A DNA stretch of 64,000 bases from Phycisphaerales bacterium (lineage in GTDB: Bacteria; Planctomycetota; Phycisphaerae; Phycisphaerales; SM1A02): assembly GCA_022446885.1 (NCBI GenBank), contig JAKVBU010000015.1:1-64000 (forward strand). The letters are read 5' to 3'. A program made the position numbers and the translations under genes. The notes under the pieces are model-generated. The model did not search any database. It was not told where the DNA came from and saw nothing but the letters and a program-made list of their open reading frames with translations. Shown in pieces: positions 1-64,000 of the stretch. How positions within the stretch are numbered: position 1 is the first letter of the stretch; each line of letters begins with the position of its first letter.

Positions 1-672
1 GCGCACGTTGGGGCTGTCCACCCCCTGCATCAGTTCAAGTGACTGGTCTGTGGTCACCAGCCACTCACCACCATGGTCACGGGGGTTCAGCGGTTCGCAC
101 ACCAGCACCAGCGAAGTACCGTCGAGGATGTCTGCGGCACGGCGGTAGGCATCGATCACATTGGCAGTCTGCACGGCCATGGACTTGCTCTTGTCCACCA
201 TGCCCGGGATTGAAGTTGCCCAGGTCGCGCCGACTCTCTCGGCAATCTCGATCGAGTCGCGGATGTCCTGCAGAAAGCGGTCCCTGGCGTCAGGGTCGCC
301 GCAGGTGAGCAGGGGTGGGCCGAAACCGCCGTTGTTGGCGACGAAAACCCCCATGCGCATATTGCGATCTCGCAGGGCAGAGGCGATTCGCTCCTGCTGT
401 TCGATCGATCGGTTGCGCATCCAGTTGTCTTCGATGCTTCGAAAGCCTGCGTCGGCCATGAAGTTGATCTGGTCAACCGGGTCGTTGCCGGCACTCGTCG
501 AAAACATGCCGAAATGGGGGGCATAATCGAGGGTGAATGGCCTGCCCATCGGATCGGGACTCCGGTGGTGAGGATCGCCTTCGGGGTAATCCGGCGGAAA
601 CAGGGGCTCATCACCCTTGGCCACGGATGCAGCCCCGATGGCGGACGACGCGATGAATGTGCGTCGGTCCAT
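1..672 (-). CDS. Sugar phosphate isomerase/epimerase-type TIM-barrel protein (3' end cut by window)
   Basis: The 224 visible codons run off the left edge. The N-terminus MDRRTFIASSAIGAASVAKG resembles a Tat-like export signal with a short hydrophobic part. The body reads as a hydroxypyruvate-isomerase/xylose-isomerase-like TIM barrel: an FGMFS strand, GFRSIEDNWM, NMRMGVFVANNGG, and the late strand LVLVCEPLNPRDHGG carrying a Glu typical of the metal site. The start ATG (672-670) overlaps the stop of the upstream oxidoreductase by one base (TGATG), so the two are translationally coupled. It is the last visible member of an operon with an FGE-like gene and two Gfo/Idh oxidoreductases, which suggests work on a sugar or sugar acid. 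The substrate is unknown. Confidence 0.85.
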   Translation of the reverse strand, partial: MDRRTFIASSAIGAASVAKGDEPLFPPDYPEGDPHHRSPDPMGRPFTLDYAPHFGMFSTSAGNDPVDQINFMADAGFRSIEDNWMRNRSIEQQERIASALRDRNMRMGVFVANNGGFGPPLLTCGDPDARDRFLQDIRDSIEIAERVGATWATSIPGMVDKSKSMAVQTANVIDAYRRAADILDGTSLVLVCEPLNPRDHGGEWLVTTDQSLELMQGVDSPNVR

Positions 673-1982
673 CAACTAGTACTCGCCGTGGCAGTGGTGG
701 CCCACAAGTCATCGTCCATGGGCGTACTGCCGGGGCGGGCGATGCGGGGCACAGCCAGATCCACGAACGCGTACTGTGGCGGGGTCATGTCGAGGTCGGC
801 ATTGAGGGCCTGATCCCAAGTCAACTCCTTGCCCGAGTATGCGCTCATCCGACCCATGATGGCTGTCAGCGTCGACTCGGCGATCCGGTGGCCTTCGTTG
901 AGCCGGTCGGTTTCGCCTCGCATGCTGGCGTGGAGATCCTTGTGCTCGACCACGTATGGGTTGGGGTTCTCCTTGTCGAACTGCCAGTCAACGCCGCCTT
1001 CGAATCGGGCGCTGCCAGATCGGGTGATAGCCCGCCCCTTGGTGCCTTGAATGTGCTCTTCGACGCGGCCCGAAGCGCCCACAGCCTGACGGCACATGCT
1101 CATGACCTGCCGTCCATCGGAATAGGTGTAGTCGTTGGCAAAGTGGTCGAAGATGTGGCCGTACTTGGGATCGATGCGTGACTGGCGTCCGCCCATGCCC
1201 AGCACTTTCTCGGGGTGCCCGCCCATCGCCCAGTTCATGACGTCGACATTGTGTACGTGTTGCTCGACGATGTGGTCACCGCTGAGCCATGTGAAGTAGA
1301 GCCAGTTTCGCATCTGCCATTCAAGATCCGACCACTCTTCGCGAGGTGCGTGGCTCCAGAGGCCACCCATGTTCCAATAGCACTGGCCGCCGACCACATC
1401 GCCGATCTCGCCCTCATGAATCCGACGCATGGCGTCGAGGTAGCAGGCTTCGTGTCGCCGCTGTGTGCCCGCGACGATGCTCAGCCCTTTCTCGTCAGCC
1501 AGGTCAGAGGCGGCGAGCACGGTCCGCACGCCGGCGGGATCAACCGCGACGGGCTTCTCCATGAATATGTGCTTGCCCTGCTTGACGGCCTGGGCGCAGT
1601 GGGCCGGGCGAAAGTGCGGCGGCGTCGCCAGAATCACCATGTCCACATCGGGCCGTGCCATGAGTTGCTTGTAGGCATCAAAGCCCACATGGCAGTCGTC
1701 ATCAGTCACGGCGAAGCGATCGCCGCGTTGTGAGAGATGCCCACGCGACGACTGCAGTCGGTCGCCGAACACATCAGCCATGGCAACGATCTTCGTATCG
1801 GGAGATGCATCAAGCGTGTTGGCTGCAGCGCCCGTTCCGCGGCCTCCACAACCCACCAGCCCCACGCCGATCTGCCCTCGGCCTGAGGCAAAGGCGGCGG
1901 TTGAGATGCCACCGAGCGCGGCGGCAGCCGTACCTGCCGCAGTTGTCTTGAGCACCATTCGTCGGTCGATGTGGTCATTCAT
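672..1982 (-). CDS. Tat-exported Gfo/Idh/MocA family oxidoreductase
   Basis: 436 residues. The N-terminus has a Tat signal (DRRMVLKTTAAGTAAAALGG) followed by the Rossmann NAD(P)-binding motif GVGLVGCGGRGTGAA. The family motif EKPVAVDPAGVR (Glu-Lys-Pro) and the C-terminal alpha/beta substrate domain follow (DHIVEQHVHNVDVMNWAMGG, GRQSRIDPKYGHIFDHF). Length and layout match the planctomycete Tat Gfo/Idh proteins, which oxidise sugars or related polyols in the periplasm; the substrate cannot be read from sequence. It lies 53 bp after a second paralogue (2036-3352) and its stop overlaps the start of the TIM-barrel gene. The two paralogues share the GCGGRGTGAA loop and are clearly duplicates that have diverged. 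Confidence 0.93.
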   Translation of the reverse strand: MNDHIDRRMVLKTTAAGTAAAALGGISTAAFASGRGQIGVGLVGCGGRGTGAAANTLDASPDTKIVAMADVFGDRLQSSRGHLSQRGDRFAVTDDDCHVGFDAYKQLMARPDVDMVILATPPHFRPAHCAQAVKQGKHIFMEKPVAVDPAGVRTVLAASDLADEKGLSIVAGTQRRHEACYLDAMRRIHEGEIGDVVGGQCYWNMGGLWSHAPREEWSDLEWQMRNWLYFTWLSGDHIVEQHVHNVDVMNWAMGGHPEKVLGMGGRQSRIDPKYGHIFDHFANDYTYSDGRQVMSMCRQAVGASGRVEEHIQGTKGRAITRSGSARFEGGVDWQFDKENPNPYVVEHKDLHASMRGETDRLNEGHRIAESTLTAIMGRMSAYSGKELTWDQALNADLDMTPPQYAFVDLAVPRIARPGSTPMDDDLWATTATASTS

Positions 1983-2035
1983 CGGGACTCACTCCATTCC
2001 CTGGCAGGGATTCAGATCGTTGTTGACGTGTGGGG

Positions 2036-3352
2036 TCAGGCCGAGCCGTTGTCACCCCGCCACTTGTTCCACGACACCGGCTTGCCCGGCAGGGGTACGT
2101 GCATGACCGGCAGGCTGGCGTTCATGTCATAGGTGGTCGGGCCCATTCGCTCATCGCTGTTGAGGGCTTCGTTCCAGGTCACGGGGTTGCCGCTGTAGCC
2201 GCTCATTCGGCCCATGATGGCCATCAGCGTCGATCCCATCATGTCTTGTGTGTCGTCAATGCGGGCACGCTTGCCACGAATCGCTTCCATGAGCTCGTTG
2301 TGCTCAACCTGATACATGTTGGGATTTGGCCCGTCGTACTCCCATGCGTTGGGCCCTTCGATGACCTGCGTAGGCCCCCATGAGTTCACGAAGCAGGTGC
2401 CGTTTGTACCCATCATGTACTCGGTGTTGTCATTCCAACATCCGGGCATCTGACGGCAGTCATGGAAGCCACGGGAGCCATCGGCGTACTCATACATCAC
2501 GCCGAAGTGATCGTAGATATTGCCCGACTCGGCACCTTCACGCATCTGGCGACCCGCCATGGTGATCGCCCGCTCGGGCTGCTTGCCGTTCATGGCCCAG
2601 TTGATCTTGTCGACGGCATGGCATGCCTGCTCAGCGATGTGATCGCCGCCGAGCCAGTCCATGTGCTGCCAGTTGCGCATCTGCCACTCCATGTCCGACC
2701 AATTGGCTCGGCGGGGCTTCTTGCCCAGCGGACCCGAGCAGTACGTGCTGTGGACGGCCATGACATCGCCGATGGCGCCATCGTGAATGCGCTGATAGCA
2801 CTCGCGATTGGGCGTGTTGTATCGCCAGCAGAACCCGCCCATCACGTTGAGACCTTTTGCCTTGGCCTTCTTGGCCGACTCGAGCACGCTGCGCACGCCC
2901 GGGCCGTCGATGGCCATTGGCTTCTCGAGGAAGCAGTGCTTGCCCTGCTTGACGGCATAGGCGAAGTGTTCCGGGCGGAAATGCGGTGGGGTCGTCAGGA
3001 TGACGACGTCCACGCCCGAGTCAATCACCTTCTTGTAGGCGTCGAATCCAGTGAATTGCCGCTCGGGCGTCACCGCGATCTTGTCGCCGTGGGCGTTCTG
3101 AAGTGATCGGTGGCTGCCGTGGAGCCGGTCATCAAAGGCGTCGCCCATTGCCCAGAGCACAGTGCCCGGGTCGGCGTTCATGGCCTGGCCTGCGGCGCCG
3201 GTACCTCTGCCTCCGCATCCAATGAGGCCAACCTTGATCTTGTCACTGCCCTGCACCCATCCCAAGGTGGGGGTGACGAGGGCCGCTGTGCCCAAGGCAG
3301 CGCTGCCGCGGACGAAGGTTCTTCGGGTGACATCGTTGACGTGTTCGCTCAT
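2036..3352 (-). CDS. Tat-exported Gfo/Idh/MocA family oxidoreductase (paralogue)
   Basis: 438 residues. It starts with a twin-arginine signal (DVTRRTFVRGSAALGTAALV), then the NAD-binding loop VGLIGCGGRGTGAAG, the motif EKPMAIDGPGVRS, and a C-terminal domain with GGDHIAEQACHAVDKINWAM and GNIYDHFGVMYEYADGSRG. The start overlaps the stop of the FGE-like gene by 4 bp (ATGA), so translation is coupled. It is the second gene of the 4176 to 1 operon. A redox role on exported carbohydrate is an inference from family and context. Confidence 0.93.
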   Translation of the reverse strand: MSEHVNDVTRRTFVRGSAALGTAALVTPTLGWVQGSDKIKVGLIGCGGRGTGAAGQAMNADPGTVLWAMGDAFDDRLHGSHRSLQNAHGDKIAVTPERQFTGFDAYKKVIDSGVDVVILTTPPHFRPEHFAYAVKQGKHCFLEKPMAIDGPGVRSVLESAKKAKAKGLNVMGGFCWRYNTPNRECYQRIHDGAIGDVMAVHSTYCSGPLGKKPRRANWSDMEWQMRNWQHMDWLGGDHIAEQACHAVDKINWAMNGKQPERAITMAGRQMREGAESGNIYDHFGVMYEYADGSRGFHDCRQMPGCWNDNTEYMMGTNGTCFVNSWGPTQVIEGPNAWEYDGPNPNMYQVEHNELMEAIRGKRARIDDTQDMMGSTLMAIMGRMSGYSGNPVTWNEALNSDERMGPTTYDMNASLPVMHVPLPGKPVSWNKWRGDNGSA

Positions 3353-4176
3353 CTGGAGTGCTCATCCTTCGTTGGCAATGGAGCTGCCCCGGACGGGGGT
3401 CTTGTACAGGCTACGCGGAACCCGGCGAAGGGGGCGTCCGAGAGCCACCAGATGCTCTTGGGAATCTGCGGATCGGTGTCATTCCAGGCCGGTGTGGGCT
3501 CTTTACGCTCAGTTGGGGTCTGAAACTCAGCCGTCTGCTTGAAATGCCCCCCCATGAGCACCATATCTGTCTCCGGGCCGACTTCGACTTGGCACCACTC
3601 AGAGACATTGCCGTGGAGATCGTGCAGGCCATTGGCGTCGGCCTTTTTGGTCGTCACCTTCTGGGTCTTGCGTCGGGAGTTGCCCTTATGCCAAGCGTGA
3701 TCGTCGAGCGTCTCAGGGGTCACGCCCGAGGTTTTGGCCAGGCGGGTCCACTCTTCCACCGTCGGAATCCGGAATGACCCGTCCACCTTGGCGCCCAGCC
3801 ACGTGCAGAATGCTCTCGCTCCGTTTGATGACACACTCAATGCGGGGTGCCCCGCGTGCCCCCAGCCTCGGTCAGCCATGATGTAGGGCTTGGTTGGGCG
3901 GGTAAGACCATCGGTAGGCTCAACTGCAGGGTCTTCCTGATCAAGTCGGTAGACCATGGCGTCGTAGAGATCCCAGGTGGTTTCGTCGCGTGCGACCCAC
4001 AGTGGCGGGGCGCCGTCGGGAACATCCACAGGCACAAAAACCATCTTCACGGCACTGCCCGGTACAGTGATGCTGAATGCACCGATCTGGTCGGGGGCGT
4101 CCCCGGGAGGCTGTGACGAAGGGTCGGCGATGGAGGTCGAGGTGATCAGGGCTAAAGTTGTCAGCACTGTACGCAT
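3349..4176 (-). CDS. Formylglycine-generating-enzyme-like (SUMF1/EgtB/PvdO family) secreted protein
   Basis: 275 residues from the ATG at 4176, preceded by AGGA with 8-nt spacing. A longer open frame exists upstream but has no signal or ribosome site. The N-terminus MRTVLTTLALITSTSIA is a Sec signal peptide. Family blocks in order are KMVFVPV, LWVARDETTWDLYDAMVYR, FRIPTVEEWTRLAKTSG, DLHGNVSEWC, MGGHFKQTA and APFAGFRVAC. True FGE enzymes use a pair of active-site Cys residues in the C-terminal region. I do not see a clear CxxxxC pair here, so a non-catalytic or lectin-like FGE-fold role is equally possible. It is the first gene of the minus-strand operon. Its first 12 codons lie opposite those of apbE. 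Confidence 0.85.
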   Translation of the reverse strand: MRTVLTTLALITSTSIADPSSQPPGDAPDQIGAFSITVPGSAVKMVFVPVDVPDGAPPLWVARDETTWDLYDAMVYRLDQEDPAVEPTDGLTRPTKPYIMADRGWGHAGHPALSVSSNGARAFCTWLGAKVDGSFRIPTVEEWTRLAKTSGVTPETLDDHAWHKGNSRRKTQKVTTKKADANGLHDLHGNVSEWCQVEVGPETDMVLMGGHFKQTAEFQTPTERKEPTPAWNDTDPQIPKSIWWLSDAPFAGFRVACTRPPSGAAPLPTKDEHSR

Positions 4177-5110
4177 TGCGGCCATCCTAGTGGTGCTGGC
4201 GCAGACAGTGGGGTGTAGCACGGGGAACTTCCGTCGTTTCGAGTTCGCCCGTATGCGAATGGGCACGGACGCTCGAATCACCATTTGGACAACGGCCGAT
4301 GAGTCCCGCGCGGCCGAAGTTGCAGATGCCGCATTCGAGCGGATCGCACAGGTCGAAGAAGAAACCAGCGACTGGCTGACGCATGGCATCATTGCCCAAC
4401 TCCGAGATGCCACCGGAGGCGAGCCCATCAGGCTGCGGGGCGATCTATTGACGGCGATGGAGACAGCCTGGCCGATCGTCGAACTGACGCATGGTGCCTT
4501 CGATCCGGCCTGCGGGCGGCTGACGATGTTGTGGCGAGAGGCACGTGCAGAGGGGGTGCCGCCATCAGACGCTCAACTGAGGGCCGCAGCGGCCGACAGC
4601 GGCTGGGCTCGCCTGCAGTTTGACCCACGACGATCGACGATCACGCCCGAGCAGTCGGTGCCTTGGCTCGACTTCGGAGGGCTGGCCAAGGGACTTGCTG
4701 CGGATGCGGCATTGGAACTGCTGCGTGACAAGGGGATGCCGCGATCACTGGTCAATGTCGGCGGTGACATAGCCGCCGGTGACGCGCCGCCAGATCAGGC
4801 TGGTTGGTACATCGCCGGCCCGATCAAGGCGGACGGTTCAAAGGGGGCCGCCCACGTACTCACTCGAGCGGGCATCGCCACGTCGGGTTCGACGTATCTG
4901 CACATGGATGTTGAGGGCCGCCGACTCTCTCACGTGATCAATCCCAAGACGGGGGCCGCGGTGGAGTCACGTGCTCAGTTTACGGTGACAGCGCCTACTG
5001 CAGCCGAGGCTGATGCGCTGGCAAGCGCCGCCTGTGTTGTCGGCGTCGATGCCTTGCGCAAGATGCTTCGCGACCACGGCGTGCGGTACATCGTTGACGT
5101 CTCGCCCTGA
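4142..5110 (+). CDS. apbE: FAD:protein FMN transferase lipoprotein (ApbE family)
   Basis: 322 residues from a GTG at 4142, chosen because GGAGG (4132-4136) sits 5 nt upstream and because it gives a proper lipoprotein signal ending in the lipobox LAQTVGC. The mature part has ApbE hallmarks: MRMGTDARITIW, ELTHGAFDPACGRL, WLDFGGLAKGLAADAAL, LVNVGGDIAAG, IATSGSTYLH and SHVINPKTG. ApbE enzymes attach FMN to Thr/Ser of flavoproteins such as Nqr/Rnf subunits outside the cytoplasmic membrane, using FAD and Mg2+. No acceptor flavoprotein is encoded nearby. The gene is monocistronic and divergent from the FGE operon, with overlapping 5' ends. ATG 4130 is an alternative start. Confidence 0.9.
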   Translation: MIRAKVVSTVRIAAILVVLAQTVGCSTGNFRRFEFARMRMGTDARITIWTTADESRAAEVADAAFERIAQVEEETSDWLTHGIIAQLRDATGGEPIRLRGDLLTAMETAWPIVELTHGAFDPACGRLTMLWREARAEGVPPSDAQLRAAAADSGWARLQFDPRRSTITPEQSVPWLDFGGLAKGLAADAALELLRDKGMPRSLVNVGGDIAAGDAPPDQAGWYIAGPIKADGSKGAAHVLTRAGIATSGSTYLHMDVEGRRLSHVINPKTGAAVESRAQFTVTAPTAAEADALASAACVVGVDALRKMLRDHGVRYIVDVSP

Positions 5111-5130
5111 TCTGACAGTTTGGCAATGGG

Positions 5131-5145
5131 CTGCCGCTGCGGCAG
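5131..5145. promoter_or_regulatory. Candidate enhancer dyad CTGCC-N5-GGCAG upstream of hsp20-A
   Basis: A perfect 5-bp dyad, CTGCC gctgc GGCAG. It is centred about 142 bp upstream of the -24 GG of the sigma-54-like promoter at 5278. The same TGCC-N5-GGCA dyad precedes the hsp20-B and dnaK promoters. A role as activator binding site is an inference. Confidence 0.45.
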
Positions 5146-5277
5146 AGGCCCCGATTGCAACTGCGTGGCGACCGATTTGACGCTGTTTTTTCGTTCACTC
5201 CAAATCAGCTTGAACCAACGGTGGCAGTCGGGCACTTGAGCGATGGGGGTCAAACCAGCTTGATTGGGCGTTCGTGT

Positions 5278-5294
5278 TTGGCACGCGGCTTGTT
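5278..5294 (+). promoter_or_regulatory. Candidate sigma-54 (-24/-12) promoter of hsp20-A
   Basis: TTGGCACG-CGGC-TTGTT. The -24 element matches the sigma-54 consensus fully. The -12 element has TTGT instead of TTGC. The 10-bp spacing between the GG and the -12 G is canonical. It predicts a leader of about 277 nt before the hsp20-A start codon. The rest of the 5111-5580 gap contains no credible gene. Confidence 0.5.
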
Positions 5295-5341
5295 CCTGTT
5301 GATGCAGGCTCGGCGCGTGCCGGGCAACGAACGCAACGGCA

Positions 5342-5455
5342 GTGACGGAAGGTTCGCCCGCATGTACTCGACCACGCTCACCGACGCGACGCCGGCAACA
5401 GGCCTTCAGATTGAACGCCGAACACGGACCGGGTACCGAGTGGGCCTTCCGTCAC
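5342..5455 (+). promoter_or_regulatory. Structured 5' leader of hsp20-A closed by an 11-bp stem
   Basis: GTGACGGAAGG at 5342-5352 is perfectly complementary to CCTTCCGTCAC at 5445-5455. A shorter inner pairing (ACTCG 5366-5370 with CGAGT 5437-5441) is possible. The element lies inside the predicted long leader and could be a structured RNA switch. No known riboswitch or thermosensor class is recognised. Confidence 0.35.
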
Positions 5456-5508
5456 GGAAGCCAACTGTTCTCAATACAGGACATCGCACCTGATCGGCCG
5501 ACCCCCCG

Positions 5509-5529
5509 CATCCCCGAAGGTCGGGGATG
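5509..5529 (+). promoter_or_regulatory. 9-bp hairpin in hsp20-A leader
   Basis: CATCCCCGA-agg-TCGGGGATG forms a perfect 9-bp stem with a 3-nt loop, about 50 nt before the ATG. No U-tract follows, so it is more likely a leader structure than a terminator. The ribosome site AAGGAG follows at about 5567, outside the stem. Confidence 0.45.
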
Positions 5530-5580
5530 GAGGGGCCGTGCGACTAAAGCGGCGTCCACAACCAGGCAAGGAGCATTGCC

Positions 5581-6435
5581 ATGGCTGTCAAGATTCAGGT
5601 CAAGGACGGATTCGACACCAACACCAACTGCTGTGGATTGGGTGTCGCCCCATTGACCAACGCCTACCAGAACATTCCGATGTTGAACAACACGTTCAGT
5701 GGCTACAACAACAGTGTCCAGAACTGGCCCGTGTCGGCACATCGGACCCTCGGCGATCTTGGTGTCTGGAACACCACCTCATTCGCACCCGCACTGGAAA
5801 CCCGCGGCGCTCATCTGATGGCGCGGACTTCCCTCGGGGCTACTCAGCTCAACGAGGTCATTGCGAACATCAGCATGATCGACCCAGTGCTCGCTACTTC
5901 CATCGCCAGCATCAGCCGCCGCTGCGTGGCAACGGGTCTTCGCATTGCCCGAATCGCTTCGTTCGATCTTGAGTTGGCCCGCAACATCGTGCGTGTGGCC
6001 GAGATCGACCTGATCGCAGCCGCCTCACTCTCGGATCTGGCGATCGTCAACCCCGTGGCTGCCCGCCTGCAACTGCAGCATGTTGAGGCCGTGGAGTTCG
6101 GCCAGATCCCCAGCCGCATCGCCCCCAACGTGTTCGCCACGGTCAAGGACGAGGGTGATGTGTACCGAATCGTCGCTCGAGTTCCCGGTGCCACAGCCGA
6201 GACGATTGACGTCACCGTTCGCAACGGAAAGCTGATCATCAAGGCCAAGTCTGAGACGCTGGCCTCGAACAGCCTCCAGAGTGTCTGGCGTCAAGAGTTC
6301 GCGATCGGCCAGGACGTGAGCATCGATGCGATTGACGCGACCATCATCAATGGCACGCTCAACGTGCTGCTGCCCAAGGCCGCCGTGGTTCGCAACATGG
6401 TCGGCCAGCGAATGCAGGAAGTCGCGGTGTGCTGA
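5581..6435 (+). CDS. Hsp20/alpha-crystallin protein with long N-terminal extension (hsp20-A)
   Basis: 284 residues, about twice the usual small heat-shock protein length. The last 100 or so residues form an alpha-crystallin domain (NVFATVKDEGDVYRIVARVP, then TIDVTVRNGKLIIKAKSE, then INGTLNVLLPKA). The first 180 residues match no family I recognise. They are Asn/Cys-containing at the start (DTNTNCCGLG), then alanine-rich and probably helical (LASISRRCVATGLRIARIA, ARNIVRVAEIDLIAAASLSD). A good AAGGAG site precedes the ATG. Small Hsps hold unfolding proteins until DnaK refolds them. The extension could set oligomerisation or target choice (inference). It is followed by a strong hairpin and then two more hsp20 genes. 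Confidence 0.85.
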   Translation: MAVKIQVKDGFDTNTNCCGLGVAPLTNAYQNIPMLNNTFSGYNNSVQNWPVSAHRTLGDLGVWNTTSFAPALETRGAHLMARTSLGATQLNEVIANISMIDPVLATSIASISRRCVATGLRIARIASFDLELARNIVRVAEIDLIAAASLSDLAIVNPVAARLQLQHVEAVEFGQIPSRIAPNVFATVKDEGDVYRIVARVPGATAETIDVTVRNGKLIIKAKSETLASNSLQSVWRQEFAIGQDVSIDAIDATIINGTLNVLLPKAAVVRNMVGQRMQEVAVC

Positions 6436-6464
6436 TCAGGCAACGAGCGACATGAGGCGCATCC

Positions 6465-6500
6465 AGGCGGGCGGTCTCCAATGCAGGAGGCCGCCCGCCT
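6465..6500 (+). terminator. 15-bp hairpin after hsp20-A
   Basis: AGGCGGGCGGTCTCC pairs with GGAGGCCGCCCGCCT (15 bp with one G-U pair, 6-nt loop). Only a weak pyrimidine stretch follows, so this is a terminator or a transcript-stabilising hairpin. It separates hsp20-A from the promoter of hsp20-B. Confidence 0.6.
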
Positions 6501-6513
6501 GCCCTTCTGGCAA
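6499..6513. promoter_or_regulatory. Candidate enhancer dyad CTGCC-N5-GGCAA upstream of hsp20-B
   Basis: CTGCC cttct GGCAA carries the TGCC-N5-GGCA dyad. Its centre is about 68 bp upstream of the -24 GG at 6574, almost the same spacing as at dnaK (about 70 bp). Its core CTGCC-N-TTCT-GGCA is identical in the dnaK copy. Confidence 0.5.
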
Positions 6514-6572
6514 GTGGCCGCCATCGGGGCAGCAGGCGCCCCGACCAAGTGCATGGAGAACGCTGCCCGCAG

Positions 6573-6588
6573 TGGCATGCCACTTGCT
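6573..6588 (+). promoter_or_regulatory. Candidate sigma-54 (-24/-12) promoter of the hsp20-B/hsp20-C operon
   Basis: TGGCATG-CCAC-TTGCT has one mismatch from the consensus -24 and a perfect -12, with 10 bp between GG and GC. It predicts a leader of about 55 nt. The element overlaps a 14-bp palindrome (6571-6584) and lies inside an ATGGAGAA/TTCTCCAT inverted repeat (6553-6560, 6588-6595), which could bind a further regulator. Confidence 0.6.
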
Positions 6589-6654
6589 TCTCCATAGATG
6601 GGCGACCGTGGTGGCCGCCCGGAAACAAGTACCTGCATCACACGGAGGTGTGCC

Positions 6655-7116
6655 ATGACAATGAGTCTCCCCACAGCCACCCACGCGACCGTCGATACGG
6701 TTCGCCATGAGTTTGATCGTGTGCTCGACCGACTGATGGCTCCTGCAATGGCCCTTTCCATGGGTCTGATGGACCACATGGGTGTTCGAGCCCATCCCGC
6801 TTTCAACATCATTGAGAATGATGACTCACTCATCATCGAAGCCGAGCTCCCAGGCGTAGCGGCCCACAATCTCGATGTGACAGTGACCGACGGCGTACTG
6901 ACAGTGTCCGGCCGGCGCACGACCGAACCGCTGGACCAATCTGAAACGACGATGCTGCGGCATGAGCGCAGAAGCATGACGTTCGAGCGATCGATTCGTC
7001 TGCCTGAAGCGGTTCATCACGAAGGCATGGATGCCGTGCTCGAAGACGGCGTGTTGACCATCACGCTGGCCAAGGCACATCACGCATGCACTCGGCGGAT
7101 CGAAGTCCGCAATTGA
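6655..7116 (+). CDS. Hsp20/alpha-crystallin small heat-shock protein (hsp20-B)
   Basis: 153 residues from the ATG at 6655, preceded by a GGAGG-type site (cacggaggtg). It is a classical bacterial class A-like small Hsp: an N-terminal helical arm (HEFDRVLDRLMAPAMALSMG), then a full alpha-crystallin domain (AFNIIENDDSLIIEAELPGV, VTVTDGVLTVSGRR, FERSIRLPEAV, VLEDGVLTITLAKA). It lacks a clear C-terminal I-x-I/V tail beyond RRIEV. It lies 17 bp upstream of hsp20-C and shares the sigma-54-like promoter. Confidence 0.95.
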   Translation: MTMSLPTATHATVDTVRHEFDRVLDRLMAPAMALSMGLMDHMGVRAHPAFNIIENDDSLIIEAELPGVAAHNLDVTVTDGVLTVSGRRTTEPLDQSETTMLRHERRSMTFERSIRLPEAVHHEGMDAVLEDGVLTITLAKAHHACTRRIEVRN

Positions 7117-7133
7117 AGCACTGGAGGATTGCC

Positions 7134-7529
7134 ATGAACAACACGAACAACAACAACGTCATCGACGTCTGCGAGCAGTCTGACTGCTGCAAACGGCCGC
7201 AAAACTATCGTGCCTCAGTTGACGTCATCGAGTCTTCAGACGCATGGACGGTCGTAGCGGACATGCCCGGGTCCTCGTCAGAGGCGATCACGATCTCACT
7301 TGAAGACAACACGCTCACGATCGACGCCGCCGTGGCCGATCGGCTGGCTGCGAAAGGACGGGTTCGACGCCAGGAGTACGGCGTTGGAGACTTCCACCGG
7401 TCCTTCCGGGTCGGATCAGGCATCGATGGCGACGCCATTGAGGCCACCTATCGAGATGGTGTGCTGGAAGTGCTGCTTCCCAAATCGTCAGCAGTCAAGG
7501 GACGCCGCATCGACGTACGCACGGCATGA
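7134..7529 (+). CDS. Hsp20/alpha-crystallin small heat-shock protein (hsp20-C)
   Basis: 131 residues from the ATG at 7134 (TGGAGG upstream). It begins with an Asn-rich stretch and a Cys cluster (DVCEQSDCCKRP), then an alpha-crystallin domain (ASVDVIESSDAWTVVADMPG, ITISLEDNTLTIDAAVADR, FHRSFRVGSGIDGDAIEATY, YRDGVLEVLLPK). It is the second gene of the hsp20-B operon. The N-terminal Cys cluster, echoed by CC in hsp20-A and CC/C in the DnaK tail, is unusual for small Hsps and may be metal- or redox-responsive (inference). Confidence 0.94.
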   Translation: MNNTNNNNVIDVCEQSDCCKRPQNYRASVDVIESSDAWTVVADMPGSSSEAITISLEDNTLTIDAAVADRLAAKGRVRRQEYGVGDFHRSFRVGSGIDGDAIEATYRDGVLEVLLPKSSAVKGRRIDVRTA

Positions 7530-7618
7530 GGCCGCGTGATGATGGCCCGGGCTCACCATGACTGTGTGCCCGGGCCCCCGTCCAGATTGGAGCAATGGCT
7601 TGGAGTTAGGATTCTTGA

Positions 7619-8215
7619 ATGGACCAAGCTTCAACCACACAACGCTCCGACCTCCGCATTGACATTCGTGACGCGCTTCGCCGCAACAGAGGTCTGCTTT
7701 GGGTGGAGGGATTCGCCCTTCTGCTGGGTGGTATCGCCGCGATCATCTTCCCAGTGGCAGGCGGTATGGCGTTGGAGACGCTCATCGCCGTCATCGCTCT
7801 GGTAGCGGGCGCTGCGACGCTTGTCCGCTGCTGCACTGGCGGATTCGAGCATGTTGGATCTGCGCTTGCCACTGGCGTGCTCTCAATGGCCCTCGGTGCA
7901 GCGCTGTTGCTCTGGCCGATCGAAGGCCTGGAAGCGCTCGTTCTTATCCTGGCTGCATTCTGTCTGATCCGGGGTATCGCGGACGTGATCGGAAGCCCGG
8001 CCCGATCGAAAGTGGCACCTGTGTTGCAGGTCATCTCGGGTGTTGCAGGCATTGTGATCGCCGCGCTACTGCTGATCTGGTTCCCGACCGATGCCCTCTG
8101 GGCACCAGGCCTGCTCTTTGGAATCGAGTTGGTGTTTCTGTCACTGCCTGTCTTGGCCGTGGCCAACGCGGTGTCCAGCACGCCGGCCGGGGCGGTCGAG
8201 ACAAGTTCGGATTGA
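7619..8215 (+). CDS. HdeD-like (DUF308) membrane protein
   Basis: 198 residues with six predicted hydrophobic segments (for example FALLLGGIAAIIFPVAGG and LIAVIALVAGAATLV) and no enzymatic motif. Pattern and length fit the HdeD/DUF308 family. E. coli HdeD is tied to acid resistance at high cell density, but its biochemical activity is unknown. It follows the small Hsp genes by 89 bp, probably in the same stress operon, and converges with the sigma factor gene 3 bp away. An AGG site lies 8 nt before the ATG. Confidence 0.88.
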   Translation: MDQASTTQRSDLRIDIRDALRRNRGLLWVEGFALLLGGIAAIIFPVAGGMALETLIAVIALVAGAATLVRCCTGGFEHVGSALATGVLSMALGAALLLWPIEGLEALVLILAAFCLIRGIADVIGSPARSKVAPVLQVISGVAGIVIAALLLIWFPTDALWAPGLLFGIELVFLSLPVLAVANAVSSTPAGAVETSSD

Positions 8216-8218
8216 GGG

Positions 8219-9061
8219 TCAGGAGGCCCGCCGACGCTCGAACATGGCTCGGAGGCGTGTGAGCGCCTGTTGCTCAATCTGGCGAATGCGCTCGCGAGTC
8301 AGGCCCAATTCACGTCCGGCTTCCTTGAGCGTTCGCGGTGGGCGGCCATCAAGTCCAAATCTCATGCTGAGCACCTTGGCGGAGGCTGCATCGAATTGCT
8401 GCAGCGAGCCGCGGACAGCATCCATCGCATCTCGAAACTCAACCTCGCTCGTGGCGGCTCGGTGACGGCACTGGGCTGACTCGATCGCGGTTGGGTGGTC
8501 GCTGTCTTCGCTCCATCCGCCGCCGGAGACTCGACCAGAGGTGCCCAGCGTTCGGTGAATGAGCGACAGTTTGGACCGGGGCACGCCCATTGCATCGGCC
8601 ATCTCCGTGGGCGTCGGAGCGCGTCCGTTGCGCTCTTGAAGCTCATGGAGTGTTCGATCCCAGCGGGCCATCCGTTGGCGCATGTACGCGGGGATGTGCA
8701 TGGGGGGGCCGGCTTCCTCGACCAGTTGCTTGACCGTCTTGCGAATCCACCACGTGGCATAGGTGGAGAATCGGTGGCCAAGTGCGGGGTCGAATCGTTC
8801 GACGGCCCTGATCAGGCCGATGTTGCCCTCATTGATCAGGTCCTGAAGCGGAACGCCGCGACCCAGATATCGCTTTGAGATGTTCACAACAAGTCGGAGG
8901 TTGGCCTGGATCATTCGGCGGCGAGATGACTCGCAATTGTCGTTGATCACCTGCCATGCCAGCTGACGTTCTTCCAGTGGCGTGAGCAGGGGGACACGGG
9001 AGATTTCCCTGTAGTAGGTGTCGAGATCGCTGACGGGCCTCGAGGATCTGGAGGAGGTCAT
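8219..9061 (-). CDS. RNA polymerase sigma-70 family factor (group 2-like)
   Basis: 280 residues with sigma regions 1.2 (DLDTYYREISRVPLLTPLEE), 2 (NLRLVVNISKRYLGRGVPLQ, NEGNIGLIRAVERFDPALG, FSTYATWWIRKTV), 3 (IPAYMRQRMARWDRTL) and 4 with the HTH (KEAGRELGLTRERIRQIEQQ). It has no long non-conserved region, so it is a non-essential group 2 type, like RpoS/SigB-C, and not the main RpoD. The ATG at 9061 has an AGGA site upstream. It lies downstream of the ClC gene on the same strand and converges with hdeD-like, which suggests a stress sigma factor (inference). Confidence 0.95.
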   Translation of the reverse strand: MTSSRSSRPVSDLDTYYREISRVPLLTPLEERQLAWQVINDNCESSRRRMIQANLRLVVNISKRYLGRGVPLQDLINEGNIGLIRAVERFDPALGHRFSTYATWWIRKTVKQLVEEAGPPMHIPAYMRQRMARWDRTLHELQERNGRAPTPTEMADAMGVPRSKLSLIHRTLGTSGRVSGGGWSEDSDHPTAIESAQCRHRAATSEVEFRDAMDAVRGSLQQFDAASAKVLSMRFGLDGRPPRTLKEAGRELGLTRERIRQIEQQALTRLRAMFERRRAS

Positions 9062-9240
9062 GCGGCGTTTCCTGATGGCACATCACAGTCGCATTCCGAC
9101 GAAGCGGCCTTCGCTGGTCATGCTCTTTCGGGCGGTGGAATGTGCGTGGAAGGGGAGAGGAGAGAGAGGTCGATCTGGCGGGTGCAGTCACACCCGACCA
9201 TCCATCTACGGGGCTGCCGCCCTCAGGTTCGGTTCGAATC

Positions 9241-10851
9241 TCAGTTCGACGAATCCTGTTGTCGGCGGACTCTCGCCAGGAACTGTTCCGCCAGAGCCTC
9301 GTAGATTGCCTTTCGGCACACCAGATGTGAGCACTCATAGGCGATGATCGCGGTAGCCATGAGTGGCAACGTGACGAATCTCGCGTCGGTCATTTCGATC
9401 ATGATCACAAAGACGGTGATCGGGCTCTGCACCACCCCGGCGAAATAGGCCACCATGAACAACATGATCACAAACTGCGGTTGCAGGTCGTCAAACCAGC
9501 CGCTGAAGAGATCGGCGCATGCATTTCCCAGCCCAGCGCCGACCGAGAGGCTGGGATCAAACAGCCCTCCGGGTATGCCACTGATCAGGGTGAAGAAGGA
9601 CCCGCCAGCCTTGGCAACCGGGTACCACCATGGATAGTCGCCTTGGTCGAGATGCCAGGTGTCGTAGAAGTCGCGTTCGTCAGGATCGGCCAGCACTCTC
9701 CAGGCTGTCTGAATGCTCAGGTGTTTGTCATCCAGACTGCCGTCGGTGGTGAGTAGTGGGTGGGCTGCATTGTGCTGCTTATATGCCGTTTCAATCTCGG
9801 CATGGGTGGCAGCTCGATCCACGCCCAGCAATTCGTAGAAATCGGTTCCCCGGTACATGAGGATGGCCTTGGCTTGGGGATAGCCGCTGCCATAGGACTG
9901 CCCCTGCGACGCCAGACCGATGAGCGCAAGCGTGGCTCCCAATGCCAAGCCGGTGAGCCATGGATGTCGCCCGCAGCACCGAGTGATCTTGGGTGTTCCC
10001 CAGACCACACTGCGAGCAAACAGCCCACCGAGTGTGCCGCCGATCATGGCGATCACGGGAACGGCGATCCAGTGGATCAGACCAAATCCATAGTGCCGAT
10101 TGATGGCGCCATAGAAGAGGTAGTCCCATCCCAACAGACCCACGACCACCAGCGATGCGATCAGCACCGTACGGACAACGGTTGCGGCGCTGCGTTTGTC
10201 AAAGCACCGTCCGATCTCTTCAAAGGCGAAGACCATGCCCGCGATGGGGGCGTTGAAGGCCGCGGCGATACCCGCCCCGCCGCCGCCAAGAATCAACCCA
10301 CGCTGCACGAGATGGTCCGGCAGTTTGCGGAATTTTGACACCAAGTACATGGCGCACGCCCCGACATGTACAGATGGCCCTTCGCGACCGATGGTCGGCC
10401 CGGTAAACAGCCCCATCGCAAGAAGGAGCGACTTGCCGATGGCAATCCGAACGGACAGCATCCGCCGCCGAATGGGCCCGTCTTTCACATGCAGCGCCGC
10501 GATGGCTTGGGGAATGCCCGTGCCCTCCGTACCTGGGAAGTACTTGTCGCGAAGCCGCATGATGCAGGCCATCGAGATCGTGATCGTGCCCATGGCAATG
10601 AGCACACCTGCGGACGGGTCGATCTGGAGGCCCCACAGTGCCCTCTCGCCCTGTAGGAAGCGGAAAAATGCCAGCCCTTCCAGATCCAGCCAGCGAAACA
10701 GCCAGGCCGCCAGCCCTGCAACCACCGCAGCCACGATCAGCCAGAAGTAGGTGGGCCAGGCGGACCAAGTGAAAACGTCGGTCCTGATGGCCTCCTTTGT
10801 GGTGGCCGGTTCAGGATCAAGCTCGGTCTGCGGCTGGTGAGAATCGGCCAT
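9241..10851 (-). CDS. ClC-family chloride/proton antiporter with inserted J-domain-like module
   Basis: 536 residues from the ATG at 10851 (GAGGG site 7 nt upstream). Ion-pathway motifs are intact: EGTGIPQAIAALH (GSGIP type), IGREGPSVHVG with the gating Glu, the FEEIGR proton Glu pair, and SGIPGGLFDPSLSVGAGLG. These mark a Cl-/H+ exchanger. Between SGYPQAKAIL and the PWWYPVAKAGGSFFTL helix lies a module of about 64 residues (337-400) that reads like a DnaJ J-domain: DFYELLGVDRAATHAEIETA, then YKQHNAAHP, then IQTAWRVLADPDERDFYD. The HPD tripeptide is HPL. Normal ClC proteins have a short loop here. No CBS domains are present. The gene is flanked by stress genes; E. coli ClcA supports acid resistance. 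Confidence 0.95.
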   Translation of the reverse strand: MADSHQPQTELDPEPATTKEAIRTDVFTWSAWPTYFWLIVAAVVAGLAAWLFRWLDLEGLAFFRFLQGERALWGLQIDPSAGVLIAMGTITISMACIMRLRDKYFPGTEGTGIPQAIAALHVKDGPIRRRMLSVRIAIGKSLLLAMGLFTGPTIGREGPSVHVGACAMYLVSKFRKLPDHLVQRGLILGGGGAGIAAAFNAPIAGMVFAFEEIGRCFDKRSAATVVRTVLIASLVVVGLLGWDYLFYGAINRHYGFGLIHWIAVPVIAMIGGTLGGLFARSVVWGTPKITRCCGRHPWLTGLALGATLALIGLASQGQSYGSGYPQAKAILMYRGTDFYELLGVDRAATHAEIETAYKQHNAAHPLLTTDGSLDDKHLSIQTAWRVLADPDERDFYDTWHLDQGDYPWWYPVAKAGGSFFTLISGIPGGLFDPSLSVGAGLGNACADLFSGWFDDLQPQFVIMLFMVAYFAGVVQSPITVFVIMIEMTDARFVTLPLMATAIIAYECSHLVCRKAIYEALAEQFLARVRRQQDSSN

Positions 10852-10925
10852 CTGGGGTCCCTCAGGGGCGGTCGAGGGCAGTTGTACCCGCCCGCGTGGA
10901 TTTTTTCCTGAATCTCGAATGGACA

Positions 10926-11049
10926 GCAGGCCATGTGAATCGTCTTTTGTGGAGCAGGCAGGATGGCCTGCACCATTCCGGAACAACCTCCTCTCTCCTC
11001 TCTCCTCCCGGAGCCCCGCACTGAAAGGTGCGAGGCTCCCTTCCTTTTT
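10926..11049 (+). ncRNA. Candidate small RNA with CU-rich anti-SD stretch and intrinsic terminator
   Basis: On the plus strand, a stem GCAGGCCA (10926-10933)/TGGCCTGC (10964-10971) is followed by a 23-nt pyrimidine run with three CCTCC/CTCCT elements (10987-11009). A terminator follows: GGAGCC-c-CGCAC, loop TGAAAG, GTGCG-a-GGCTCC, then CTTCCTTTTT (11010-11049). No plus-strand gene precedes this terminator, so it most likely ends a small RNA. The unpaired CU-rich run could pair with Shine-Dalgarno sites, as in CCUCC-type small RNAs. The 5' end and promoter are not resolved. The rest of the 10852-11105 gap holds no gene. Confidence 0.45.
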
Positions 11050-11105
11050 ACTCGGCGTCGATCAACAGGCTCGACGGACACTCGGGCGTGACGGATAATG
11101 CCCAG

Positions 11106-12146
11106 ATGTCCACCACGCCTCAGTCAGCAAGGCATCATCAGCAGGCAGGCCAATCTGCCCAGCCTCGCCATCGACGTCCGCTGGGTGGGGATACCGCTCG
11201 GGGCCACGGCCGAAGCGCTCTGGTGCAGTTGGGGGATCAGGTGCTCAACAACGCCCCTGCTGGGCAGCAACTGCACCGCGGACGCAAGCCCGACTGGATC
11301 AGGGCGAAGGCCCCCGGTGGGCCGGCCTTCATCAAGTTGCGTGATGATCTTCGCAGCCGGGGGCTACACACGGTTTGTGAAGAGGCCTCCTGTCCCAACA
11401 TCGGTGAGTGCTGGGCCAGAGGAACGGCCACCATCATGATTCTTGGCGACACCTGCACCCGCTCGTGCGGGTTCTGCAACGTCAAGACCGGCAAGCCACC
11501 TGTGACTGATCTTGATGAGCCCAGGCGGGTCGCTCAGCAACTGGCCGGAAGCGGGCTCAAGCACGTGGTCATCACGTCGGTAGATCGGGATGATCTGCCA
11601 GATGGTGGGGCCGACATCTGGGCTCGGACTGTGCGGGAAGTGCACGATGCTTGTCCTGAACTCTCAGTTGAGGCCCTCGTGGGCGATTTCAAGGGCAACA
11701 AGCTCGATTTGGAGGTTGTCATCGAGTCTCGGCCCGAGATTCTGGCCCACAATCTCGAGACTGTTGAGCGGATGCACCCGGCCGTGCGGCCTCAAGCCCG
11801 CTACGACCGCTCACTGGAGGTGCTCCGGGAGATCTCTGCATCGGGCATCGTGTCCAAGACCAGCCTGATGGTCGGCATAGGCGAGACCGACGAGGAGCTC
11901 GAACAAGCCATGTTGGACGCCCGCCAGCGGGCAGATGTGGAGATCCTCACGATTGGGCAGTATCTGCAGCCCACGCCCAACCACCTGCCGGTGGATCGAT
12001 GGGTGACGCCCGATAAGTTTGAGTCGTGGAAGGGGCTCGGTCTCGCGATGGGTTATCGGGTGGTCGAGTCAGGGCCCCTCGTTAGAAGCTCCTACCACGC
12101 TGAGGCTCAGGCGGCTCGCCATGGCGATGCCACCCGCGGCAAGTAG
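11106..12146 (+). CDS. lipA: Lipoyl synthase
   Basis: LipA inserts two sulfurs into octanoyl groups on E2/GcvH proteins using radical SAM chemistry. Both cluster motifs are present: the auxiliary 4Fe-4S motif CEEASCPNIGEC and the radical-SAM motif CTRSCGFC. The family C-terminal SSYHAE (RSSYHAEAQA) is also there. The core begins at RKPDWIRAKAPGG. The 45-odd residues between the ATG at 11106 and this core are His/Gln/Arg-rich and unlike the family, so the real start may be GTG 11241 (preceded by GGGGG) or GTG 11223. No lipB is seen next to it, so octanoyl transfer must be encoded elsewhere. Confidence 0.93.
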   Translation: MSTTPQSARHHQQAGQSAQPRHRRPLGGDTARGHGRSALVQLGDQVLNNAPAGQQLHRGRKPDWIRAKAPGGPAFIKLRDDLRSRGLHTVCEEASCPNIGECWARGTATIMILGDTCTRSCGFCNVKTGKPPVTDLDEPRRVAQQLAGSGLKHVVITSVDRDDLPDGGADIWARTVREVHDACPELSVEALVGDFKGNKLDLEVVIESRPEILAHNLETVERMHPAVRPQARYDRSLEVLREISASGIVSKTSLMVGIGETDEELEQAMLDARQRADVEILTIGQYLQPTPNHLPVDRWVTPDKFESWKGLGLAMGYRVVESGPLVRSSYHAEAQAARHGDATRGK

Positions 12147-12185
12147 GCGTGCCGTCACCCTTTTATGGCGCAAGATTGTGAAAAT

Positions 12186-12198
12186 ACATGACTTATGT
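12186..12198. promoter_or_regulatory. AT-rich inverted repeat ACAT-N5-ATGT upstream of the polysaccharide locus
   Basis: This small dyad lies in the most AT-rich patch of the 12147-12444 gap (about 298 bp without a credible gene). It could be part of a promoter/operator for the Wza-like gene. No clear -35/-10 pair can be fixed. Confidence 0.25.
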
Positions 12199-12395
12199 CT
12201 AGGAAGACCGCTGCCCAGGTGAGGTGGCCTCCCCCAGAGGCACGTTCGATAGGCGGCCGATCAGGCATGGCCCGATAGGTGTCCTGCTGAGGGCACTCAG
12301 ATCGACGTTTCGAGTTCAATTCGGTCTTTGCGCGATCCTGCCAATCATGTGGTCCGTAGGGGGCCAGACGGTCGATTGGAGAACGCAGCTGCCGG

Positions 12396-12418
12396 TGCGC
12401 AATCGGGTAGATTGCGCA
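12396..12418 (+). promoter_or_regulatory. 9-bp hairpin in leader of the Wza-like gene
   Basis: TGCGCAATC-gggta-GATTGCGCA is a perfect 9-bp stem ending 26 nt before the proposed GTG start at 12445. It could be a leader structure or an operator dyad. Confidence 0.35.
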
Positions 12419-12444
12419 GCATTGGTGGCGTGGATGGTGGACAG

Positions 12445-13992
12445 GTGATCCCGTATTCAGGGTTGAGCATTGAAGTACGTACAGCAGGCCGCCTGGCGCG
12501 GTCGTTGGCTGCATTTGCGGCATTGGGTGTTGTGCTGCTGAGTACTGGCTGCGGCATGAAGGGTTTTCTGGACCCGTCCAAGACGGGGTACTTCCATAAG
12601 ACGCCCACCACGATGCCGATTCTCGACCGAATCGACGCCATCGAGCCCAGCACGAATCCATGGGGCGAAACGTCGTCGGTTACGCCGGAGGATCTGGCAC
12701 CGAATGATCTCACCTACACCCTGCATCCGGGCGACCTGGTCGACATTCAGGTGTATGAGCTTTATGAGACCCAGCGATTCCACGGCGTACAGCGACGTGT
12801 AGATCAGGGTGGATACCTCTCGATTCCAGAGGTGGGATCGGTTCCGGCGGCCGGCTACACAATCGAGCAGGTGCAGGAAGAGATCAGGCATCTGCTCAGC
12901 CAGGAAGTCATGGGCAAGCCCACGGTCAGCGTCAGCCTGGTCGAGGGCGCCGCATTCAACTACATCATCTACGGTCATGTCCCCAGTCCGGGCCGCTACA
13001 CCCTCAGTGATCCGCACCTTCGTCTGCTCGAAGGCCTGACAATGGCCGGCGGCGTGCCTCTGACCACACGCCGCGTGTACGTGGTGCGACAGGTCAACAC
13101 CGTCGAGGCGCACGAATTCAAGCCCGCAACCGGTCAGTCGCAGGCGCAGCACACATCACCTACTTCATCAGCACCTGATCTCGAGTCGCTGATCAACTCG
13201 CTCGACGACGCCCCTCGCCCGAGCCCCGGGTCGTTTCCTGATGAAGCTGCCGCACCGGTCCAGATAGAGGATCTGCACCCGGCGGACGCAACGGTCCCAA
13301 CTGTCGAGGATCTCGACGAACCCACGACAAGCTACGTATACCTCCCTGAGGAGCAGGCATGGGTTGAGGTGTCACCCGATGTGGTGCAGCGAGATCTGGC
13401 AGAAGCCGCCACAACAACCCATCCACACGGCGTCGAGCCCACAGCATCTGTAGATCCGCTTGAGTCCGCGGCCATCGATGCCGGCGACATCATTCTGGAA
13501 CGGGTGATCGAGGTCAACTACCAGCGTCTTTCCAGGGGCGAGAACGACCTGAATGTTGTGATTCGCCCCGGTGATCAGATTTACGTGGATGGCCCCCCAC
13601 AGGGCTACTACTACATCGAAGGCGAGATCAATCGCGGCGGTGTGTTTGAATTGCCCAGTACAGCCGAGCAGATCACCTTGAGTCGAGCTATCGGCGCGGC
13701 AGGCGGGCTAGGGGCGCTTGCCGTGCCCAGCCGGGTTGACCTCGTCCGCATGGTCGGAGACGGGCGTGAAGCGGCAATTCGGCTGGATCTGGGCGCTATC
13801 CGCAACAGGACCGAGCCTGACGTGTATCTGAAGCCCGGTGACCACATCATCATTGGTACCGACTTCTGGGCCTATCCGCTGGCGGTCTTTCGAAACGGCC
13901 TTCGGATGAACTACGGCTTCGGCTTCTTGCTCGATCGAAACTTCGGTAATGACGTCTTCGGTCCACCTCCGGTCAATGTGGTTGGAGGTTGA
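12445..13992 (+). CDS. Polysaccharide export lipoprotein (Wza/GfcE-like, Poly_export plus SLBB)
   Basis: 515 residues from GTG 12445; TTG 12463 is an alternative and the start is not certain. A lipoprotein signal ends in VVLLSTGC. The export domain follows (LTYTLHPGDLVDIQVYELYE, VDQGGYLSIPEVGSVPAAGY, IEQVQEEIRHLLSQ), then a SLBB unit (YIIYGHVPSPGRYTL). An acidic, Pro/Ser-rich insert of about 150 residues (around 220-370) leads to a second SLBB-like part (GDQIYVDGPPQGYYYIEGEI). The usual length is 350-380 residues, so the insert accounts for the excess. The protein likely forms the outer-membrane exit channel for the exopolysaccharide. The following exosortase gene begins about 30 bp after its stop. 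Confidence 0.9.
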   Translation: MIPYSGLSIEVRTAGRLARSLAAFAALGVVLLSTGCGMKGFLDPSKTGYFHKTPTTMPILDRIDAIEPSTNPWGETSSVTPEDLAPNDLTYTLHPGDLVDIQVYELYETQRFHGVQRRVDQGGYLSIPEVGSVPAAGYTIEQVQEEIRHLLSQEVMGKPTVSVSLVEGAAFNYIIYGHVPSPGRYTLSDPHLRLLEGLTMAGGVPLTTRRVYVVRQVNTVEAHEFKPATGQSQAQHTSPTSSAPDLESLINSLDDAPRPSPGSFPDEAAAPVQIEDLHPADATVPTVEDLDEPTTSYVYLPEEQAWVEVSPDVVQRDLAEAATTTHPHGVEPTASVDPLESAAIDAGDIILERVIEVNYQRLSRGENDLNVVIRPGDQIYVDGPPQGYYYIEGEINRGGVFELPSTAEQITLSRAIGAAGGLGALAVPSRVDLVRMVGDGREAAIRLDLGAIRNRTEPDVYLKPGDHIIIGTDFWAYPLAVFRNGLRMNYGFGFLLDRNFGNDVFGPPPVNVVGG

Positions 13993-14021
13993 GCCGATGT
14001 CATCAGCGATCTGATCGAGTC

Positions 14022-15788
14022 ATGAGCACGATGTCGACCAAAGCGCTGCTGTCCGGGCAACCGGTCAGACCCGCCGCCGCCCTCTTGGCCACGGCTGCGA
14101 TTCTTGCAATCTTCATCTGGCTGTTCTGGGCCTTCATCGAGCAGCAGGTGCGGTTTGCGATCACCAAGCAGGCCGACTGGGGGCACACTCTGGTCATTCC
14201 ATTCATCGCCGGTTGGTTCATTTGGCTCAATCGGGGGCGGATCCTGGCTGAACCTCTTCGACCCAGCCTCACCGGCCTGTTTGTCGTGTTTGCGGGCGTC
14301 GCTTGGTACAGCTTCGTGGCGTTGGGCCCTGAATACCTCCGTCATCACAATGTGATGGGCGTAGGTGTCGGGGCCGTGATATTCGGTCTCGTGCTCGCAT
14401 TCTGCGGCTGGCGGGCCATGCGATGGCTCTGGTTCCCAGTGGCATATCTGGTGATCTTCGGGCAGACCATCTCAGATCGATTCCTCGACATCGTCACATT
14501 CAAGTTGCAGGGCATCGCCACTGTCGGGGCCGAGTGGGGACTCTCCCTGATCGGGTACGAAGTCACGCGAATGGCTCACACGGTCTATATCCACCAGCCC
14601 AGTGGAGATGTGCCCGTCAACATCGCTGAAGCGTGTTCGGGCATGCGAATGTTGGTGGCCTTCTTCGCGCTCGGCGTTGCGATGGCCTATCGCGGTCTCG
14701 ACCAAGTCTGGCAACGAGTACTGCTGGTGGCCATGGCAGTGCCTACCGCAATCTTCGTGAATGTGCTGCGGGTGATGACGCTTGGTGTGCTGTCCACCTA
14801 CGACTCGGGTTTTGCCACGGGCGAGTTTCACACGATGGTCGGCATGCTCTGGCTCATTCCGGCATTTTTCATCTATCTGGGTGTGATGTGGATTCTGCGC
14901 AACCTCGTGGTGTCCGATGACGAACCTGCGGCCGAGATTGAGGAGCCCTCAGTTGATCTGAGATTCGGACCAAGGGTCAAGGCAGTGTTCATTTCAGGCG
15001 TGGCGCTGATGATCACTGCCGGAGTCGCGTTCTCGATGCTCGCCAACGCGCTGAACGTGCATCTTCGCAAGTCGCCAGTTCCGCTGCGAGACTCCCTCAG
15101 CTTGATCCCCTCCTCACTTGGAGAGTGGAATGTTGTGCATGAAGGCGCGTTCGACTCGGCAATGATCGAACAACTGGGCACTGAATTGACCATCAGTCGG
15201 TTGTATCAGGCAGGTAGTGACGGCCCGATCGTCAATTTCCACTTGGCCTACTACACCGACACGGTCGATCCGATTCCCCATGTTCCGGACCGATGCATGA
15301 TCGCGGCGGGCATGGAAGGGATCACTGCTGAACCTGAGAACCTCCAGTGGGCGTTCGAAGTCGATGGTGCCCAATCAGGCTCTCAACTCGTGCTTGACGA
15401 GGCACCGGTGGACATGGTCGAAGTGCCAGCGGTGGGGGGCGGCACCATCGATGTGCACATGCCAGCAGGCGAACCATTGCTGCGTGCGATGGAGTTCAGA
15501 GACGCTCGCCAGAGGGACAACAGGATCTGGGCGGGGTACTTTTTCATCACGAATGGGCGAATGCGACCCTCTCCCAGCGAGGTCTACAGGACGGCCTACG
15601 CTGGCAGCGAGCAGTACGCCTACTATTGCAAGGTCCAAGTCGTATTCAGTGGTGGGGGGAGTTTTGACAAGGATGAGTTCCTCCGTGTCTCCGGCGACTT
15701 TCTCTCGTTGGCGATGCCTTACATCATGAGATCACTGCCGGATTGGGCCAACGTGCTCTCTGGCAAGGACCCCCAAGTGGAGCACTGA
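14022..15788 (+). CDS. Exosortase with C-terminal EpsI domain (Xrt-EpsI fusion)
   Basis: 588 residues. The N-terminal half is a polytopic membrane protein with the exosortase catalytic triad: Cys205 in EACSGMRML, Arg250 in NVLRVMTLG and His270 in GEFHTMVGM. After the last helix (about residue 300) and one more membrane segment comes an EpsI/DUF3485 domain (SSLGEWNVVHEGAF, VNFHLAYYTDTVDPIPH, VPDRCMIAAGMEG). Exosortases process proteins carrying PEP-CTERM-like sorting tails; EpsI is linked to exopolysaccharide export. The ATG at 14022 was chosen, and TTG 13989, overlapping the previous stop after GGAGG, is an alternative. No protein in this window shows an obvious sorting tail. Confidence 0.92.
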   Translation: MSTMSTKALLSGQPVRPAAALLATAAILAIFIWLFWAFIEQQVRFAITKQADWGHTLVIPFIAGWFIWLNRGRILAEPLRPSLTGLFVVFAGVAWYSFVALGPEYLRHHNVMGVGVGAVIFGLVLAFCGWRAMRWLWFPVAYLVIFGQTISDRFLDIVTFKLQGIATVGAEWGLSLIGYEVTRMAHTVYIHQPSGDVPVNIAEACSGMRMLVAFFALGVAMAYRGLDQVWQRVLLVAMAVPTAIFVNVLRVMTLGVLSTYDSGFATGEFHTMVGMLWLIPAFFIYLGVMWILRNLVVSDDEPAAEIEEPSVDLRFGPRVKAVFISGVALMITAGVAFSMLANALNVHLRKSPVPLRDSLSLIPSSLGEWNVVHEGAFDSAMIEQLGTELTISRLYQAGSDGPIVNFHLAYYTDTVDPIPHVPDRCMIAAGMEGITAEPENLQWAFEVDGAQSGSQLVLDEAPVDMVEVPAVGGGTIDVHMPAGEPLLRAMEFRDARQRDNRIWAGYFFITNGRMRPSPSEVYRTAYAGSEQYAYYCKVQVVFSGGGSFDKDEFLRVSGDFLSLAMPYIMRSLPDWANVLSGKDPQVEH

Positions 15789-15821
15789 CGTCGTTTCGGC
15801 GACAGGACGTGACGAACAGAC

Positions 15822-18800
15822 ATGGCCAAGGTCAGCAAGAAGAAGCGCAATCGCAAGAAGAAGGGCGGACGTCTCAACAAGCGTCTGCTGATGATCGTCT
15901 CACTGACGACGGTCATTGTCGTGGGAATCGCCGCCGGATTGATCTTCCTGCGGATGAAGGGTTCGGTCTCGCGGAATCTCCACGCTGGCAGAACGCATCT
16001 GCAAGACGGCAAGTGGGAGCAGGCGCAACGGGCATTCGGGCGAGTGGTCAAGAAGGATCCGGCCAATGAGGAGGGAATGAACGGCCTGATGGACGTCTAT
16101 GACAAGTGGGTCCCCGAGACGCGTGAGCATGCCAATCAACTACAGATTGCATTTGCCCAGGCGATCCTGCATGACACCGAATACCACCCCGGCGATGACG
16201 AGCGTGCGCTTCGGGCGATTGAGTTCCTTCACGAAGAAGCTCGAGCCATGAATCTCGATGGGCAGTGGGAGGCGCTACAGACGCTCGCGGACAAGGTTCA
16301 CAGCAAGTTCGGCGACGACTCTGAAGCAGGCCAGCGAGCGCTGTACTACAAAGCGTTGACAAGACTCCGGCTGGAGAGTGAGCACTTCACCCGTGATCGC
16401 GATGATGAAGGCAACGTCATCTTTCCCGGTGAGGTGGAGTTGAAGGCCTATCTCGCGCTGCGCCCCGGCGATGACGATGGAATGGCGCAACTTGCATTCG
16501 GTCGCATGGCTGTGGCCCGCCGGCTTGGTCTCGAAGAGCAATTCCAGCAGGAGAAACGAAATCTCGCTCTGGCAGAAGAGACCTTTCAAGAAGCGCTAGC
16601 GGCCAATCCTCGCGGCGTTGCGACGCAACTCTCCCATGTCAGGCACCTGATTCTGCACGAGTTGATTACAGAGGCTCGGCGGGCCCGTCAGGTTGGCACG
16701 CTCTCTTCAGAGGAGCGGGATGCCATCCTTGCAGAGTTGGCAATGAAACTCGACTTGGTCGAGGAGATGCTGCGCAGCGACCCAGACGTCAACCCCCTAT
16801 ATCTGGCCGAGTTCTTCCAGTTTGTTGAGATCGGTGACGAAGAGCGGGGCAATGAGCGCATTCGAGATCTTGCCGAGCACTATCTGAAGACCAATCCTGG
16901 TGATGATCTTCGGCGACTCGAACTGGCAGAAGCGCTGCGAAAGCTGGAAGAGTTCGACGAAGCAATGGTGCAGACGCGTGCCGTGCTTGATGCCGACGAC
17001 CGTTCCGTGGCCCACGGTGCCGCAAGGCAGCATCTCGTTCGTGCGATGGCCGCCAAGAAACTGCTTGAGATTGCCTCCGCCAAGTGGGGGCTTGCTGAGG
17101 CTGATAGTGCCAGGCGAGACGAGGCCATTGAGGATGCAACGGAAGCTCGCGATGCGCTGGTTCATCAGTTGCAGGGCGAGGAGTCAGGGCCGCTGGTGAT
17201 CGAGGCGGACGGCCGACTGGCATTCATGCGAGGCGACTATCGCGAGGCAGCACGATTGTTGGGGCAGCTTACCCGTGGCCGCACGATTTCACCCGAACTG
17301 TTGCGAATCAATGCGATGGCGCTGGACGAGATCAATCAGCCCGGTGAAGCGGCAGAACGTCTGCGCGAGGCAGTTCGATTGAACCCGGTCTCAACTTCGT
17401 CGCGGGCCATGCTGGCACGGGTATTGGCCCGAATGCGGCTGGCGGACGAAGCGTTACAGGTGCTCAGCGGCATCCCCCAAAACGTGATGGACGCCAATGC
17501 TGATATTGCGAGCCTGCAGCAGTCCATTCTCGCGATGAAGTCAATCGATCAAGGGGAGGCCGTCACAAACCTCAACAGCCCAGTGCTGATAGCGATCATG
17601 GAGGCTGACGGCTTGCAGCGTGAGGGGCGAGTTGAAGAGGCCCTTGAGGGGCTTCAGGCTGTAGTGCAAACCACGGAGGAGAGCGATGAGTTGGTGCCCG
17701 CTTTGGTGGCTGCAGCCCAATTGCACTCGTCGCTGGACCAGCAGGCCGAGGCGGCGGAGTTGATCGAACGGGCGCGGGCCATACGGCCGGATGATGATCG
17801 TCTCGAGCAGCTTGCCGTTGCGATCTCCATCGAGGATCCGATCGAGCGAATTCGCAACTGGGTAGCCCAGCAGGAGTCTGATCAAGAGAGCAGGGACGTG
17901 ATGCTCCTTGTGACATTCGACGCGTTGGCAGGCAGGCAGATGGGGCAAGCCGCGCGCCTGGATCGCATGGGTGAGGCCGCTCTTGCCGAGGAAGCCAGAC
18001 TGTTGGGCGAACGAGCAACCGCAGCCGCAGATGAACTGCGTGATCAGGTGTCCTCTTCCGCGAGTTCCGACGCTGGTGTCTTTCTGATGAAGTTCAATGC
18101 GTTGCTGCAATCGGGAGACTTGGATGAGGCTGAGGCGATGCTCTCAGAGGGCCGTGAAGCCAACGCCGATCAGGCCGGTGGTCACCTGCTTGAGTCAGAA
18201 CTCCTGATTGCCAAATACCGGCAGGCGGAGGAGGCAGGCGATCCCGCCGCCGAGGGCCTGGGCAAACGGGCGGTAGATGCGGCGCGACGAGCGACGCAGG
18301 AGTCGGACTGGCTTACCGGCGCGTGGAGACAACTGGGCCGTGTGCTGAGGTTGACCGGCGACGTTGAGGAGTCTCGTCTGGCTTGGGCTGAGGCGTGGCG
18401 TCGAAATCCGGCCGAGTCTGCAACTGTCCGGGCATACGCGCAGGTACTGCTGGAACCCGGAGGTGATCCTCTGCAGGCAGCCAAGATTCTGCGTGAGGCT
18501 GCCCGCAATGACAGATCAGACCGGACGCTGGTTGAAGACTGGCTCGCAGTAGAGGCGACTTTCGGTGACAAGGGGATCGCACTGATCGAGCGTGATCGTA
18601 TATACGAGGCCGACCCGAGCAACAGGGCGAACATGTTGCAGTACGCAAGTCTGCTGACCTCTCTGGAGCCGTCATTCGAACTACTCTCGGCGACCAATGA
18701 AGACGGGCCGATCGGGGCACGGCAGTGGTTGGGGCTCTCTGCTGACGAGCAACAGTCAGCGCTTGACGCGCTTGAAGCAACGTGGGACAAGCAGGCCCGC

Positions 18801-20954
18801 ACCCTCTGCGATGCTCTGGCCGAAACGGATGATTCAACCATTCAGCATGCGTTCATTCACGCCAGCGTGCTCAGTCAATTGGGACGGCGTGCAGACATGT
18901 TGAGCCGACTTGCTCGCTTTGTGGATCGCACCGACGCATCACCTGACCGCGATCCCGAAGAGGAGGCGCTCTCAGCTGCACAATTCCTCATCAACACCGG
19001 GCGAGATTGGGAAGCGGCTGAGTTTCTCGTTGAGCGGAGAGATCTGCAGGGTGACAGTGGCAGGATTGACGGTGCCATTGGCACCATTTACGCCTCAATA
19101 GGCCGCCCGTCTGATGCAGAGCCACTGCTGCGATCTGCGGTAGAGGCAGGTGTGGAGGGTATCCCACCTCGACTGGTCGAGGTACTGCTGCAACTGCAAC
19201 GCATCGACGAAGCCGAGGCTGTGGTCGAGCAGATTCGTGCCGACGCACCCGGCTCATATGAAGTGGCCATGCTCGATGCACGGCTGCACCGAACCCGGCA
19301 GGCCCAAGCCGAGGGAGTGGGGAATGCTGCCGCAGCCAATGCCGCCCGAGTTGCATATCGCGAGGCTTTGGAAGAGGCCAGCCGACGCGATCCTGAGCAG
19401 GTGACTCCATTCCTGGAGTTGATCGCCTCGATGATCCGGGAGTACCGGCGGACGATTGATCGCTCTGTGCTTGAGAGTGCGCTTCGATATGCCGATGCCG
19501 CGTCAGAAATCCGAAGCGATGTCTCGGGGCTGGCCGTGCAACGTGCGCTGGTGCTCGAAGCGATGGGCGAGCCCAGGCAAGCAGCGAATGACTTGGACTC
19601 ATTCCTTCGCCGTAACCCAGGCGCGGATGATGCACGAGTGGCTCTGGCTCAGATGCACGTGGCAGCGGGTACGCCCGAACGAGCTCGAACTGTGCTGGAA
19701 GATGCCATCGTCAATGGGGCGAATCCTTCATTCTGGCGCGAGCGGCTTGCCGAGCACATGATGTCCCATGTTGGTGATCGGGTGGCCGCATCCCAACTGC
19801 TGGCCAGGGCTTGGAGTGATGAGCCCACCGATGAGCGGCTTTATCGGTTGGTCTCCATCACCCGAACCCATGAGCCGTGGGGGCATGAAGCCGTTTACCA
19901 GGCGATTCAGAAAAACCAAGGACACCTTGAACATACTCCGACGGTCCGCGGGTTGTTGGCGCGGGCCCAAGGTGCTCAAGGTCTACGTGATCACGCTAGA
20001 GAGACACTTCGAGAGACGTGGACGGCCTATCAGCGATCGATCGCAGACGGCGCCTCATCACCCAGTGAACTTCGCCGTTGGTTCGAAGATGCGTACGTCG
20101 TGTTCAGAGGTTCGTCAGGTGGTAGCGCTGACGCGTTCATTGATCAGGTGGTTGGATCGGCTGATGATCCGATCGTGCTCGCCGGCCGATCCCACTTTCT
20201 CGCACTGCGGAACCAGCCTGGTGACGATTCGCGCGGTATCGCCTACTTGCAGCAGGGCCTAGATCAGTTGCAGGGTGTCGATCGGCTGCCGTTGCTCAAT
20301 CAACTGGGCTCGATGCAATTGCGCTCGGGCCGTGACGACGACGCAGTCACCACGTTTACCGAGATTGTTGAGTTGCAACCCTCCAGCGCAGTGGCGCTGA
20401 ACAATCTTGCCTGGCTCCTTGCGACGCTCAAGGACGATCCCGAAGCGGCACTTCCCCTGGCTCGACGTGCAATTGAGTTGGACTCCAGGCAGCCGAACTT
20501 CCTCGACACGATGGTTGAGGTACAGAGTCGGCTGGGAAACCATGATGCCGCCATGACGGCGCGCCTCTCGCGGCTTCGCATCCAGCCCAACAATCCTCAT
20601 TTGCTCAAGGAGATTGCAGTCGCCTATCTGGAGCAGCACGATGACCCGGCCAAGGCCCGTCCGTATGCTGAGCGCGTCCTGAGTCTGGTGCCGCGAGATG
20701 CCACAGCGCTGGATCTGGCTGGCTGGATTGACTTCAAGGACGGGCGAGTGGCTCGCGCAGAGGACCGCCTGAAGCAGTCGATTCGCCGATCACCCACCGC
20801 TGAGGCCCATCTTCACCTGGCGCAGGTACTGGCCGATCAGGGGCGAGTTGCTCCAGCTCTGGACCAATTGCGACAAGCTGAGGCCCTCAGTTCCACCGAG
20901 GCAATGCGTGAGGCCATCAAGAGACTTCGAACCGATCTGGAGGGGACCGGGTGA
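15822..20954 (+). CDS. Giant membrane-anchored TPR protein (exosortase locus)
   Basis: 1710 residues. A very basic cytoplasmic start (KVSKKKRNRKKKGGRLNKR) precedes one membrane helix (residues about 24-43). The rest is periplasmic and made of degenerate TPR units, clearest at the start (LHAGRTHLQDGKWEQAQRAF) and the end (LNNLAWLLATLKDDPEAALP, LDLAGWIDFKDGRVARAEDR, AHLHLAQVLADQGRVAPALD). Position and topology parallel the PrsT-type TPR proteins of PEP-CTERM/exosortase loci but the protein is nearly twice as long and is not a lipoprotein. It probably scaffolds polysaccharide assembly between inner-membrane synthase and outer-membrane exporter (inference). Flanking spacers are short (33 and 25 bp), so it is part of the operon. 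Confidence 0.88.
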   Translation: MAKVSKKKRNRKKKGGRLNKRLLMIVSLTTVIVVGIAAGLIFLRMKGSVSRNLHAGRTHLQDGKWEQAQRAFGRVVKKDPANEEGMNGLMDVYDKWVPETREHANQLQIAFAQAILHDTEYHPGDDERALRAIEFLHEEARAMNLDGQWEALQTLADKVHSKFGDDSEAGQRALYYKALTRLRLESEHFTRDRDDEGNVIFPGEVELKAYLALRPGDDDGMAQLAFGRMAVARRLGLEEQFQQEKRNLALAEETFQEALAANPRGVATQLSHVRHLILHELITEARRARQVGTLSSEERDAILAELAMKLDLVEEMLRSDPDVNPLYLAEFFQFVEIGDEERGNERIRDLAEHYLKTNPGDDLRRLELAEALRKLEEFDEAMVQTRAVLDADDRSVAHGAARQHLVRAMAAKKLLEIASAKWGLAEADSARRDEAIEDATEARDALVHQLQGEESGPLVIEADGRLAFMRGDYREAARLLGQLTRGRTISPELLRINAMALDEINQPGEAAERLREAVRLNPVSTSSRAMLARVLARMRLADEALQVLSGIPQNVMDANADIASLQQSILAMKSIDQGEAVTNLNSPVLIAIMEADGLQREGRVEEALEGLQAVVQTTEESDELVPALVAAAQLHSSLDQQAEAAELIERARAIRPDDDRLEQLAVAISIEDPIERIRNWVAQQESDQESRDVMLLVTFDALAGRQMGQAARLDRMGEAALAEEARLLGERATAAADELRDQVSSSASSDAGVFLMKFNALLQSGDLDEAEAMLSEGREANADQAGGHLLESELLIAKYRQAEEAGDPAAEGLGKRAVDAARRATQESDWLTGAWRQLGRVLRLTGDVEESRLAWAEAWRRNPAESATVRAYAQVLLEPGGDPLQAAKILREAARNDRSDRTLVEDWLAVEATFGDKGIALIERDRIYEADPSNRANMLQYASLLTSLEPSFELLSATNEDGPIGARQWLGLSADEQQSALDALEATWDKQARTLCDALAETDDSTIQHAFIHASVLSQLGRRADMLSRLARFVDRTDASPDRDPEEEALSAAQFLINTGRDWEAAEFLVERRDLQGDSGRIDGAIGTIYASIGRPSDAEPLLRSAVEAGVEGIPPRLVEVLLQLQRIDEAEAVVEQIRADAPGSYEVAMLDARLHRTRQAQAEGVGNAAAANAARVAYREALEEASRRDPEQVTPFLELIASMIREYRRTIDRSVLESALRYADAASEIRSDVSGLAVQRALVLEAMGEPRQAANDLDSFLRRNPGADDARVALAQMHVAAGTPERARTVLEDAIVNGANPSFWRERLAEHMMSHVGDRVAASQLLARAWSDEPTDERLYRLVSITRTHEPWGHEAVYQAIQKNQGHLEHTPTVRGLLARAQGAQGLRDHARETLRETWTAYQRSIADGASSPSELRRWFEDAYVVFRGSSGGSADAFIDQVVGSADDPIVLAGRSHFLALRNQPGDDSRGIAYLQQGLDQLQGVDRLPLLNQLGSMQLRSGRDDDAVTTFTEIVELQPSSAVALNNLAWLLATLKDDPEAALPLARRAIELDSRQPNFLDTMVEVQSRLGNHDAAMTARLSRLRIQPNNPHLLKEIAVAYLEQHDDPAKARPYAERVLSLVPRDATALDLAGWIDFKDGRVARAEDRLKQSIRRSPTAEAHLHLAQVLADQGRVAPALDQLRQAEALSSTEAMREAIKRLRTDLEGTG

Positions 20955-20979
20955 GGCGTCCGATCAGGGATAGAGCAGC

Positions 20980-23187
20980 ATGAATACGCACAACAGGCCG
21001 GGCAGGCCGGGCGCTTACGCGCCAAGGTCCCATAATTCGCCCACAAGGCGGGCCACCGTAGATCCAGTTCGGGTCTTGCGGCAACACGTCGTGGGCATTC
21101 TGGGTTCGATCATCATCGGCGCGGGGGTCGGTGTGGGCGGCTTTTTCCTCCTGAATCTGGTCTACCCCCTCTACTCCTCGGAGGTGCTATTCGAGGTGAA
21201 GCCGGGCATCTCCGAGTCGACCGAGATTGGCACCGCTACGAGCCTGAGTGATCAGGAAGTTGAACGAATGGCCCGGACCCAAACCGAGCTCATTCGGCAG
21301 CGCGACATTCTGAACCGAGCTGTCAACACGCCTGATGTCCGGGATACCGACTGGATCCGCATCTGGTACATGGATCCAGAAACCAACACGCCCCGCATCG
21401 AACTGGCTGTAGACGAGTTGGAGGAGGACCTTCGCACGCCGGTGCTCCGGGGCACCAACTTGTTTGCGATCCGGTGGTCGGCGCATCACCCACATGACGT
21501 CACCCGAGTGCTCGACGCAGTTGCCCGAGCATTCATGTCAACTCGGCGAGAGCTTGACAATGCGATCTTCGACCAGAACGAGAGTCTGTTTGAGACGCAA
21601 GCCAATCGGTTGCGAGAGCAGATCGACGCGTTCAACGACGAGATCCAGGCGTTCATTCGTGCTCAGGGCATCACGACGCTCGATGATCCGCGGTTCTCGC
21701 AGGCGGCGATCGAGGTCGAGAATCTGGCAAAGTCACTGACCGAGGCCAGCCAACAGGTGGCGTCGGTTCAATCCAGTTACATGCAGACCGCGGCCAAGTT
21801 GGAGGGCACGATGAAGCCCTCCTCCGAGGACATTCTCGAGGCGGAGAATGATGCGGCTTTGGTGCAGCAACTGCAGCGGCTGGAAGTGCTCAAGTCTGAG
21901 GAGCGCTCTGTCCGCGAGCAGTTCAATGAGGGCACCCCTCAGGTTCGGAACATCGAACGGCGAGTGCGGTCTGTCGAACAGCAGATCAAGCAGAAGACCG
22001 ATGAGGTGCTTCGGCGAAATCTCAATGCCCGCCTTCGCACACTGGACTCCGAGCGGGAGCGGATGCAGGGAGTGATCGACGGGTTGGAAGAGGAACTCAC
22101 CAGCAAGGATGCTGCGCTTCGAGACCTCACCGCCCACTCGGCCTATTACGAGTCACTGCAACAGCAGCGTGACAATCTCGAAGAGCAACGCAACGCCACC
22201 CAGAAGCTCTTGCGCGAGATCAGCCTGATGAAGCTTCGATCAGACGCCAGCCGCGTCACACAGTACGGCACTGCAGATTTGCCCCGTGAACCGTCATTCC
22301 CGCGTCTGGAGTACGTCGTCCCCGCGGGTGTCGTGTTGGTGACAGGGCTGTTCGTGGGCATCGTTTTCCTGCGAGAGGTGTCAAACAAGAAGATCAGGTC
22401 GATGAGCGATCTGGCAATTGTGCCGGGTGTGCGTCCTCTGGGCGGCGTGCCCGATATCGACGACGACCCACGTGAGCCGGAAGAAGCCGAGTGTGTTGTG
22501 CTTGACGAGCCCAATTCGGTAACCGCGGAGTCTCTTCGCCAGATCGGTCGTCGAATCTTGCGATCGATGCAAGATCAAGGCCACCAATCACTGGTTCTTA
22601 CTGGTGGGCTCCCAGGAGCGGGCACAACAACACTGATCTCCAACATCGCGATCGGGGGGCAAGCGGCTGGGCACAGTGTTTGCGTCTTGGACGCGAACTT
22701 CCGCCGATCACGCTTGGGCGAGGTGCTCGGCGTTGATGCCGGCCCTGGCTTGGGCGAGGTGCTTGGAGGATCAGCAACGGTTGATGATGTGGTCGTGAAG
22801 GGCCGTGGAGATGTGGATGTCATTCAGGCAGGCGAGCCGGCCCAGCGGGTCATCGAGCGGCTGACCGGCGAGGCGATGGGGGCATTGCTCGCGACGCTGC
22901 GTGATCGCTGGGACTACGTCTTGATCGACACGGCGCCATCTGTGGCGGCCGGAGATGCAATTGACCTTGCCTCACGTGCAGACGCGTCGTTGCTGGTGAT
23001 TCAAGCAGGTCGAGAGGAGCGAGGGCTGGTTGCCCGGCTCGCCGGCCAGTTCGCTGAAGCGCGCGGTGAATTGCTCGGTGTGGTGCTCAATCGTCCTCGC
23101 CAAGCCGTCGGTGGCTACTTCCGTCGCAACTACGAGGTCATGTCCTCTTACGCACCTGAAGACGAGCACGAGGACGACGAGGATTGA
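20980..23187 (+). CDS. Wzz-type chain-length determinant fused to BY-kinase-like ATPase domain
   Basis: 735 residues. A Wzz domain (membrane helix at about residues 38-60, EVLFEVKPG), a long coiled coil (about 210-400), and a second membrane helix (YVVPAGVVLVTGLFVGIVFL) precede a cytoplasmic ParA/BY-kinase fold. The P-loop reads GGLPGAGTTTL (542-552): the essential Lys of GxxGxGK(S/T) is Thr549. Walker A' is CVLDANFRRSRLG and Walker B is YVLIDTAPS. The C-terminus has three Tyr residues (YFRRNYEVMSSYAPEDE), as in autophosphorylating BY-kinases. Without the Lys, kinase activity is doubtful; it may work only as a co-polymerase. Downstream are wecA-like and an LMW tyrosine phosphatase. Confidence 0.9.
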   Translation: MNTHNRPGRPGAYAPRSHNSPTRRATVDPVRVLRQHVVGILGSIIIGAGVGVGGFFLLNLVYPLYSSEVLFEVKPGISESTEIGTATSLSDQEVERMARTQTELIRQRDILNRAVNTPDVRDTDWIRIWYMDPETNTPRIELAVDELEEDLRTPVLRGTNLFAIRWSAHHPHDVTRVLDAVARAFMSTRRELDNAIFDQNESLFETQANRLREQIDAFNDEIQAFIRAQGITTLDDPRFSQAAIEVENLAKSLTEASQQVASVQSSYMQTAAKLEGTMKPSSEDILEAENDAALVQQLQRLEVLKSEERSVREQFNEGTPQVRNIERRVRSVEQQIKQKTDEVLRRNLNARLRTLDSERERMQGVIDGLEEELTSKDAALRDLTAHSAYYESLQQQRDNLEEQRNATQKLLREISLMKLRSDASRVTQYGTADLPREPSFPRLEYVVPAGVVLVTGLFVGIVFLREVSNKKIRSMSDLAIVPGVRPLGGVPDIDDDPREPEEAECVVLDEPNSVTAESLRQIGRRILRSMQDQGHQSLVLTGGLPGAGTTTLISNIAIGGQAAGHSVCVLDANFRRSRLGEVLGVDAGPGLGEVLGGSATVDDVVVKGRGDVDVIQAGEPAQRVIERLTGEAMGALLATLRDRWDYVLIDTAPSVAAGDAIDLASRADASLLVIQAGREERGLVARLAGQFAEARGELLGVVLNRPRQAVGGYFRRNYEVMSSYAPEDEHEDDED

Positions 23188-23205
23188 CGACGGCCCGAGC
23201 CGTCG
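23188..23205 (+). terminator. Small hairpin directly after the Wzz/BY-kinase-like gene
   Basis: CGACGGC-ccga-GCCGTCG, a 7-bp perfect stem starting with the base after the stop codon. There is no U-tract, so it is weak as a terminator and may be an mRNA processing or stability element. Confidence 0.3.
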
Positions 23206-23282
23206 GGCGACATGCCTGAACCAGGATCACGCCGCTGTGAGGATGGGGGATCACAACGTCCCCTGTCAGCGGGGCGGCGGCT

Positions 23283-24551
23283 GTGAATCTGCCCTCTGCT
23301 GCCGGGTCAGTCACGGAGTTGTCCGGACTGGGTTTGATCGGCGTCTACCTGCCGGTACTCGTGGCGGCCTTTCTGGTGACGCTGCTCGTGACGCCAGTCG
23401 CTCGAAGAGTTGCGTTTGCGACAGGTGTGATCGACCGGCCGGACGAAGCGAGGAAGGTGCATCGTCGCCCAGTCGCATATCTGGGCGGCCTCGCGGTGTT
23501 GGCGGGCCTCGTTGCAGGTATCGCGGTTGGGTACATGCTGAATGTGCCGCTTGCGTTCCGATCGGTGCCGGTCTCCATCGTCGTAGGCATGTTCGCAATC
23601 GTTCTGACCGGGCTCGCCGACGACGTCTGGGGATGGGATCCACGCTGGAAGGTCGCAGGCCAGCTCGTCGCCGCAGCGGCATTGGCAGAGAGCTACGTGG
23701 GAACACAGGCCGCAGCCGGGTTCATCGAGTTCTTCACCGGCACGAGGGATCTGTCTTTCGAGATGGTGCTGCCCCTGGTGGGCGGGTTCACGATTGATCC
23801 AGTGGACTTTGTCGGGGTGGCTTTGATTGCAGTCTTCGTGCTGGGGGGTTGCAACGCAGCCAATCTGATCGATGGGCTCGACGGTTTGCTCTCAGGCACG
23901 GTCGCAATTGCCGCAACCGGCTTCCTCTTGATCTCGTTGTTGGCAGCCATGTGGTTGACGGATGCGGATGTGACGGCAGCGGGGGAGTTACTGCCGGAGA
24001 AGTTGCTGACTGAAGATGATGGATCGACGCTTGCAGGCGCTCGCATCGTGCTGGCGATGGCGCTCATCGGCGCGACCTTGGGCTTCCTTCCGCACAATTG
24101 GAATCCAGCGACGATCTTCCTTGGAGACACGGGGTCGCTGCTCTTGGGCTTTACGTGCGTCACACTTGTGCTGATGCTGGGAGATCAGGGGCAGACGCAT
24201 CTCGTCGTGGCTGGACTCATCGTGTTCGGGCTGCCGATCATGGACACCGTTCTGGCGATCTTTCGTCGCAAAGTGCAGGGATTGCCGGCCTCGAGCCCCG
24301 ACGCCGAGCACATGCATCATCAGTTCAAACGCATGCTGGGGGGGGTCAAGTCGGCAGTTGTGGGCATGTGGTGTGTCGAAGGGCTGTTGACACTTGTAGG
24401 TGTGACCCTCGCCCTGCTCACCTTGACGCACGAGGTTCGAGTCGTCGTGCCCTACGCCGTGTTCATCGGCATCTTCGGGATGACGGCAATCGTCGGCATT
24501 CGAATGGGGCGGCGAGCTGCTCGTCGATCGTCTGGAGACGTGAGCCTGTGA
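23283..24551 (+). CDS. WecA-like undecaprenyl-phosphate sugar-1-phosphate transferase
   Basis: 422 residues from a GTG start, with about ten membrane segments. The MraY/WecA family motifs are all present: VHRRPVAYLGGLAV near the N-terminus, GLADDVWGWDPRWK (the Mg2+ Asp pair), NAANLIDGLDGLLSG, TIFLGDTGSLLLGF, and the HMHHQFKRM His-rich loop. Such enzymes move a sugar-1-phosphate from a UDP-sugar to undecaprenyl phosphate and thereby start exopolysaccharide repeat-unit synthesis at the inner membrane. The stop overlaps the LMW phosphatase start (GTGA). There are no further glycosyltransferases in this locus, so repeat-unit assembly must be encoded elsewhere. Confidence 0.95.
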   Translation: MNLPSAAGSVTELSGLGLIGVYLPVLVAAFLVTLLVTPVARRVAFATGVIDRPDEARKVHRRPVAYLGGLAVLAGLVAGIAVGYMLNVPLAFRSVPVSIVVGMFAIVLTGLADDVWGWDPRWKVAGQLVAAAALAESYVGTQAAAGFIEFFTGTRDLSFEMVLPLVGGFTIDPVDFVGVALIAVFVLGGCNAANLIDGLDGLLSGTVAIAATGFLLISLLAAMWLTDADVTAAGELLPEKLLTEDDGSTLAGARIVLAMALIGATLGFLPHNWNPATIFLGDTGSLLLGFTCVTLVLMLGDQGQTHLVVAGLIVFGLPIMDTVLAIFRRKVQGLPASSPDAEHMHHQFKRMLGGVKSAVVGMWCVEGLLTLVGVTLALLTLTHEVRVVVPYAVFIGIFGMTAIVGIRMGRRAARRSSGDVSL

Positions 24552-25018
24552 GTCGGGTCAGCGTTCTCTTTGTCTGCATGGGCAACATCTGCCGCTCACC
24601 GGCGGCGGAGGCCGTCTTCCGCGAGAAGGCTGCGGGCCGAGGATTGCTGAAGCACCTGTCTATCGACTCCTGTGGAACGGGGGGATGGCATGCAGGCGAG
24701 CGGGCAGATGCCCGCATGCGATCAGCCGCCCGCGATCGCGATGTTGAAATCAGTTCGAGGGCACGACAGATCTGTCAAGAGGACCTCAGTTCCTTTGACT
24801 ACATCCTGTGCATGGACGGAGACAATTTCGCGCACGTGCGTTCGATGGGTGGTGACGACCGCGTTCGGCGAATGCTCGAGTTTCACCCATCCGGGGGAGA
24901 CGTGCCCGATCCCTATTACGGAGGGGCGGATGGGTTTGAGACGGTCCTGAATCTGCTCGACGTGGCCTGCAGCGGGCTGCTCGATGAGATCGATACTCGG
25001 CACGGGCTCTCTTCATGA
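24548..25018 (+). CDS. Low-molecular-weight protein tyrosine phosphatase
   Basis: 156 residues from a GTG that overlaps the previous stop (GTGA). The catalytic loop is VCMGNICRSP (CxxxxxR-S) and the general-acid Asp lies in the DPYYG motif (GGDVPDPYYGG). Two roles compete. In polysaccharide loci such phosphatases (Wzb/Ptp) act on the BY-kinase tail. Bacterial fructosamine-kinase homologues are also often next to LMW-PTP relatives that dephosphorylate ribulosamine-5-phosphates. Here the gene touches both a BY-kinase locus and the fructosamine kinase (4-bp overlap), and the BY-kinase P-loop is degenerate, so the second role deserves weight. Confidence 0.93.
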   Translation: MSRVSVLFVCMGNICRSPAAEAVFREKAAGRGLLKHLSIDSCGTGGWHAGERADARMRSAARDRDVEISSRARQICQEDLSSFDYILCMDGDNFAHVRSMGGDDRVRRMLEFHPSGGDVPDPYYGGADGFETVLNLLDVACSGLLDEIDTRHGLSS

Positions 25019-25878
25019 ACGCCCCGCTCGAGGGGGCGTTGCACTCATTGGGATTGGCGCCGATGCAGGCAGTTGCCCCGCTCGCCGGGGGAAGTGTGCA
25101 TCAGGTTGTGCGAGTGGATCTCACTGACGGCCAGCAAGTCGTCTGCAAGATTGCTGCTGGAGAGCAGGGCGGCTCCATGCTCAACAGCGAACGCCTCTCA
25201 CTTGAAGCATTGGCGGCCACGGAGTCTCTGCGAGTTCCTCATGTGTGGGGCCAAGTCGAGTTTGAGGCAACACACGTGCTGGTGACGGAGTATCTCCAGC
25301 CTGGACAACAGGGCGACTGGGCCGCTGCTGGCCGGGCGCTCGCTCGACTGCATTCGCATGCGCAGCGTGGGGGGTGGGGCTGGAGCGTGGACACGTGGTT
25401 GGGTGGCTTCTTGCAACCCAATTCCCCCATGGACGATTGGCATGGCTTCCTGAGGGAGCGGCGACTAGAACCGCAGGCACGGCTCGCAGTAGATCAGGGC
25501 CTGTTGCCCGAGCGCATTCGATCACAGTTGGGTCAGGTGATTGACCAGTTGGAGGCGCTTGTGCCGGTGCCGCAGTGCGCCAGTCTGTTGCACGGAGATC
25601 TGTGGAGTGGCAATTGGCTCGTGACAAGCCACTCAGTGATTGCCGTCATTGATCCGGCCCTGTGGGTGGGAGATGCCTGGTCTGACATCGCCATGGCTCG
25701 GCTCTTTGGCGGCGTGCCCGAGGCGATGTTCGACGCGTGGAAGGCGTGTTGGAACGATCAAGAGGCTGCCGATGCCCGCATCGGTGTGCATCAGCTCTAT
25801 CACATGCTCAATCACCTCAACCTGTTTGGCAGTGGTTACCTGAACGGTGTGAGCTCAATCCTGTCTTCACTCGTTTGA
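25015..25878 (+). CDS. Fructosamine/ribulosamine 3-kinase family protein
   Basis: 287 residues, starting on the ATGA overlap with the phosphatase. Family motifs: APLAGGSVHQVVRVDL (nucleotide loop), VVCKIAAG (Lys), LHGDLWSGNWLV (catalytic Asp and Asn) and VIDPALWVGDAWSDIAM (DPA in place of DFG). The length matches FN3K proteins (about 290). These kinases phosphorylate ketoamines on glycated proteins, mostly ribulosamines in bacteria, which destabilises them and repairs the protein. It is the last gene of the locus and converges with serC. Confidence 0.94.
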   Translation: MNAPLEGALHSLGLAPMQAVAPLAGGSVHQVVRVDLTDGQQVVCKIAAGEQGGSMLNSERLSLEALAATESLRVPHVWGQVEFEATHVLVTEYLQPGQQGDWAAAGRALARLHSHAQRGGWGWSVDTWLGGFLQPNSPMDDWHGFLRERRLEPQARLAVDQGLLPERIRSQLGQVIDQLEALVPVPQCASLLHGDLWSGNWLVTSHSVIAVIDPALWVGDAWSDIAMARLFGGVPEAMFDAWKACWNDQEAADARIGVHQLYHMLNHLNLFGSGYLNGVSSILSSLV

Positions 25879-25884
25879 GCGGTC

Positions 25885-26985
25885 TCAGCCGCGGGCTGCA
25901 GCATCTCGCATGAGTTGTGCCAGTGCCTCGCACCCTGCTTCGGGGAATGCGTTGTAAATCGAGGCTCTCAAGCCACCGACACTCCTGTGCCCCTTCAGTC
26001 CGGACATGCCCGCTGCAGTTGCCTCGGCCAGGAATGCTGCATCCTGCTCAGGTGATGGTGTTACGAATGGCACATTCATGACGGATCGGCAATTCGGATC
26101 CGAGTGCCCCTTGAAGAAGCCACCGCTGGCATCGATTGCGTCGTAGATCATCGCGGCTTTGGCGTCGTTCCGCCTCGCCATCGCTTCAAGCCCGCCCATC
26201 GACTCGATCCACTTGAATACGAGCCCGCACACGTGAATCGCGAACACTGGGGGAGTGTTGTAGCGAGAGTCCTTGTCAGCATGCAGGTCGTAGCGGAGCA
26301 TTGAGGGCACATCTCGGCGTGATCGCTCCAACATGTCACGTCGGATGACAACCATCGTGACTCCTGCAGGCGCCAGATTCTTCTGGCCGCCGGCGAACAC
26401 CATGGCGTGCTTTGACCAATCGACAGGCCTGCTGAACATCTCCGAACTCATGTCTGCGATCAAGGGTGCGGGTGCGTCAGGTGCTTCGTTGAATCGAGTG
26501 CCATAGATGGTGTTGTTGGAGCAGTAGGCGCACAGAGCCGGGTTGTCGCTCCAATCTGGTTCGCCGGCCTCAGGCACCCGCCTGAAGTCGCACTCGGTTC
26601 CGTCCCATGCGACATGTACGTCACCCACAAGGCGAGCATCCGCGACAGCCCGCTTGGTCCATGCCCCGGTGTGCAGATGATCCGCGGTGTCGCCCTCTCG
26701 AAGAAAGGCCATGGGAATCATGGCGAACTGCATGGAGGCGCCGCCCTGAAGAAAGAGCACTTCGAAGTCATCAGGGATGCCACCGACTCGCCGGCAGGCA
26801 GCCTGTGTCTCTTCAAAGACTCGATCAACGACGCCGCCGCGGTGCGAGTGCTCGAGAATGCCGATGCCAGAGCCATCGATGTCCCAGATGTCCTCGGCCG
26901 CCTGCTTGAGCACCGGCTCGGGCAGAATCGCCGGTCCGGCTGAGAAGTTGAGCGTGGTGCGTGTGTGTTCGACAGTGGTCTGCAT
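25885..26985 (-). CDS. serC: Phosphoserine aminotransferase
   Basis: 366 residues from ATG 26985; GTG 26994, directly after the serA stop, is a possible coupled start. SerC converts 3-phosphohydroxypyruvate and glutamate to phosphoserine with PLP. Motifs: LNFSAGPAILPEPVL, ILEHSHRGG, VLFLQGGASMQFAMIPM, and MVFAGGQKNLAPAG with the PLP Lys, then GLKGHRSVGGLRASIYNA. The gene follows serA with no gap and completes two of the three steps of serine synthesis. serB is not in the window. Confidence 0.97.
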   Translation of the reverse strand: MQTTVEHTRTTLNFSAGPAILPEPVLKQAAEDIWDIDGSGIGILEHSHRGGVVDRVFEETQAACRRVGGIPDDFEVLFLQGGASMQFAMIPMAFLREGDTADHLHTGAWTKRAVADARLVGDVHVAWDGTECDFRRVPEAGEPDWSDNPALCAYCSNNTIYGTRFNEAPDAPAPLIADMSSEMFSRPVDWSKHAMVFAGGQKNLAPAGVTMVVIRRDMLERSRRDVPSMLRYDLHADKDSRYNTPPVFAIHVCGLVFKWIESMGGLEAMARRNDAKAAMIYDAIDASGGFFKGHSDPNCRSVMNVPFVTPSPEQDAAFLAEATAAGMSGLKGHRSVGGLRASIYNAFPEAGCEALAQLMRDAAARG

Positions 26986-26994
26986 GGTTGGCAC

Positions 26995-28260
26995 TCAGGA
27001 CGGGATGTCGGAGATCGCGGTGGACAGCACCGCATCATGATCACGAACTGTGGCCAGAACGTGGTCGGGTACGCGGCCGTCCACCTGAATGCGGGCGCAG
27101 GCTGCCTGCCCGCCCTCGAAGATGGCGTTATCCATCTCTTCGATGTTCAGGCCTGAAGATCGCAGCGCCCCAAAGACATGGGCGAGCACGCCAGGTTGAT
27201 TCAGGTGTCGAACGCTCAGCAGGCAGGACGCACCGGTGGACTGGGCTCGATTGACACAGTTAGGGGCATCGCCCGTGCGCAACCAAGTCTCCACAATTCG
27301 GATTGCTTCCTGAGCAACGGCATCCTGCGCTTGCTGGGTAGATGCGCCCACATGATGCGTTCCGTAGACCCCGGGCAGGTCGAGCAGGGCATTGGAGAAC
27401 GAGTTGTCGCCGCTGCCGGGCTCGTCGCTCCAGACGTCGAGCCCAACCTTGATCCCCTTCTCACCGATGGCTCTCGCGAGCGATTGTTCGTCTATGACAC
27501 TTCCCCGAGTGGTATTGACCAGAATTGCGCCGGGCCGCAGGCTGGCGCAGAAGGCCTCATCAACCAAATGTCTTGTGTCAGCGGTCGCCGCCACATGCAG
27601 GCTGACGACATCGCTCATCTTCAGGAGATTCGGCAGGCTCGAGCAGAAGCCAAGGCCGAGTTCATCCGCGCGGTCTTCCGTCAGACTTCGGCTCCACGCC
27701 ACAACCTTCATGCCGAATCCAGCCGCTCGTTTGGCTGTCTCCTGCCCGATACGACCGGTGCCGATAATGCCCAGCGTCTTGCCGGCAAGCCCTGCTGATG
27801 CGCTCCATTGCTTCTTGGCCCAGACGCCGCTGCGGAGATCTGCGTCTTGAGCAGGAATGTTCCGATCGCAGGCGAGAATCAACCCCCACGCAAGCTCAGC
27901 CACAGCGATGGCGTTCATGCCGGGGCAGTTGGCGACCGAAATGCCCCGCTCGGAAGCACCGGCAACGTCGATGGTGTCCACGCCAGCACCGGCTCGAATG
28001 ACCAGACTCAGCCGGTTCCCTACCTGAAAGACCTCGCCTTCAACCTTTGTCGATCGAACGATGAGCACGTCCGGGTCGTATGCCCGTACCGCATCGGCAA
28101 GCGCCGGCCCCCTGAGTTCCGGTTGCATTCGCACCTGACAGCCAGCTTTGCGTAAGGCGTCGAGCCCGGACTCAGCCAGGGCGTCGGCCACGAGCACAGT
28201 GGCTCGGGCGGTTGACGCCGTCGTGTCCGGGCGGGCGCTGGTGGTTGCCCCGTGCATCAT
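26995..28260 (-). CDS. serA: D-3-phosphoglycerate dehydrogenase with C-terminal ACT domain
   Basis: 421 residues. The start ATG at 28260 overlaps the DUF1015 stop by 4 bp (ATGA). A 2-hydroxyacid dehydrogenase core (VIRAGAGVDTIDV, NAIAVAELAWGLILAC, the NAD loop LGIIGTGRIGQETAKRA, VNTTRGSVIDEQSLARAI, VYGTHHVGASTQQAQD with the catalytic His) is followed by an ACT domain (LSVRHLNQPGVLAHVFGALR, LNIEEMDNAIFEGGQA). It is the short form without the ASB domain, so serine feedback through ACT is likely. It oxidises 3-phosphoglycerate with NAD+ as the first step of serine synthesis. Confidence 0.97.
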   Translation of the reverse strand: MMHGATTSARPDTTASTARATVLVADALAESGLDALRKAGCQVRMQPELRGPALADAVRAYDPDVLIVRSTKVEGEVFQVGNRLSLVIRAGAGVDTIDVAGASERGISVANCPGMNAIAVAELAWGLILACDRNIPAQDADLRSGVWAKKQWSASAGLAGKTLGIIGTGRIGQETAKRAAGFGMKVVAWSRSLTEDRADELGLGFCSSLPNLLKMSDVVSLHVAATADTRHLVDEAFCASLRPGAILVNTTRGSVIDEQSLARAIGEKGIKVGLDVWSDEPGSGDNSFSNALLDLPGVYGTHHVGASTQQAQDAVAQEAIRIVETWLRTGDAPNCVNRAQSTGASCLLSVRHLNQPGVLAHVFGALRSSGLNIEEMDNAIFEGGQAACARIQVDGRVPDHVLATVRDHDAVLSTAISDIPS

Positions 28261-29513
28261 GTCTCTGCTCCTGTCTGTGCCTTGCTGGATGAGAGTTCGT
28301 GAATGAACAGCCCGCTGCGCAGTTTCGGTTCGAACCAAGTGGACTTGGGTGGCATGCAACTGCCTGCATCTGCCACGGCGATCAACTGCTCGATGTCCAC
28401 GGCATGCATGGCGAATGCCGCAGCCGCTTCTCCCTCGCCCACCCTACGCTCGAGATCTTCGAGGCCGCGGATTCCTCCGACAAACCCGACGCGGGGGTCG
28501 GTTCGGAGATCGTGAATGTCAAGAATCGGGCCCAGCACCCTTGAGGCCAGCAGTGCACAGTCAAGCCGCTCCACGGGGTCGTCTCCGTGCACCAACTCAT
28601 CAGGAAAGGTGAGGGTGTGCCAGCGACCATCCACATGCACACCGACCTGCCCCATGCGCTCGGGGATCTGAGCTGGCGTGTCCAGAGTGAGGGCGCCCGC
28701 ACTTGAGAGGGCGTCGAGAAACGCATCGGTCGTGAGCCCATTGAGATCTTTCACGATGCGGTTGTAGGGGAGCACCGTCAATTGAGATGCGGGGAAAAGG
28801 ACGCTGAGAAACCACTCATGCTCGTCGCCAGAATCAGGTGCGCCAGATGCCCGCAGGTGGGCGGCGGCGCGGGCAGCACTGGCGCTGCGATGGTGTCCAT
28901 CGGCCACCCATGCGGTCTCAACCTCTCCAAACGCTTCTACATAGGGCTTCGGATCGGCAGCGATCCACCCCGTGTGCGTGACGCCTGAGCGGTCATTGAA
29001 GTGGAACAGGGGGCGGTCGGCTGTGTCATCTTCAACCAACAGGTCGATCTGGGCCCGATCCCGATAGGTCAGGAACACCGGGCCCGCATTACACATGGTG
29101 GTGAGCACATGTCTGGTGCGATCGTCCTCCTTGTCCTTGCGTGTCTTCTCGTGCTTGCGGATGACATTTTGTTCGTAATCATCCACGTGGCAGCAGCACA
29201 CGACACCCACCTGAGCTCGTCCACGCCACGCCTGTCGGTATAGATAGACCGAGGGGGCATCCTCGTGAATCAGTGCGCCTTCAGCCTGCAGGGCCTCCAA
29301 TGCCTCGCGGGCTGCCTGATAAACGGCGTCGCTGTAGGGGTCAGCACCCTCAATGGTTGCTTCTGGGCGGAGGACCCGCATGAATGACTGGGCGTGCCGT
29401 TCAATCTCCGACCGGGCCTCTTCACGGCTGACGACGTCATATGGAGGCGAGGAGACGGACGCGGCCCGGTTGGCCGGAGGTCGCAAGGCTGTAAATGGGC
29501 GAATTCGAAGCAT
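28257..29513 (-). CDS. DUF1015 family protein, coupled to serA
   Basis: 418 residues from ATG 29513; a longer frame exists without a ribosome site. It matches the DUF1015 layout: MLRIRPFTALRP, SSPPYDVVSREEA, VIRKHEKTRKDKEDDRTRH, VADGHHRSASAARAAAH, VLPYNRIVKDLNGL and the C-terminal MPPKSTWFEPKLRSGLFIH. The function of the family is not established. The VADGHHR motif recalls the ParB/Srx-like fold of free-serine kinases (SerK/SbnI), so a serine or phosphoserine reaction is a fair guess. The 4-bp overlap with serA and adjacency to serC support a role in serine metabolism. Confidence 0.9.
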   Translation of the reverse strand: MLRIRPFTALRPPANRAASVSSPPYDVVSREEARSEIERHAQSFMRVLRPEATIEGADPYSDAVYQAAREALEALQAEGALIHEDAPSVYLYRQAWRGRAQVGVVCCCHVDDYEQNVIRKHEKTRKDKEDDRTRHVLTTMCNAGPVFLTYRDRAQIDLLVEDDTADRPLFHFNDRSGVTHTGWIAADPKPYVEAFGEVETAWVADGHHRSASAARAAAHLRASGAPDSGDEHEWFLSVLFPASQLTVLPYNRIVKDLNGLTTDAFLDALSSAGALTLDTPAQIPERMGQVGVHVDGRWHTLTFPDELVHGDDPVERLDCALLASRVLGPILDIHDLRTDPRVGFVGGIRGLEDLERRVGEGEAAAAFAMHAVDIEQLIAVADAGSCMPPKSTWFEPKLRSGLFIHELSSSKAQTGAET

Positions 29514-29598
29514 GGACGAATCTCTACAGGGCTGAGTTGCCGATCGCGTCATTCTAGCCTCGGCAGGGGGTGGGGTTGTGCGGGTTGTGTGCTTTGCG

Positions 29599-29614
29599 TG
29601 GCCGCGGTACTGCT
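29599..29614 (+). promoter_or_regulatory. Weak sigma-54-like element upstream of the pilin operon
   Basis: TGGCCGC-GGTA-CTGCT has the GG/GC pair with 10-bp spacing but departs from consensus at several positions. Many pilin genes are sigma-54 dependent, which makes it worth noting. The remainder of the 29514-29753 gap shows no gene. Confidence 0.25.
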
Positions 29615-29753
29615 CTGGAGAGGGGGCACTTTCAATGAAGTGGTCCAGTGGTTCACCGGGTGAGCCGATGCGGGTTGATACAGCAACAGGTTGGATCTCA
29701 GGCACGGGCGCGTCGCCCACTGAGCCGGCCCCTTCTCAGGAGTTCCAGAAGGA

Positions 29754-30188
29754 ATGACACGCCGCACTCGCACCGGATTTACGCTCATCGAGATTCTGAT
29801 CGTCGTGGTGATCCTCGGCATTCTTGCCGCAGTGGTCATCCCGCAGTTCACCAATGCTGCCGACGACGCCAGTGTCTCCTCCGCTCGAACGCAACTGCAG
29901 ACCATGCGGAGCCAGATCGAGCTCTATCGTGCCCAGAACGGGGCCTATCCCAGCGCCACGGGCGCCAACGCTGGATCAGATGCTGACTCCAACGGCAGCA
30001 CTGATCAGTGGGACGACCTCATCGCAGAAAACTACATGCGGTCCAGCCCGACCTGGCCTGCGAACTTCACCGAGAGCTACAACGGCACGACCGGCAACTT
30101 CGCGCTGGTCCTGGGCTCTCCCTACTACGACGTCAATGGTGACGGTACGTCTGACTCAGCTGACGCGACCGCCGTCTCCAACTGGTGA
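29754..30188 (+). CDS. GspG/PilA-like pseudopilin 1
   Basis: 144 residues. A type III prepilin signal RTRTG/FTLIEILIVVVILGI, with cleavage after Gly and Glu at +5, leads into the hydrophobic helix. A GspG-like globular head follows (SSARTQLQTMRSQIELYRAQ, NGAYPSATGANAG, DQWDDLIAENYMRSSP). The C-terminus ends in DVNGDGTSDSAD, a 12-residue EF-hand-type calcium loop (Asp1, Asn3, Asp5, Asp9, Asp12), then ATAVSNW. It is the first gene of the 15-kb pilus/secretion operon, a tandem duplicate of the next gene, and followed by a strong hairpin. Confidence 0.95.
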   Translation: MTRRTRTGFTLIEILIVVVILGILAAVVIPQFTNAADDASVSSARTQLQTMRSQIELYRAQNGAYPSATGANAGSDADSNGSTDQWDDLIAENYMRSSPTWPANFTESYNGTTGNFALVLGSPYYDVNGDGTSDSADATAVSNW

Positions 30189-30208
30189 AGCAACGTGCGT
30201 GCGGCAAC

Positions 30209-30237
30209 GCCGGGCGTCCGAATCTCGGACGCCCGGC
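30209..30237 (+). terminator. 13-bp hairpin between the two pilin genes
   Basis: GCCGGGCGTCCGA-atc-TCGGACGCCCGGC is a perfect 13-bp stem with a 3-nt loop, followed by TTC. It probably ends or slows most transcripts after pilin 1, giving more pilin 1 than downstream products. Confidence 0.65.
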
Positions 30238-30323
30238 TTCGTCGCCGCGCAGTCCTCGCTGACTCAACCGCCTGATCCAATTGGGATTGGGCTCACGCCA
30301 AGGCGCACTCGAGACAGAAACAA

Positions 30324-30764
30324 ATGCCCTCTGCAACATCCGTTCATCGTGGATTCACCCTCATCGAACTGCTGATCGTAGTGGTGATTCTCGGCGTATT
30401 GGCCGCCATCGTTGTGCCGCAGTTCACTGATGTGACGTCGGATGCGAGCATTACGTCCGCCAGGGCTCAGCTCAAGACAATGCGGAGCCAGATTGAGCTC
30501 TATCGGGGTGAGACCGGCTCCTATCCCTCATCAGGGGGGACGCATGCCGGCAGTGATCTTGATGGAAACGGCCAGCAGAATCAGTGGGACGATCTGATCG
30601 CGGGTAACACCGTCCGCAGTTCCCCGGCCTGGCCACCGAACTTCTCCGCGGCCTACGTGGAGTCCACCGGTGAGTTGTCGCTGGTGCTCACGTCGCCGTT
30701 CTACGACGTCAACGGGGATGGCACGGCAGATCTTGCAGATGCGACGGCCGTAGCCAACTGGTGA
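30324..30764 (+). CDS. GspG/PilA-like pseudopilin 2 (tandem duplicate)
   Basis: 146 residues. Prepilin signal SVHRG/FTLIELLIVVVILGV, then the head ITSARAQLKTMRSQIELYRG, TGSYPSSGGTHAGSD, NQWDDLIAGNTVRSSP. The C-terminus repeats the EF-hand-type loop DVNGDGTADLAD followed by ATAVANW. The high similarity to pilin 1 across the whole length marks a gene duplication. Two major-pilin variants in tandem could build alternative or mixed fibres. Confidence 0.95.
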   Translation: MPSATSVHRGFTLIELLIVVVILGVLAAIVVPQFTDVTSDASITSARAQLKTMRSQIELYRGETGSYPSSGGTHAGSDLDGNGQQNQWDDLIAGNTVRSSPAWPPNFSAAYVESTGELSLVLTSPFYDVNGDGTADLADATAVANW

Positions 30765-30784
30765 GGGGGCCAATCGCCGGGGCC

Positions 30785-30806
30785 ATCAGGCTCTTCTTGG
30801 CCTGAT
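30785..30806 (+). terminator. Small hairpin after pilin 2
   Basis: ATCAGGC-tcttcttg-GCCTGAT, a 7-bp stem with an 8-nt loop 20 nt after the stop codon and no U-tract. It is a weak terminator or attenuator before the rest of the operon. I see nothing else in the 30765-30975 gap. Confidence 0.35.
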
Positions 30807-30975
30807 CACGGACCAGAGGGGTGACCTAAAGACGGCCGGTGGGGTGGGTGTTATCGCTCCAGCCATCGCATCGATGTGTTTTATCAGACGTTTGCCGAGA
30901 ACACCTCTGCAATAGCGGTTTCGCTTCAGCCGGCCTCAATTGGGGCCGATTCCAGTCCTGAGGAACCTCAAGCCC

Positions 30976-31296
30976 ATGCGCAATGACACCTATCTGAGTG
31001 TGCTGCTGACTGTCACCGCCTGTCTGTTGACCGTTGATCTCTGGACGCGTCTGTCAGATCGCCCGGTACTTGCCCAGCAGGTGGAGGCGCAATCGCGCTC
31101 TCGCAATCCCAATGCCCGCAGTGTTCCACAGAAGGGCGTGGGCACTTCACTCTCCGATGGAGTCACGCAGCGGCGGGAGATCATCGAATTGTTGAAGGGG
31201 CTCACAACGCAGGTGTCAGGCCTCCGTAGTGAGTTGACCAGCGGTGCGCTCAAGGTCGAGATTGCCAACCTGCCTCAAGGAGTAGGCGGCCGGTGA
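30976..31296 (+). CDS. Small membrane-anchored protein of unknown function in pilus operon
   Basis: 106 residues from ATG 30976 (GAGG 12 nt upstream). One N-terminal membrane helix (YLSVLLTVTACLLTVDLW) precedes a Ser/Arg/Gln-rich stretch and a short amphipathic region (REIIELLKGLTTQVSGLRSE). No family is recognised. The GTGA overlap with the next prepilin gene ties it to the pilus operon; it may be an assembly or minor component. Confidence 0.7.
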   Translation: MRNDTYLSVLLTVTACLLTVDLWTRLSDRPVLAQQVEAQSRSRNPNARSVPQKGVGTSLSDGVTQRREIIELLKGLTTQVSGLRSELTSGALKVEIANLPQGVGGR

Positions 31297-31853
31297 GTAG
31301 GCGGAAGGCCCATCACGGATACACCTTGGTGGAGCTCGTGGTCACGATCGTGATCATGGGCATCGCCGCAGCACTGCTTGTGCCGGTGTTGGGCAACTTC
31401 GGTGCCATCGAGACCCAGGCAGCCGTTCGTCGGCTCGTCTCTGACATCGCCTTCGCCCAGTCAGACGCAGTTGCTCGTCAGGGCTATCGCCGAGTGCACT
31501 TCTTCTCTGATGGTCGCGGATGGTGTCTGGTCAAGGTCGAAGAAGACGACTTCTTCGGTGCCTACGACCCATTGACAGCGAATTACGTTCTTGATCCTTC
31601 ATCGGTGAATCGCGGCGCGGGCGAGTTCATCGTTGATCTGGCCGCTGACGATCGATTCGTATCGGTGTCGGTGGAGTCGGTCACCACGGCCGAGGGAACC
31701 GATGCACTCACATTCGACGCATTAGGGGGAACGGTAGGGGCGCCGGGGACTGCAGCTGGGGCTGCAACGGTCGTGCTGGCCGGTGATGACAGCCGTTGGG
31801 AGGTTGCCGTTTCGCCGGTGACTGGACGAACCGCGGTGCGAAGGCTGAACTGA
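31293..31853 (+). CDS. GspH-like minor pseudopilin
   Basis: 186 residues from a GTG overlapping the previous stop (GTGA). The prepilin signal RKAHHG/YTLVELVVTIVIMGI has Tyr at +1 and Glu at +5. The GspH signature LVSDIAFAQSDAVARQGYRR follows, then a beta-rich domain (FFSDGRGWCLVKVEEDDFFG, LTFDALGGTVGAPG). It is a likely minor pseudopilin that primes the fibre. GspI, GspJ and GspK are not seen here. Confidence 0.88.
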   Translation: MSRRKAHHGYTLVELVVTIVIMGIAAALLVPVLGNFGAIETQAAVRRLVSDIAFAQSDAVARQGYRRVHFFSDGRGWCLVKVEEDDFFGAYDPLTANYVLDPSSVNRGAGEFIVDLAADDRFVSVSVESVTTAEGTDALTFDALGGTVGAPGTAAGAATVVLAGDDSRWEVAVSPVTGRTAVRRLN

Positions 31854-31866
31854 ATCGGAGATCTGG

Positions 31867-32982
31867 ATGCGACGTCTTGGAACAGGAAGGCACGGTGGAA
31901 ACGGGTGCGTTGGCATTGAGTTCGATGCGACGCGGGCTCGCATGGTGCAGATTCGCGATCATCGCGGTGAACTGACCGTTGCGGGTGCCGCCCGAGTAGA
32001 CCTGGGAGATGACGCCTTTGCCGAAGATGTCCGGCAGCGTCAATCCGCGGCGGACCGTTTGCGGGCTGCTGTCGTGTCTGGTGGCTTCCTGGGGCGACAG
32101 TGCACCATCGCGCTGCCCCGAGAAGAGGTGCATGTGCAGAGCGTTCGGCTGCCCGCCATGCCCATTGATGAACAACGTGAGGCTGCAGCATGGGAGGCCG
32201 CAGATCGAATTGGTGTCGCCAGGGCCCAACTCGAGTGCGATGTGCTCTCAACTGGTGGCCCTCCCGATGCCAAGGATCGTCAGGAGACACTGGTGATCGC
32301 TGCTGCTTCGTCTTCGCTTACTTCACGACTCGACGCGGTCATTGCAGCAGGGCTTCGTCCGCTTGCCGTTGACACACACTTTGGTGGCTTGGCCCGTCTG
32401 CTGAGCCGACGCCATCGGCGCGACAGTGATGCTCGTGTCAGGGCCGTCGTCGAGGTGGGCGATGCCGGATCCACCGTGCTTGTACTTCGCGGCGCTGAGA
32501 TCGCATTTTGCAAGATGCTCCCCGTGGGTGGCCGCCATTTGGATGAGCATGTTGCCGATCGCCTCGATCAGGACGTGGAGTCAGTTCGCGATCTTCGCCT
32601 CGCGATGCTCGAACCCGACGGTCCTGAAGTGGATGCATCAACGGCCCGCGCCGTTCGAGACGCCGTTCGAACCGTCGTGGCTGAACTTGCCCGAGACGTG
32701 ATGCTCTGCCTGCGCCACTTTGCGGTCAGCGCACGAGGAAGCGGCCCCGAGTGTGTCTTGTTGACCGGTGTGCACGCTCGCGAGCGTGATCTGGCCGAAG
32801 CGTTGTCGAACACCTGCCGACTTCCGGTGCAACTCGACGACGAGACAGGTGCCGTAGCGGCCCTGCAGGCGGGCCTGCCCGGGCTGCTGCATGGTGCGTC
32901 TGGCCCGACCACGGGCTGGACAATCGCCGCCGGTCTGAGTCTGCGGAGCCTGGAACGTCCTCAACGGAGGCGTGCAGCATGA
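31867..32982 (+). CDS. pilM: PilM-like actin-fold assembly protein
   Basis: 371 residues. It has an actin/FtsA-like ATPase fold: a phosphate-1 strand VGIEFDATRARMVQIRD, IALPREEVHVQSVRLPAM, REAAAWEAADRIGV, VVEVGDAGSTVLVLRGAEI (phosphate 2) and VLLTGVHARERDLAEALSN (adenosine). PilM is cytoplasmic and binds the N-terminus of PilN. Its stop overlaps the pilN start by 4 bp. It starts 13 bp after the GspH-like gene. Confidence 0.88.
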   Translation: MRRLGTGRHGGNGCVGIEFDATRARMVQIRDHRGELTVAGAARVDLGDDAFAEDVRQRQSAADRLRAAVVSGGFLGRQCTIALPREEVHVQSVRLPAMPIDEQREAAAWEAADRIGVARAQLECDVLSTGGPPDAKDRQETLVIAAASSSLTSRLDAVIAAGLRPLAVDTHFGGLARLLSRRHRRDSDARVRAVVEVGDAGSTVLVLRGAEIAFCKMLPVGGRHLDEHVADRLDQDVESVRDLRLAMLEPDGPEVDASTARAVRDAVRTVVAELARDVMLCLRHFAVSARGSGPECVLLTGVHARERDLAEALSNTCRLPVQLDDETGAVAALQAGLPGLLHGASGPTTGWTIAAGLSLRSLERPQRRRAA

Positions 32983-33641
32983 CGACACCGATGATTGATC
33001 TCATGCCGGCGTCCGTCCGAGAGCGAACTCGTGCTGGAGCTCGAACCAGACGGGTCATCGCGGCCTGTGTCTGCGTCGCGCTACTCGCTGGTGGCGCCGC
33101 ATCCTGGGCGAGCCTGCGTCTGGAGTCTCTGCGGGGCCACCACGCCGAAGCGCAGACGCTTGCCGGTCGGGCCTTGGAACTTGAGCAGCAGGCGCTGCGC
33201 TGCCACGAGACGGCTCGAACAATCGAGCAGGCCGTTGCCGAGTATCAGGAAGTGGGTTTCCCCGTGAGCGTGTCCTCGCTGGTCGCCGGCTTGTCACAGA
33301 CGCTTCCTGATGGTGCAACGCTTGAGAGTCTGACGCTGTCGCTCGATGACTCGCTTGCAGATCAGTCTGAGAGCCGAACGCTCAGAGGCGGTATCGCCGG
33401 CTTCGCGGCGAGCGACGAAGACGTTGCGCTGCTCGCGCGCAGATTGAGCGGTAAGGCGCCCTTTACGGATGTTCGGCTGGAGTACAGCAGGTCACGCACG
33501 GTGCACGGCCGGGGGGCGCGTGGGTTTGCAGTGAGCTTTGAAGTGGATCTCGATCGACGATACGTCGTTCTAGGCCCCGAGGACAAAGCTGACAGTGCGG
33601 TGGCATCAGTCCAGACCGTGCCCAAGGAGGCTCACCAATGA
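32979..33641 (+). CDS. pilN: PilN-like inner-membrane assembly protein
   Basis: 220 residues. The cytoplasmic N-terminus has the PilM-binding motif MIDLMPASVRER (INLLP type), one membrane helix (VIAACVCVALLAGGAASW), a coiled coil, and a periplasmic ferredoxin-like domain beginning FPVSVSSLVAGLSQTLPDG. Overlaps of 4 bp with its neighbours on both sides show tight coupling. It joins PilM to PilO in the alignment complex. Confidence 0.85.
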   Translation: MTTPMIDLMPASVRERTRAGARTRRVIAACVCVALLAGGAASWASLRLESLRGHHAEAQTLAGRALELEQQALRCHETARTIEQAVAEYQEVGFPVSVSSLVAGLSQTLPDGATLESLTLSLDDSLADQSESRTLRGGIAGFAASDEDVALLARRLSGKAPFTDVRLEYSRSRTVHGRGARGFAVSFEVDLDRRYVVLGPEDKADSAVASVQTVPKEAHQ

Positions 33642-34198
33642 AGCGTCGGAGCATCGAAGGTTGGGTGTTGGGCGCTACGATCGCCGCCGGAGCGGCATTG
33701 ACGTGGTGGAAGACGGTGCCGCAATGGACCACCGGCACCTCGCTCGAGCGAGAGATCGTCATGCTCGAACGAAAAATCGTGGATCTGGCCGGGGCCCAGG
33801 GCACGCTCGATGAAGCCACCGAGCGACTGCGGTTGGCTGGCGCCCGCCAGGTGGCGGAGTGTCGGCGGGTTCCCCCGGTTGCCGATGTGGCCGGCCTCAT
33901 GCAGGCTCTCTCTCTTGATGTAGATGGCCATGAGGTGCACGATCAGACATTCACCGTGGCTGATGCACCCTCGCCACTGTCGGAGCACTACGAGTCACTG
34001 CCGCTTCAACTCGAGGTGGTGGGGGCATTCGAAGGCATCTGGGATGTCTTGGAGCGGGCCGAGACGCTGCCGCGTTTGGTTCGAGTCTCTGGCCTCGACA
34101 TCTCTTCGACGGCGCGGCGTGATGAGTCGCCCGGGACACGCCCGTTGCGGGCAGTGCTCTCACTGGATGTTGTCTATGCACCCCCGGGAGGTGAGTGA
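33638..34198 (+). CDS. pilO: PilO-like inner-membrane assembly protein
   Basis: 186 residues. It has a short cytoplasmic start, a membrane helix (VLGATIAAGAALTWWKTV), a coiled coil (LEREIVMLERKIVDLAGAQG), and a periplasmic domain (YESLPLQLEVVGAFEGIWDV, LPRLVRVSGLDI) typical of PilO. It starts on an ATGA overlap and its stop overlaps the next ATG (TGATG). Confidence 0.82.
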   Translation: MKRRSIEGWVLGATIAAGAALTWWKTVPQWTTGTSLEREIVMLERKIVDLAGAQGTLDEATERLRLAGARQVAECRRVPPVADVAGLMQALSLDVDGHEVHDQTFTVADAPSPLSEHYESLPLQLEVVGAFEGIWDVLERAETLPRLVRVSGLDISSTARRDESPGTRPLRAVLSLDVVYAPPGGE

Positions 34199-34734
34199 TG
34201 GAGCGTGTGCTGCTTGAACTGCGGCGAGTCGGAGTTCGCCTGTCGGCTGATCGGCGGCGCTTCGCACTGTTGTGCATGCTCACGGCCGTAGGGGCCGTGT
34301 TCTGGACGCGTCTGATCCTGATGGATCAGCAACCCGCTGCGGCTGCTGCCGACACCATCGAAGTGCAGGCGCCTCAGGGTCCGGAAACTACGGCTGCAGC
34401 GGTGCCCGTCGAGGTGCTGCTGCCGGAGCGTCCGAGGCGGAATCCATTCAGCGTGGACAACACGTTCTTCCCCATCGCGGAAGAAACCTCGACGGCTTGT
34501 GAGGATTCACCCAAGTCGGAAGCGCATGCAGCCGACCTGACTGCCGAGGCCGTCTCAGCGCTCCGTCTCGGGGCAACCTTGCCGCCATCGACAGCGGTGA
34601 TCGACGGGATGACCTTGCGGGTCGGAACAGCGGTTCCCGGCCCGGTCGAGCCTCGGCTGACGCTGGTGGAAGTACACCGGAGCCACGCCGTGCTCGAGGC
34701 GAAAGGGCGTCGGTTCGTCCTTCGCATGGAGTAG
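34198..34734 (+). CDS. PilP-position periplasmic protein
   Basis: 178 residues from ATG 34198 (GGAGG upstream). One membrane anchor (ALLCMLTAVGAVFWTRLILM), a Pro/Ala/Glu-rich linker, RRNPFSVDNTFFP, and a small beta domain (LPPSTAVIDGMTLRVGTAVP, LTLVEVHRSHAVLEAKGRRF). Its position between pilO and the secretin and the NPF plus small beta domain fit PilP/GspC-like connectors, but sequence similarity is weak, so no symbol is given. Confidence 0.75.
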   Translation: MERVLLELRRVGVRLSADRRRFALLCMLTAVGAVFWTRLILMDQQPAAAAADTIEVQAPQGPETTAAAVPVEVLLPERPRRNPFSVDNTFFPIAEETSTACEDSPKSEAHAADLTAEAVSALRLGATLPPSTAVIDGMTLRVGTAVPGPVEPRLTLVEVHRSHAVLEAKGRRFVLRME

Positions 34735-34783
34735 GCCTGATCGCATGGAGCGACCGGGCCACGTCGGAGGCCTGGAGTCGTCC

Positions 34784-36658
34784 ATGACCACTCGATCCAT
34801 CGCGATGCTGATTCTCGCACTGGCGCTGCCTGCGTATGGGCAGGATGTCGGTGAGGACACCCCGAACGATCCAGACACCCAACTCGGGGCCGGCGAGGCA
34901 GCAGTGCTCGCCCCTGTAGGAGACGCCGGAAGTCTGGGCGATGACGGTGTAGACGTCAATCGATTCGGAACCGTCGATCTCAACGTGCGGGCCGTCGATA
35001 TCGGTGAGGTGCTCCGCATGCTCGGTGATGGTGCCGGACGGAACATCGTGTTCGGCTCGGAGGTGGCTGGAACGGTCACGACGAGCCTCCGCGATGTGAC
35101 GCTTGATGAAGCACTGACGGCGATCCTCAAGGTCAACGGCTATGGCCACGTGTCCGAGGGAAACTTCATCTACGTCTATCCACTGGAGACCATCGCTCAG
35201 ATGGAACAGGCTTCGCGGCAACGCGTCGAGCGGATCATCCCGCTGTACTACCTGCAGGGCGCGGAAGCGGCCCGAATTGCTGAGCCCATGCTCAGTGGAG
35301 TGGGGCAGGTGATCTCCCTGGGTGATGTCGAAGAGGGATACGACCCCGACACACAGTCCGGCGGCGTGGATTCCTACGCATTCGCGGCCAAACTGGTGGT
35401 GTTCGACTACTCCGAGAACATCGACCGTATCGAAGGGGTGATTCGAGAGTTGGACGTGTCGCCAAAGCAGGTGCTTGTCGAGGGCACGATTCTGTCTGCG
35501 GCCGTCAGTGAAGACAATGCTTTCGGAATCGACATGTCGTTCATCGTCAATCCGATGGACGCCATCGACTATGTCAACCCGATCAACCTGGTCGATGACA
35601 TCCTGAATCCAGGTGTGTTCAATCCGAATCAGACTCACACGACCGCCGGCCAGTCCACCGTCGGTCAGGTTGGTGAGGCGGCCGGCTTCAAGATCGGACT
35701 GCTACAGGACAACTTCCACTTCTTCCTGCGCGCCCTCGATGAGGTCACGGACACCACTGTCATTGCCAGGCCGAAGGTGCTTTGCCTCAACCGCCAGAAG
35801 GCTGAGATTCTCGTGGGTGAGCGGGTTGGCTACCTGACGACGACGCAGACCGACACCGCTACCACCCAGACGGTCGAGTTTCTGGACACGGGCACACACC
35901 TAGTGTTCCGGCCGTACATCTCTCCCAATGACATGATCCGGATGGAGTTGTATCCCCGGCTTTCGAGCGCAACGGTGACGCCGGTAACGACGCCAACTGG
36001 CCAGCCCATCACGATTCCCAATGAAAACACGACCGAGGTCTTCACCAATGTCCGTGTTCGAGATGGTGAGACCATCGTGCTGGGTGGGCTCTTCCAGGAG
36101 AGCACCGCGATCACCCGTCGCAATGTGCCGTTGCTGGGCGACATCCCACTGGCTGGCAACGCATTCAAGGGGCAGGACGACCAGGTTGGGCGTGAGGAGG
36201 TCATCTTCCTGCTCACGCCGACCATCGTGAAAGATGACAGGCTTGCCGAGATGGGCGATGACAGCCTGGAGATCATGGACTCGGTCAGGGTCGGTGCCCG
36301 CAGTGGCCTGCTCCCCTGGAGTCGTGAGCAGGTGACCGCCAACTTCAATCGGGACGCCCTCAAAGCCTTCCGTGAAGGTGAGCTCGACTTGGCCATGTAC
36401 TACGCCGACTCCTCCCTGCGGCATAACGCTCAGCAGCCCGAATTGCGTCAGTTGCGTGAGTCGCTCACCGGTGAGGCCGATCGGACGTGGGAGCGCCACT
36501 TGGGCCGCCGCATCATGGAGCGGGAGATGCTGAGGGGGCCTGCCCCTGGCGACTTCCCCGACACCCCTGAGGATGCCTCAAGTGATGCTGCAAGCCCATC
36601 GCCCGGCACCATGCGGGATCGCTTGAGCACCGTGCCCTTTGGAAGCAGTGGATTCTGA
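34784..36658 (+). CDS. Type II/IV secretin (GspD/PilQ-like)
   Basis: 624 residues from ATG 34784, giving a Sec signal RSIAMLILALALPAYG. An STN-like domain (TVDLNVRAVDIGEVLRMLGD, VTTSLRDVTLDEALTAILKV) and an N1-like domain (QVLVEGTILSAAVSEDNAFG) precede the secretin beta-barrel core (VGERVGYLTTTQ, VRDGETIVLGGLFQES, RRNVPLLGDIPLAGNAFKG, EEVIFLLTPTIVKDD). A C-terminal extension of about 130 residues is not typical and may bind the downstream TPR lipoprotein. It forms the outer-membrane pore. The start is supported by TGGAG 9 nt upstream. Confidence 0.95.
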   Translation: MTTRSIAMLILALALPAYGQDVGEDTPNDPDTQLGAGEAAVLAPVGDAGSLGDDGVDVNRFGTVDLNVRAVDIGEVLRMLGDGAGRNIVFGSEVAGTVTTSLRDVTLDEALTAILKVNGYGHVSEGNFIYVYPLETIAQMEQASRQRVERIIPLYYLQGAEAARIAEPMLSGVGQVISLGDVEEGYDPDTQSGGVDSYAFAAKLVVFDYSENIDRIEGVIRELDVSPKQVLVEGTILSAAVSEDNAFGIDMSFIVNPMDAIDYVNPINLVDDILNPGVFNPNQTHTTAGQSTVGQVGEAAGFKIGLLQDNFHFFLRALDEVTDTTVIARPKVLCLNRQKAEILVGERVGYLTTTQTDTATTQTVEFLDTGTHLVFRPYISPNDMIRMELYPRLSSATVTPVTTPTGQPITIPNENTTEVFTNVRVRDGETIVLGGLFQESTAITRRNVPLLGDIPLAGNAFKGQDDQVGREEVIFLLTPTIVKDDRLAEMGDDSLEIMDSVRVGARSGLLPWSREQVTANFNRDALKAFREGELDLAMYYADSSLRHNAQQPELRQLRESLTGEADRTWERHLGRRIMEREMLRGPAPGDFPDTPEDASSDAASPSPGTMRDRLSTVPFGSSGF

Positions 36659-36699
36659 CTGACTGTTCGATCGCCCGATCGATGTGCAAGGAGCTTCGA

Positions 36700-37890
36700 A
36701 TGTTGATTCGAATCACGACCGTGTCCGCGCTGGCCCTGACAATGATGGGTTGCAATCCCGTCACCAAGTCGGGCATGGAAGCACGCAAGCAGGCCATGTC
36801 CCGCATGGATCAGGCCAACGCCAGCATGACCCGGAAGCAGGCTGCAGGTGCATTTGAGACGGGGCAGCTGGACAAGGCTCGAAAGCTCATCACTGAGTCG
36901 ATTGAGCGTTACCCCGACCATGCCGAGAGTTGGGCGCTGTTGGGTCGGGTGCTCATGGAGCAGACGCATCTCGATCAGGCTGTTCTGGCGATGAACAAGG
37001 CAATTGAACTTGAGCCCGGACATGCGCCGACGCACTACTTCCTCGGCGTGATCCACGAGCGATGGTCAAAGGACCACCGGGCAGCTGAGTGCTACGAAGC
37101 TGCCTTCGAGGCCGAGCCACATAGGGCGCAGTATCTGATGGCTGCCGCTGAGTCTCGCGTCGCAACCGGAGACGTGTCCGGGGCCAGGTCGTTGATCGAA
37201 GACAATCTCGATCGTTTTGAACACCATGCAGCGATGCAACACTTGCTGGCCCACATCTCAATGCTCGAGGGGGACGCCACGGCGGCCGCACTTCGATGTG
37301 AGGAGGCCCGTCTGCTGGCTCCAGAAGACGAGTCGATCGCCCGCGATCTGTGTCGCATGCGATTCAGGACTGGTGACTGGGCCGGCTGCCTGGATGCCAT
37401 TGACGACTGGCAGCAGCGATTCGGTCAGCGAGATGCCATGCTGGAGCATGTGCAGGCTCGATGCCTCGTGCTGGTCCGTCGCGACAACGAAGCCCGTGCG
37501 ACATATCGGACCCTCTGCAAGCAGGACCCCGAGAATGTCACCTACTGGCGTGAGCGGGGTATGTTGGCTTGGGCTCAGGAAGATTGGGACACGTTGGCGA
37601 CCTGCGCCACCCAATTGATGAGCCTGCGTCCGGGAATGTACGAGTCTGCGTTGCTCCAGGCCGTGTCAGCCCGTGCAGCAGGGGCCGTGGGCAAAGCGCG
37701 GGCATTGCTTGAAGACCTCGTCGTGGCCCATCCTGATCGATCGAAGGCCTGGGCGCTGCTTGCCAGCATTCGCTCTGGGGCGGGGGATCTGACCGGAGCG
37801 GAAAAAGCTCGGCAGATCGCGGTCAAGTGCGACCCTTCACTGGCCGATCTCCCTCGCGTGACGGGGGTATTCGGAACGCAGGGCCACTGA
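36700..37890 (+). CDS. TPR-repeat lipoprotein (pilotin-like)
   Basis: 396 residues from ATG 36700 (AAGGAG 6 nt upstream). The signal ends in a lipobox ALALTMMGC. The mature part is a row of TPR-like helices (AGAFETGQLDKARKLITESI, ESWALLGRVLMEQTHLDQAV, APTHYFLGVIHERWSKDHRA, and a final KAWALLASIRSGAGDLTGAE). Its place after the secretin and its lipoprotein nature recall PilF/PilW-type pilotins, though it is longer than those (about 250). It likely helps secretin assembly (inference). Confidence 0.85.
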   Translation: MLIRITTVSALALTMMGCNPVTKSGMEARKQAMSRMDQANASMTRKQAAGAFETGQLDKARKLITESIERYPDHAESWALLGRVLMEQTHLDQAVLAMNKAIELEPGHAPTHYFLGVIHERWSKDHRAAECYEAAFEAEPHRAQYLMAAAESRVATGDVSGARSLIEDNLDRFEHHAAMQHLLAHISMLEGDATAAALRCEEARLLAPEDESIARDLCRMRFRTGDWAGCLDAIDDWQQRFGQRDAMLEHVQARCLVLVRRDNEARATYRTLCKQDPENVTYWRERGMLAWAQEDWDTLATCATQLMSLRPGMYESALLQAVSARAAGAVGKARALLEDLVVAHPDRSKAWALLASIRSGAGDLTGAEKARQIAVKCDPSLADLPRVTGVFGTQGH

Positions 37891-37938
37891 GGGCCTTTCA
37901 GACCGGATGCCCTCCTCGCCAGTCGAAGAAGGGCCTCC

Positions 37939-39372
37939 ATGTTCCAGACGCTGACCAGAACGATGCTTTCCGCGACGGCATTCACGGCCGCGGCCGTGGC
38001 CGGCGGTTGCCTCGTGTCTTGGTTGCTCGGATCTGCCATGCCCTGGCCCAGCCTTGTGGGGGCGGGAATCGCTGCCGGGACGATGGCGGCCGTGGCCCTG
38101 GCCGTCGTCGCCCGCAGCAGCGGGGCGTTCCGCGCCCGACTCGAGTCCACCCGCACGGCAGAGGCGGTCGCATCTGCACCACGTTGGCTGCGACCCACAG
38201 CTCGCACGTTGGTGGGGTGCCTTGAACGAATGGCCGTTCGTGAAGATGCCTGGAAGACCCGCGAGCGAGATCTGGAGATCCGCGCTCGCGTCGCCGAGTC
38301 CGGCCGCGAGCAGGCCGAGGCGGTGCTCGCCGTAATGGATGAAGCAGTGCTCGTGGTGAATGAGTTTCAGGAGGTCGTTGTCTGCAACGCTGCTGCCGGT
38401 CGTCTGCTGTCCTGCGACAGCGAAGCCGCACCGGGCCGACCCCTGAGCGACATCGTTCAAGACTCGACACTGCGTCGGATCATTGTCGAGACCATGGATG
38501 CCCAGTCGACAGGGGTCCGCCAAGCTGAACTCATGCTGGGCGAGGGCGCCGACGCCATCGCTTGCGAGGCGACCGTCGGCTGCATCCTCGATCAGAAGGA
38601 CCGTGTCAGCGCCGCCGTCGCTGTACTGCACGACCTGACTCGAGAGCGTGAAATCGCTCAGATGAAGAGCGAGTTCGTCAGCAAGGCCAGCCACGAACTG
38701 CGCACGCCTCTGTCTTCAATGCGGGCATGCGTCGAGATGCTCGTTGATGGAGAGGCACAAGACGAAGGAACCCGCGAAGACTTCTACGGCATCATTCAGA
38801 CGGAGACCGAGCGATTGGCCCGGCTGGTGGACAACATGCTGAACATCTCTCGGATCGAGGCGGGCATCATCGAGATTGATCGCACCCGCGTGGATCTGGG
38901 ATCGGTGCTTGAGCAGGCGGTGCGGACCATCGAGCCGCAGGCCTCCGAGAAAGGGCAGACACTGCACGCCGATCTGTCGCCCGTCGATCTGAACGTGAGC
39001 GGTGATTGCGACATGCTGCTGCAGGTAGTTGTCAATCTGCTGTCAAACGCCGTGAAGTACACGCCCGAGGGTGGCCGCATCGTCGTAACTGCCGATTCAG
39101 ACAACCTCGCCCGCTGTGTGCACGTGGGTGTGCAGGACACAGGCCTTGGCATTCCGCCCGCCGATGTCGATCGCATCTTCGAGAAGTTCTACCGAGTCGA
39201 AAACTACAAGCGCGTCGCCAAGGGCACGGGTCTGGGCCTGAATCTCTGCCGCCACATCGTCGAGACGGTGCACGGTGGTCAGATTGGCCTGGAGTCAACG
39301 CTCGGCATGGGCTCACGCTTCTGGTTCACCGTTCCCATGGGTCGTGTGGAAGCGCCCCGAGTTGCAGCCTGA
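37939..39372 (+). CDS. Sensor histidine kinase embedded in pilus operon
   Basis: 477 residues. Two membrane helices (ATAFTAAAVAGGCLVSWLLG, GAGIAAGTMAAVALAVVA) precede a PAS-like domain (AVLAVMDEAVLVVNEFQEVV, ATVGCILDQKD). Next is a HisKA dimerisation helix with the phosphorylatable His252 (SKASHELRTPLSSM), then a HATPase domain with N (LLSNAVKYTPEGG), G1 (DTGLGIPPADVDRIFEKFYR) and G2 (GTGLGLNLCRHIVE) boxes. It is a PhoR/VicK-like architecture. Its stop is shared with a possible start of the receiver gene, its presumed partner. The input signal is unknown. Confidence 0.95.
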   Translation: MFQTLTRTMLSATAFTAAAVAGGCLVSWLLGSAMPWPSLVGAGIAAGTMAAVALAVVARSSGAFRARLESTRTAEAVASAPRWLRPTARTLVGCLERMAVREDAWKTRERDLEIRARVAESGREQAEAVLAVMDEAVLVVNEFQEVVVCNAAAGRLLSCDSEAAPGRPLSDIVQDSTLRRIIVETMDAQSTGVRQAELMLGEGADAIACEATVGCILDQKDRVSAAVAVLHDLTREREIAQMKSEFVSKASHELRTPLSSMRACVEMLVDGEAQDEGTREDFYGIIQTETERLARLVDNMLNISRIEAGIIEIDRTRVDLGSVLEQAVRTIEPQASEKGQTLHADLSPVDLNVSGDCDMLLQVVVNLLSNAVKYTPEGGRIVVTADSDNLARCVHVGVQDTGLGIPPADVDRIFEKFYRVENYKRVAKGTGLGLNLCRHIVETVHGGQIGLESTLGMGSRFWFTVPMGRVEAPRVAA

Positions 39373-39386
39373 TGAGGTCCACTGAG

Positions 39387-39773
39387 ATGTCTTCCGAGTT
39401 CATTCTGGTCGTTGACGACGAGTCTCATATCCAACACGTGGTGTCGCTGAAACTGCGCAACGCGGGATGGGAAGTCGAGACCGCCGCTGACGGCGAAGAG
39501 GCCCTGCACGCCATGGCTGCTCGCCGCCCGACGCTGGTCGTGACGGATCTTCAGATGCCCTACATGGATGGCATAGAGTTGTGTCGTGCGATGCTTGAGC
39601 GTCCTGACCTCTGCGACGTGCCGGTGATCGTGCTTACGGCTCGTGGCTACGCGCTGGGTGACGAGGCTTCGGAACTGCCAAATGTGAACGCCGTGCTCAG
39701 CAAACCCTTCAGCCCTCGTGCCATTCTCGATCACGTCGATGGCATTTTGAACACGCCGGAGCGTGCAGCATGA
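39387..39773 (+). CDS. Single-domain response regulator (CheY-like receiver)
   Basis: 128 residues from ATG 39387, chosen because GAGG sits about 10 nt upstream; ATG 39372, overlapping the kinase stop, is an alternative. Receiver motifs: ILVVDDESHIQHVV, the phosphate-accepting Asp54 in VVTDLQMPYMDG, IVLTARG with Thr, and LSKPF with Lys106. There is no output domain, so it must act by protein contact, for example on the HD-GYP, STAS or GspE proteins encoded next to it. The stop overlaps the HD-GYP start (ATGA). Confidence 0.95.
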   Translation: MSSEFILVVDDESHIQHVVSLKLRNAGWEVETAADGEEALHAMAARRPTLVVTDLQMPYMDGIELCRAMLERPDLCDVPVIVLTARGYALGDEASELPNVNAVLSKPFSPRAILDHVDGILNTPERAA

Positions 39774-41386
39774 GCCGAGCTGATCTGGCCAATCTCTTCG
39801 AGCGATCCACGCTCACGCAGTCGCTTCGGCAGGCTGGTCTCATCGCAGTTGCATGTGAGACGGACGGCTCGATCGCCACTTCCGTCAACAGCCACGACTG
39901 GTTGGGTGCATTGGCTACCTGCTCAGGCCTGGTGCAGGGCGCCCTCAGGGACGCCGTCCCAGGCTGGTTGGACGCTGCCGAACCCGATCCTCTCGAACTC
40001 GTTGCAGGCGTCTGGTGCATTCCCGTGCCGGTGCATGCCCGTCGAAGGCAAGTTGGGTGGATCACAGCTCTCGTCGTGACGGATGATGTCACGTCAGGTG
40101 GCGTTTTCGCGGCCTTGTGTCAGGCAGCCAAACTCGACATGAAGGTCACGGCTGCACTGCTCGAGGCGCTTCCGGCACCCTCGTGCCGGGAGGTCGGTCG
40201 ACTGGCCGTGCTGGTGCGAAGTCTGTGCGATGAGCATGCGCGGGCGCGACAGCAGGAAGGTGCCCTGGAGACGGTTGGTCAGGAATTGTCGAGCACATAC
40301 GAGGAGATCAGTCTTCTCTATTCCGTGACCGGCAACATGACGCTTGCACAGCGACCAGATCGATTCGCCGCCTGGGCCTGCGAGGAACTCCTCCAGACGC
40401 TGCCCTACAGTTGGGTCGCCGCCTGGATCGACCGTGCGGGACGTGGCGATGGCGAGTTGATCGTGTCCGGCCGGTCTGGGCCTGATCGAACGCAGATCAG
40501 AGACCTCGCTCGTCGCCTGCTGCTCACTTGTGATGGAGACGCCCCAGTTGTCGCAGAGTCGGCGCCTCTAGGTGTTCGTCTTGATGTGCTCGGTGCAGGG
40601 GGTATTGCTCAGCCCGTGACGCGTGATGGTCGGGTGATCGGTGTGCTCCTAGCAGGTGACAAGACCGGAGAAGACACAGTGGTCTCGTCAGTCGATGCCA
40701 AACTCATCGCTGCTGCGGCTGCCCATGTTGGCATCTTCCTTGAGAACGCCGGCCTGTATGAAGAGCTCAACGCGATGTTCCTGGGCACACTCGACGCCCT
40801 CACGGCATCGATCGACGCCAAGGATCGCTACACCTCCGGCCACTCGAGTCGAGTCGCCATGCTTACCCGCCATCTGGCTCGTGCCATCGGCCTCGATGAC
40901 GCAACCGCTCATCGCATGCACATCGCCGGGCTCGTTCACGACGTGGGCAAGATCGGTGTGCCAGAGGCCGTGCTCCGCAAGCCGGGGCGGCTGACTGACG
41001 CCGAGTTTGAGCAGGTCAAGCAGCACCCGGCGATCGGACATCGCATTCTTCGGGACATCCCCAACTTCGACGACATTCTCGGTGGGGTACTTCATCACCA
41101 CGAGCGCTGGGATGGCGCCGGGTATCCCCACGGAATCAGTGGTGAGGACATTCCTCTGGCGGCTCGTCTGATCGCACTCGCCGACACGTTCGATGCGATG
41201 TGCTCGACGCGAACCTATCGCCAGGCACTCACGCGCACCAGCGTGCTCGACGAGATCGCTCGATGCGCCGGCACCCAGTTCGACCCCGAACTGGTTCCGG
41301 TGTTCCTGTCGCTTGATTTCACCGCCTTCGATCGAATGGTGGCTGAACATCGCGCTGCGGACGGGCATCAGGAGGCAGCGGCATGA
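39770..41386 (+). CDS. GAF-like plus HD-GYP domain protein (predicted c-di-GMP phosphodiesterase)
   Basis: 538 residues. The N-terminal 170 residues are of unknown type. A helical linker leads into a GAF-like region (SYEEISLLYSV-type start at about 178, then VTRDGRVIGVLLAGDK), then a complete HD-GYP domain: HSSRVAMLTRHLA, HIAGLVHDVGKIGVPE with His390-Asp391, KQHPAIGHRIL, HHERWDGAGYPHG (442-454) and RLIALADTFDAM. The HHExxDGxGYP motif is intact, so degradation of c-di-GMP is likely. It starts on an ATGA overlap with the receiver gene and ends on one with the STAS gene. Confidence 0.95.
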   Translation: MSRADLANLFERSTLTQSLRQAGLIAVACETDGSIATSVNSHDWLGALATCSGLVQGALRDAVPGWLDAAEPDPLELVAGVWCIPVPVHARRRQVGWITALVVTDDVTSGGVFAALCQAAKLDMKVTAALLEALPAPSCREVGRLAVLVRSLCDEHARARQQEGALETVGQELSSTYEEISLLYSVTGNMTLAQRPDRFAAWACEELLQTLPYSWVAAWIDRAGRGDGELIVSGRSGPDRTQIRDLARRLLLTCDGDAPVVAESAPLGVRLDVLGAGGIAQPVTRDGRVIGVLLAGDKTGEDTVVSSVDAKLIAAAAAHVGIFLENAGLYEELNAMFLGTLDALTASIDAKDRYTSGHSSRVAMLTRHLARAIGLDDATAHRMHIAGLVHDVGKIGVPEAVLRKPGRLTDAEFEQVKQHPAIGHRILRDIPNFDDILGGVLHHHERWDGAGYPHGISGEDIPLAARLIALADTFDAMCSTRTYRQALTRTSVLDEIARCAGTQFDPELVPVFLSLDFTAFDRMVAEHRAADGHQEAAA

Positions 41387-41748
41387 AGATCGAATGGGAA
41401 GAACATCGAAGCGGCACGGTGATGCGTGTCACTGGAGAGCTGGTCGCGGATGCCACCGACGCACTTCGCCGCGAATCTACCGAGCGGTTGACTACTTCCC
41501 CTCGGCTTGTGCTGGATCTTCGTGCCCTTGAGCGTGTGGACTCCGCCGGGCTCGAGGCCCTGCTCTGGCTGTCCGAGGAAGTGATGCGCCGCGGTGGTCA
41601 GTTCCGCATCGTGCGTGGTGGGGGGCAGCCGGCCGCTGCCATGCAGGCGACCCGGATTGACCGTCGCATGGCCATGCACGCCACGCTTGAGTCGGCGGCC
41701 CGCAGTCTTTCGCGTGGGCACCACAGCGCACGGGAGGCGGCGGCATGA
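41383..41748 (+). CDS. STAS-domain protein (anti-sigma-factor-antagonist type)
   Basis: 121 residues. The STAS fold reads VMRVTGELVADATDALRRES, then LVLDLRALERVDSAGLEALLWL, with the Ser in DSAG at the usual phosphorylation site, and RRGGQFRIVRGGG. SpoIIAA-like proteins switch partners upon phosphorylation. No anti-sigma kinase is adjacent, so the partner is unknown. Overlaps of 4 bp on both sides place it firmly in the operon between HD-GYP and gspE. Confidence 0.9.
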   Translation: MKIEWEEHRSGTVMRVTGELVADATDALRRESTERLTTSPRLVLDLRALERVDSAGLEALLWLSEEVMRRGGQFRIVRGGGQPAAAMQATRIDRRMAMHATLESAARSLSRGHHSAREAAA

Positions 41749-43478
41749 GTGTTCGATCCACACGAAACGGCGGTCTGGAGACCGTCCCTGAGGTTCCTCT
41801 GGGGCAGACGCTTGTCTCCAAGGGTGTCATCACCGATGAGCAACTGGCCGATGCACTGATGACCCAGCGAGAGCATGGGCACGACAAGCTCCTCGGTGAG
41901 GTCCTCTGCGATTTGGGCTTTGCCGATGAGACCGCCATCGCTGAGGCCTTGGCTGAATCGTGGGGTGTGCCTTTCGTGGCCCAGCCAGCTCGCACGGCAG
42001 ATCCAGGTGTGCTGGAACATCTCCCGCGTGAGTTCGTCGAGGAGCACCGGGTGCTTCCGCTGTTTCACGTTCGCAATACGCTGACGGTTGCCGTGCCAGA
42101 TCCGGCTGATCTGTGGTTGATCGAGGAGACAGCTCGCCTCTCGGGCGCCGAGGTGCAGGTTGCTGTAGCTGGCCGAAGTGAAATCGATGCTGCCATTCAG
42201 GCCTATCTCCCGGCAGCCAACGTATTCGTGATCGATGACATCTACGAAGACCTCAAGGAAGAGGACTTCAGTGTCGTCGAGCGGCAGGCCACGGAGCTTG
42301 CCGATCTGGAAGAGGTCGCAGGCCACGGCCCCGTCGTCAAACTGGTGAACTACATCGTGTTCAGCGCGGTACAGGAAGGCGCCTCTGATATTCACATCGA
42401 GCCCGACGACCATCGGCTGCGCGTGCGATTTCGCGTTGACGGCCGCTTGTACGAACGCTTGTCTCCACCGCACCGAATGCACGCGGCCATTGCCTCGCGC
42501 GTCAAGATCTTGAGCAATCTGGACATCTCTGAGCGGCGTGTTCCACAGGATGGCGACTGCAACGTGATGATCGAGGGGCGGCCAATCGACCTTCGTGTTT
42601 CCACAATGCCGGGCAAGTTCGGCGAGAAGGTGGTGATTCGAATCATCGACTCTCGCAATGCCCGCCTCGGGCTTGATCAACTGGGATTTGGTGCCCAGAT
42701 GCTCGAAGCGTGGAAGCAGGTGGTGGAACAGCCAAACGGCATCGCGCTCGTGACAGGCCCGACGGGTTCGGGTAAATCGACGACGCTCTACTCGGTGCTG
42801 CAGTCCATCAGCACCGATGAGATGAACATTTCGACCATCGAGGATCCCGTTGAAGCGAGGATTCCCGGCATCAATCAGTCGCAGGTGAACACCAAGGCGG
42901 GATTCACATTCGCAGGTGCGCTGCGGGCGATGTTGCGGCAGGATCCCGACATCATCATGGTTGGTGAGGTGCGTGATGCGGAGACCGCCGGAATCGTGAC
43001 GCAGGCAGCGCTCACCGGTCACTTGGTCTTCTCCACACTGCATACGAACGACGCACCGTCGGCGGTCACGCGACTGGTGAATCTGGGCGTCGAGCCCTAT
43101 CTGGTGGCGGCGACGCTGCGTGGGGTGCTTGCCCAGCGACTGGTTCGCAAGATCTGCCCGCACTGCAAGACGACGTTGGAGCCCGACGAACGCACTGAAG
43201 CCACGATTCGGGCCGGTGGATTCGATCCTGGTCAACTCTTCTGCGGCGCGGGTTGTTCGCGTTGCCGCAACACCGGGTACGCCGGCAGGCTGGGCGTCTT
43301 TGAACTCATGGTGCCCCGAGGCGCCGTGCTCGATGCAATCGCCGCCGGAGAGAGTCTGCAGGCGATTCGAGCAAGCCTTGAGGGGACTGACTTCAGGACA
43401 CTGCGAGACGACGGCTTGGAGAAGGTCGCTCGGGGTCTTACCACGCCTCAGGAGGTGCTCTACGCCGCCAGCCAATGA
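41745..43478 (+). CDS. gspE: Type II/IV secretion assembly ATPase (GspE/PilB)
   Basis: 577 residues. The N-terminal MshEN/GspEN domain starts PLGQTLVSKGVITDEQLADA and repeats as KLLGEVLCDLGFADETAIAE. The ATPase core has Walker A GPTGSGKSTT (Lys344), an Asp box (TIEDPVEARIPGINQ), Walker B DPDIIMVGEVRD and a His box (LTGHLVFSTLHTND). The Cys4 zinc motif is CPHC and CGAGCSRC. MshEN domains of related ATPases bind c-di-GMP; here the leading Arg of both repeats is replaced (Pro, Leu), so binding is uncertain. An HD-GYP enzyme encoded two genes upstream makes it plausible. It powers fibre assembly at the inner membrane. Confidence 0.96.
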   Translation: MSVRSTRNGGLETVPEVPLGQTLVSKGVITDEQLADALMTQREHGHDKLLGEVLCDLGFADETAIAEALAESWGVPFVAQPARTADPGVLEHLPREFVEEHRVLPLFHVRNTLTVAVPDPADLWLIEETARLSGAEVQVAVAGRSEIDAAIQAYLPAANVFVIDDIYEDLKEEDFSVVERQATELADLEEVAGHGPVVKLVNYIVFSAVQEGASDIHIEPDDHRLRVRFRVDGRLYERLSPPHRMHAAIASRVKILSNLDISERRVPQDGDCNVMIEGRPIDLRVSTMPGKFGEKVVIRIIDSRNARLGLDQLGFGAQMLEAWKQVVEQPNGIALVTGPTGSGKSTTLYSVLQSISTDEMNISTIEDPVEARIPGINQSQVNTKAGFTFAGALRAMLRQDPDIIMVGEVRDAETAGIVTQAALTGHLVFSTLHTNDAPSAVTRLVNLGVEPYLVAATLRGVLAQRLVRKICPHCKTTLEPDERTEATIRAGGFDPGQLFCGAGCSRCRNTGYAGRLGVFELMVPRGAVLDAIAAGESLQAIRASLEGTDFRTLRDDGLEKVARGLTTPQEVLYAASQ

Positions 43479-43503
43479 CTGACTTGGCTTCGAGCATCAA
43501 CCC

Positions 43504-44775
43504 ATGACTTCGCTCACTACCCAACTCGATGCGGTTTCGGAAGCGTCAAGCAGCACGTTCGCCTGGCGAGCTCGCCGCGCAGACGGTGAAGTGGTCACCG
43601 GCACCCTGCTGGCGCCCGATCGCGATGCGGTGGCGTGTCAGTTGCGTGCGGATGGCCTGATCGTGACGGCGATCAAACCTGCAGGGCTGACAGTTGACTT
43701 CGATCAGGAAGCTCGGGAGATGCGAACCAGCGCCGGCGCTCGGCGCATCAAACGCAGCGATGTAGCACTGTTCTGTCAGCAGTTGGGCGTGATGCTCGAG
43801 ACCGGCGTGCCTCTGCCCGAGGCGCTGGAGGCCATCGAGCGTCAGACACGCAAACGTGAGGTGGCGCAGCTGGTGCACGACATCCAGGTCGAGGTGTGTG
43901 GTGGTACGCCGCTGAGCCGGGCCTTCGCATCGCGGTCGCGGATCTTCCCGCCCGTCGTGATTTCGCTGGTAAAGGCATCGGAGGCCAGCGGAACGATGGC
44001 GCTCATGCTTGATCGCGTTGGCGACTATCTCAACCGCGAATTGCGCACTCGTCGCCAGGTGACAGGCGCTCTGACGTACCCGACATTCATGCTCGGCACG
44101 GCATTCGCGGTTGTCGCTTTCATGCTGGTCGTGATCCTGCCCCGCTTTGCCCGCATCTACGAGATGAAGGCGGCGGCGCTGCCGGGGCCAACCCGCTTCA
44201 TGATCGCGCTGGGAGATGTGCTGCGGCATGACTGGATCTGGTGGGCGCCGTCGTTGCTCGTACTTGTCGGGATCTTCTTCATGTGGCGGCGAACCCAAGG
44301 CGGCCGTCAGACGCTCGACTGGATCAAACTTCGGTTGCCAGTGATCGGGCCGATGGTGTCGCTTCTGTATGTGGCTCGTTCAACGCGAACCATGGCGACG
44401 CTGCTGGCTGGCGGCGTCGGGCTGCTGGACGTCATTCGGATCTGCCGTGGCATCACCGACAATCGGGCCTTTGACGCGCTGTGGATCGACATGGAGTCAC
44501 GCGTTCGTGACGGCAAGCCCATGAGCGGCGCATTCGCGGCCTCGGCCCATGTGCCTCCAGATGTGGCTTCGATGATCGCATCAGGTGAGCGATCGGGCCG
44601 ATTGCCAGAGGTCATGGAGACGGTTGCCACGCGAACCGACGAAACGCTCGAGGCCGGGATCAAGCGGGCCACGTCGATGATTGAGCCTGTCCTGATCGTG
44701 GTGATGGGCATCATCGTGGGCTCGGTGGCGCTGGCGCTGCTGCTGCCTGTCTTCAAGATGAGCACAATGGTGTAG
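43504..44775 (+). CDS. gspF: Type II/IV secretion inner-membrane platform protein (GspF/PilC)
   Basis: 423 residues with two T2SF domains. The first is cytoplasmic (DVALFCQQLGVMLETGVPLP, IQVEVCGGTPLSRAFASRS) followed by membrane helices (TLGTAFAVVAFMLVVILPRF-like segment and WWAPSLLVLVGIFFMW). The second is RSTRTMATLLAGGVGLLDVI with MIASGERSGRLPEVMETV, then a last helix (PVLIVVMGIIVGSVALALLL). It is the last gene of the operon and converges with dus. Confidence 0.95.
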   Translation: MTSLTTQLDAVSEASSSTFAWRARRADGEVVTGTLLAPDRDAVACQLRADGLIVTAIKPAGLTVDFDQEAREMRTSAGARRIKRSDVALFCQQLGVMLETGVPLPEALEAIERQTRKREVAQLVHDIQVEVCGGTPLSRAFASRSRIFPPVVISLVKASEASGTMALMLDRVGDYLNRELRTRRQVTGALTYPTFMLGTAFAVVAFMLVVILPRFARIYEMKAAALPGPTRFMIALGDVLRHDWIWWAPSLLVLVGIFFMWRRTQGGRQTLDWIKLRLPVIGPMVSLLYVARSTRTMATLLAGGVGLLDVIRICRGITDNRAFDALWIDMESRVRDGKPMSGAFAASAHVPPDVASMIASGERSGRLPEVMETVATRTDETLEAGIKRATSMIEPVLIVVMGIIVGSVALALLLPVFKMSTMV

Positions 44776-44799
44776 CGAGGGTCGGACACCGGACGCTAC
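44772..44799. terminator. Weak hairpin between gspF and dus (convergent)
   Basis: GTAGCG (44772-44777) pairs with CGCTAC (44794-44799). It spans the end of gspF and lies between convergent genes, the usual place for a bidirectional terminator, but the stem is only 6 bp and there is no U-tract. Confidence 0.3.
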
Positions 44800-44843
44800 C
44801 GGTCAGTGGGCATCGACGGGGCGGTGGGATTCGCGGGGATGAC

Positions 44844-45896
44844 TCAGACCATCTGCCGCCGCATTGCTTGGGCGTCCTTGCCTTCAAGGACCGGCCTGGG
44901 CGCCCAGCCGCGTTGGGCCCGACGCTGCCAGAAATCGAGTACCTGGCGGATTTCCGCGGACGATTGTGCGGTTCGAATGCCTTCCTTGAGGCCCTTCACA
45001 TGGCCCATGGTTCTCGCGAACCTGGCGATGCCGCTGCTCATGCGGTGCAGCGCGGCTCGTTCGTCCAGGTGCTCCAGAATCAAATCCAAGTGACGCAGCA
45101 GGATGCCGAGTTTGTCTTGGAACGAGGGCTCGGGCATGGGCACACCGTTCTCAAGCAGTGATGCGATCTGAGCGAAGATCCAGGGGCGGCGCAGCGCCCC
45201 GCGGGCGATCATCACGCCATCGCATCCGGTGACCTGCATCATGTGTTGCGCATCGGCTGCCACTTCGATGTCGCCATTACCGATGACTGGGATGGCATCA
45301 ACTGCGCCTACCACTGCGGCAATGCCCTCGAGGCATGCATTGCCCTTGAAGAACTGCTCGGTGGTTCGACCGTGCACAGTGACTGCGGCGATACCGACCT
45401 GTTCCAGTTGTCTCGCCAGATCGGGCCCCACGATACGGGTGTTGTCCCACCCCAGTCGGATCTTGGCGGTCACTGGCACGCCGGTGCGAGGTGTCACGGC
45501 TTCGACGATTCGCTCGGCCAAACGCACGGTGGAATCGACATCGCACAGCAACAAGGAACCGCCGTGCTTCTTGGCGACCTTGTCCACGGGGCAACCCATG
45601 TTGATGTCCACGACGCGGGCACCGTGGTCCACGGCCCATACTCCCGCTTCGGGCAGGGGGTCTTGGGCATTGCCATAGAGTTGCATGCACAGGGGGTCAT
45701 CGCCGGGAGCGGTTGCCGCCAGTTGCATCGCCTTGGGCGTGCCCCGCAACACGCTGTGCACATTGAGCAGATCTGTACTGGCCAGTCCAACTCCACCAAG
45801 GCTGCGACACAGCAATCTGAAGGGCAGATCGGTGTGTCCGGCCATCGGTGCAAGCAGCGCCGGTGATTGCAGGTGGACATTGCCAATGCGGAGCAT
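44844..45896 (-). CDS. dusB: tRNA-dihydrouridine synthase
   Basis: 350 residues from ATG 45896 ([12 protein letters not shown]); ATG 45926 would add 10 residues with no ribosome site either. It is an FMN-dependent TIM barrel: [26 protein letters not shown], the active-site Cys in [42 protein letters not shown] and [13 protein letters not shown]. It reduces a uridine in the tRNA D-loop with NADPH. The DusB subgroup assignment is likely but not certain. It is divergent from dnaK. Confidence 0.93.
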
Positions 45897-46151
45897 CGTC
45901 GGCCATGGTCCGGCGTGGTGGTGCATGGTGCAAGCGGGGAATGCACACCAGTGCCGCGATGGGCATCGGTTCGGAATCCCGACCTATGGGCAGTCTTGGT
46001 CATATGGACAGAATCCGGGTTGTCATGCCCGCGTCCTCCTCTCTGGACGACCTGCTCGCTGGACGACAGGTCACTGGGCCCTTCTGTCGCTGATCCCGGG
46101 TTTGAGGTCCAGCGGGGCAAGCCGTGACCTCATGGGGCCTGCAATGAGGCC

Positions 46152-46168
46152 TTCTGAGGCGTTCTGAG
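46152..46168. repeat. Two TTCTGAG direct repeats 10 bp apart upstream of dnaK
   Basis: TTCTGAG at 46152-46158 and 46162-46168 lie one helical turn apart, about 90-100 bp upstream of the -24 element. They could add to an activator site. The 45897-46344 gap is otherwise explained by the dnaK control region. Confidence 0.25.
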
Positions 46169-46176
46169 CAGGGGCG

Positions 46177-46191
46177 CTGCCGTTCTGGCAG
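46177..46191. promoter_or_regulatory. Candidate enhancer dyad CTGCC-N5-GGCAG upstream of dnaK
   Basis: CTGCC gttct GGCAG is centred about 70 bp upstream of the -24 GG at 46254. It shares CTGCC-N-TTCT-GGCA with the hsp20-B copy at almost identical spacing. Confidence 0.5.
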
Positions 46192-46251
46192 GGCTGAGGG
46201 CGGCCAGAGGGGCGAAAAAGGCTGTTTTTTTGATGACCAGGCGTGGCCGCT

Positions 46252-46268
46252 TTGGCACGCCCCTTGCT
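46252..46268 (+). promoter_or_regulatory. Sigma-54 (-24/-12) promoter of dnaK
   Basis: TTGGCACG-CCCC-TTGCT matches the sigma-54 consensus (YTGGCACG-N4-TTGCW) at every defined position, with 10 bp between GG (46254-46255) and GC (46266-46267). The predicted start near 46279 gives a leader of about 66 nt. No CIRCE element or sigma-32-like promoter is seen in the gap. Confidence 0.7.
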
Positions 46269-46280
46269 CTGTTTCTTCCG

Positions 46281-46324
46281 GTGGGCATTGCGCCCACACG
46301 AGGCTGATCCACGGAGGACCGTGG
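46281..46324 (+). promoter_or_regulatory. Two tandem hairpins in the dnaK leader
   Basis: GTGGGC-attgc-GCCCAC (46281-46297) and CCACGG-agga-CCGTGG (46309-46324), each a perfect 6-bp stem. The second exposes AGGA in its loop just before the true ribosome site AAGGAGG (46332-46338). They could tune mRNA stability or translation. Confidence 0.4.
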
Positions 46325-46344
46325 CGGCCGCAAGGAGGACCCTC

Positions 46345-48258
46345 ATGTCCAAAATTATCGGTATCGATCTGGGCACCACGAACAGCTGCGTCGCCGTCAT
46401 GGAAGGCGACCAACCCAAGGTGCTCATCAATGCTTCCGGAAACCGCACCACGCCCTCCGTCGTGGCGTTCACCGACAAGGGTGACCGCCTGGTGGGCGAG
46501 CCTGCTCGACATCAGCAGGTGACCAACCCGACAAACACCATCTTCTCCATCAAGCGGTTCATGGGCCGTCGTCATGACGAGGTGCAGGCCGAAGAGAAGA
46601 TCGTGCCCTACACCCTCACCGGCGACGACCACGTCGAGGTGGAAGTTGGTGGTAAGTCTTACAGCCCGCCGGAAATCTCGGCGATGTTGCTGCGTGAACT
46701 CAAGCGGATCGCTGAGGAGTATCTCGGTGAAAGCGTAAGCAGTGCCGTCATCACGGTGCCTGCCTACTTCAACGACTCGCAGCGGCAGGCCACCAAGGAC
46801 GCCGGTGAGATTGCCGGGCTCAAGGTGGAGCGCATCATCAATGAACCTACGGCGGCCGCTCTGGCTTACGGGCTTGAAAAGAAGAGCAACACCAAGATCG
46901 CTGTGTTCGACCTGGGCGGCGGTACGTTTGACGTGTCCGTGCTCGACATCGGAGACGGCGTCTTCGAGGTGCTCGCCACGAACGGCGACACGCATCTTGG
47001 TGGTGACGACTTCGATCAGGTGCTCATCGACCACATCGCCGAGGAGTTCCGCAAGACCGAGGGCATCGACATCCGCAATGACGCGATGGCATTGCAGCGC
47101 CTCAAGGAAGCCGCGGAGAAGGCCAAGTGTGAGCTTTCACAGCAGCTGGAGACGTCGGTCAATCTGCCCTTCATCACGGCAGACCAGAACGGCCCCAAGC
47201 ACCTGCAGGTGACGATTACCCGGGCGACCTTCGAGTCGCTGGCCAAGAGCCTGCTCGACCGGCTGGTCGAGCCATGCCGAACTGCGCTCAAGGATGCCGG
47301 CCTCAGCGCCGGTGGCGTGGGCGAGGTGGTCATGGTCGGTGGCAGCACCCGAATCCCCAAGGTGCAGGAGATCGCCAAGGAGATCTTCGGTACGGGTGAG
47401 CTCGACAAGTCGATCAACCCCGACGAGGTTGTCGCGGTTGGCGCTGCCATTCAAGGTGGTGTGCTGCAGGGCGACGTCAAGGACGTGCTGCTGCTGGATG
47501 TCACGCCGCTGAGTTTGGGCGTTGAGACGCTCGGTGGGCTGATGACCGGTCTGATCGAGAAGAACACGACCATTCCCACGTCACGCAAGGAGACCTTCTC
47601 CACTGCAGCCGACAGTCAAACGTCGGTGACGATCCACGTGCTCCAGGGTGAACGAGAGTTCGCCAAGGACAACCGCACGCTGGGCAAGTTCGATCTGGCT
47701 GACATTCCGCCGGCCCCACGCGGTATGCCGCAGATCGAGGTTGAGTTCGCCATTGACGCCAACGGCATCCTGAAGGTCTCCGCGACTGACAAGGCCACCG
47801 GCAAGAGCCAGAACATCGAGATCACCGGCTCGTCAGGGCTCTCGTCCGACGAGATTGACAAGATGAAGGCCGACGCCGAAGCCAATGCTGGCGAGGACAA
47901 GGCCCGGCGCGAACTCATCGAGGTTCGAAATCAGGGCGAGCAGATCGCCTACCAGGTGCGCAAGCAACTGGAAGAGCACGGCGACAAGGTTGATGCGTCC
48001 GTCATGGGCACCATTGAGTCCGCCGTCTCGAACCTCGAAGAGAAGGTCAAGGGTGACGACAAGGCGGCCATCGAGGCGGCCATCAAACAGGTCACTGACT
48101 CCGCACAGGAGTTGGGCAAGGCTGCCTACGAGGCTGCTGCTGCCCAGCAGACTGCAGGCGAGGCCGCCGGTGAAGGCGACGATTGCTGCGGTGGCGGTGA
48201 GTGCTCTGCAGATGACGTCATCGACGCTGAGTACGAGGTGAAGGACGACAAGTCCTGA
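46345..48258 (+). CDS. dnaK: Molecular chaperone DnaK (Hsp70)
   Basis: 637 residues from ATG 46345 after AAGGAGG. ATPase motifs: [71 protein letters not shown] and [15 protein letters not shown]. The substrate domain contains [18 protein letters not shown] and [20 protein letters not shown]. The tail ends in [13 protein letters not shown] and then [13 protein letters not shown]; three Cys in the disordered tail are unusual. dnaK stands alone, without grpE or dnaJ, behind a sigma-54-like promoter and before a hairpin terminator. Confidence 0.98.
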
Positions 48259-48312
48259 GCCGACAAGGAACTTCGTCGTGAAGCCGAGGGAACGGCGACA
48301 CGAAATCGCGTC

Positions 48313-48345
48313 AGCGCCCCCGGACATCGGTTGTTCGGGGGTGCT
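48313..48345 (+). terminator. Hairpin after dnaK
   Basis: AGCGCCCCCG (48313-48322) pairs with CGGGGGTGCT (48336-48345), 10 bp with one G-U pair and a 13-nt loop. No U-tract follows. It is the likely end of the dnaK transcript. Confidence 0.5.
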
Positions 48346-48426
48346 GTGCATGAGGCACTTGCCTTTCACGAGATTTAGGGGACACTGTGGTGGTAATCGT
48401 CCCGGGGAGGGATGAGGAGCAACTCA

Positions 48427-50694
48427 GTGCTGCAATCGACTCTTCTGCCTTTCATCGCTCTGGTATTGACTTCCGGTACGCCGATGCCGGATCCGGCGGA
48501 CTATGCGGGGCGTCAGGTCGTGTCCATAGAGATCGACGACCCTGCAGATCTCCACGCCCTGCTGGATGGGGGTATGAACTGTCTGGCGTGCACCCCAGGT
48601 GCGGGATCGCATCCGTGGGTGGTCGATGCGGTGGACTTGGCGACGATTGAGGCGATGGGTCTGCCTTGGCAGGTGCTGGTTGATGATCTGCAGCGATTCA
48701 CGGCCGAGCGCAATGCGCTGCGGCGCAGTGTTCGTGGAGGCGATTATTACGACGACTACCGAACGCTCGATGAGGCGAATGATCGTCTGGATTCGCTGGC
48801 GGCCGACTTTCCGGATCTTGTGACACCGGTGATGTTGGGATTGAGTCACGAGGGGCGTGAGATTCGAGGCATCGTGATTCGAGCGGGAGCGGACAACGGC
48901 CGGCCCGCCGTGCTGTTCAATGGATGCCAACATGCCCGCGAGTGGATTTCGCCCATGACTGTCATGTACATCGGTGAGCGATTACTCGAAGGGTATGGCA
49001 CAGATGATCGCATCACCCAGCTGTTGCAGCGGCTGGAAGTGGTGGTCGTGCCCATCGTAAATCCCGATGGCTATGCCCACACTTATGCCGGAGGGGGTGA
49101 TCGGTATTGGCGCAAGAATCGTCGTGACAACGGGACGACCTGTGCCGGTGTCGACCTGAATCGCAACTGGGGTGTTGACTGGAATGGTGGGGAGAGCACC
49201 AGCTCAGATCCTTGCAGCGACATCTATGTCGGTCCATCGTCGATGAGTGAGCCGGAGGTGCAGGCACTGGCCGACTACTGTCTTGGGCACGGGAACATCG
49301 TTGCCCAGATCGACTACCACGCCTTCAGCGAGCTGATTCTTGAGCCCAGCGGGTACTCGCCTGTTCCGCCGCCGGATTGGGACGAGTTGCACGGCTTGGG
49401 AGTGTCGATGCGTGAGGCGATCGCCGATGTGCACGGTCACAGTTACACAGCGGATACGCCCTGTAACATTCTGTATTGCGCGAGCGGCACGCTGATCGAC
49501 TGGCCCTACGAAACCTACGGGGCTGCTGCCTATTGCATTGAGTTGCGTCCGGCCTCGGGTGGAGTCGGCGGCTTCGATCCGCCGCCGAGTGAGATTCGTC
49601 CGTGTGCAGAAGAGAATCTCGAGGGTGCATTGGCGATGCTCGATTGGTTCGGTGCCGCCATGACCTTGGGGTTGCCCGAAGGTGCGCCCACGGTGGTTCG
49701 GACCGATGGGCCGACCATGTTCCCCGTACGAATCACCGAGATCGGCGAGCAGGTGGGGGCAGCCTCCTTGCACTGGCGAGGAGAGGAAGGCGATTGGTCG
49801 ACGACAGCTTTGTCACACGATGCAGGCGAGCTCTGGATGGCGTCGCTTCCAGCCTTTGCCTGTGCGGACATGCCCGAGTACTTCATCGAAGTAGAGTCGA
49901 CTGTGGGAACGATCATGCGTCTGCCCGAGAGTGCACCAGGAACGGTGTTTGCTGCCACGCCGATGAGTCAGATTGACGTGATCTATGAGCACGATGGGGA
50001 GACCGATGATGGCTGGCAGACTGCTGGCGATGCAGCCGATGGCCAGTGGGAACGTGGTGTTCCTGTTGGTGGCGGTGTGCGAGGAGATCCCCCGACCGAT
50101 TTTGATGGCTCAGGCGCGTGTTGGTTGACAGACAATGTGTCGGGCAACAGCGATGTTGATGACGGTACGACGAGGCTGATCACTCCGTCACTTGCGATTG
50201 ATGGTGAAGGGTTGGAGTTGTCCTACGCTCGATGGTTCAGCAATGACTTTGGTGCAAGCCCGGGTGAGGATAGGCTCATGGTCGAGTGGACCGATGATCT
50301 CGGCGTCGACAATTGGCGGCCGCTCGAGACAGTCGGCCCCACCGGTGACGGAACGCACGGGGGCTGGATCGAGGTGAGCCACGACCTGGCCGGAGTTGAT
50401 GGGATTCCATCGGCAGGCGACATCTGGCTTCGCTTCAGCGCTGAGGACATCGGTGATGGCAGTGTGGTCGAGGCGGGTGTTGATGCCGTGTTGCTGCAGC
50501 AGATGATCTGCGAGGACAAGGTTGAGCCGTGCCTGGGCGATGTCGATGGATCGGGAGACGTGGGCGTGAATGACATCCTCGCCGTGCTGGCGGCCTTCGG
50601 TTCGTCGGATCCGTCAGGCGACGCTGATGGCGACGGGGTTGTCAATGTCGACGACATTCTCGTTGTTGTGGCTGGCTGGGGGCCCTGCGGCTGA
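48427..50694 (+). CDS. Secreted zinc carboxypeptidase (M14) with C-terminal dockerin-like repeat
   Basis: 755 residues from GTG 48427, whose AGGAG lies 7 nt upstream; ATG 48412 adds 5 residues but its GGAGG is too close. A signal peptide (LLPFIALVLTSG) is followed by the M14 domain: zinc ligands His169 and Glu172 in HAREW, His298 in DYHAF, the catalytic Glu372 in YCIELRP, and the substrate site YWRKNRR and DLNRNW. A beta-rich middle part (about 430-690) follows, then two dockerin/EF-hand loops (DVDGSGDVGVND, DADGDGVVNVDD) ending in WGPCG. It digests peptides outside the cell; the dockerin tail may anchor it. Confidence 0.94.
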   Translation: MLQSTLLPFIALVLTSGTPMPDPADYAGRQVVSIEIDDPADLHALLDGGMNCLACTPGAGSHPWVVDAVDLATIEAMGLPWQVLVDDLQRFTAERNALRRSVRGGDYYDDYRTLDEANDRLDSLAADFPDLVTPVMLGLSHEGREIRGIVIRAGADNGRPAVLFNGCQHAREWISPMTVMYIGERLLEGYGTDDRITQLLQRLEVVVVPIVNPDGYAHTYAGGGDRYWRKNRRDNGTTCAGVDLNRNWGVDWNGGESTSSDPCSDIYVGPSSMSEPEVQALADYCLGHGNIVAQIDYHAFSELILEPSGYSPVPPPDWDELHGLGVSMREAIADVHGHSYTADTPCNILYCASGTLIDWPYETYGAAAYCIELRPASGGVGGFDPPPSEIRPCAEENLEGALAMLDWFGAAMTLGLPEGAPTVVRTDGPTMFPVRITEIGEQVGAASLHWRGEEGDWSTTALSHDAGELWMASLPAFACADMPEYFIEVESTVGTIMRLPESAPGTVFAATPMSQIDVIYEHDGETDDGWQTAGDAADGQWERGVPVGGGVRGDPPTDFDGSGACWLTDNVSGNSDVDDGTTRLITPSLAIDGEGLELSYARWFSNDFGASPGEDRLMVEWTDDLGVDNWRPLETVGPTGDGTHGGWIEVSHDLAGVDGIPSAGDIWLRFSAEDIGDGSVVEAGVDAVLLQQMICEDKVEPCLGDVDGSGDVGVNDILAVLAAFGSSDPSGDADGDGVVNVDDILVVVAGWGPCG

Positions 50695-50835
50695 TTGATG
50701 TTCAGTGGCTGACAGGGTCTCGACAGTTCCTGAGATCGTCTGGAATCATGCTGGGTCTAGCCGGTGGATCCGCGGTGCTTCAGTTTGTTGCTCAGCATCT
50801 CGACAGGTCAAGAGATGGGGCGGTAGTCTCGGTCC

Positions 50836-52119
50836 ATGATTACCAGACGAACCGCAGCCAAAGCAGCCGCCACAGCCACCGCCTTCCCATGGATAATGAC
50901 CCGCGGCGGCCTCGCCGGCACATCTACCTCTGCCAATGACACGCTGGGAATTGGCGTTATCGGCTTTGGCATCCGCGGCCGCAATCTGACACGGCCACTG
51001 CTGGAGCGCAGCGACACCCGAATCGTTGGCGTCTGCGACGTTGCTGGCCCTCGTCTCGTCAACGCGATGCGGATGGTCGAGGAGAAGCAGGGTGAACCCT
51101 GCGCCGCCTGGCTCGACTTCGAGGAAATGCTCGATCATCCAAGCCTCGACGCCGTCATCATTGCCACCCCTGACCACCAGCATGCCTTCGAAGCCGTGCA
51201 TGCAGCCAACGCCGGTAAGCACATCTACTGCGAAAAGCCCCAGACGCTCACGGTGCCCGAAGGCCGCGCCATCTGCGACGCCGTCGCCCGGAACAACGTG
51301 ACGTTCCAGACCGGCTCTCAGCAACGCAGCGAGTACGGCCACAAGTTTGCTACCGCTGTTGAGGCGGTTCGAAACCAACGCATAGGACGGCTCACCCACA
51401 TTGACGTGGGCATCGGCGATCCGCCCGTACCCTGCGACCTCCCCGACGAAGAGACCCCTGCCGGATACGACTGGAACCGCTGGCTGGGACAATCGCCCCT
51501 GAGAGGCTTCCATCACGAGCTGTGCCCGGTAGGTGTGCACGGTCACTATCCCGCATGGCGCCGCTACCGCGAATACTGCAACGGGCCCTTTGCCGACTTC
51601 GGTGCTCATCACTACGACATCGCCCAGTGGGGGATGAACGCAGATCACACAGGGCCGACCCGCATCATCGTTCCGGCGAGAAGTGCCGATGGCACGATGC
51701 CCAAGCGTGGCCTGGTGCTGGAATACGCCGACGGTGTCAAGGTCAACCATGGCGGGCGAAACGGCATCACATTCCACGGCTCAGATGGGCACATCTGGGT
51801 TGATCGGGGCGGCCTCGAAGCGAGCGATGAAGCGATGCTCAAAGACCCGCGAGGCACGGGCGAAATCGCCATCCCGCGACACCGCAGCCATCTTGACGAT
51901 TGGATCAACTGCATCAAGACCGGCGGCACACCGGTCGCAAACGAAGAGGTTGGTCATCGCACGGCAAGCATGAATGAGCTGGCTGTGATCGGCTACGAGG
52001 CCGGTGAGTCACTGACTTGGGATCCTCAAGCAGAGCGATTCGAAGGGGATAACGCCTCGGTCGGAAACGCGAGGCTCAGCAGACCAGTGCGAGATGGCTG
52101 GCAAGTACAAGGCACCTGA
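50836..52119 (+). CDS. Tat-exported Gfo/Idh/MocA family oxidoreductase
   Basis: 427 residues. The Tat-type start MITRRTAAKAAATATAF precedes the NAD loop IGVIGFGIRGRNL, VIIATPDHQHAFEAVHAANA, the family motif YCEKPQTLTVPEGR, and FGAHHYDIAQWGMNADH in the substrate domain. It is more distant from the pair at 672-3352 than they are from each other. It stands alone. The 141-bp gap before it shows nothing clear. The substrate is unknown. Confidence 0.94.
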   Translation: MITRRTAAKAAATATAFPWIMTRGGLAGTSTSANDTLGIGVIGFGIRGRNLTRPLLERSDTRIVGVCDVAGPRLVNAMRMVEEKQGEPCAAWLDFEEMLDHPSLDAVIIATPDHQHAFEAVHAANAGKHIYCEKPQTLTVPEGRAICDAVARNNVTFQTGSQQRSEYGHKFATAVEAVRNQRIGRLTHIDVGIGDPPVPCDLPDEETPAGYDWNRWLGQSPLRGFHHELCPVGVHGHYPAWRRYREYCNGPFADFGAHHYDIAQWGMNADHTGPTRIIVPARSADGTMPKRGLVLEYADGVKVNHGGRNGITFHGSDGHIWVDRGGLEASDEAMLKDPRGTGEIAIPRHRSHLDDWINCIKTGGTPVANEEVGHRTASMNELAVIGYEAGESLTWDPQAERFEGDNASVGNARLSRPVRDGWQVQGT

Positions 52120-52167
52120 CCTCTACCTCTGAACGACTGCTGGTGCAGCCCGATCTGACCCGGCAGA

Positions 52168-52596
52168 TCAGTCTTGCGGCGGCGGTTTGCGATCAAAGAT
52201 GATCGCTGGGTATCTCTTAGTGTCCCTCAGGTGCAGCTTGCCGGTCATGAAGATCGCAAACCCGCTGACGCCCTCGGGGTCCTCCTGCATGACACGTGCA
52301 TGCATGGGGCCCCAATCCCAATTGATGGTCACGCCTCCAGCGTCTCCGGTCCAATGACCTCTGAGCCGCAGCGTCCTGTTGGTCTGCAACTTGTGCACCC
52401 TCATGCGTGCGGTGCGATCGGGCCTCAGTTCGAGGGTCACTTCTACACCAGTGGGGTTCGAATCGACTGTCTTGTCCAGCACCCAAACGCCAGCAGGATC
52501 ATCGAGACTGCCACACCCTCCGAACAGAGCGACACCGATTGCCAACATGATTGTTTGCACACATCGGGCCGATGGCCATCTCAATACTGCTCCCAT
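52168..52596 (-). CDS. Small lipoprotein of unknown function (paralogue of 54512-54958)
   Basis: 142 residues from ATG 52596 with AGGAGG 6 nt upstream. The signal ends in a lipobox GVALFGGCGS. The mature part opens with DDPAGVWVLDKTVDSN and carries beta strands (GVEVTLELRPDRTARMRVHK, TLRLRGHWTGDAGGVTINWD). It resembles the lipoprotein at 54512 in the GxWVxDK opening and the strand order. It is probably a small lipocalin-like beta fold, but no family is recognised. Confidence 0.85.
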   Translation of the reverse strand: MGAVLRWPSARCVQTIMLAIGVALFGGCGSLDDPAGVWVLDKTVDSNPTGVEVTLELRPDRTARMRVHKLQTNRTLRLRGHWTGDAGGVTINWDWGPMHARVMQEDPEGVSGFAIFMTGKLHLRDTKRYPAIIFDRKPPPQD

Positions 52597-52657
52597 CAGA
52601 ACCTCCTGCCTCTCAAGGCGATTTCTTCGCAATCTGGAAGATCACCCCTGATGGAAC

Positions 52658-53608
52658 TCAGGTCATCACATCGACGATCCCCGCCACGCCCAACAGGCAA
52701 CTCAAAATACCATTGAGGGTGAAGAAGGTCAGGGCCATCTTCGAGGTGCCCCAGCGGTGCACGGTCAGGTGTTCAACCAACAACAGTCCTGCTGCTGCAA
52801 TTGCCGCAATCAGAAAGGCCGTTCCAAGCCGCTCGTCGGACCACCATGCACAGATCAACAGCGCGGCTGCCGCAGTATGCAGTGCTCGACTGCACCACAG
52901 AGCGTTACGTACGCCCAACCGCGATGGCATCGAGTGCAGCCCCTGGGCCACGTCGGTTCGCACATCCTGTAGGGCGTAGATCACATCGAACCCCGCCACC
53001 CAGCAGAGCACCATGCATGCCAGCAGCCACAGAGCCTGCCCCTGCACAAGTGACTCTGGGTCAACTGCAAGTGCCGCTGCAGGAACACTCAGGGCCAACG
53101 ACGCACCCAACCAAAGATGGCACATGAACGTGAATCGTTTGAACAGGCCGTAGGCGCAGATCCACGCGAGTACGGGCACACTCAGGACTAGCGGCCAGAA
53201 GTTCTCAAGCACAATCCAGAAGCCCAAACAAACGGCTTCAAACGCACAAACGGACAGGACCCACCCCATCAGATAGGCCCGTGTGGAAGCCGTTCCAGCG
53301 GCCAGAGGTCGACTCGCCGTGCGTGGGTTTGCAGCATCAAGATGGCGATCGAGCAGGCGATTCGAGAGCATCGCGGCGGTGCGGGCGCTCACCATGGCTG
53401 CCACCACCAGCATGGCGGCCCACACCAGTTCGGAACCGGCAACGGGCGGCTCTCCGCTCACAGGCCACGCCGCCATGGCTGCTGCGAGCAGGGCGAACGG
53501 CAGGGCGAAGACGCTGTGGGCGATCTTGATGTCGCCCGCCATCGCCGGCAGTGGGGTCACTCGCCGATCAACTCCTTTGCTCCCGGTTGTGGCGGATGCC
53601 TGCGCCAT
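52658..53608 (-). CDS. UbiA-type prenyltransferase (UbiA/MqnP-like)
   Basis: 316 residues from ATG 53608; GTG 53629 would add 7. There are eight or nine membrane helices. Both Asp-rich motifs are present: NRLLDRHLDAANPRTASRPL (NxxxDxxxD) and DVRTDVAQGLHSMPSRLG (DxxxD). The first cytoplasmic loop, DIKIAHSVFALPFALLAA, is typical of 4-hydroxybenzoate or futalosine-pathway prenyltransferases in quinone synthesis. No other quinone genes flank it, so the aromatic substrate is not fixed. Confidence 0.93.
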   Translation of the reverse strand: MAQASATTGSKGVDRRVTPLPAMAGDIKIAHSVFALPFALLAAAMAAWPVSGEPPVAGSELVWAAMLVVAAMVSARTAAMLSNRLLDRHLDAANPRTASRPLAAGTASTRAYLMGWVLSVCAFEAVCLGFWIVLENFWPLVLSVPVLAWICAYGLFKRFTFMCHLWLGASLALSVPAAALAVDPESLVQGQALWLLACMVLCWVAGFDVIYALQDVRTDVAQGLHSMPSRLGVRNALWCSRALHTAAAALLICAWWSDERLGTAFLIAAIAAAGLLLVEHLTVHRWGTSKMALTFFTLNGILSCLLGVAGIVDVMT

Positions 53609-53789
53609 GACGGCACTGTATCGATTCACCGCGGCGGCTCGTGCCGTGGGATAGATGCGTGGTCGGCTGTGAGGGCGTCAGGGCAGCCCTGATGCCGACT
53701 GGAAAAAAGTCTCGGTCTAGGCGCATGGCGGGTGACCTGTCGTCTTTCTGTAATGAACACACGCCTCAATTTTTACAGGAGACCCTCCC

Positions 53790-54422
53790 ATGAACTGCAA
53801 AGAGACACTTCATCGTTTTACAGGCACGCTGGTGGCCCTTGCCGCCTCAGTCTCGGCCGCTCAGGCCGCACAGCAAGGTGAGTGGACAGATGTCCGGATC
53901 TCAGCCGCAGCAGATGATCGACCAGCCGCAGTTCTTCGAGGTGATAGCGAACTCAACGGTTCAAGCTTCAAGCCGGTGCAATATCGGTTTCGCTCCTCCT
54001 TTCACGTCGAAAATGGCAAGCGGTTGGTTCTGGTGTCCACGTTGGAGGCACTTGAGTACGGAGGGGACTACACCTGGCTCAAAATGCCCATGAAGCGAAC
54101 AGTGCTCTACACCGCGCCCCACGGTAAGGGGATCGTTGACTTTGAGACCGACATGCCGGCCTGGATGTATGAGCGAATCCAACGGCCGGTCCTGCCAGGT
54201 TCGGCCCACCTTGGGCTGCTCGACTGGACACGCAGTAATGACAACGAGTTTGTGACCTTCTGGGGCGATCAGTGGGGTAGCGATCGAACGGCGCTGTCTT
54301 ACTTCGCCCAAGTGGGCTATCGAGTGAAACTGGTTGATATCCAGATGTCATCACCAATCAACGGCAACAGGTACCGTCGTTCTCCCGGTCGGGGTTGGAG
54401 GGGTGGGCCACGGCGCCGCTGA
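53790..54422 (+). CDS. Secreted protein of unknown function
   Basis: 210 residues; an AGGAG site precedes the ATG. A Sec signal peptide (FTGTLVALAASVSAAQA) is followed by a beta-rich domain (DVRISAAADDRPAAVLRGDS, YRFRSSFHVENGKRLVLVST) and a C-terminal Arg/Gly-rich tail (YRRSPGRGWRGGPRRR). No family is recognised. The basic tail suggests contact with an acidic surface polymer (inference). It is followed by a strong 16-bp hairpin. The 181-bp gap upstream shows no clear promoter motif. Confidence 0.85.
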   Translation: MNCKETLHRFTGTLVALAASVSAAQAAQQGEWTDVRISAAADDRPAAVLRGDSELNGSSFKPVQYRFRSSFHVENGKRLVLVSTLEALEYGGDYTWLKMPMKRTVLYTAPHGKGIVDFETDMPAWMYERIQRPVLPGSAHLGLLDWTRSNDNEFVTFWGDQWGSDRTALSYFAQVGYRVKLVDIQMSSPINGNRYRRSPGRGWRGGPRRR

Positions 54423-54441
54423 GCACGGCGTTGAAACACAA

Positions 54442-54480
54442 CACCTGCCACTGTCCGTTCATCGCGGACAGTGGCAGGTG
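54442..54480. terminator. Strong 16-bp bidirectional hairpin
   Basis: CACCTGCCACTGTCCG pairs perfectly with CGGACAGTGGCAGGTG around a 7-nt loop. It lies between two convergent genes and works as a terminator for both strands; the U-tract is weak on both sides. Confidence 0.7.
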
Positions 54481-54511
54481 CTATTTCAGGCGATTGACAG
54501 TCTTCGGTCGC

Positions 54512-54958
54512 TCAGGATCGCTTGAGGGTGATCGGTGGGTCGCCGGGATCGTTCTGCATGGTCATGGTCGAGCCACTGATGGTGCCCTCGATGGATCGCT
54601 GCCGATTGCCGTCACTCACCGTAATCTTGATGGCATTGCCGCCAGAACTCCAGGTGCCCGTCGTGGTCTCCGACTCGCCCATCAAGGAGATGGACACTTC
54701 GGCAGCCCCGCCGGACTTGAGCGTGACGGTGAACTTCATCTGATCAAGCATTGGCCCGATCATCTGCTCGGCCATCTCTGCCTGCGGACCACCGGCGGCC
54801 TTGGCTTTCGCGATCATCGCCTTGGATGTCGCTTCCTTGTCGATGACCCAGGTGCCCTCAGGCCCTGACCCGCCACATCCAGAAATGGTGAGCATGGCTA
54901 TGAAGCTGACGGTCAGAATTGAGATCATGGCGAATGTGCGGCGAGTGATCTGTGACAT
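54512..54958 (-). CDS. Small lipoprotein of unknown function (paralogue of 52168-52596)
   Basis: 148 residues from ATG 54958 (GGAG upstream; a longer frame lacks support). The signal ends in a lipobox AMLTISGCGG. The mature part starts GPEGTWVIDKEATSKAMI, then has an amphipathic Ala/Lys helix and beta strands (MKFTVTLKSGGAAEVSISLM, AIKITVSDGNRQRSIEG). It shares the C-G-x-GxWVxDK opening with the other lipoprotein. The function is unknown. Confidence 0.85.
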   Translation of the reverse strand: MSQITRRTFAMISILTVSFIAMLTISGCGGSGPEGTWVIDKEATSKAMIAKAKAAGGPQAEMAEQMIGPMLDQMKFTVTLKSGGAAEVSISLMGESETTTGTWSSGGNAIKITVSDGNRQRSIEGTISGSTMTMQNDPGDPPITLKRS

Positions 54959-55217
54959 GAGGTCTAGGTCTCCTTTGGCTGGGTGAGTATGGCTGCCCTG
55001 TTGACTCCGGACATGTCGAGCATAGCGGCTGTGCTCAATCAGGAACTCGAACTCACATGTCGCAGGCAAGGGCAAGCAAGGCCGCAGTCAGGAACACAGA
55101 CATCGATCGAACGTAGGAAGTCCGCGAACGGCCACCTCAGTTGTACTCAGTGTCGGGGCCTGTGGGGCACACATGCCTGACTGCGGTTGATCTTGCCCAC
55201 CGGCTATCCTGCCCACC

Positions 55218-56735
55218 ATGGCCAAGCCCAAGACCGCCATCACGCCCACGAGAGATGAGAATTACCCGGAGTGGTACCAACAGGTCGTGCGGCGAGCCGA
55301 TCTGGCTGAGACCTCGCCGGTACGTGGCTGCATGGTGATCAAGCCATGGGGCTGCTCGCTGTGGGAGAACATGCAGCAGGGCCTCGACGGCATGTTCAAG
55401 GCCACCGGGCACCGCAATGCCTACTTTCCACTCTTCATTCCCAAGCGCTTTCTTGAGAAGGAAGCCGAGCACGTAGAGGGCTTCGCCAAGGAGTGCGCGG
55501 TTGTCACGCACCATCGCCTTGAAGCGGGCCCCGACGGCGGGCTGGTTCCTGCAGGTGAATTGGAAGAGCCACTGGTTGTTCGGCCAACGAGCGAAACGAT
55601 CATCGGCGATGCCTTCAGCCGCTGGATCGAGTCGTATCGAGATCTGCCGCTGCTGATCAATCAGTGGGCCAATGTCGTGCGATGGGAGATGCGTACACGA
55701 CTGTTCCTTCGAACCGCGGAGTTTCTCTGGCAGGAGGGCCACACGGCCCACGCCACTGCCGACGAAGCCATGGCCCACACGCACAAGATGCTCGGCGTCT
55801 ATCAGGAATTCGCCGAGCGATTCATGGCCATGCCGGTGCTGACGGGATCAAAGACGGCCGGGGAGCGATTCCCCGGAGCGGTCGAGACGCTCTGCATTGA
55901 AGCGATGATGCAGGACCGAAAGGCGCTTCAGGCGGGCACCAGCCATTTCCTCGGGCAGAACTTCGCCAAGGCACAAGACATCACCTATCAAAGTGATCAG
56001 GGCCAACTCGAACACTGCTGGACGACCAGTTGGGGTGTGAGCACTCGTCTCATCGGCGCCATGATCATGTGCCACGGTGATGATGACGGCATCATCTGCC
56101 CACCGAGACTCGCGCCAGCGCATGTTGTGATTCTGCCCATCACGGGCCGCAGCGAGACGCCCGAAGCCATTCACAACTACTGCCGCAAACTCGCCGATGA
56201 TCTGCGGGTGCAGCCCTATCACGGTCGTCATCTGGAAGTGGAAGTAGACGAACGTGACCTGCGTGGTGGCGAAAAGAACTGGCAGTGGGTGCGCCGGGGC
56301 GTTCCCATTCGCCTCGAGGTCGGGCCGCGAGACATGGAAGCAGACAGCGTGTTCATGGCTCGTCGAGACAGGCCGGCGAAGGACAAGGTGTCAGTGGGGC
56401 GAACCGAGTTCCTCTCGAGTATCACCCAGACCCTTGATGAGATGCAGCAGGGCCTCTTTGACCGGGCCCTTGCCTTTCGTGAAGCCCACACCGCTGTGAT
56501 CGACTCGGAAGAGGCGTTCCGCGAGTGGTTCACCGCGCCAAAGGGAGAGCCGACGCCACCTCATGGCGGCTTCGCATTGACGCACTTCTGTGGCGATGAG
56601 GGCATCGAAGCGAAGATCGCTGATGAGCTGGGCGTCACCGTGCGATGTGTGCCCTTCGGCGACGATGAACCGGGCACATGCCCATTCAGTGGAAAGCCCA
56701 GCCCCAAACGAGTGGTGTGGGCGAAGGCTTACTAG
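55218..56735 (+). CDS. proS: Prolyl-tRNA synthetase (archaeal/eukaryotic-like type)
   Basis: 505 residues. Class II motifs: YFPLFIPKRFL (motif 1 side), VVRPTSETIIGDAFSRWI and RWEMRTRLFLRTAEFLWQEG (motif 2), GTSHFLGQNFAKA, HGDDDGIICPPRLAPAHVVI (motif 3 and anticodon domain). It ends in KRVVWAKAY, the C-terminal Tyr typical of the archaeal/eukaryotic (type 3) form, and lacks the bacterial INS editing domain. It attaches proline to tRNA-Pro. The 259-bp gap upstream, shared with the divergent lipoprotein, shows no T-box or other recognised leader. Confidence 0.97.
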   Translation: MAKPKTAITPTRDENYPEWYQQVVRRADLAETSPVRGCMVIKPWGCSLWENMQQGLDGMFKATGHRNAYFPLFIPKRFLEKEAEHVEGFAKECAVVTHHRLEAGPDGGLVPAGELEEPLVVRPTSETIIGDAFSRWIESYRDLPLLINQWANVVRWEMRTRLFLRTAEFLWQEGHTAHATADEAMAHTHKMLGVYQEFAERFMAMPVLTGSKTAGERFPGAVETLCIEAMMQDRKALQAGTSHFLGQNFAKAQDITYQSDQGQLEHCWTTSWGVSTRLIGAMIMCHGDDDGIICPPRLAPAHVVILPITGRSETPEAIHNYCRKLADDLRVQPYHGRHLEVEVDERDLRGGEKNWQWVRRGVPIRLEVGPRDMEADSVFMARRDRPAKDKVSVGRTEFLSSITQTLDEMQQGLFDRALAFREAHTAVIDSEEAFREWFTAPKGEPTPPHGGFALTHFCGDEGIEAKIADELGVTVRCVPFGDDEPGTCPFSGKPSPKRVVWAKAY

Positions 56736-56784
56736 TCTCAAGTCTCAGTCAAAACGCACAGTCGGACCAGTGGTAACCAGTGCC

Positions 56785-57786
56785 TCAAGCACTTGTTGTC
56801 GGCTGGGCATGAACAAGCGACGTGCCTGGCGACAGATGCACCTCTATCGAGCCCGCACAGGCCGGAATCAGCGCCGTTCGACCGCGGGCAATTGGAGTGC
56901 CGTCGATCTCTGCCGCCCCAGCCACGCACATGATGACTGAGGGGGAATTGAGGTCAGGTCGTGTCCAACGCCCACCAGCCGAGTCGATGCGAGCCATCGT
57001 GAATTGATCCGTCTTGGCGATGAGGTGCTCGCATGTGTCATCACGCAGGGCCTGCGTCGGCTCTACAAGCGGCGGGGCCGCAGCTGGATCAATACAGGCA
57101 AGCGCCTGCTCCACGTGAATGGCTCGGTCTGTTCGGCCCCAGTCGTACACTCGAAAAGTGGTGTCGCTAGTCGTTTGCACCTCAGCCACGAGCACACCTG
57201 CGCCCAGGGCATGGCAGGTGCCGCTGACAAGGGTGTGGCAATCGCCTACGCGAGCGGGCACGCTGCGGAGTAGATCGACAATCGAACCATCTGTGACGGC
57301 TGCGGTCAGCGCCTGGGCACTGGTGCCCGGCTGCAGGCCTGCGTGAATCAAACTGCCCGCGTCTGCATCCAGCACCAGCCACGCTTCGGACTTGAGGTGA
57401 TCGCCTTCATGACGGGCAACCCAGGCGTCGTCAGGGTGCACCTGAACGCTGAGGTTTTCGCGGGCATCCAGAAACTTGATCAGCAGAGGAAAACGCTGCT
57501 GGGCATTCAAGGAGCAAGCGCCCATGAGGGCTTGCTCATGCGACTCGACAAGGTGCCGAAGCGACATGCCTTTGCAGGGGCCTTGGTCGACGATGGATGA
57601 GGGCCCCCCGTCGGGCAGGTCAGCCAACTCCCACGACTCCCCGATGGGCTCAGATTCGGGCAGGTGTTTGCCCCATTCGGCAAGCTTGCGCCCACCCCAC
57701 ACCTTGGGAACGAGGATCGGTTCAAAGGTCAATGCCCCTGGCAGGTCGCCAGAACGGGCACTTGATGATGTCGCTTGGGGATTCAC
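56785..57786 (-). CDS. Type I mannose-6-phosphate isomerase-like protein
   Basis: 333 residues from GTG 57786; an ATG at 57822 would run into the divergent gene. Family features: LTFEPILVPKVWGGRKLAEW, GESWELADLP, FPLLIKFLDARENLSVQVHP with the zinc-site Gln-x-His and DD, and GTCHALGAGVLVAEVQTTSD with the second His. These fit cupin-type phosphomannose isomerases, which interconvert mannose-6-phosphate and fructose-6-phosphate. It probably feeds GDP-mannose for surface polysaccharide. It diverges from 57810 with a 23-bp gap. Confidence 0.9.
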   Translation of the reverse strand: MNPQATSSSARSGDLPGALTFEPILVPKVWGGRKLAEWGKHLPESEPIGESWELADLPDGGPSSIVDQGPCKGMSLRHLVESHEQALMGACSLNAQQRFPLLIKFLDARENLSVQVHPDDAWVARHEGDHLKSEAWLVLDADAGSLIHAGLQPGTSAQALTAAVTDGSIVDLLRSVPARVGDCHTLVSGTCHALGAGVLVAEVQTTSDTTFRVYDWGRTDRAIHVEQALACIDPAAAPPLVEPTQALRDDTCEHLIAKTDQFTMARIDSAGGRWTRPDLNSPSVIMCVAGAAEIDGTPIARGRTALIPACAGSIEVHLSPGTSLVHAQPTTSA

Positions 57787-57809
57787 CGCAGGCAGGGTAG
57801 AGTGAGGCC

Positions 57810-58346
57810 ATGTCCAGTGCATCCAGATGGCTGATGCTGATCACCTGTGCATGTGTTGCTTGTGCGACCAATGCCGATGTGGTGATCGACATGCCTCCTC
57901 CGCCGCAGCCGAGCGTTGCGTCTGAGGCCCAAGAGGCAACAGCGGCAGATGCCCGCAAGCAAGAAGTGGCACCTCGAGTGCCCGCCGCGTTGGTTCGGTT
58001 TGCAGACAGGGCGCAGGCTCAGGACAGCGCGGGCAACCCTCGTGGTGTGGATGTGCCATCCGTCTGGACGTCGTCCACCTCTGTTTCGTTGGGGGATTTC
58101 TCTCCCTATGGCGGCGACTGGTATGACCAATACAACTGGGGCTGGCCGGGCATCTGGGCAATTCAGCCTCTGTATTGGGGCGGCGGCTGGGGTGGAGGCT
58201 GGGCCTGCCCGCCGCGGGGCCCTTGGGGCGGAGGCTGGTCTGGGGGGTGGGCCGGCAACGGCGTGTCCCTACAGGTCGGTGGCGCAAGGGGCTGCTTCAG
58301 CGGCGCCGCGGCCGTGAATCTGCGACTAGGGAATTGGGGTTGGTGA
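57810..58346 (+). CDS. Secreted Gly/Trp-rich protein of unknown function
   Basis: 178 residues. The signal peptide (WLMLITCACVACATNA) may be a lipoprotein type. A Pro/Ala/Gln-rich linker is followed by an aromatic Gly-rich part with repeated GGGWGGGW and GGGWSGGW units and Tyr/Trp pairs (YDQYNWGWPGIWAIQP). No family is recognised. Such composition is found in surface-layer and adhesion proteins. It shares the 23-bp divergent gap with the manA-like gene. Confidence 0.75.
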   Translation: MSSASRWLMLITCACVACATNADVVIDMPPPPQPSVASEAQEATAADARKQEVAPRVPAALVRFADRAQAQDSAGNPRGVDVPSVWTSSTSVSLGDFSPYGGDWYDQYNWGWPGIWAIQPLYWGGGWGGGWACPPRGPWGGGWSGGWAGNGVSLQVGGARGCFSGAAAVNLRLGNWGW

Positions 58347-58384
58347 TCGCCTGAGGGGGGCAGCAACGTGCACGCGTTGGCCCC

Positions 58385-58870
58385 TCAGATGCGCATGCCA
58401 GTGCAGCGGACTTCAAAGATCATCTGATCCTTGATCCAGCCTTGGGCGTCGCAACTGAATCGTCGTCGCTGGAACTTGTCCTCTGTCACCATCAGCACCA
58501 ATTGATCGCCGGGGACGACCTGCCCGCGAAACGTGCAATTGTCCACGCGGGTGAACCCGAGGAAGCCCTCGTTGTCGCGTCCGTCATGTACGAGCCGGTA
58601 CTGATAGAGCACGCTGCTGAGCTGCGCCGCAGCCTCGATCATGATGACGCCCGGCAGGAGTGGTCGCCCTGGAATGTGGCCTTCCACCCAGAACTCATCA
58701 TCGCGGACATCCTTGACGCCCACAGCCCACGATCGGGCGTCGTCCATCGTGACGATCCGGTCCAGATGCCGCATGGCGCCACTCTGGGGCAGGAAAGCAT
58801 CCAGATCAGCCGGCGCAAGAAGCGTCTCGCTCAGGTTGACAGCGGACAAATCGATCAGCGGATCAGGCAT
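58385..58870 (-). CDS. 3-hydroxyacyl-ACP dehydratase-like protein (FabZ/FabA hotdog)
   Basis: 161 residues from ATG 58870 (MPDPLIDLS); the longer start at 58924 or 58981 is possible and no ribosome site decides it. The hotdog fold shows AMRHLDRIVTMDDARSWAVG, then EGHIPGRPLLPGVIMIEAAA with the catalytic His and Glu, LGFTRVDNCTFRGQVVPGDQ and FEVRCTGM. FabZ dehydrates 3-hydroxyacyl-ACP in fatty-acid elongation, though stand-alone copies may serve other lipid pathways. Confidence 0.88.
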   Translation of the reverse strand: MPDPLIDLSAVNLSETLLAPADLDAFLPQSGAMRHLDRIVTMDDARSWAVGVKDVRDDEFWVEGHIPGRPLLPGVIMIEAAAQLSSVLYQYRLVHDGRDNEGFLGFTRVDNCTFRGQVVPGDQLVLMVTEDKFQRRRFSCDAQGWIKDQMIFEVRCTGMRI

Positions 58871-59001
58871 GGGAGGCGGATCATCGAGGGCAAGAGCGGC
58901 CACGTCAACAGGGCAACTGCCCATGATTGCGCTTGCGGGCGCAACAACGCCTGCAGTCGGGGGACCGACTCCAGGCGTCATCGACGTTCAGATGTGGAGG
59001 C

Positions 59002-59178
59002 TCAGCCGTCGCGGGAGTCCAAAACGGCCTTACGGACGTCTTGAGCCGCGTTCTTGATCTCCTGCATGCTCTTGCGGACGCGTGTACCGGCGGCCTTGTT
59101 GCCACCTGCGCACTTGGCGACGTCCTCTTCGCATGAAGCGACCAGACGCTTGAGTTCCTCATATGCCTGCATGGTCAT
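59002..59178 (-). CDS. Hc1-like histone mini-protein
   Basis: 58 residues, too short for a usual length cut-off. ATG 59178 is preceded by GGAG at 7-nt spacing. The sequence runs MTMQAYEELKRLVASCEEDV, then AKCAGGNKAAGTRVRKSMQE, then IKNAAQDVRKAVLDSRDG. The GGNKAAGTRVRKxMQEIK block is the hallmark of planctomycete and chlamydial Hc1 histone-like proteins, basic helices that bind DNA or RNA non-specifically. It has two Cys not usual in the family. It stands between fabZ-like and purB. Confidence 0.88.
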   Translation of the reverse strand: MTMQAYEELKRLVASCEEDVAKCAGGNKAAGTRVRKSMQEIKNAAQDVRKAVLDSRDG

Positions 59179-59351
59179 GCCAGATCTCCAAATAGTGGGG
59201 GCCGTTTTCGGACCCGGACCATGGCAAGTATCGGCCCGCAGGCCGGTTCATGGCCGGAATTCGAGCGAAAAAGGGCGGTCGGGGGCCGGCTGTTCGGCAT
59301 TTGTGAGGTATTTTGGCTTGAAATCGCCCCGGAAGGCGGTCATTTGGGCCT

Positions 59352-60776
59352 TCAAACCGTCAGTTCGACGGCGTCGGTGGCCGCAGGCCCGTAGCGGGAC
59401 TCCAGCGGCTGAACGACCTCTTGCAGGAAGGCGGTGACCTGGTCTTGGGCACGCCCGACGTACCGATTGGCATCGAGGAGGTCGGTCAGGTCGATGTTCG
59501 CGAACGTCTCATGTGCGGCCAGTCGCTCGAGCAGATCGTTGGGGCCGCCGGCCTTGACCTTCGCCACGGCCGCCATCGATGCCTCTCGGATCACCTCATG
59601 GGCCTCTTGTCGATCGGCACCTTGTCGCACGGCCTCCATGAGCATGTCTTCGGTGGCCATGAAGGGCAGCTCGGCCGCCAGCCGGGCCTCGATCACGGCC
59701 TCGTTCACCACCAGCCCATCGGCCACGTTTCGCATGATGTCGAGCACACCATCGAGCGCCAGGAAGGCCTCGGGCAGCACCAATCGGCGATTGGCCGAGT
59801 CATCGAGCGTGCGTTCCATCCACTGCACGGCCGCCGTCTGCAGGGCATTGCCCACCAGATTCATGACGAATCGCGACATGCCACATGCCCGCTCGCACCT
59901 CATGGGATTGCGTTTGTAGGCCATGGCTGATGAGCCGATCTGCGTAGATTCAAACGGCTCCTCGAGTTCGCGGAGGTTCGAGAGCAGCCGAACGTCGGTC
60001 GCCCACTTGTGCACGGCGGCGGCAATGGAGGCCAGCGCCGAGAGAATCTGGGCATCCACCACGCGTGGGTACGTCTGGCCAGACACGGGAAGCCGACGGT
60101 CCAGCGGCCATCCCATCTCTTGTGTCACCAGTTCATCGAGCCGCTCGACGGCTTCGCTGTCTCCGTCAAACAGGGCCATGAATGACGCCTGGGTGCCCGT
60201 GGCGCCCCGCACGCCTCGGAATCGAAGCGTGTCTCGACAGTGCTCCAACTGCTCAAGGCCAAGCCAACAGTCTTGCGCCCAAAGTGTGGCCCGCTTGCCC
60301 ACGGTGACTGGTTGAGCGGGCTGATAGTGCGTAAATCCCAACGTGGGCAGTGCCTTGTGGCGTTCTGCGAATCGGCCCAGCGACATGATGACGGCGGCTG
60401 TCTTGGCGGCGATGAGATCCATCGCCTCTCGCAGAAGCAGCAGTTCGGTATTGCAATTGACGAACTGGCTCGTGGCACCCAGATGGATGATCGGGGCCGC
60501 TTCGGGGGCGACGTCAGCGAGCGTGTGGACATGGGCCATCACGTCATGTCGGAGACGTTTTTCATGAGCACGTGCCGCATCGAAATCGATGTCATCAAGA
60601 TGCGCTTCAAGGGCCGCGATCTGCTCATCGGAGATTGGCAGGCCCAACGTCTTCTGCGACTTGGCCAGTGCCAGCCAGAGCCGCCGCCACGTTCCGAAGC
60701 GGCGGCGATCCGACCAGAGCGACTGCATGGCCTTCGATGCGTATCTGGTTTCCAGCGGCGATCGGTAGGTGTCCAA
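59352..60776 (-). CDS. purB: Adenylosuccinate lyase
   Basis: 474 residues from a TTG at 60776, chosen because homologues begin close to (M)DxYRSPLxTRYAS; TTG 60797 is 7 residues upstream and ATG 60727 would lose the conserved start. Motifs: YRSPLETRYASKAMQSLWSD, IIHLGATSQFV, FTHYQPAQPVTVGKRA, and the signature GSSAMAYKRNPMRCER (Ala where many have Pro). The C-terminal block is DLTDLLDANRYVGRAQDQV. It cleaves SAICAR and adenylosuccinate in purine synthesis and resembles the eukaryotic-type ADSL branch. It diverges from the UbiA-like gene. Confidence 0.96.
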   Translation of the reverse strand: MDTYRSPLETRYASKAMQSLWSDRRRFGTWRRLWLALAKSQKTLGLPISDEQIAALEAHLDDIDFDAARAHEKRLRHDVMAHVHTLADVAPEAAPIIHLGATSQFVNCNTELLLLREAMDLIAAKTAAVIMSLGRFAERHKALPTLGFTHYQPAQPVTVGKRATLWAQDCWLGLEQLEHCRDTLRFRGVRGATGTQASFMALFDGDSEAVERLDELVTQEMGWPLDRRLPVSGQTYPRVVDAQILSALASIAAAVHKWATDVRLLSNLRELEEPFESTQIGSSAMAYKRNPMRCERACGMSRFVMNLVGNALQTAAVQWMERTLDDSANRRLVLPEAFLALDGVLDIMRNVADGLVVNEAVIEARLAAELPFMATEDMLMEAVRQGADRQEAHEVIREASMAAVAKVKAGGPNDLLERLAAHETFANIDLTDLLDANRYVGRAQDQVTAFLQEVVQPLESRYGPAATDAVELTV

Positions 60777-60811
60777 GGCGACATTGTACCCGCGCAAGCC
60801 ATACTGGGACC

Positions 60812-61639
60812 ATGCTCGGAGCCGCTGGCCATCTCGCCGTGTTTGCCGCCTGCTATGTGGCAGCGCAAACGTTGATGGTGAGCCTGCTCGTTGGGCAGGG
60901 GGTGTGCTGGCGGGCGATCATGATTGCCCTGCTGACGGCGCTGGGAACGTATCTGGTCGATCGCAGCGGCCCTTGGCCTGGGCATCCGGACAGGGGTGAT
61001 CTGCGGGCCCATCCCAAACGGGTGCGATTTTTGCGTCGGCATGCCCCGTGCGTACGGGTCACAGCCGTCACCGCATTGACCGCAGCCTTCCTGCTTGCTG
61101 TGCCTTGGGGCCTTGTGGCGACGGTGGTTCCTCTCTCAGTGATCGGTTTGCTGTGCTACGCCAGGTGGGCACTGCCGGGGCGGCGTCTCAAGGATCGGCT
61201 CTGGATCAAGAACCCTGCGGTAGCCGCCAGCATCACGATGTTGGCTGTGGCATTGGCCTTTGCGCACGGACAAGAAGTCGCGACGTCAACCGCACTGATC
61301 GCCGCAGGTGTTGTTCTGCTGCGGGTGTGGGCCGACGCGATGAGGTGTGACATCGATGACGCCGAATCTGATGCACGACAGGGCACTCGCACCATCGCCA
61401 ATGTCCTGGGACCTGAAGCCGTTTGGCGGGGGGCGATCTCGCTCGACACGCTGGCGGCGGCCTTGGCGCTCCTGACTGCAGGCGCGCTGGGCTGGCCGGT
61501 AGCGATTGCACTGGCGATGGTTCCGCTTGCCATGTCCATCGTGCTGACCGTGTACAGGCCCACACCGATTCGTGATCTGGTAGATGCGACCGGTGCGCTC
61601 AGCGTGTTGATCGCATGGCTCTTGGCATCAGGTTTCTGA
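60812..61639 (+). CDS. UbiA-family prenyltransferase-like membrane protein
   Basis: 275 residues. About eight membrane helices and a reduced UbiA pattern: YLVDRSGPWPGHPDRGDLRA near the N-terminus, WIKNPAVAASITMLAVALAF, and MRCDIDDAESDARQGTRTIA (DxxDxxxDxxxGxxT, second Asp motif). The first Asp motif is not the usual NxxxDxxxD. It belongs to the wider UbiA family (polyprenyl or tetrapyrrole prenyltransferases); the substrate is unknown. Its end overlaps the convergent plsY by 12 bp. Confidence 0.85.
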   Translation: MLGAAGHLAVFAACYVAAQTLMVSLLVGQGVCWRAIMIALLTALGTYLVDRSGPWPGHPDRGDLRAHPKRVRFLRRHAPCVRVTAVTALTAAFLLAVPWGLVATVVPLSVIGLLCYARWALPGRRLKDRLWIKNPAVAASITMLAVALAFAHGQEVATSTALIAAGVVLLRVWADAMRCDIDDAESDARQGTRTIANVLGPEAVWRGAISLDTLAAALALLTAGALGWPVAIALAMVPLAMSIVLTVYRPTPIRDLVDATGALSVLIAWLLASGF

Positions 61640-62305
61640 TGGTCCCACCGTGTGTTCACTGCCTCGGAGCAGTCGGGCGATATTGGAGCGGTGTCGAATC
61701 AGAACGAGCAGGGCCACGAGCAGCGTGATGGCCATCGGTGGGCTCATCCGGGCCGCGATCGATGCCTCCTCTTCAGGAGACGGGATCATGAGCAGAACGA
61801 TGGCTGTGGCACAAGGCACCATGCAGGCTGCCACCATGCTCGCCAGAGAGACCGTTCGGGTCAGCGCGACAACCAGCAACCAAGTGGCCATCCCAGCCCC
61901 GGCGGCCACCGAGAGTGTGGGGAAAGTGCCCAGCAGCACGCCGAACGCCGTAGCCACCCCTTTGCCGCCCTTGAAGCGCAGATAAACAGGAAACACATGG
62001 CCGATCAGCGCAGCCACGCCCACGGCCAGCCACAGCCACGAGTCTTGGGCCGGGATGTCGGTCATCCATCGCCCGATCAGCCCGTGGGCAAAGCCAGCCC
62101 CCAAAACTGGAATGAGGCCCTTGCCAAGATCGAGGATGAAACAGGCGATGCCCCATCGCCTGCCCAGCGTGCGGCCCAGATTGGTCGCACCGATGTTTCC
62201 GGATCCGTGTGTTCGAATGTCCACGCCTTTGGCCAACCCCATCAGCAGCCCGAAGGGAATGCTCCCAAGGCAGTAGGCGACGATGATCCAGATGGCCCAA
62301 CTCAT
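61628..62305 (-). CDS. plsY: Acyl-phosphate glycerol-3-phosphate acyltransferase
   Basis: 225 residues, five membrane segments. The three PlsY motifs are intact: GSGNIGATNLGR, the glycine-rich KGGKGVATAFG, and a C-terminal loop with IRHRSNIARLLRG. It transfers acyl groups from acyl-phosphate to glycerol-3-phosphate, the first step of phospholipid synthesis. It is 9 bp from the glycosyltransferase gene and belongs to the same minus-strand operon. Confidence 0.96.
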   Translation of the reverse strand: MSWAIWIIVAYCLGSIPFGLLMGLAKGVDIRTHGSGNIGATNLGRTLGRRWGIACFILDLGKGLIPVLGAGFAHGLIGRWMTDIPAQDSWLWLAVGVAALIGHVFPVYLRFKGGKGVATAFGVLLGTFPTLSVAAGAGMATWLLVVALTRTVSLASMVAACMVPCATAIVLLMIPSPEEEASIAARMSPPMAITLLVALLVLIRHRSNIARLLRGSEHTVGPSET

Positions 62306-62314
62306 GGCGGCAGC

Positions 62315-63307
62315 CTAGGCCCTTGCGAGCAGACTGTCGATGGCGTGGCACACGTCTGAGACAGGAATGCGGTCCATGCGGCATGTCTTGGCGCAGCGAT
62401 CAGCCACAAGTGACTCGGGCAGAAATGGCTCGGACAAGAGCCGCCGTTCGCTGGGGCAGGCAATGGCCGTCCACCGATGATCAGTCGGGCCGAACAGCGA
62501 TACGACCGCCGTCGAAGTGCACAAGGCGATATGGCGGGGGCCGGTGTCATTGCTCACCACGATGGAGGCGCCGTCGATGATCGCTTTGAGGGCGCCAATG
62601 CTGGTGCCCGCATTGATCCCGTCGATGGTCGACTCGGGGGCCGCCGCACAAATGGTCGCTGCAAGCTCAGCCTCGGCTGGCGCGCCCACCACCAGACTGA
62701 CCAATTGATGTTGATCGCTCATCGTTCTGGCGACCGCAGCGAAGTGCTCGGCGGGCCAACGCTTGTCGGTTCGATTTGCGCCCGGAACAAGCACGGCGTA
62801 GGGGCGATCGCTCAACGCCTTCAGCAGGGGCCCAGCTTGTGCCCGGTCGTCTTCGGTCACGTGCAGGTGCATGGATGGCGTGGGCGTGTCGATGGAGCAC
62901 ACCTGTCGCACAAGATGGGCATACCACTCGACTGTGGAGACTGCTCGTGTTCGATCGAGTTGGTCAATGGCATCGGTCAGTAGCCAGCCGCGACCGTCGC
63001 GTCGGTATCCGATGCGGCGCTGGACGCCGCTCAGCCGAGCGATGAGGCCCCAGCGGAACGAACCAGGCAGCACCCAGCACTCGTTCAGTTGAGCCCCTCG
63101 GACAGCCTTTGCAGTTGCCAGCACACGTCGCGGCTCGATGATGTGCCCGGTGTCCACGTCCGGATGGGCTTCAAGCAGCGCCCCAGCCGACGTGTTGGTG
63201 AACACGTGGATCCGACCATCAGGACGAGCTTCCCTGAGCAGGCGCAACATGGGCGTGGCCATGCACACATCGCCCAGCCAAGTGGGCATGATGACGCCGA
63301 TGTTCAT
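62315..63307 (-). CDS. Glycosyltransferase family 9 (heptosyltransferase/WaaF-like)
   Basis: 330 residues. GT-B fold: IGVIMPTWLGDVCMATPMLR at the N-terminus, RIGYRRDGRGWLLTDAI, and in the C-terminal half VLVPGANRTDKRWPAEHFAA and VVSNDTGPRHIALCTSTAVV with SLFGPTDHRWTAI, the nucleotide-sugar site. Family members transfer heptose from ADP-heptose to lipid A core. The neighbour GmhB-like phosphatase makes the donor pathway plausible. The GmhB stop overlaps this start by 4 bp. Confidence 0.95.
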   Translation of the reverse strand: MNIGVIMPTWLGDVCMATPMLRLLREARPDGRIHVFTNTSAGALLEAHPDVDTGHIIEPRRVLATAKAVRGAQLNECWVLPGSFRWGLIARLSGVQRRIGYRRDGRGWLLTDAIDQLDRTRAVSTVEWYAHLVRQVCSIDTPTPSMHLHVTEDDRAQAGPLLKALSDRPYAVLVPGANRTDKRWPAEHFAAVARTMSDQHQLVSLVVGAPAEAELAATICAAAPESTIDGINAGTSIGALKAIIDGASIVVSNDTGPRHIALCTSTAVVSLFGPTDHRWTAIACPSERRLLSEPFLPESLVADRCAKTCRMDRIPVSDVCHAIDSLLARA

Positions 63308-63849
63308 GCCGGCGGTCCGATGCAGGCCGCCGCTTCGATCAGGTTCTCGCAGCGGTGATCGGGCGGTGGATCACAGGATGCCATTCCCAGAAGCACGGTG
63401 CGGCAGCCGGCAGATTGACCTGCAGCGATGTCGCGCGGCGCGTCGCCCACGAGCCAACTGGCCTGCAGGTTCACATCATGTTCTTGGGCTGCCGCCAGCA
63501 GCATGCCCGGGGCCGGCTTGCGCCACGGGTGCTCGCGGGTGAATGCAGGCACGACGCCGGCAGGGTGCCATGGGCAGGCGTAGAACTCGGTAACGACTTG
63601 CTCATGACCAGTTGCAGCCTGCAGCAGCGCATGGAGACGATCATGCACGGCGTCTACATCCGACATGGTGTATCGGCCTCGGGCCACACCGCCCTGATTG
63701 GTGACGACAAAGAGCCGCCATCCATGAGCCAGCAGAGTCGACACACCCTCCGCAACGCCCGGCAACAGTCGAACTTCTTCGGGATCACCCAGATCGCCCT
63801 TGTTGGCGATGAGCGTCTCATCTCGATCGAGGAATACAGCGGCCGTCAT
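63304..63849 (-). CDS. GmhB-like HAD phosphatase (D-glycero-heptose-1,7-bisphosphate 7-phosphatase)
   Basis: 181 residues. HAD motifs: AVFLDRDETLIAN (nucleophile Asp), LFVVTNQGGVARG, KPAPGMLLAAA and WLVGDAPRDIAAG. GmhB has a zinc loop CxH...CxC; here the first part is CPWHP but the second reads EHPWRKP without Cys, so the zinc site looks incomplete. It dephosphorylates heptose bisphosphate for ADP-heptose. It overlaps both neighbours by 4 bp (ATGA). Confidence 0.92.
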   Translation of the reverse strand: MTAAVFLDRDETLIANKGDLGDPEEVRLLPGVAEGVSTLLAHGWRLFVVTNQGGVARGRYTMSDVDAVHDRLHALLQAATGHEQVVTEFYACPWHPAGVVPAFTREHPWRKPAPGMLLAAAQEHDVNLQASWLVGDAPRDIAAGQSAGCRTVLLGMASCDPPPDHRCENLIEAAACIGPPA

Positions 63850-64000
63850 CGGACCATGCCCGTGGGGCGAATGACCAACTCATTGATGCACACGTGCGGT
63901 GGCTGTTCCAGAGCAAATCGCACTGCAGTGGCGACGTCGTCGGCACGCAGCACGTGCTCAAGTGAGTCGTAGTAGGCCTCGGTGCCCGCGCGCACCTTGG
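63846..64000 (-). CDS. Short-chain dehydrogenase/reductase, C-terminal end (5' part outside window)
   Basis: Only the last 51 codons are visible. They read AYYDSLEHVLRADDVATAVR, FALEQPPHVCINELVIRPTG, a typical C-terminus of the classical SDR family (YdfG/serine dehydrogenase type, with QPPHVxxNEL-IRPT). The stop overlaps the GmhB start (ATGA), so it is the upstream member of the plsY operon. The active-site part is not in the window. Confidence 0.85.
   Translation of the reverse strand, partial: KVRAGTEAYYDSLEHVLRADDVATAVRFALEQPPHVCINELVIRPTGMVR

Follow-up and report, generated by a model that had tools for sequence, protein, structure and literature searches.

A J domain without an HPD motif in the L-M linker of a predicted planctomycete ClC-type Cl-/H+ exchanger

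Results

The locus and its ClC gene

The window (the whole stretch of DNA analysed, 64,000 nucleotides from a Phycisphaerales bacterium) carries a predicted ClC-type Cl-/H+ exchanger gene that runs from 10851 down to 9241 as a single open frame with zero internal stops (Table 1). A longer alternative frame, with a TTG start and reaching to 10986, is also possible. Pfam assigned residues 100-507 of the protein to Voltage_CLC (E 8.9e-72), and no CBS domain was found in the protein. In comparisons of the full-length model with ClC structures, 3nd0, the cyanobacterial ClC Sll0855, was matched with Z 29.7 and an rmsd of 3.3 over 380 residues; identity to bacterial ClC exchangers in the structural alignment was about 22%. 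The model was built from seven sequences and is of modest overall confidence (pTM 0.63, mean pLDDT 61.7), with the insert described below among its better-scored parts. The initial annotation had stated that the ion-path motifs are kept, and the alignment to E. coli ClcA agrees: E157, E212 and Y517 are present, F431 is the counterpart of F357, and T111 replaces S107. Judged by its sequence, the protein is a putative Cl-/H+ exchanger that has kept its transport residues. A second ClC gene of the same genome, L001 (G000:C28:23020-24123, a 631-residue frame), falls outside the J-bearing group in the tree described below.

Table 1. Features of the ClC locus and of the remainder of the window (residue numbers refer to the ClC protein)
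Feature	Position	Strand	Basis or remark
Hsp20-domain protein, third of the cluster	5581..6435	(+)	Neighbourhood comparison
Hsp20 small heat-shock protein	6598..7116	(+)	Conserved neighbour
Hsp20 small heat-shock protein	7086..7529	(+)	Conserved neighbour
DUF308 membrane protein	7619..8215	(+)	Belongs to the neighbourhood shared by most of the compared genomes
Sigma-70 family sigma factor, next gene downstream of ClC	8219..9061	(-)	Neighbour in J-bearing and J-less members
ClC-type Cl-/H+ exchanger gene, predicted	9241..10851	(-)	536 residues, ATG at 10851; Pfam, full-length model
Y517, equivalent of the chloride-coordinating tyrosine Y445	9301..9303	(-)	Alignment to ClcA
Helix M, residues 410-423, just after the insert	9583..9624	(-)	DSSP on model; alignment to ClcA
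Inserted J domain, residues 336-399	9655..9846	(-)	64 residues in 17/17 aligned J-bearing proteins; Pfam, Foldseek
HPD position, H364 P365 L366 L367	9751..9762	(-)	D-to-L in every member; sequences read
Helix L, residues 324-333, just before the insert	9853..9882	(-)	DSSP on model; alignment to ClcA
E212, aligned with E203, the internal proton glutamate present in exchangers	10216..10218	(-)	Alignment
E157, aligned with E148, the external gating glutamate in E. coli ClcA	10381..10383	(-)	Alignment
Main DnaK gene of the genome	46354-48129		Within this window, some 35 kb away from ClC

A J domain between helices L and M

Within the Voltage_CLC match, residues 337-397 were matched by Pfam DnaJ (E 6.1e-9; 36.3 bits versus a curated cut-off of 27.8). 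The isolated segment reached 42.6 bits with the same profile, and was also matched by NCBIfam DnaJ models and by solved DnaJ structures. When folded alone, it was predicted to form the four-helix J fold, with DnaJ of T. thermophilus (4j7z, TM about 0.7) as the best Foldseek match; the full-length model likewise has a four-helix J domain, at residues 338-401. A J-domain insert in the ClC protein had been proposed in the initial annotation together with a DnaJ profile match and a compact helical fold, all of which were recovered, albeit with borders (9652-9843) that lie one codon off the actual ones (9655-9846). Residues 336-399 are thus a J domain by sequence and predicted fold. Relative to J-less orthologues, the added piece covers approximately residues 333-402, of which 336-399 make up a core of constant length. 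All 17 J-bearing proteins analysed match Pfam DnaJ, and their inserts are exactly 64 residues long despite pairwise identities of 31-77%. Fourteen insert positions are invariant among them, mostly in the core of the J fold, and the net charge of the insert is negative in every one.

On E. coli ClcA, the insertion point maps between residues of about 330 and 332. Since the J domain is flanked in the model by helices 324-333 and 410-423, it occupies the linker between helices L and M. In ClC-5 (PMC11962092) and ClC-2 (PMC7348978), tags placed within this linker were described as extracellular or luminal, and the structure of ClC-1 has it on the outside (PMC10604815). By homology with these proteins, the J domain of the window ClC should be periplasmic, in which case it could not meet cytosolic DnaK.

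Loss of the Hsp70-contact surface

Where DnaJ has HPDR, the motif that co-chaperones carry between helices II and III, the segment has HPLL, so the HPL reading first given for this motif was correct. The position of D35 in E. coli DnaJ is occupied by Leu in all 17 inserts, H33 is retained in one of them and P34 in six, and the inserts are one residue short before this site; HPD is present in none of the J-bearing ClC members. The DnaK contacts have been given as R22, K26, R27, K48 and K51 in addition to HPD, and the same paper states that stimulation was lost in all systems examined when the H of this motif was changed to Q or its D to N (PMC8215388). Among the inserts, the position of K51 is acidic in 14 of 17, that of K48 is mostly hydrophobic, those of R22, K26 and R27 are mostly non-basic, and that of K62 is Glu throughout. 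With HPD gone and the basic contact residues mostly lost or reversed across the clade, the early doubt about Hsp70 stimulation was well placed. Two ordinary J proteins of the same genome (DnaJ and a CbpA-like protein) retain HPD. A second, shorter Hsp70-like frame lies on contig C25 of this genome.

Distribution and origin of the insert

Once duplicates were dropped, the insert was found in 18 distinct proteins, from three genera of the window's family and from one genome of another planctomycete class; the record interrupted by a stretch of N was set aside, and the analysis used the other 17. Orthologues of the window ClC (E 1e-60 or better) occur in 50 of the 181 genomes of the family. For 17 of these 50 (genera g1, g224 and g491), the match extends over the insert; for the remaining 33 it ends at about residue 330-336, and the loops that were read have no insert. 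In the J-less orthologues, about 69 residues shorter, the end of helix L (SYGSGYPQA..IL) is followed directly by helix M, beginning with YPWHYP. At phylum level, one planctomycete from a different class yielded a protein of 74% identity that has the same insert. GTDB genomes were also scanned with two peptide patterns, MVFAFEE and AGLAAWLF, by which a J-bearing ClC lacking them would be missed; this gave further full-length copies, all from planctomycete metagenome-assembled genomes and most labelled Phycisphaerales. The initial annotation had asked whether other planctomycete ClC proteins have this insert; it is present in one clade of them. Its recurrence at the same place in independent genomes shows that it is neither chance nor an assembly artefact.

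Plasmid records held ClC relatives of less than 60% identity only, and none of those listed showed a J domain, because the matches were piecewise or too short to span the insert. The insert is absent from a ClC of Burkholderiales (L039) and from two of Clostridia (L040 and L041). A further candidate, L042, was rejected as an ordinary DnaJ-type protein.

In a maximum-likelihood tree computed from the transporter sequence with the insert cut out, all 17 J-bearing proteins form one clade (support 97/97), which speaks for one gain. One change suffices to explain the distribution of the domain, versus a mean of 13.6 under shuffled labels, and in this tree the J-bearing clade contains no J-less protein. 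On these sequences, the J domain was gained once in the ClC clade. The copy in G085 (L004/L034/L094), the genome of another class, groups beside the window's own ClC and lacks the conserved neighbourhood, its surroundings being unrelated; for these reasons, horizontal transfer suggests itself as the simplest reading of this copy.

Pairwise dN/dS was estimated at 0.14-0.76 for the insert, that is, below 1, and at 0.03-0.26 for the transporter body. The insert thus evolves faster than the body, although the values are rough because dS is near saturation for most pairs. Residues fixed in the clade and specific to it are L366 (the D35 position), T336, E392 and W399.

Gene neighbourhood

The ClC gene belongs to a block (3977-15788; also L085-L093) that contains ApbE, two to three Hsp20 genes, DUF308, the sigma-70 factor, ClC, lipoyl synthase, polysaccharide export and exosortase. 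Its order is largely conserved across the family, with local inversions and losses, whether or not the J domain is present. In G569 and G745, the J-less ClC has homologues of the lipoyl synthase, polysaccharide export and exosortase genes on one flank, and homologues of the sigma factor, DUF308 and Hsp20 genes on the other. These flanking genes match those of the window, and the J-less ClC is therefore the same gene in the same slot. The stress island named in the initial annotation was rejected as an explanation of the J domain, since J-less orthologues reside in the same Hsp20/sigma-factor island. Nothing was found on ClcA together with HdeD in papers on acid resistance. A 1710-residue open frame (15822-20954) adjoins the exosortase gene, and has homologues in the same place in relatives.

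Discussion

We consider it probable that the insert is an Hsp70-dead J fold, retained on the predicted Cl-/H+ exchanger as a cap or docking module in the periplasm. A J domain was apparently captured once by a ClC protein and then kept for a purpose other than chaperoning; its descendants have all lost the Hsp70-contact surface but retain the core and length of the J fold. The domain may provide a folded extracytoplasmic cap or docking surface that stabilises the transporter or binds a periplasmic partner. The likeliest parts of such a new contact surface would be the fixed Leu in place of Asp and the fixed T336, E392 and W399. We prefer this reading because the length and the clade-specific residues (L366, E392, W399 and T336) are fixed and the rest varies. 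A bolder version, in which the J fold acts in the periplasm as an in-built regulatory subunit, sets transporter activity by sensing the outside or by binding a partner, and uses the turn that once contacted Hsp70, with its fixed Leu, in the new contact, appears to us unlikely on present grounds.

Constraint on folding alone could account for the kept core, and the main rival to a cap or docking module is a passenger domain that recombined into a permissive loop and stayed there since its folding was harmless, with selection acting on folding alone. We regard this as a lesser possibility, yet one with several observations on its side. The L-M linker of ClC-5 tolerated an insertion of 163 residues and the protein remained functional, with reduced current (PMC11962092); the insert is under weaker constraint than the transporter body; and the same neighbourhood holds J-less orthologues. 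On the other hand, the length is unchanged in 17 diverged proteins, residues beyond the J consensus (Leu at D35, Glu at K62, T336 and W399) are fixed in the clade, and no loss of the domain within it was seen. Less probable still, and in our opinion doubtful, is a sensor or gate over the outer face that alters transport with pH, chloride or envelope stress. Its location outside the membrane domain, the negative charge of every insert, the retained exchanger residues and the nearby sigma factor, DUF308 and Hsp20 genes would all suit such a role; however, the full-length model gives no defined packing of the domain on the transporter, and the neighbourhood is identical without the domain.

A working co-chaperone that brings DnaK to the transporter is very unlikely, because the motif, the contact surface and the expected compartment are all contrary to it. 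While the J domain is clear by sequence, and the genome has two HPD-bearing J proteins besides DnaK, whose gene lies in this window, every member has lost HPD, a motif in which changes of H to Q or of D to N abolish stimulation according to PMC8215388; the basic contacts are lost or reversed, and the loop is expected across the membrane from DnaK. The initial suggestion that the insert may tie the transporter to chaperones thus finds no support, as the linker is extracytoplasmic in the ClC proteins studied, the Hsp70 contacts are erased clade-wide and J-less orthologues share the island. As for an error of assembly or gene calling, the source assemblies are fragmented and mostly metagenome-derived, but the insert recurs with the same borders and length in many independent assemblies from several genera, on contigs of up to 556 kb, which makes this explanation negligible.

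Each element has its precedents, namely ClC proteins, J domains, J folds that lack HPD and J domains outside the cytoplasm. The open-access papers searched held no example of the combination seen here, and no description of a ClC with DnaJ, or of J domains in transporter loops, was found in that literature, although a listing in the 2020 survey of bacterial J-domain proteins by Barriot et al., cited in PMC8215388, is possible. The case is a bounded one: a chaperone-recruiting fold has been moved into an ion transporter and, judging from homology, across the membrane, where its old job would be impossible. Because J-less orthologues occupy the same slot in the same family, the states before and after the gain can be compared directly. 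The protein offers an outer domain built in by nature, with which the control of ClC transport by outer loops may be studied, and a test case for uses of the J fold that are independent of Hsp70.

With the bacterial exchangers ClcA (ClC-ec1) of E. coli and Sll0855 (3nd0), the window ClC shares the fold, the helix order, both glutamates and the Tyr and Phe of the chloride site; it differs from them in the 64-residue J domain of the L-M linker and in Thr for Ser107. With the J domains of DnaJ and CbpA (Hsp40), the insert shares the four-helix fold and the core residues, but it lacks HPD and the basic DnaK-contact surface, is one residue shorter before the HPD position, and lies inside a transporter, where it is expected to be extracytoplasmic. 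Pam16/Tim16 and CPP1 likewise retain a J fold after loss of HPD; no ClC is involved there, and Pam16, whose partner is a true J protein, still acts in an Hsp70 motor. Sec63, which spans the membrane several times, carries its J domain in a loop within the ER lumen. The insert would likewise lie in an extracytoplasmic loop of a multi-pass protein, but HPD is found in Sec63 only, whose partner is BiP, the luminal Hsp70, and we know of no Hsp70 in the bacterial periplasm. The profile match between the insert and Sec63 is weak. Among animal ClC proteins with accessory subunits, ClC-5 with TMEM9 would resemble the window ClC by position only, in that an extracytoplasmic protein part touches outer ClC loops; there, it is a separate subunit on the first outer loop, whereas here it is a domain in cis within the L-M linker (PMC11962092).
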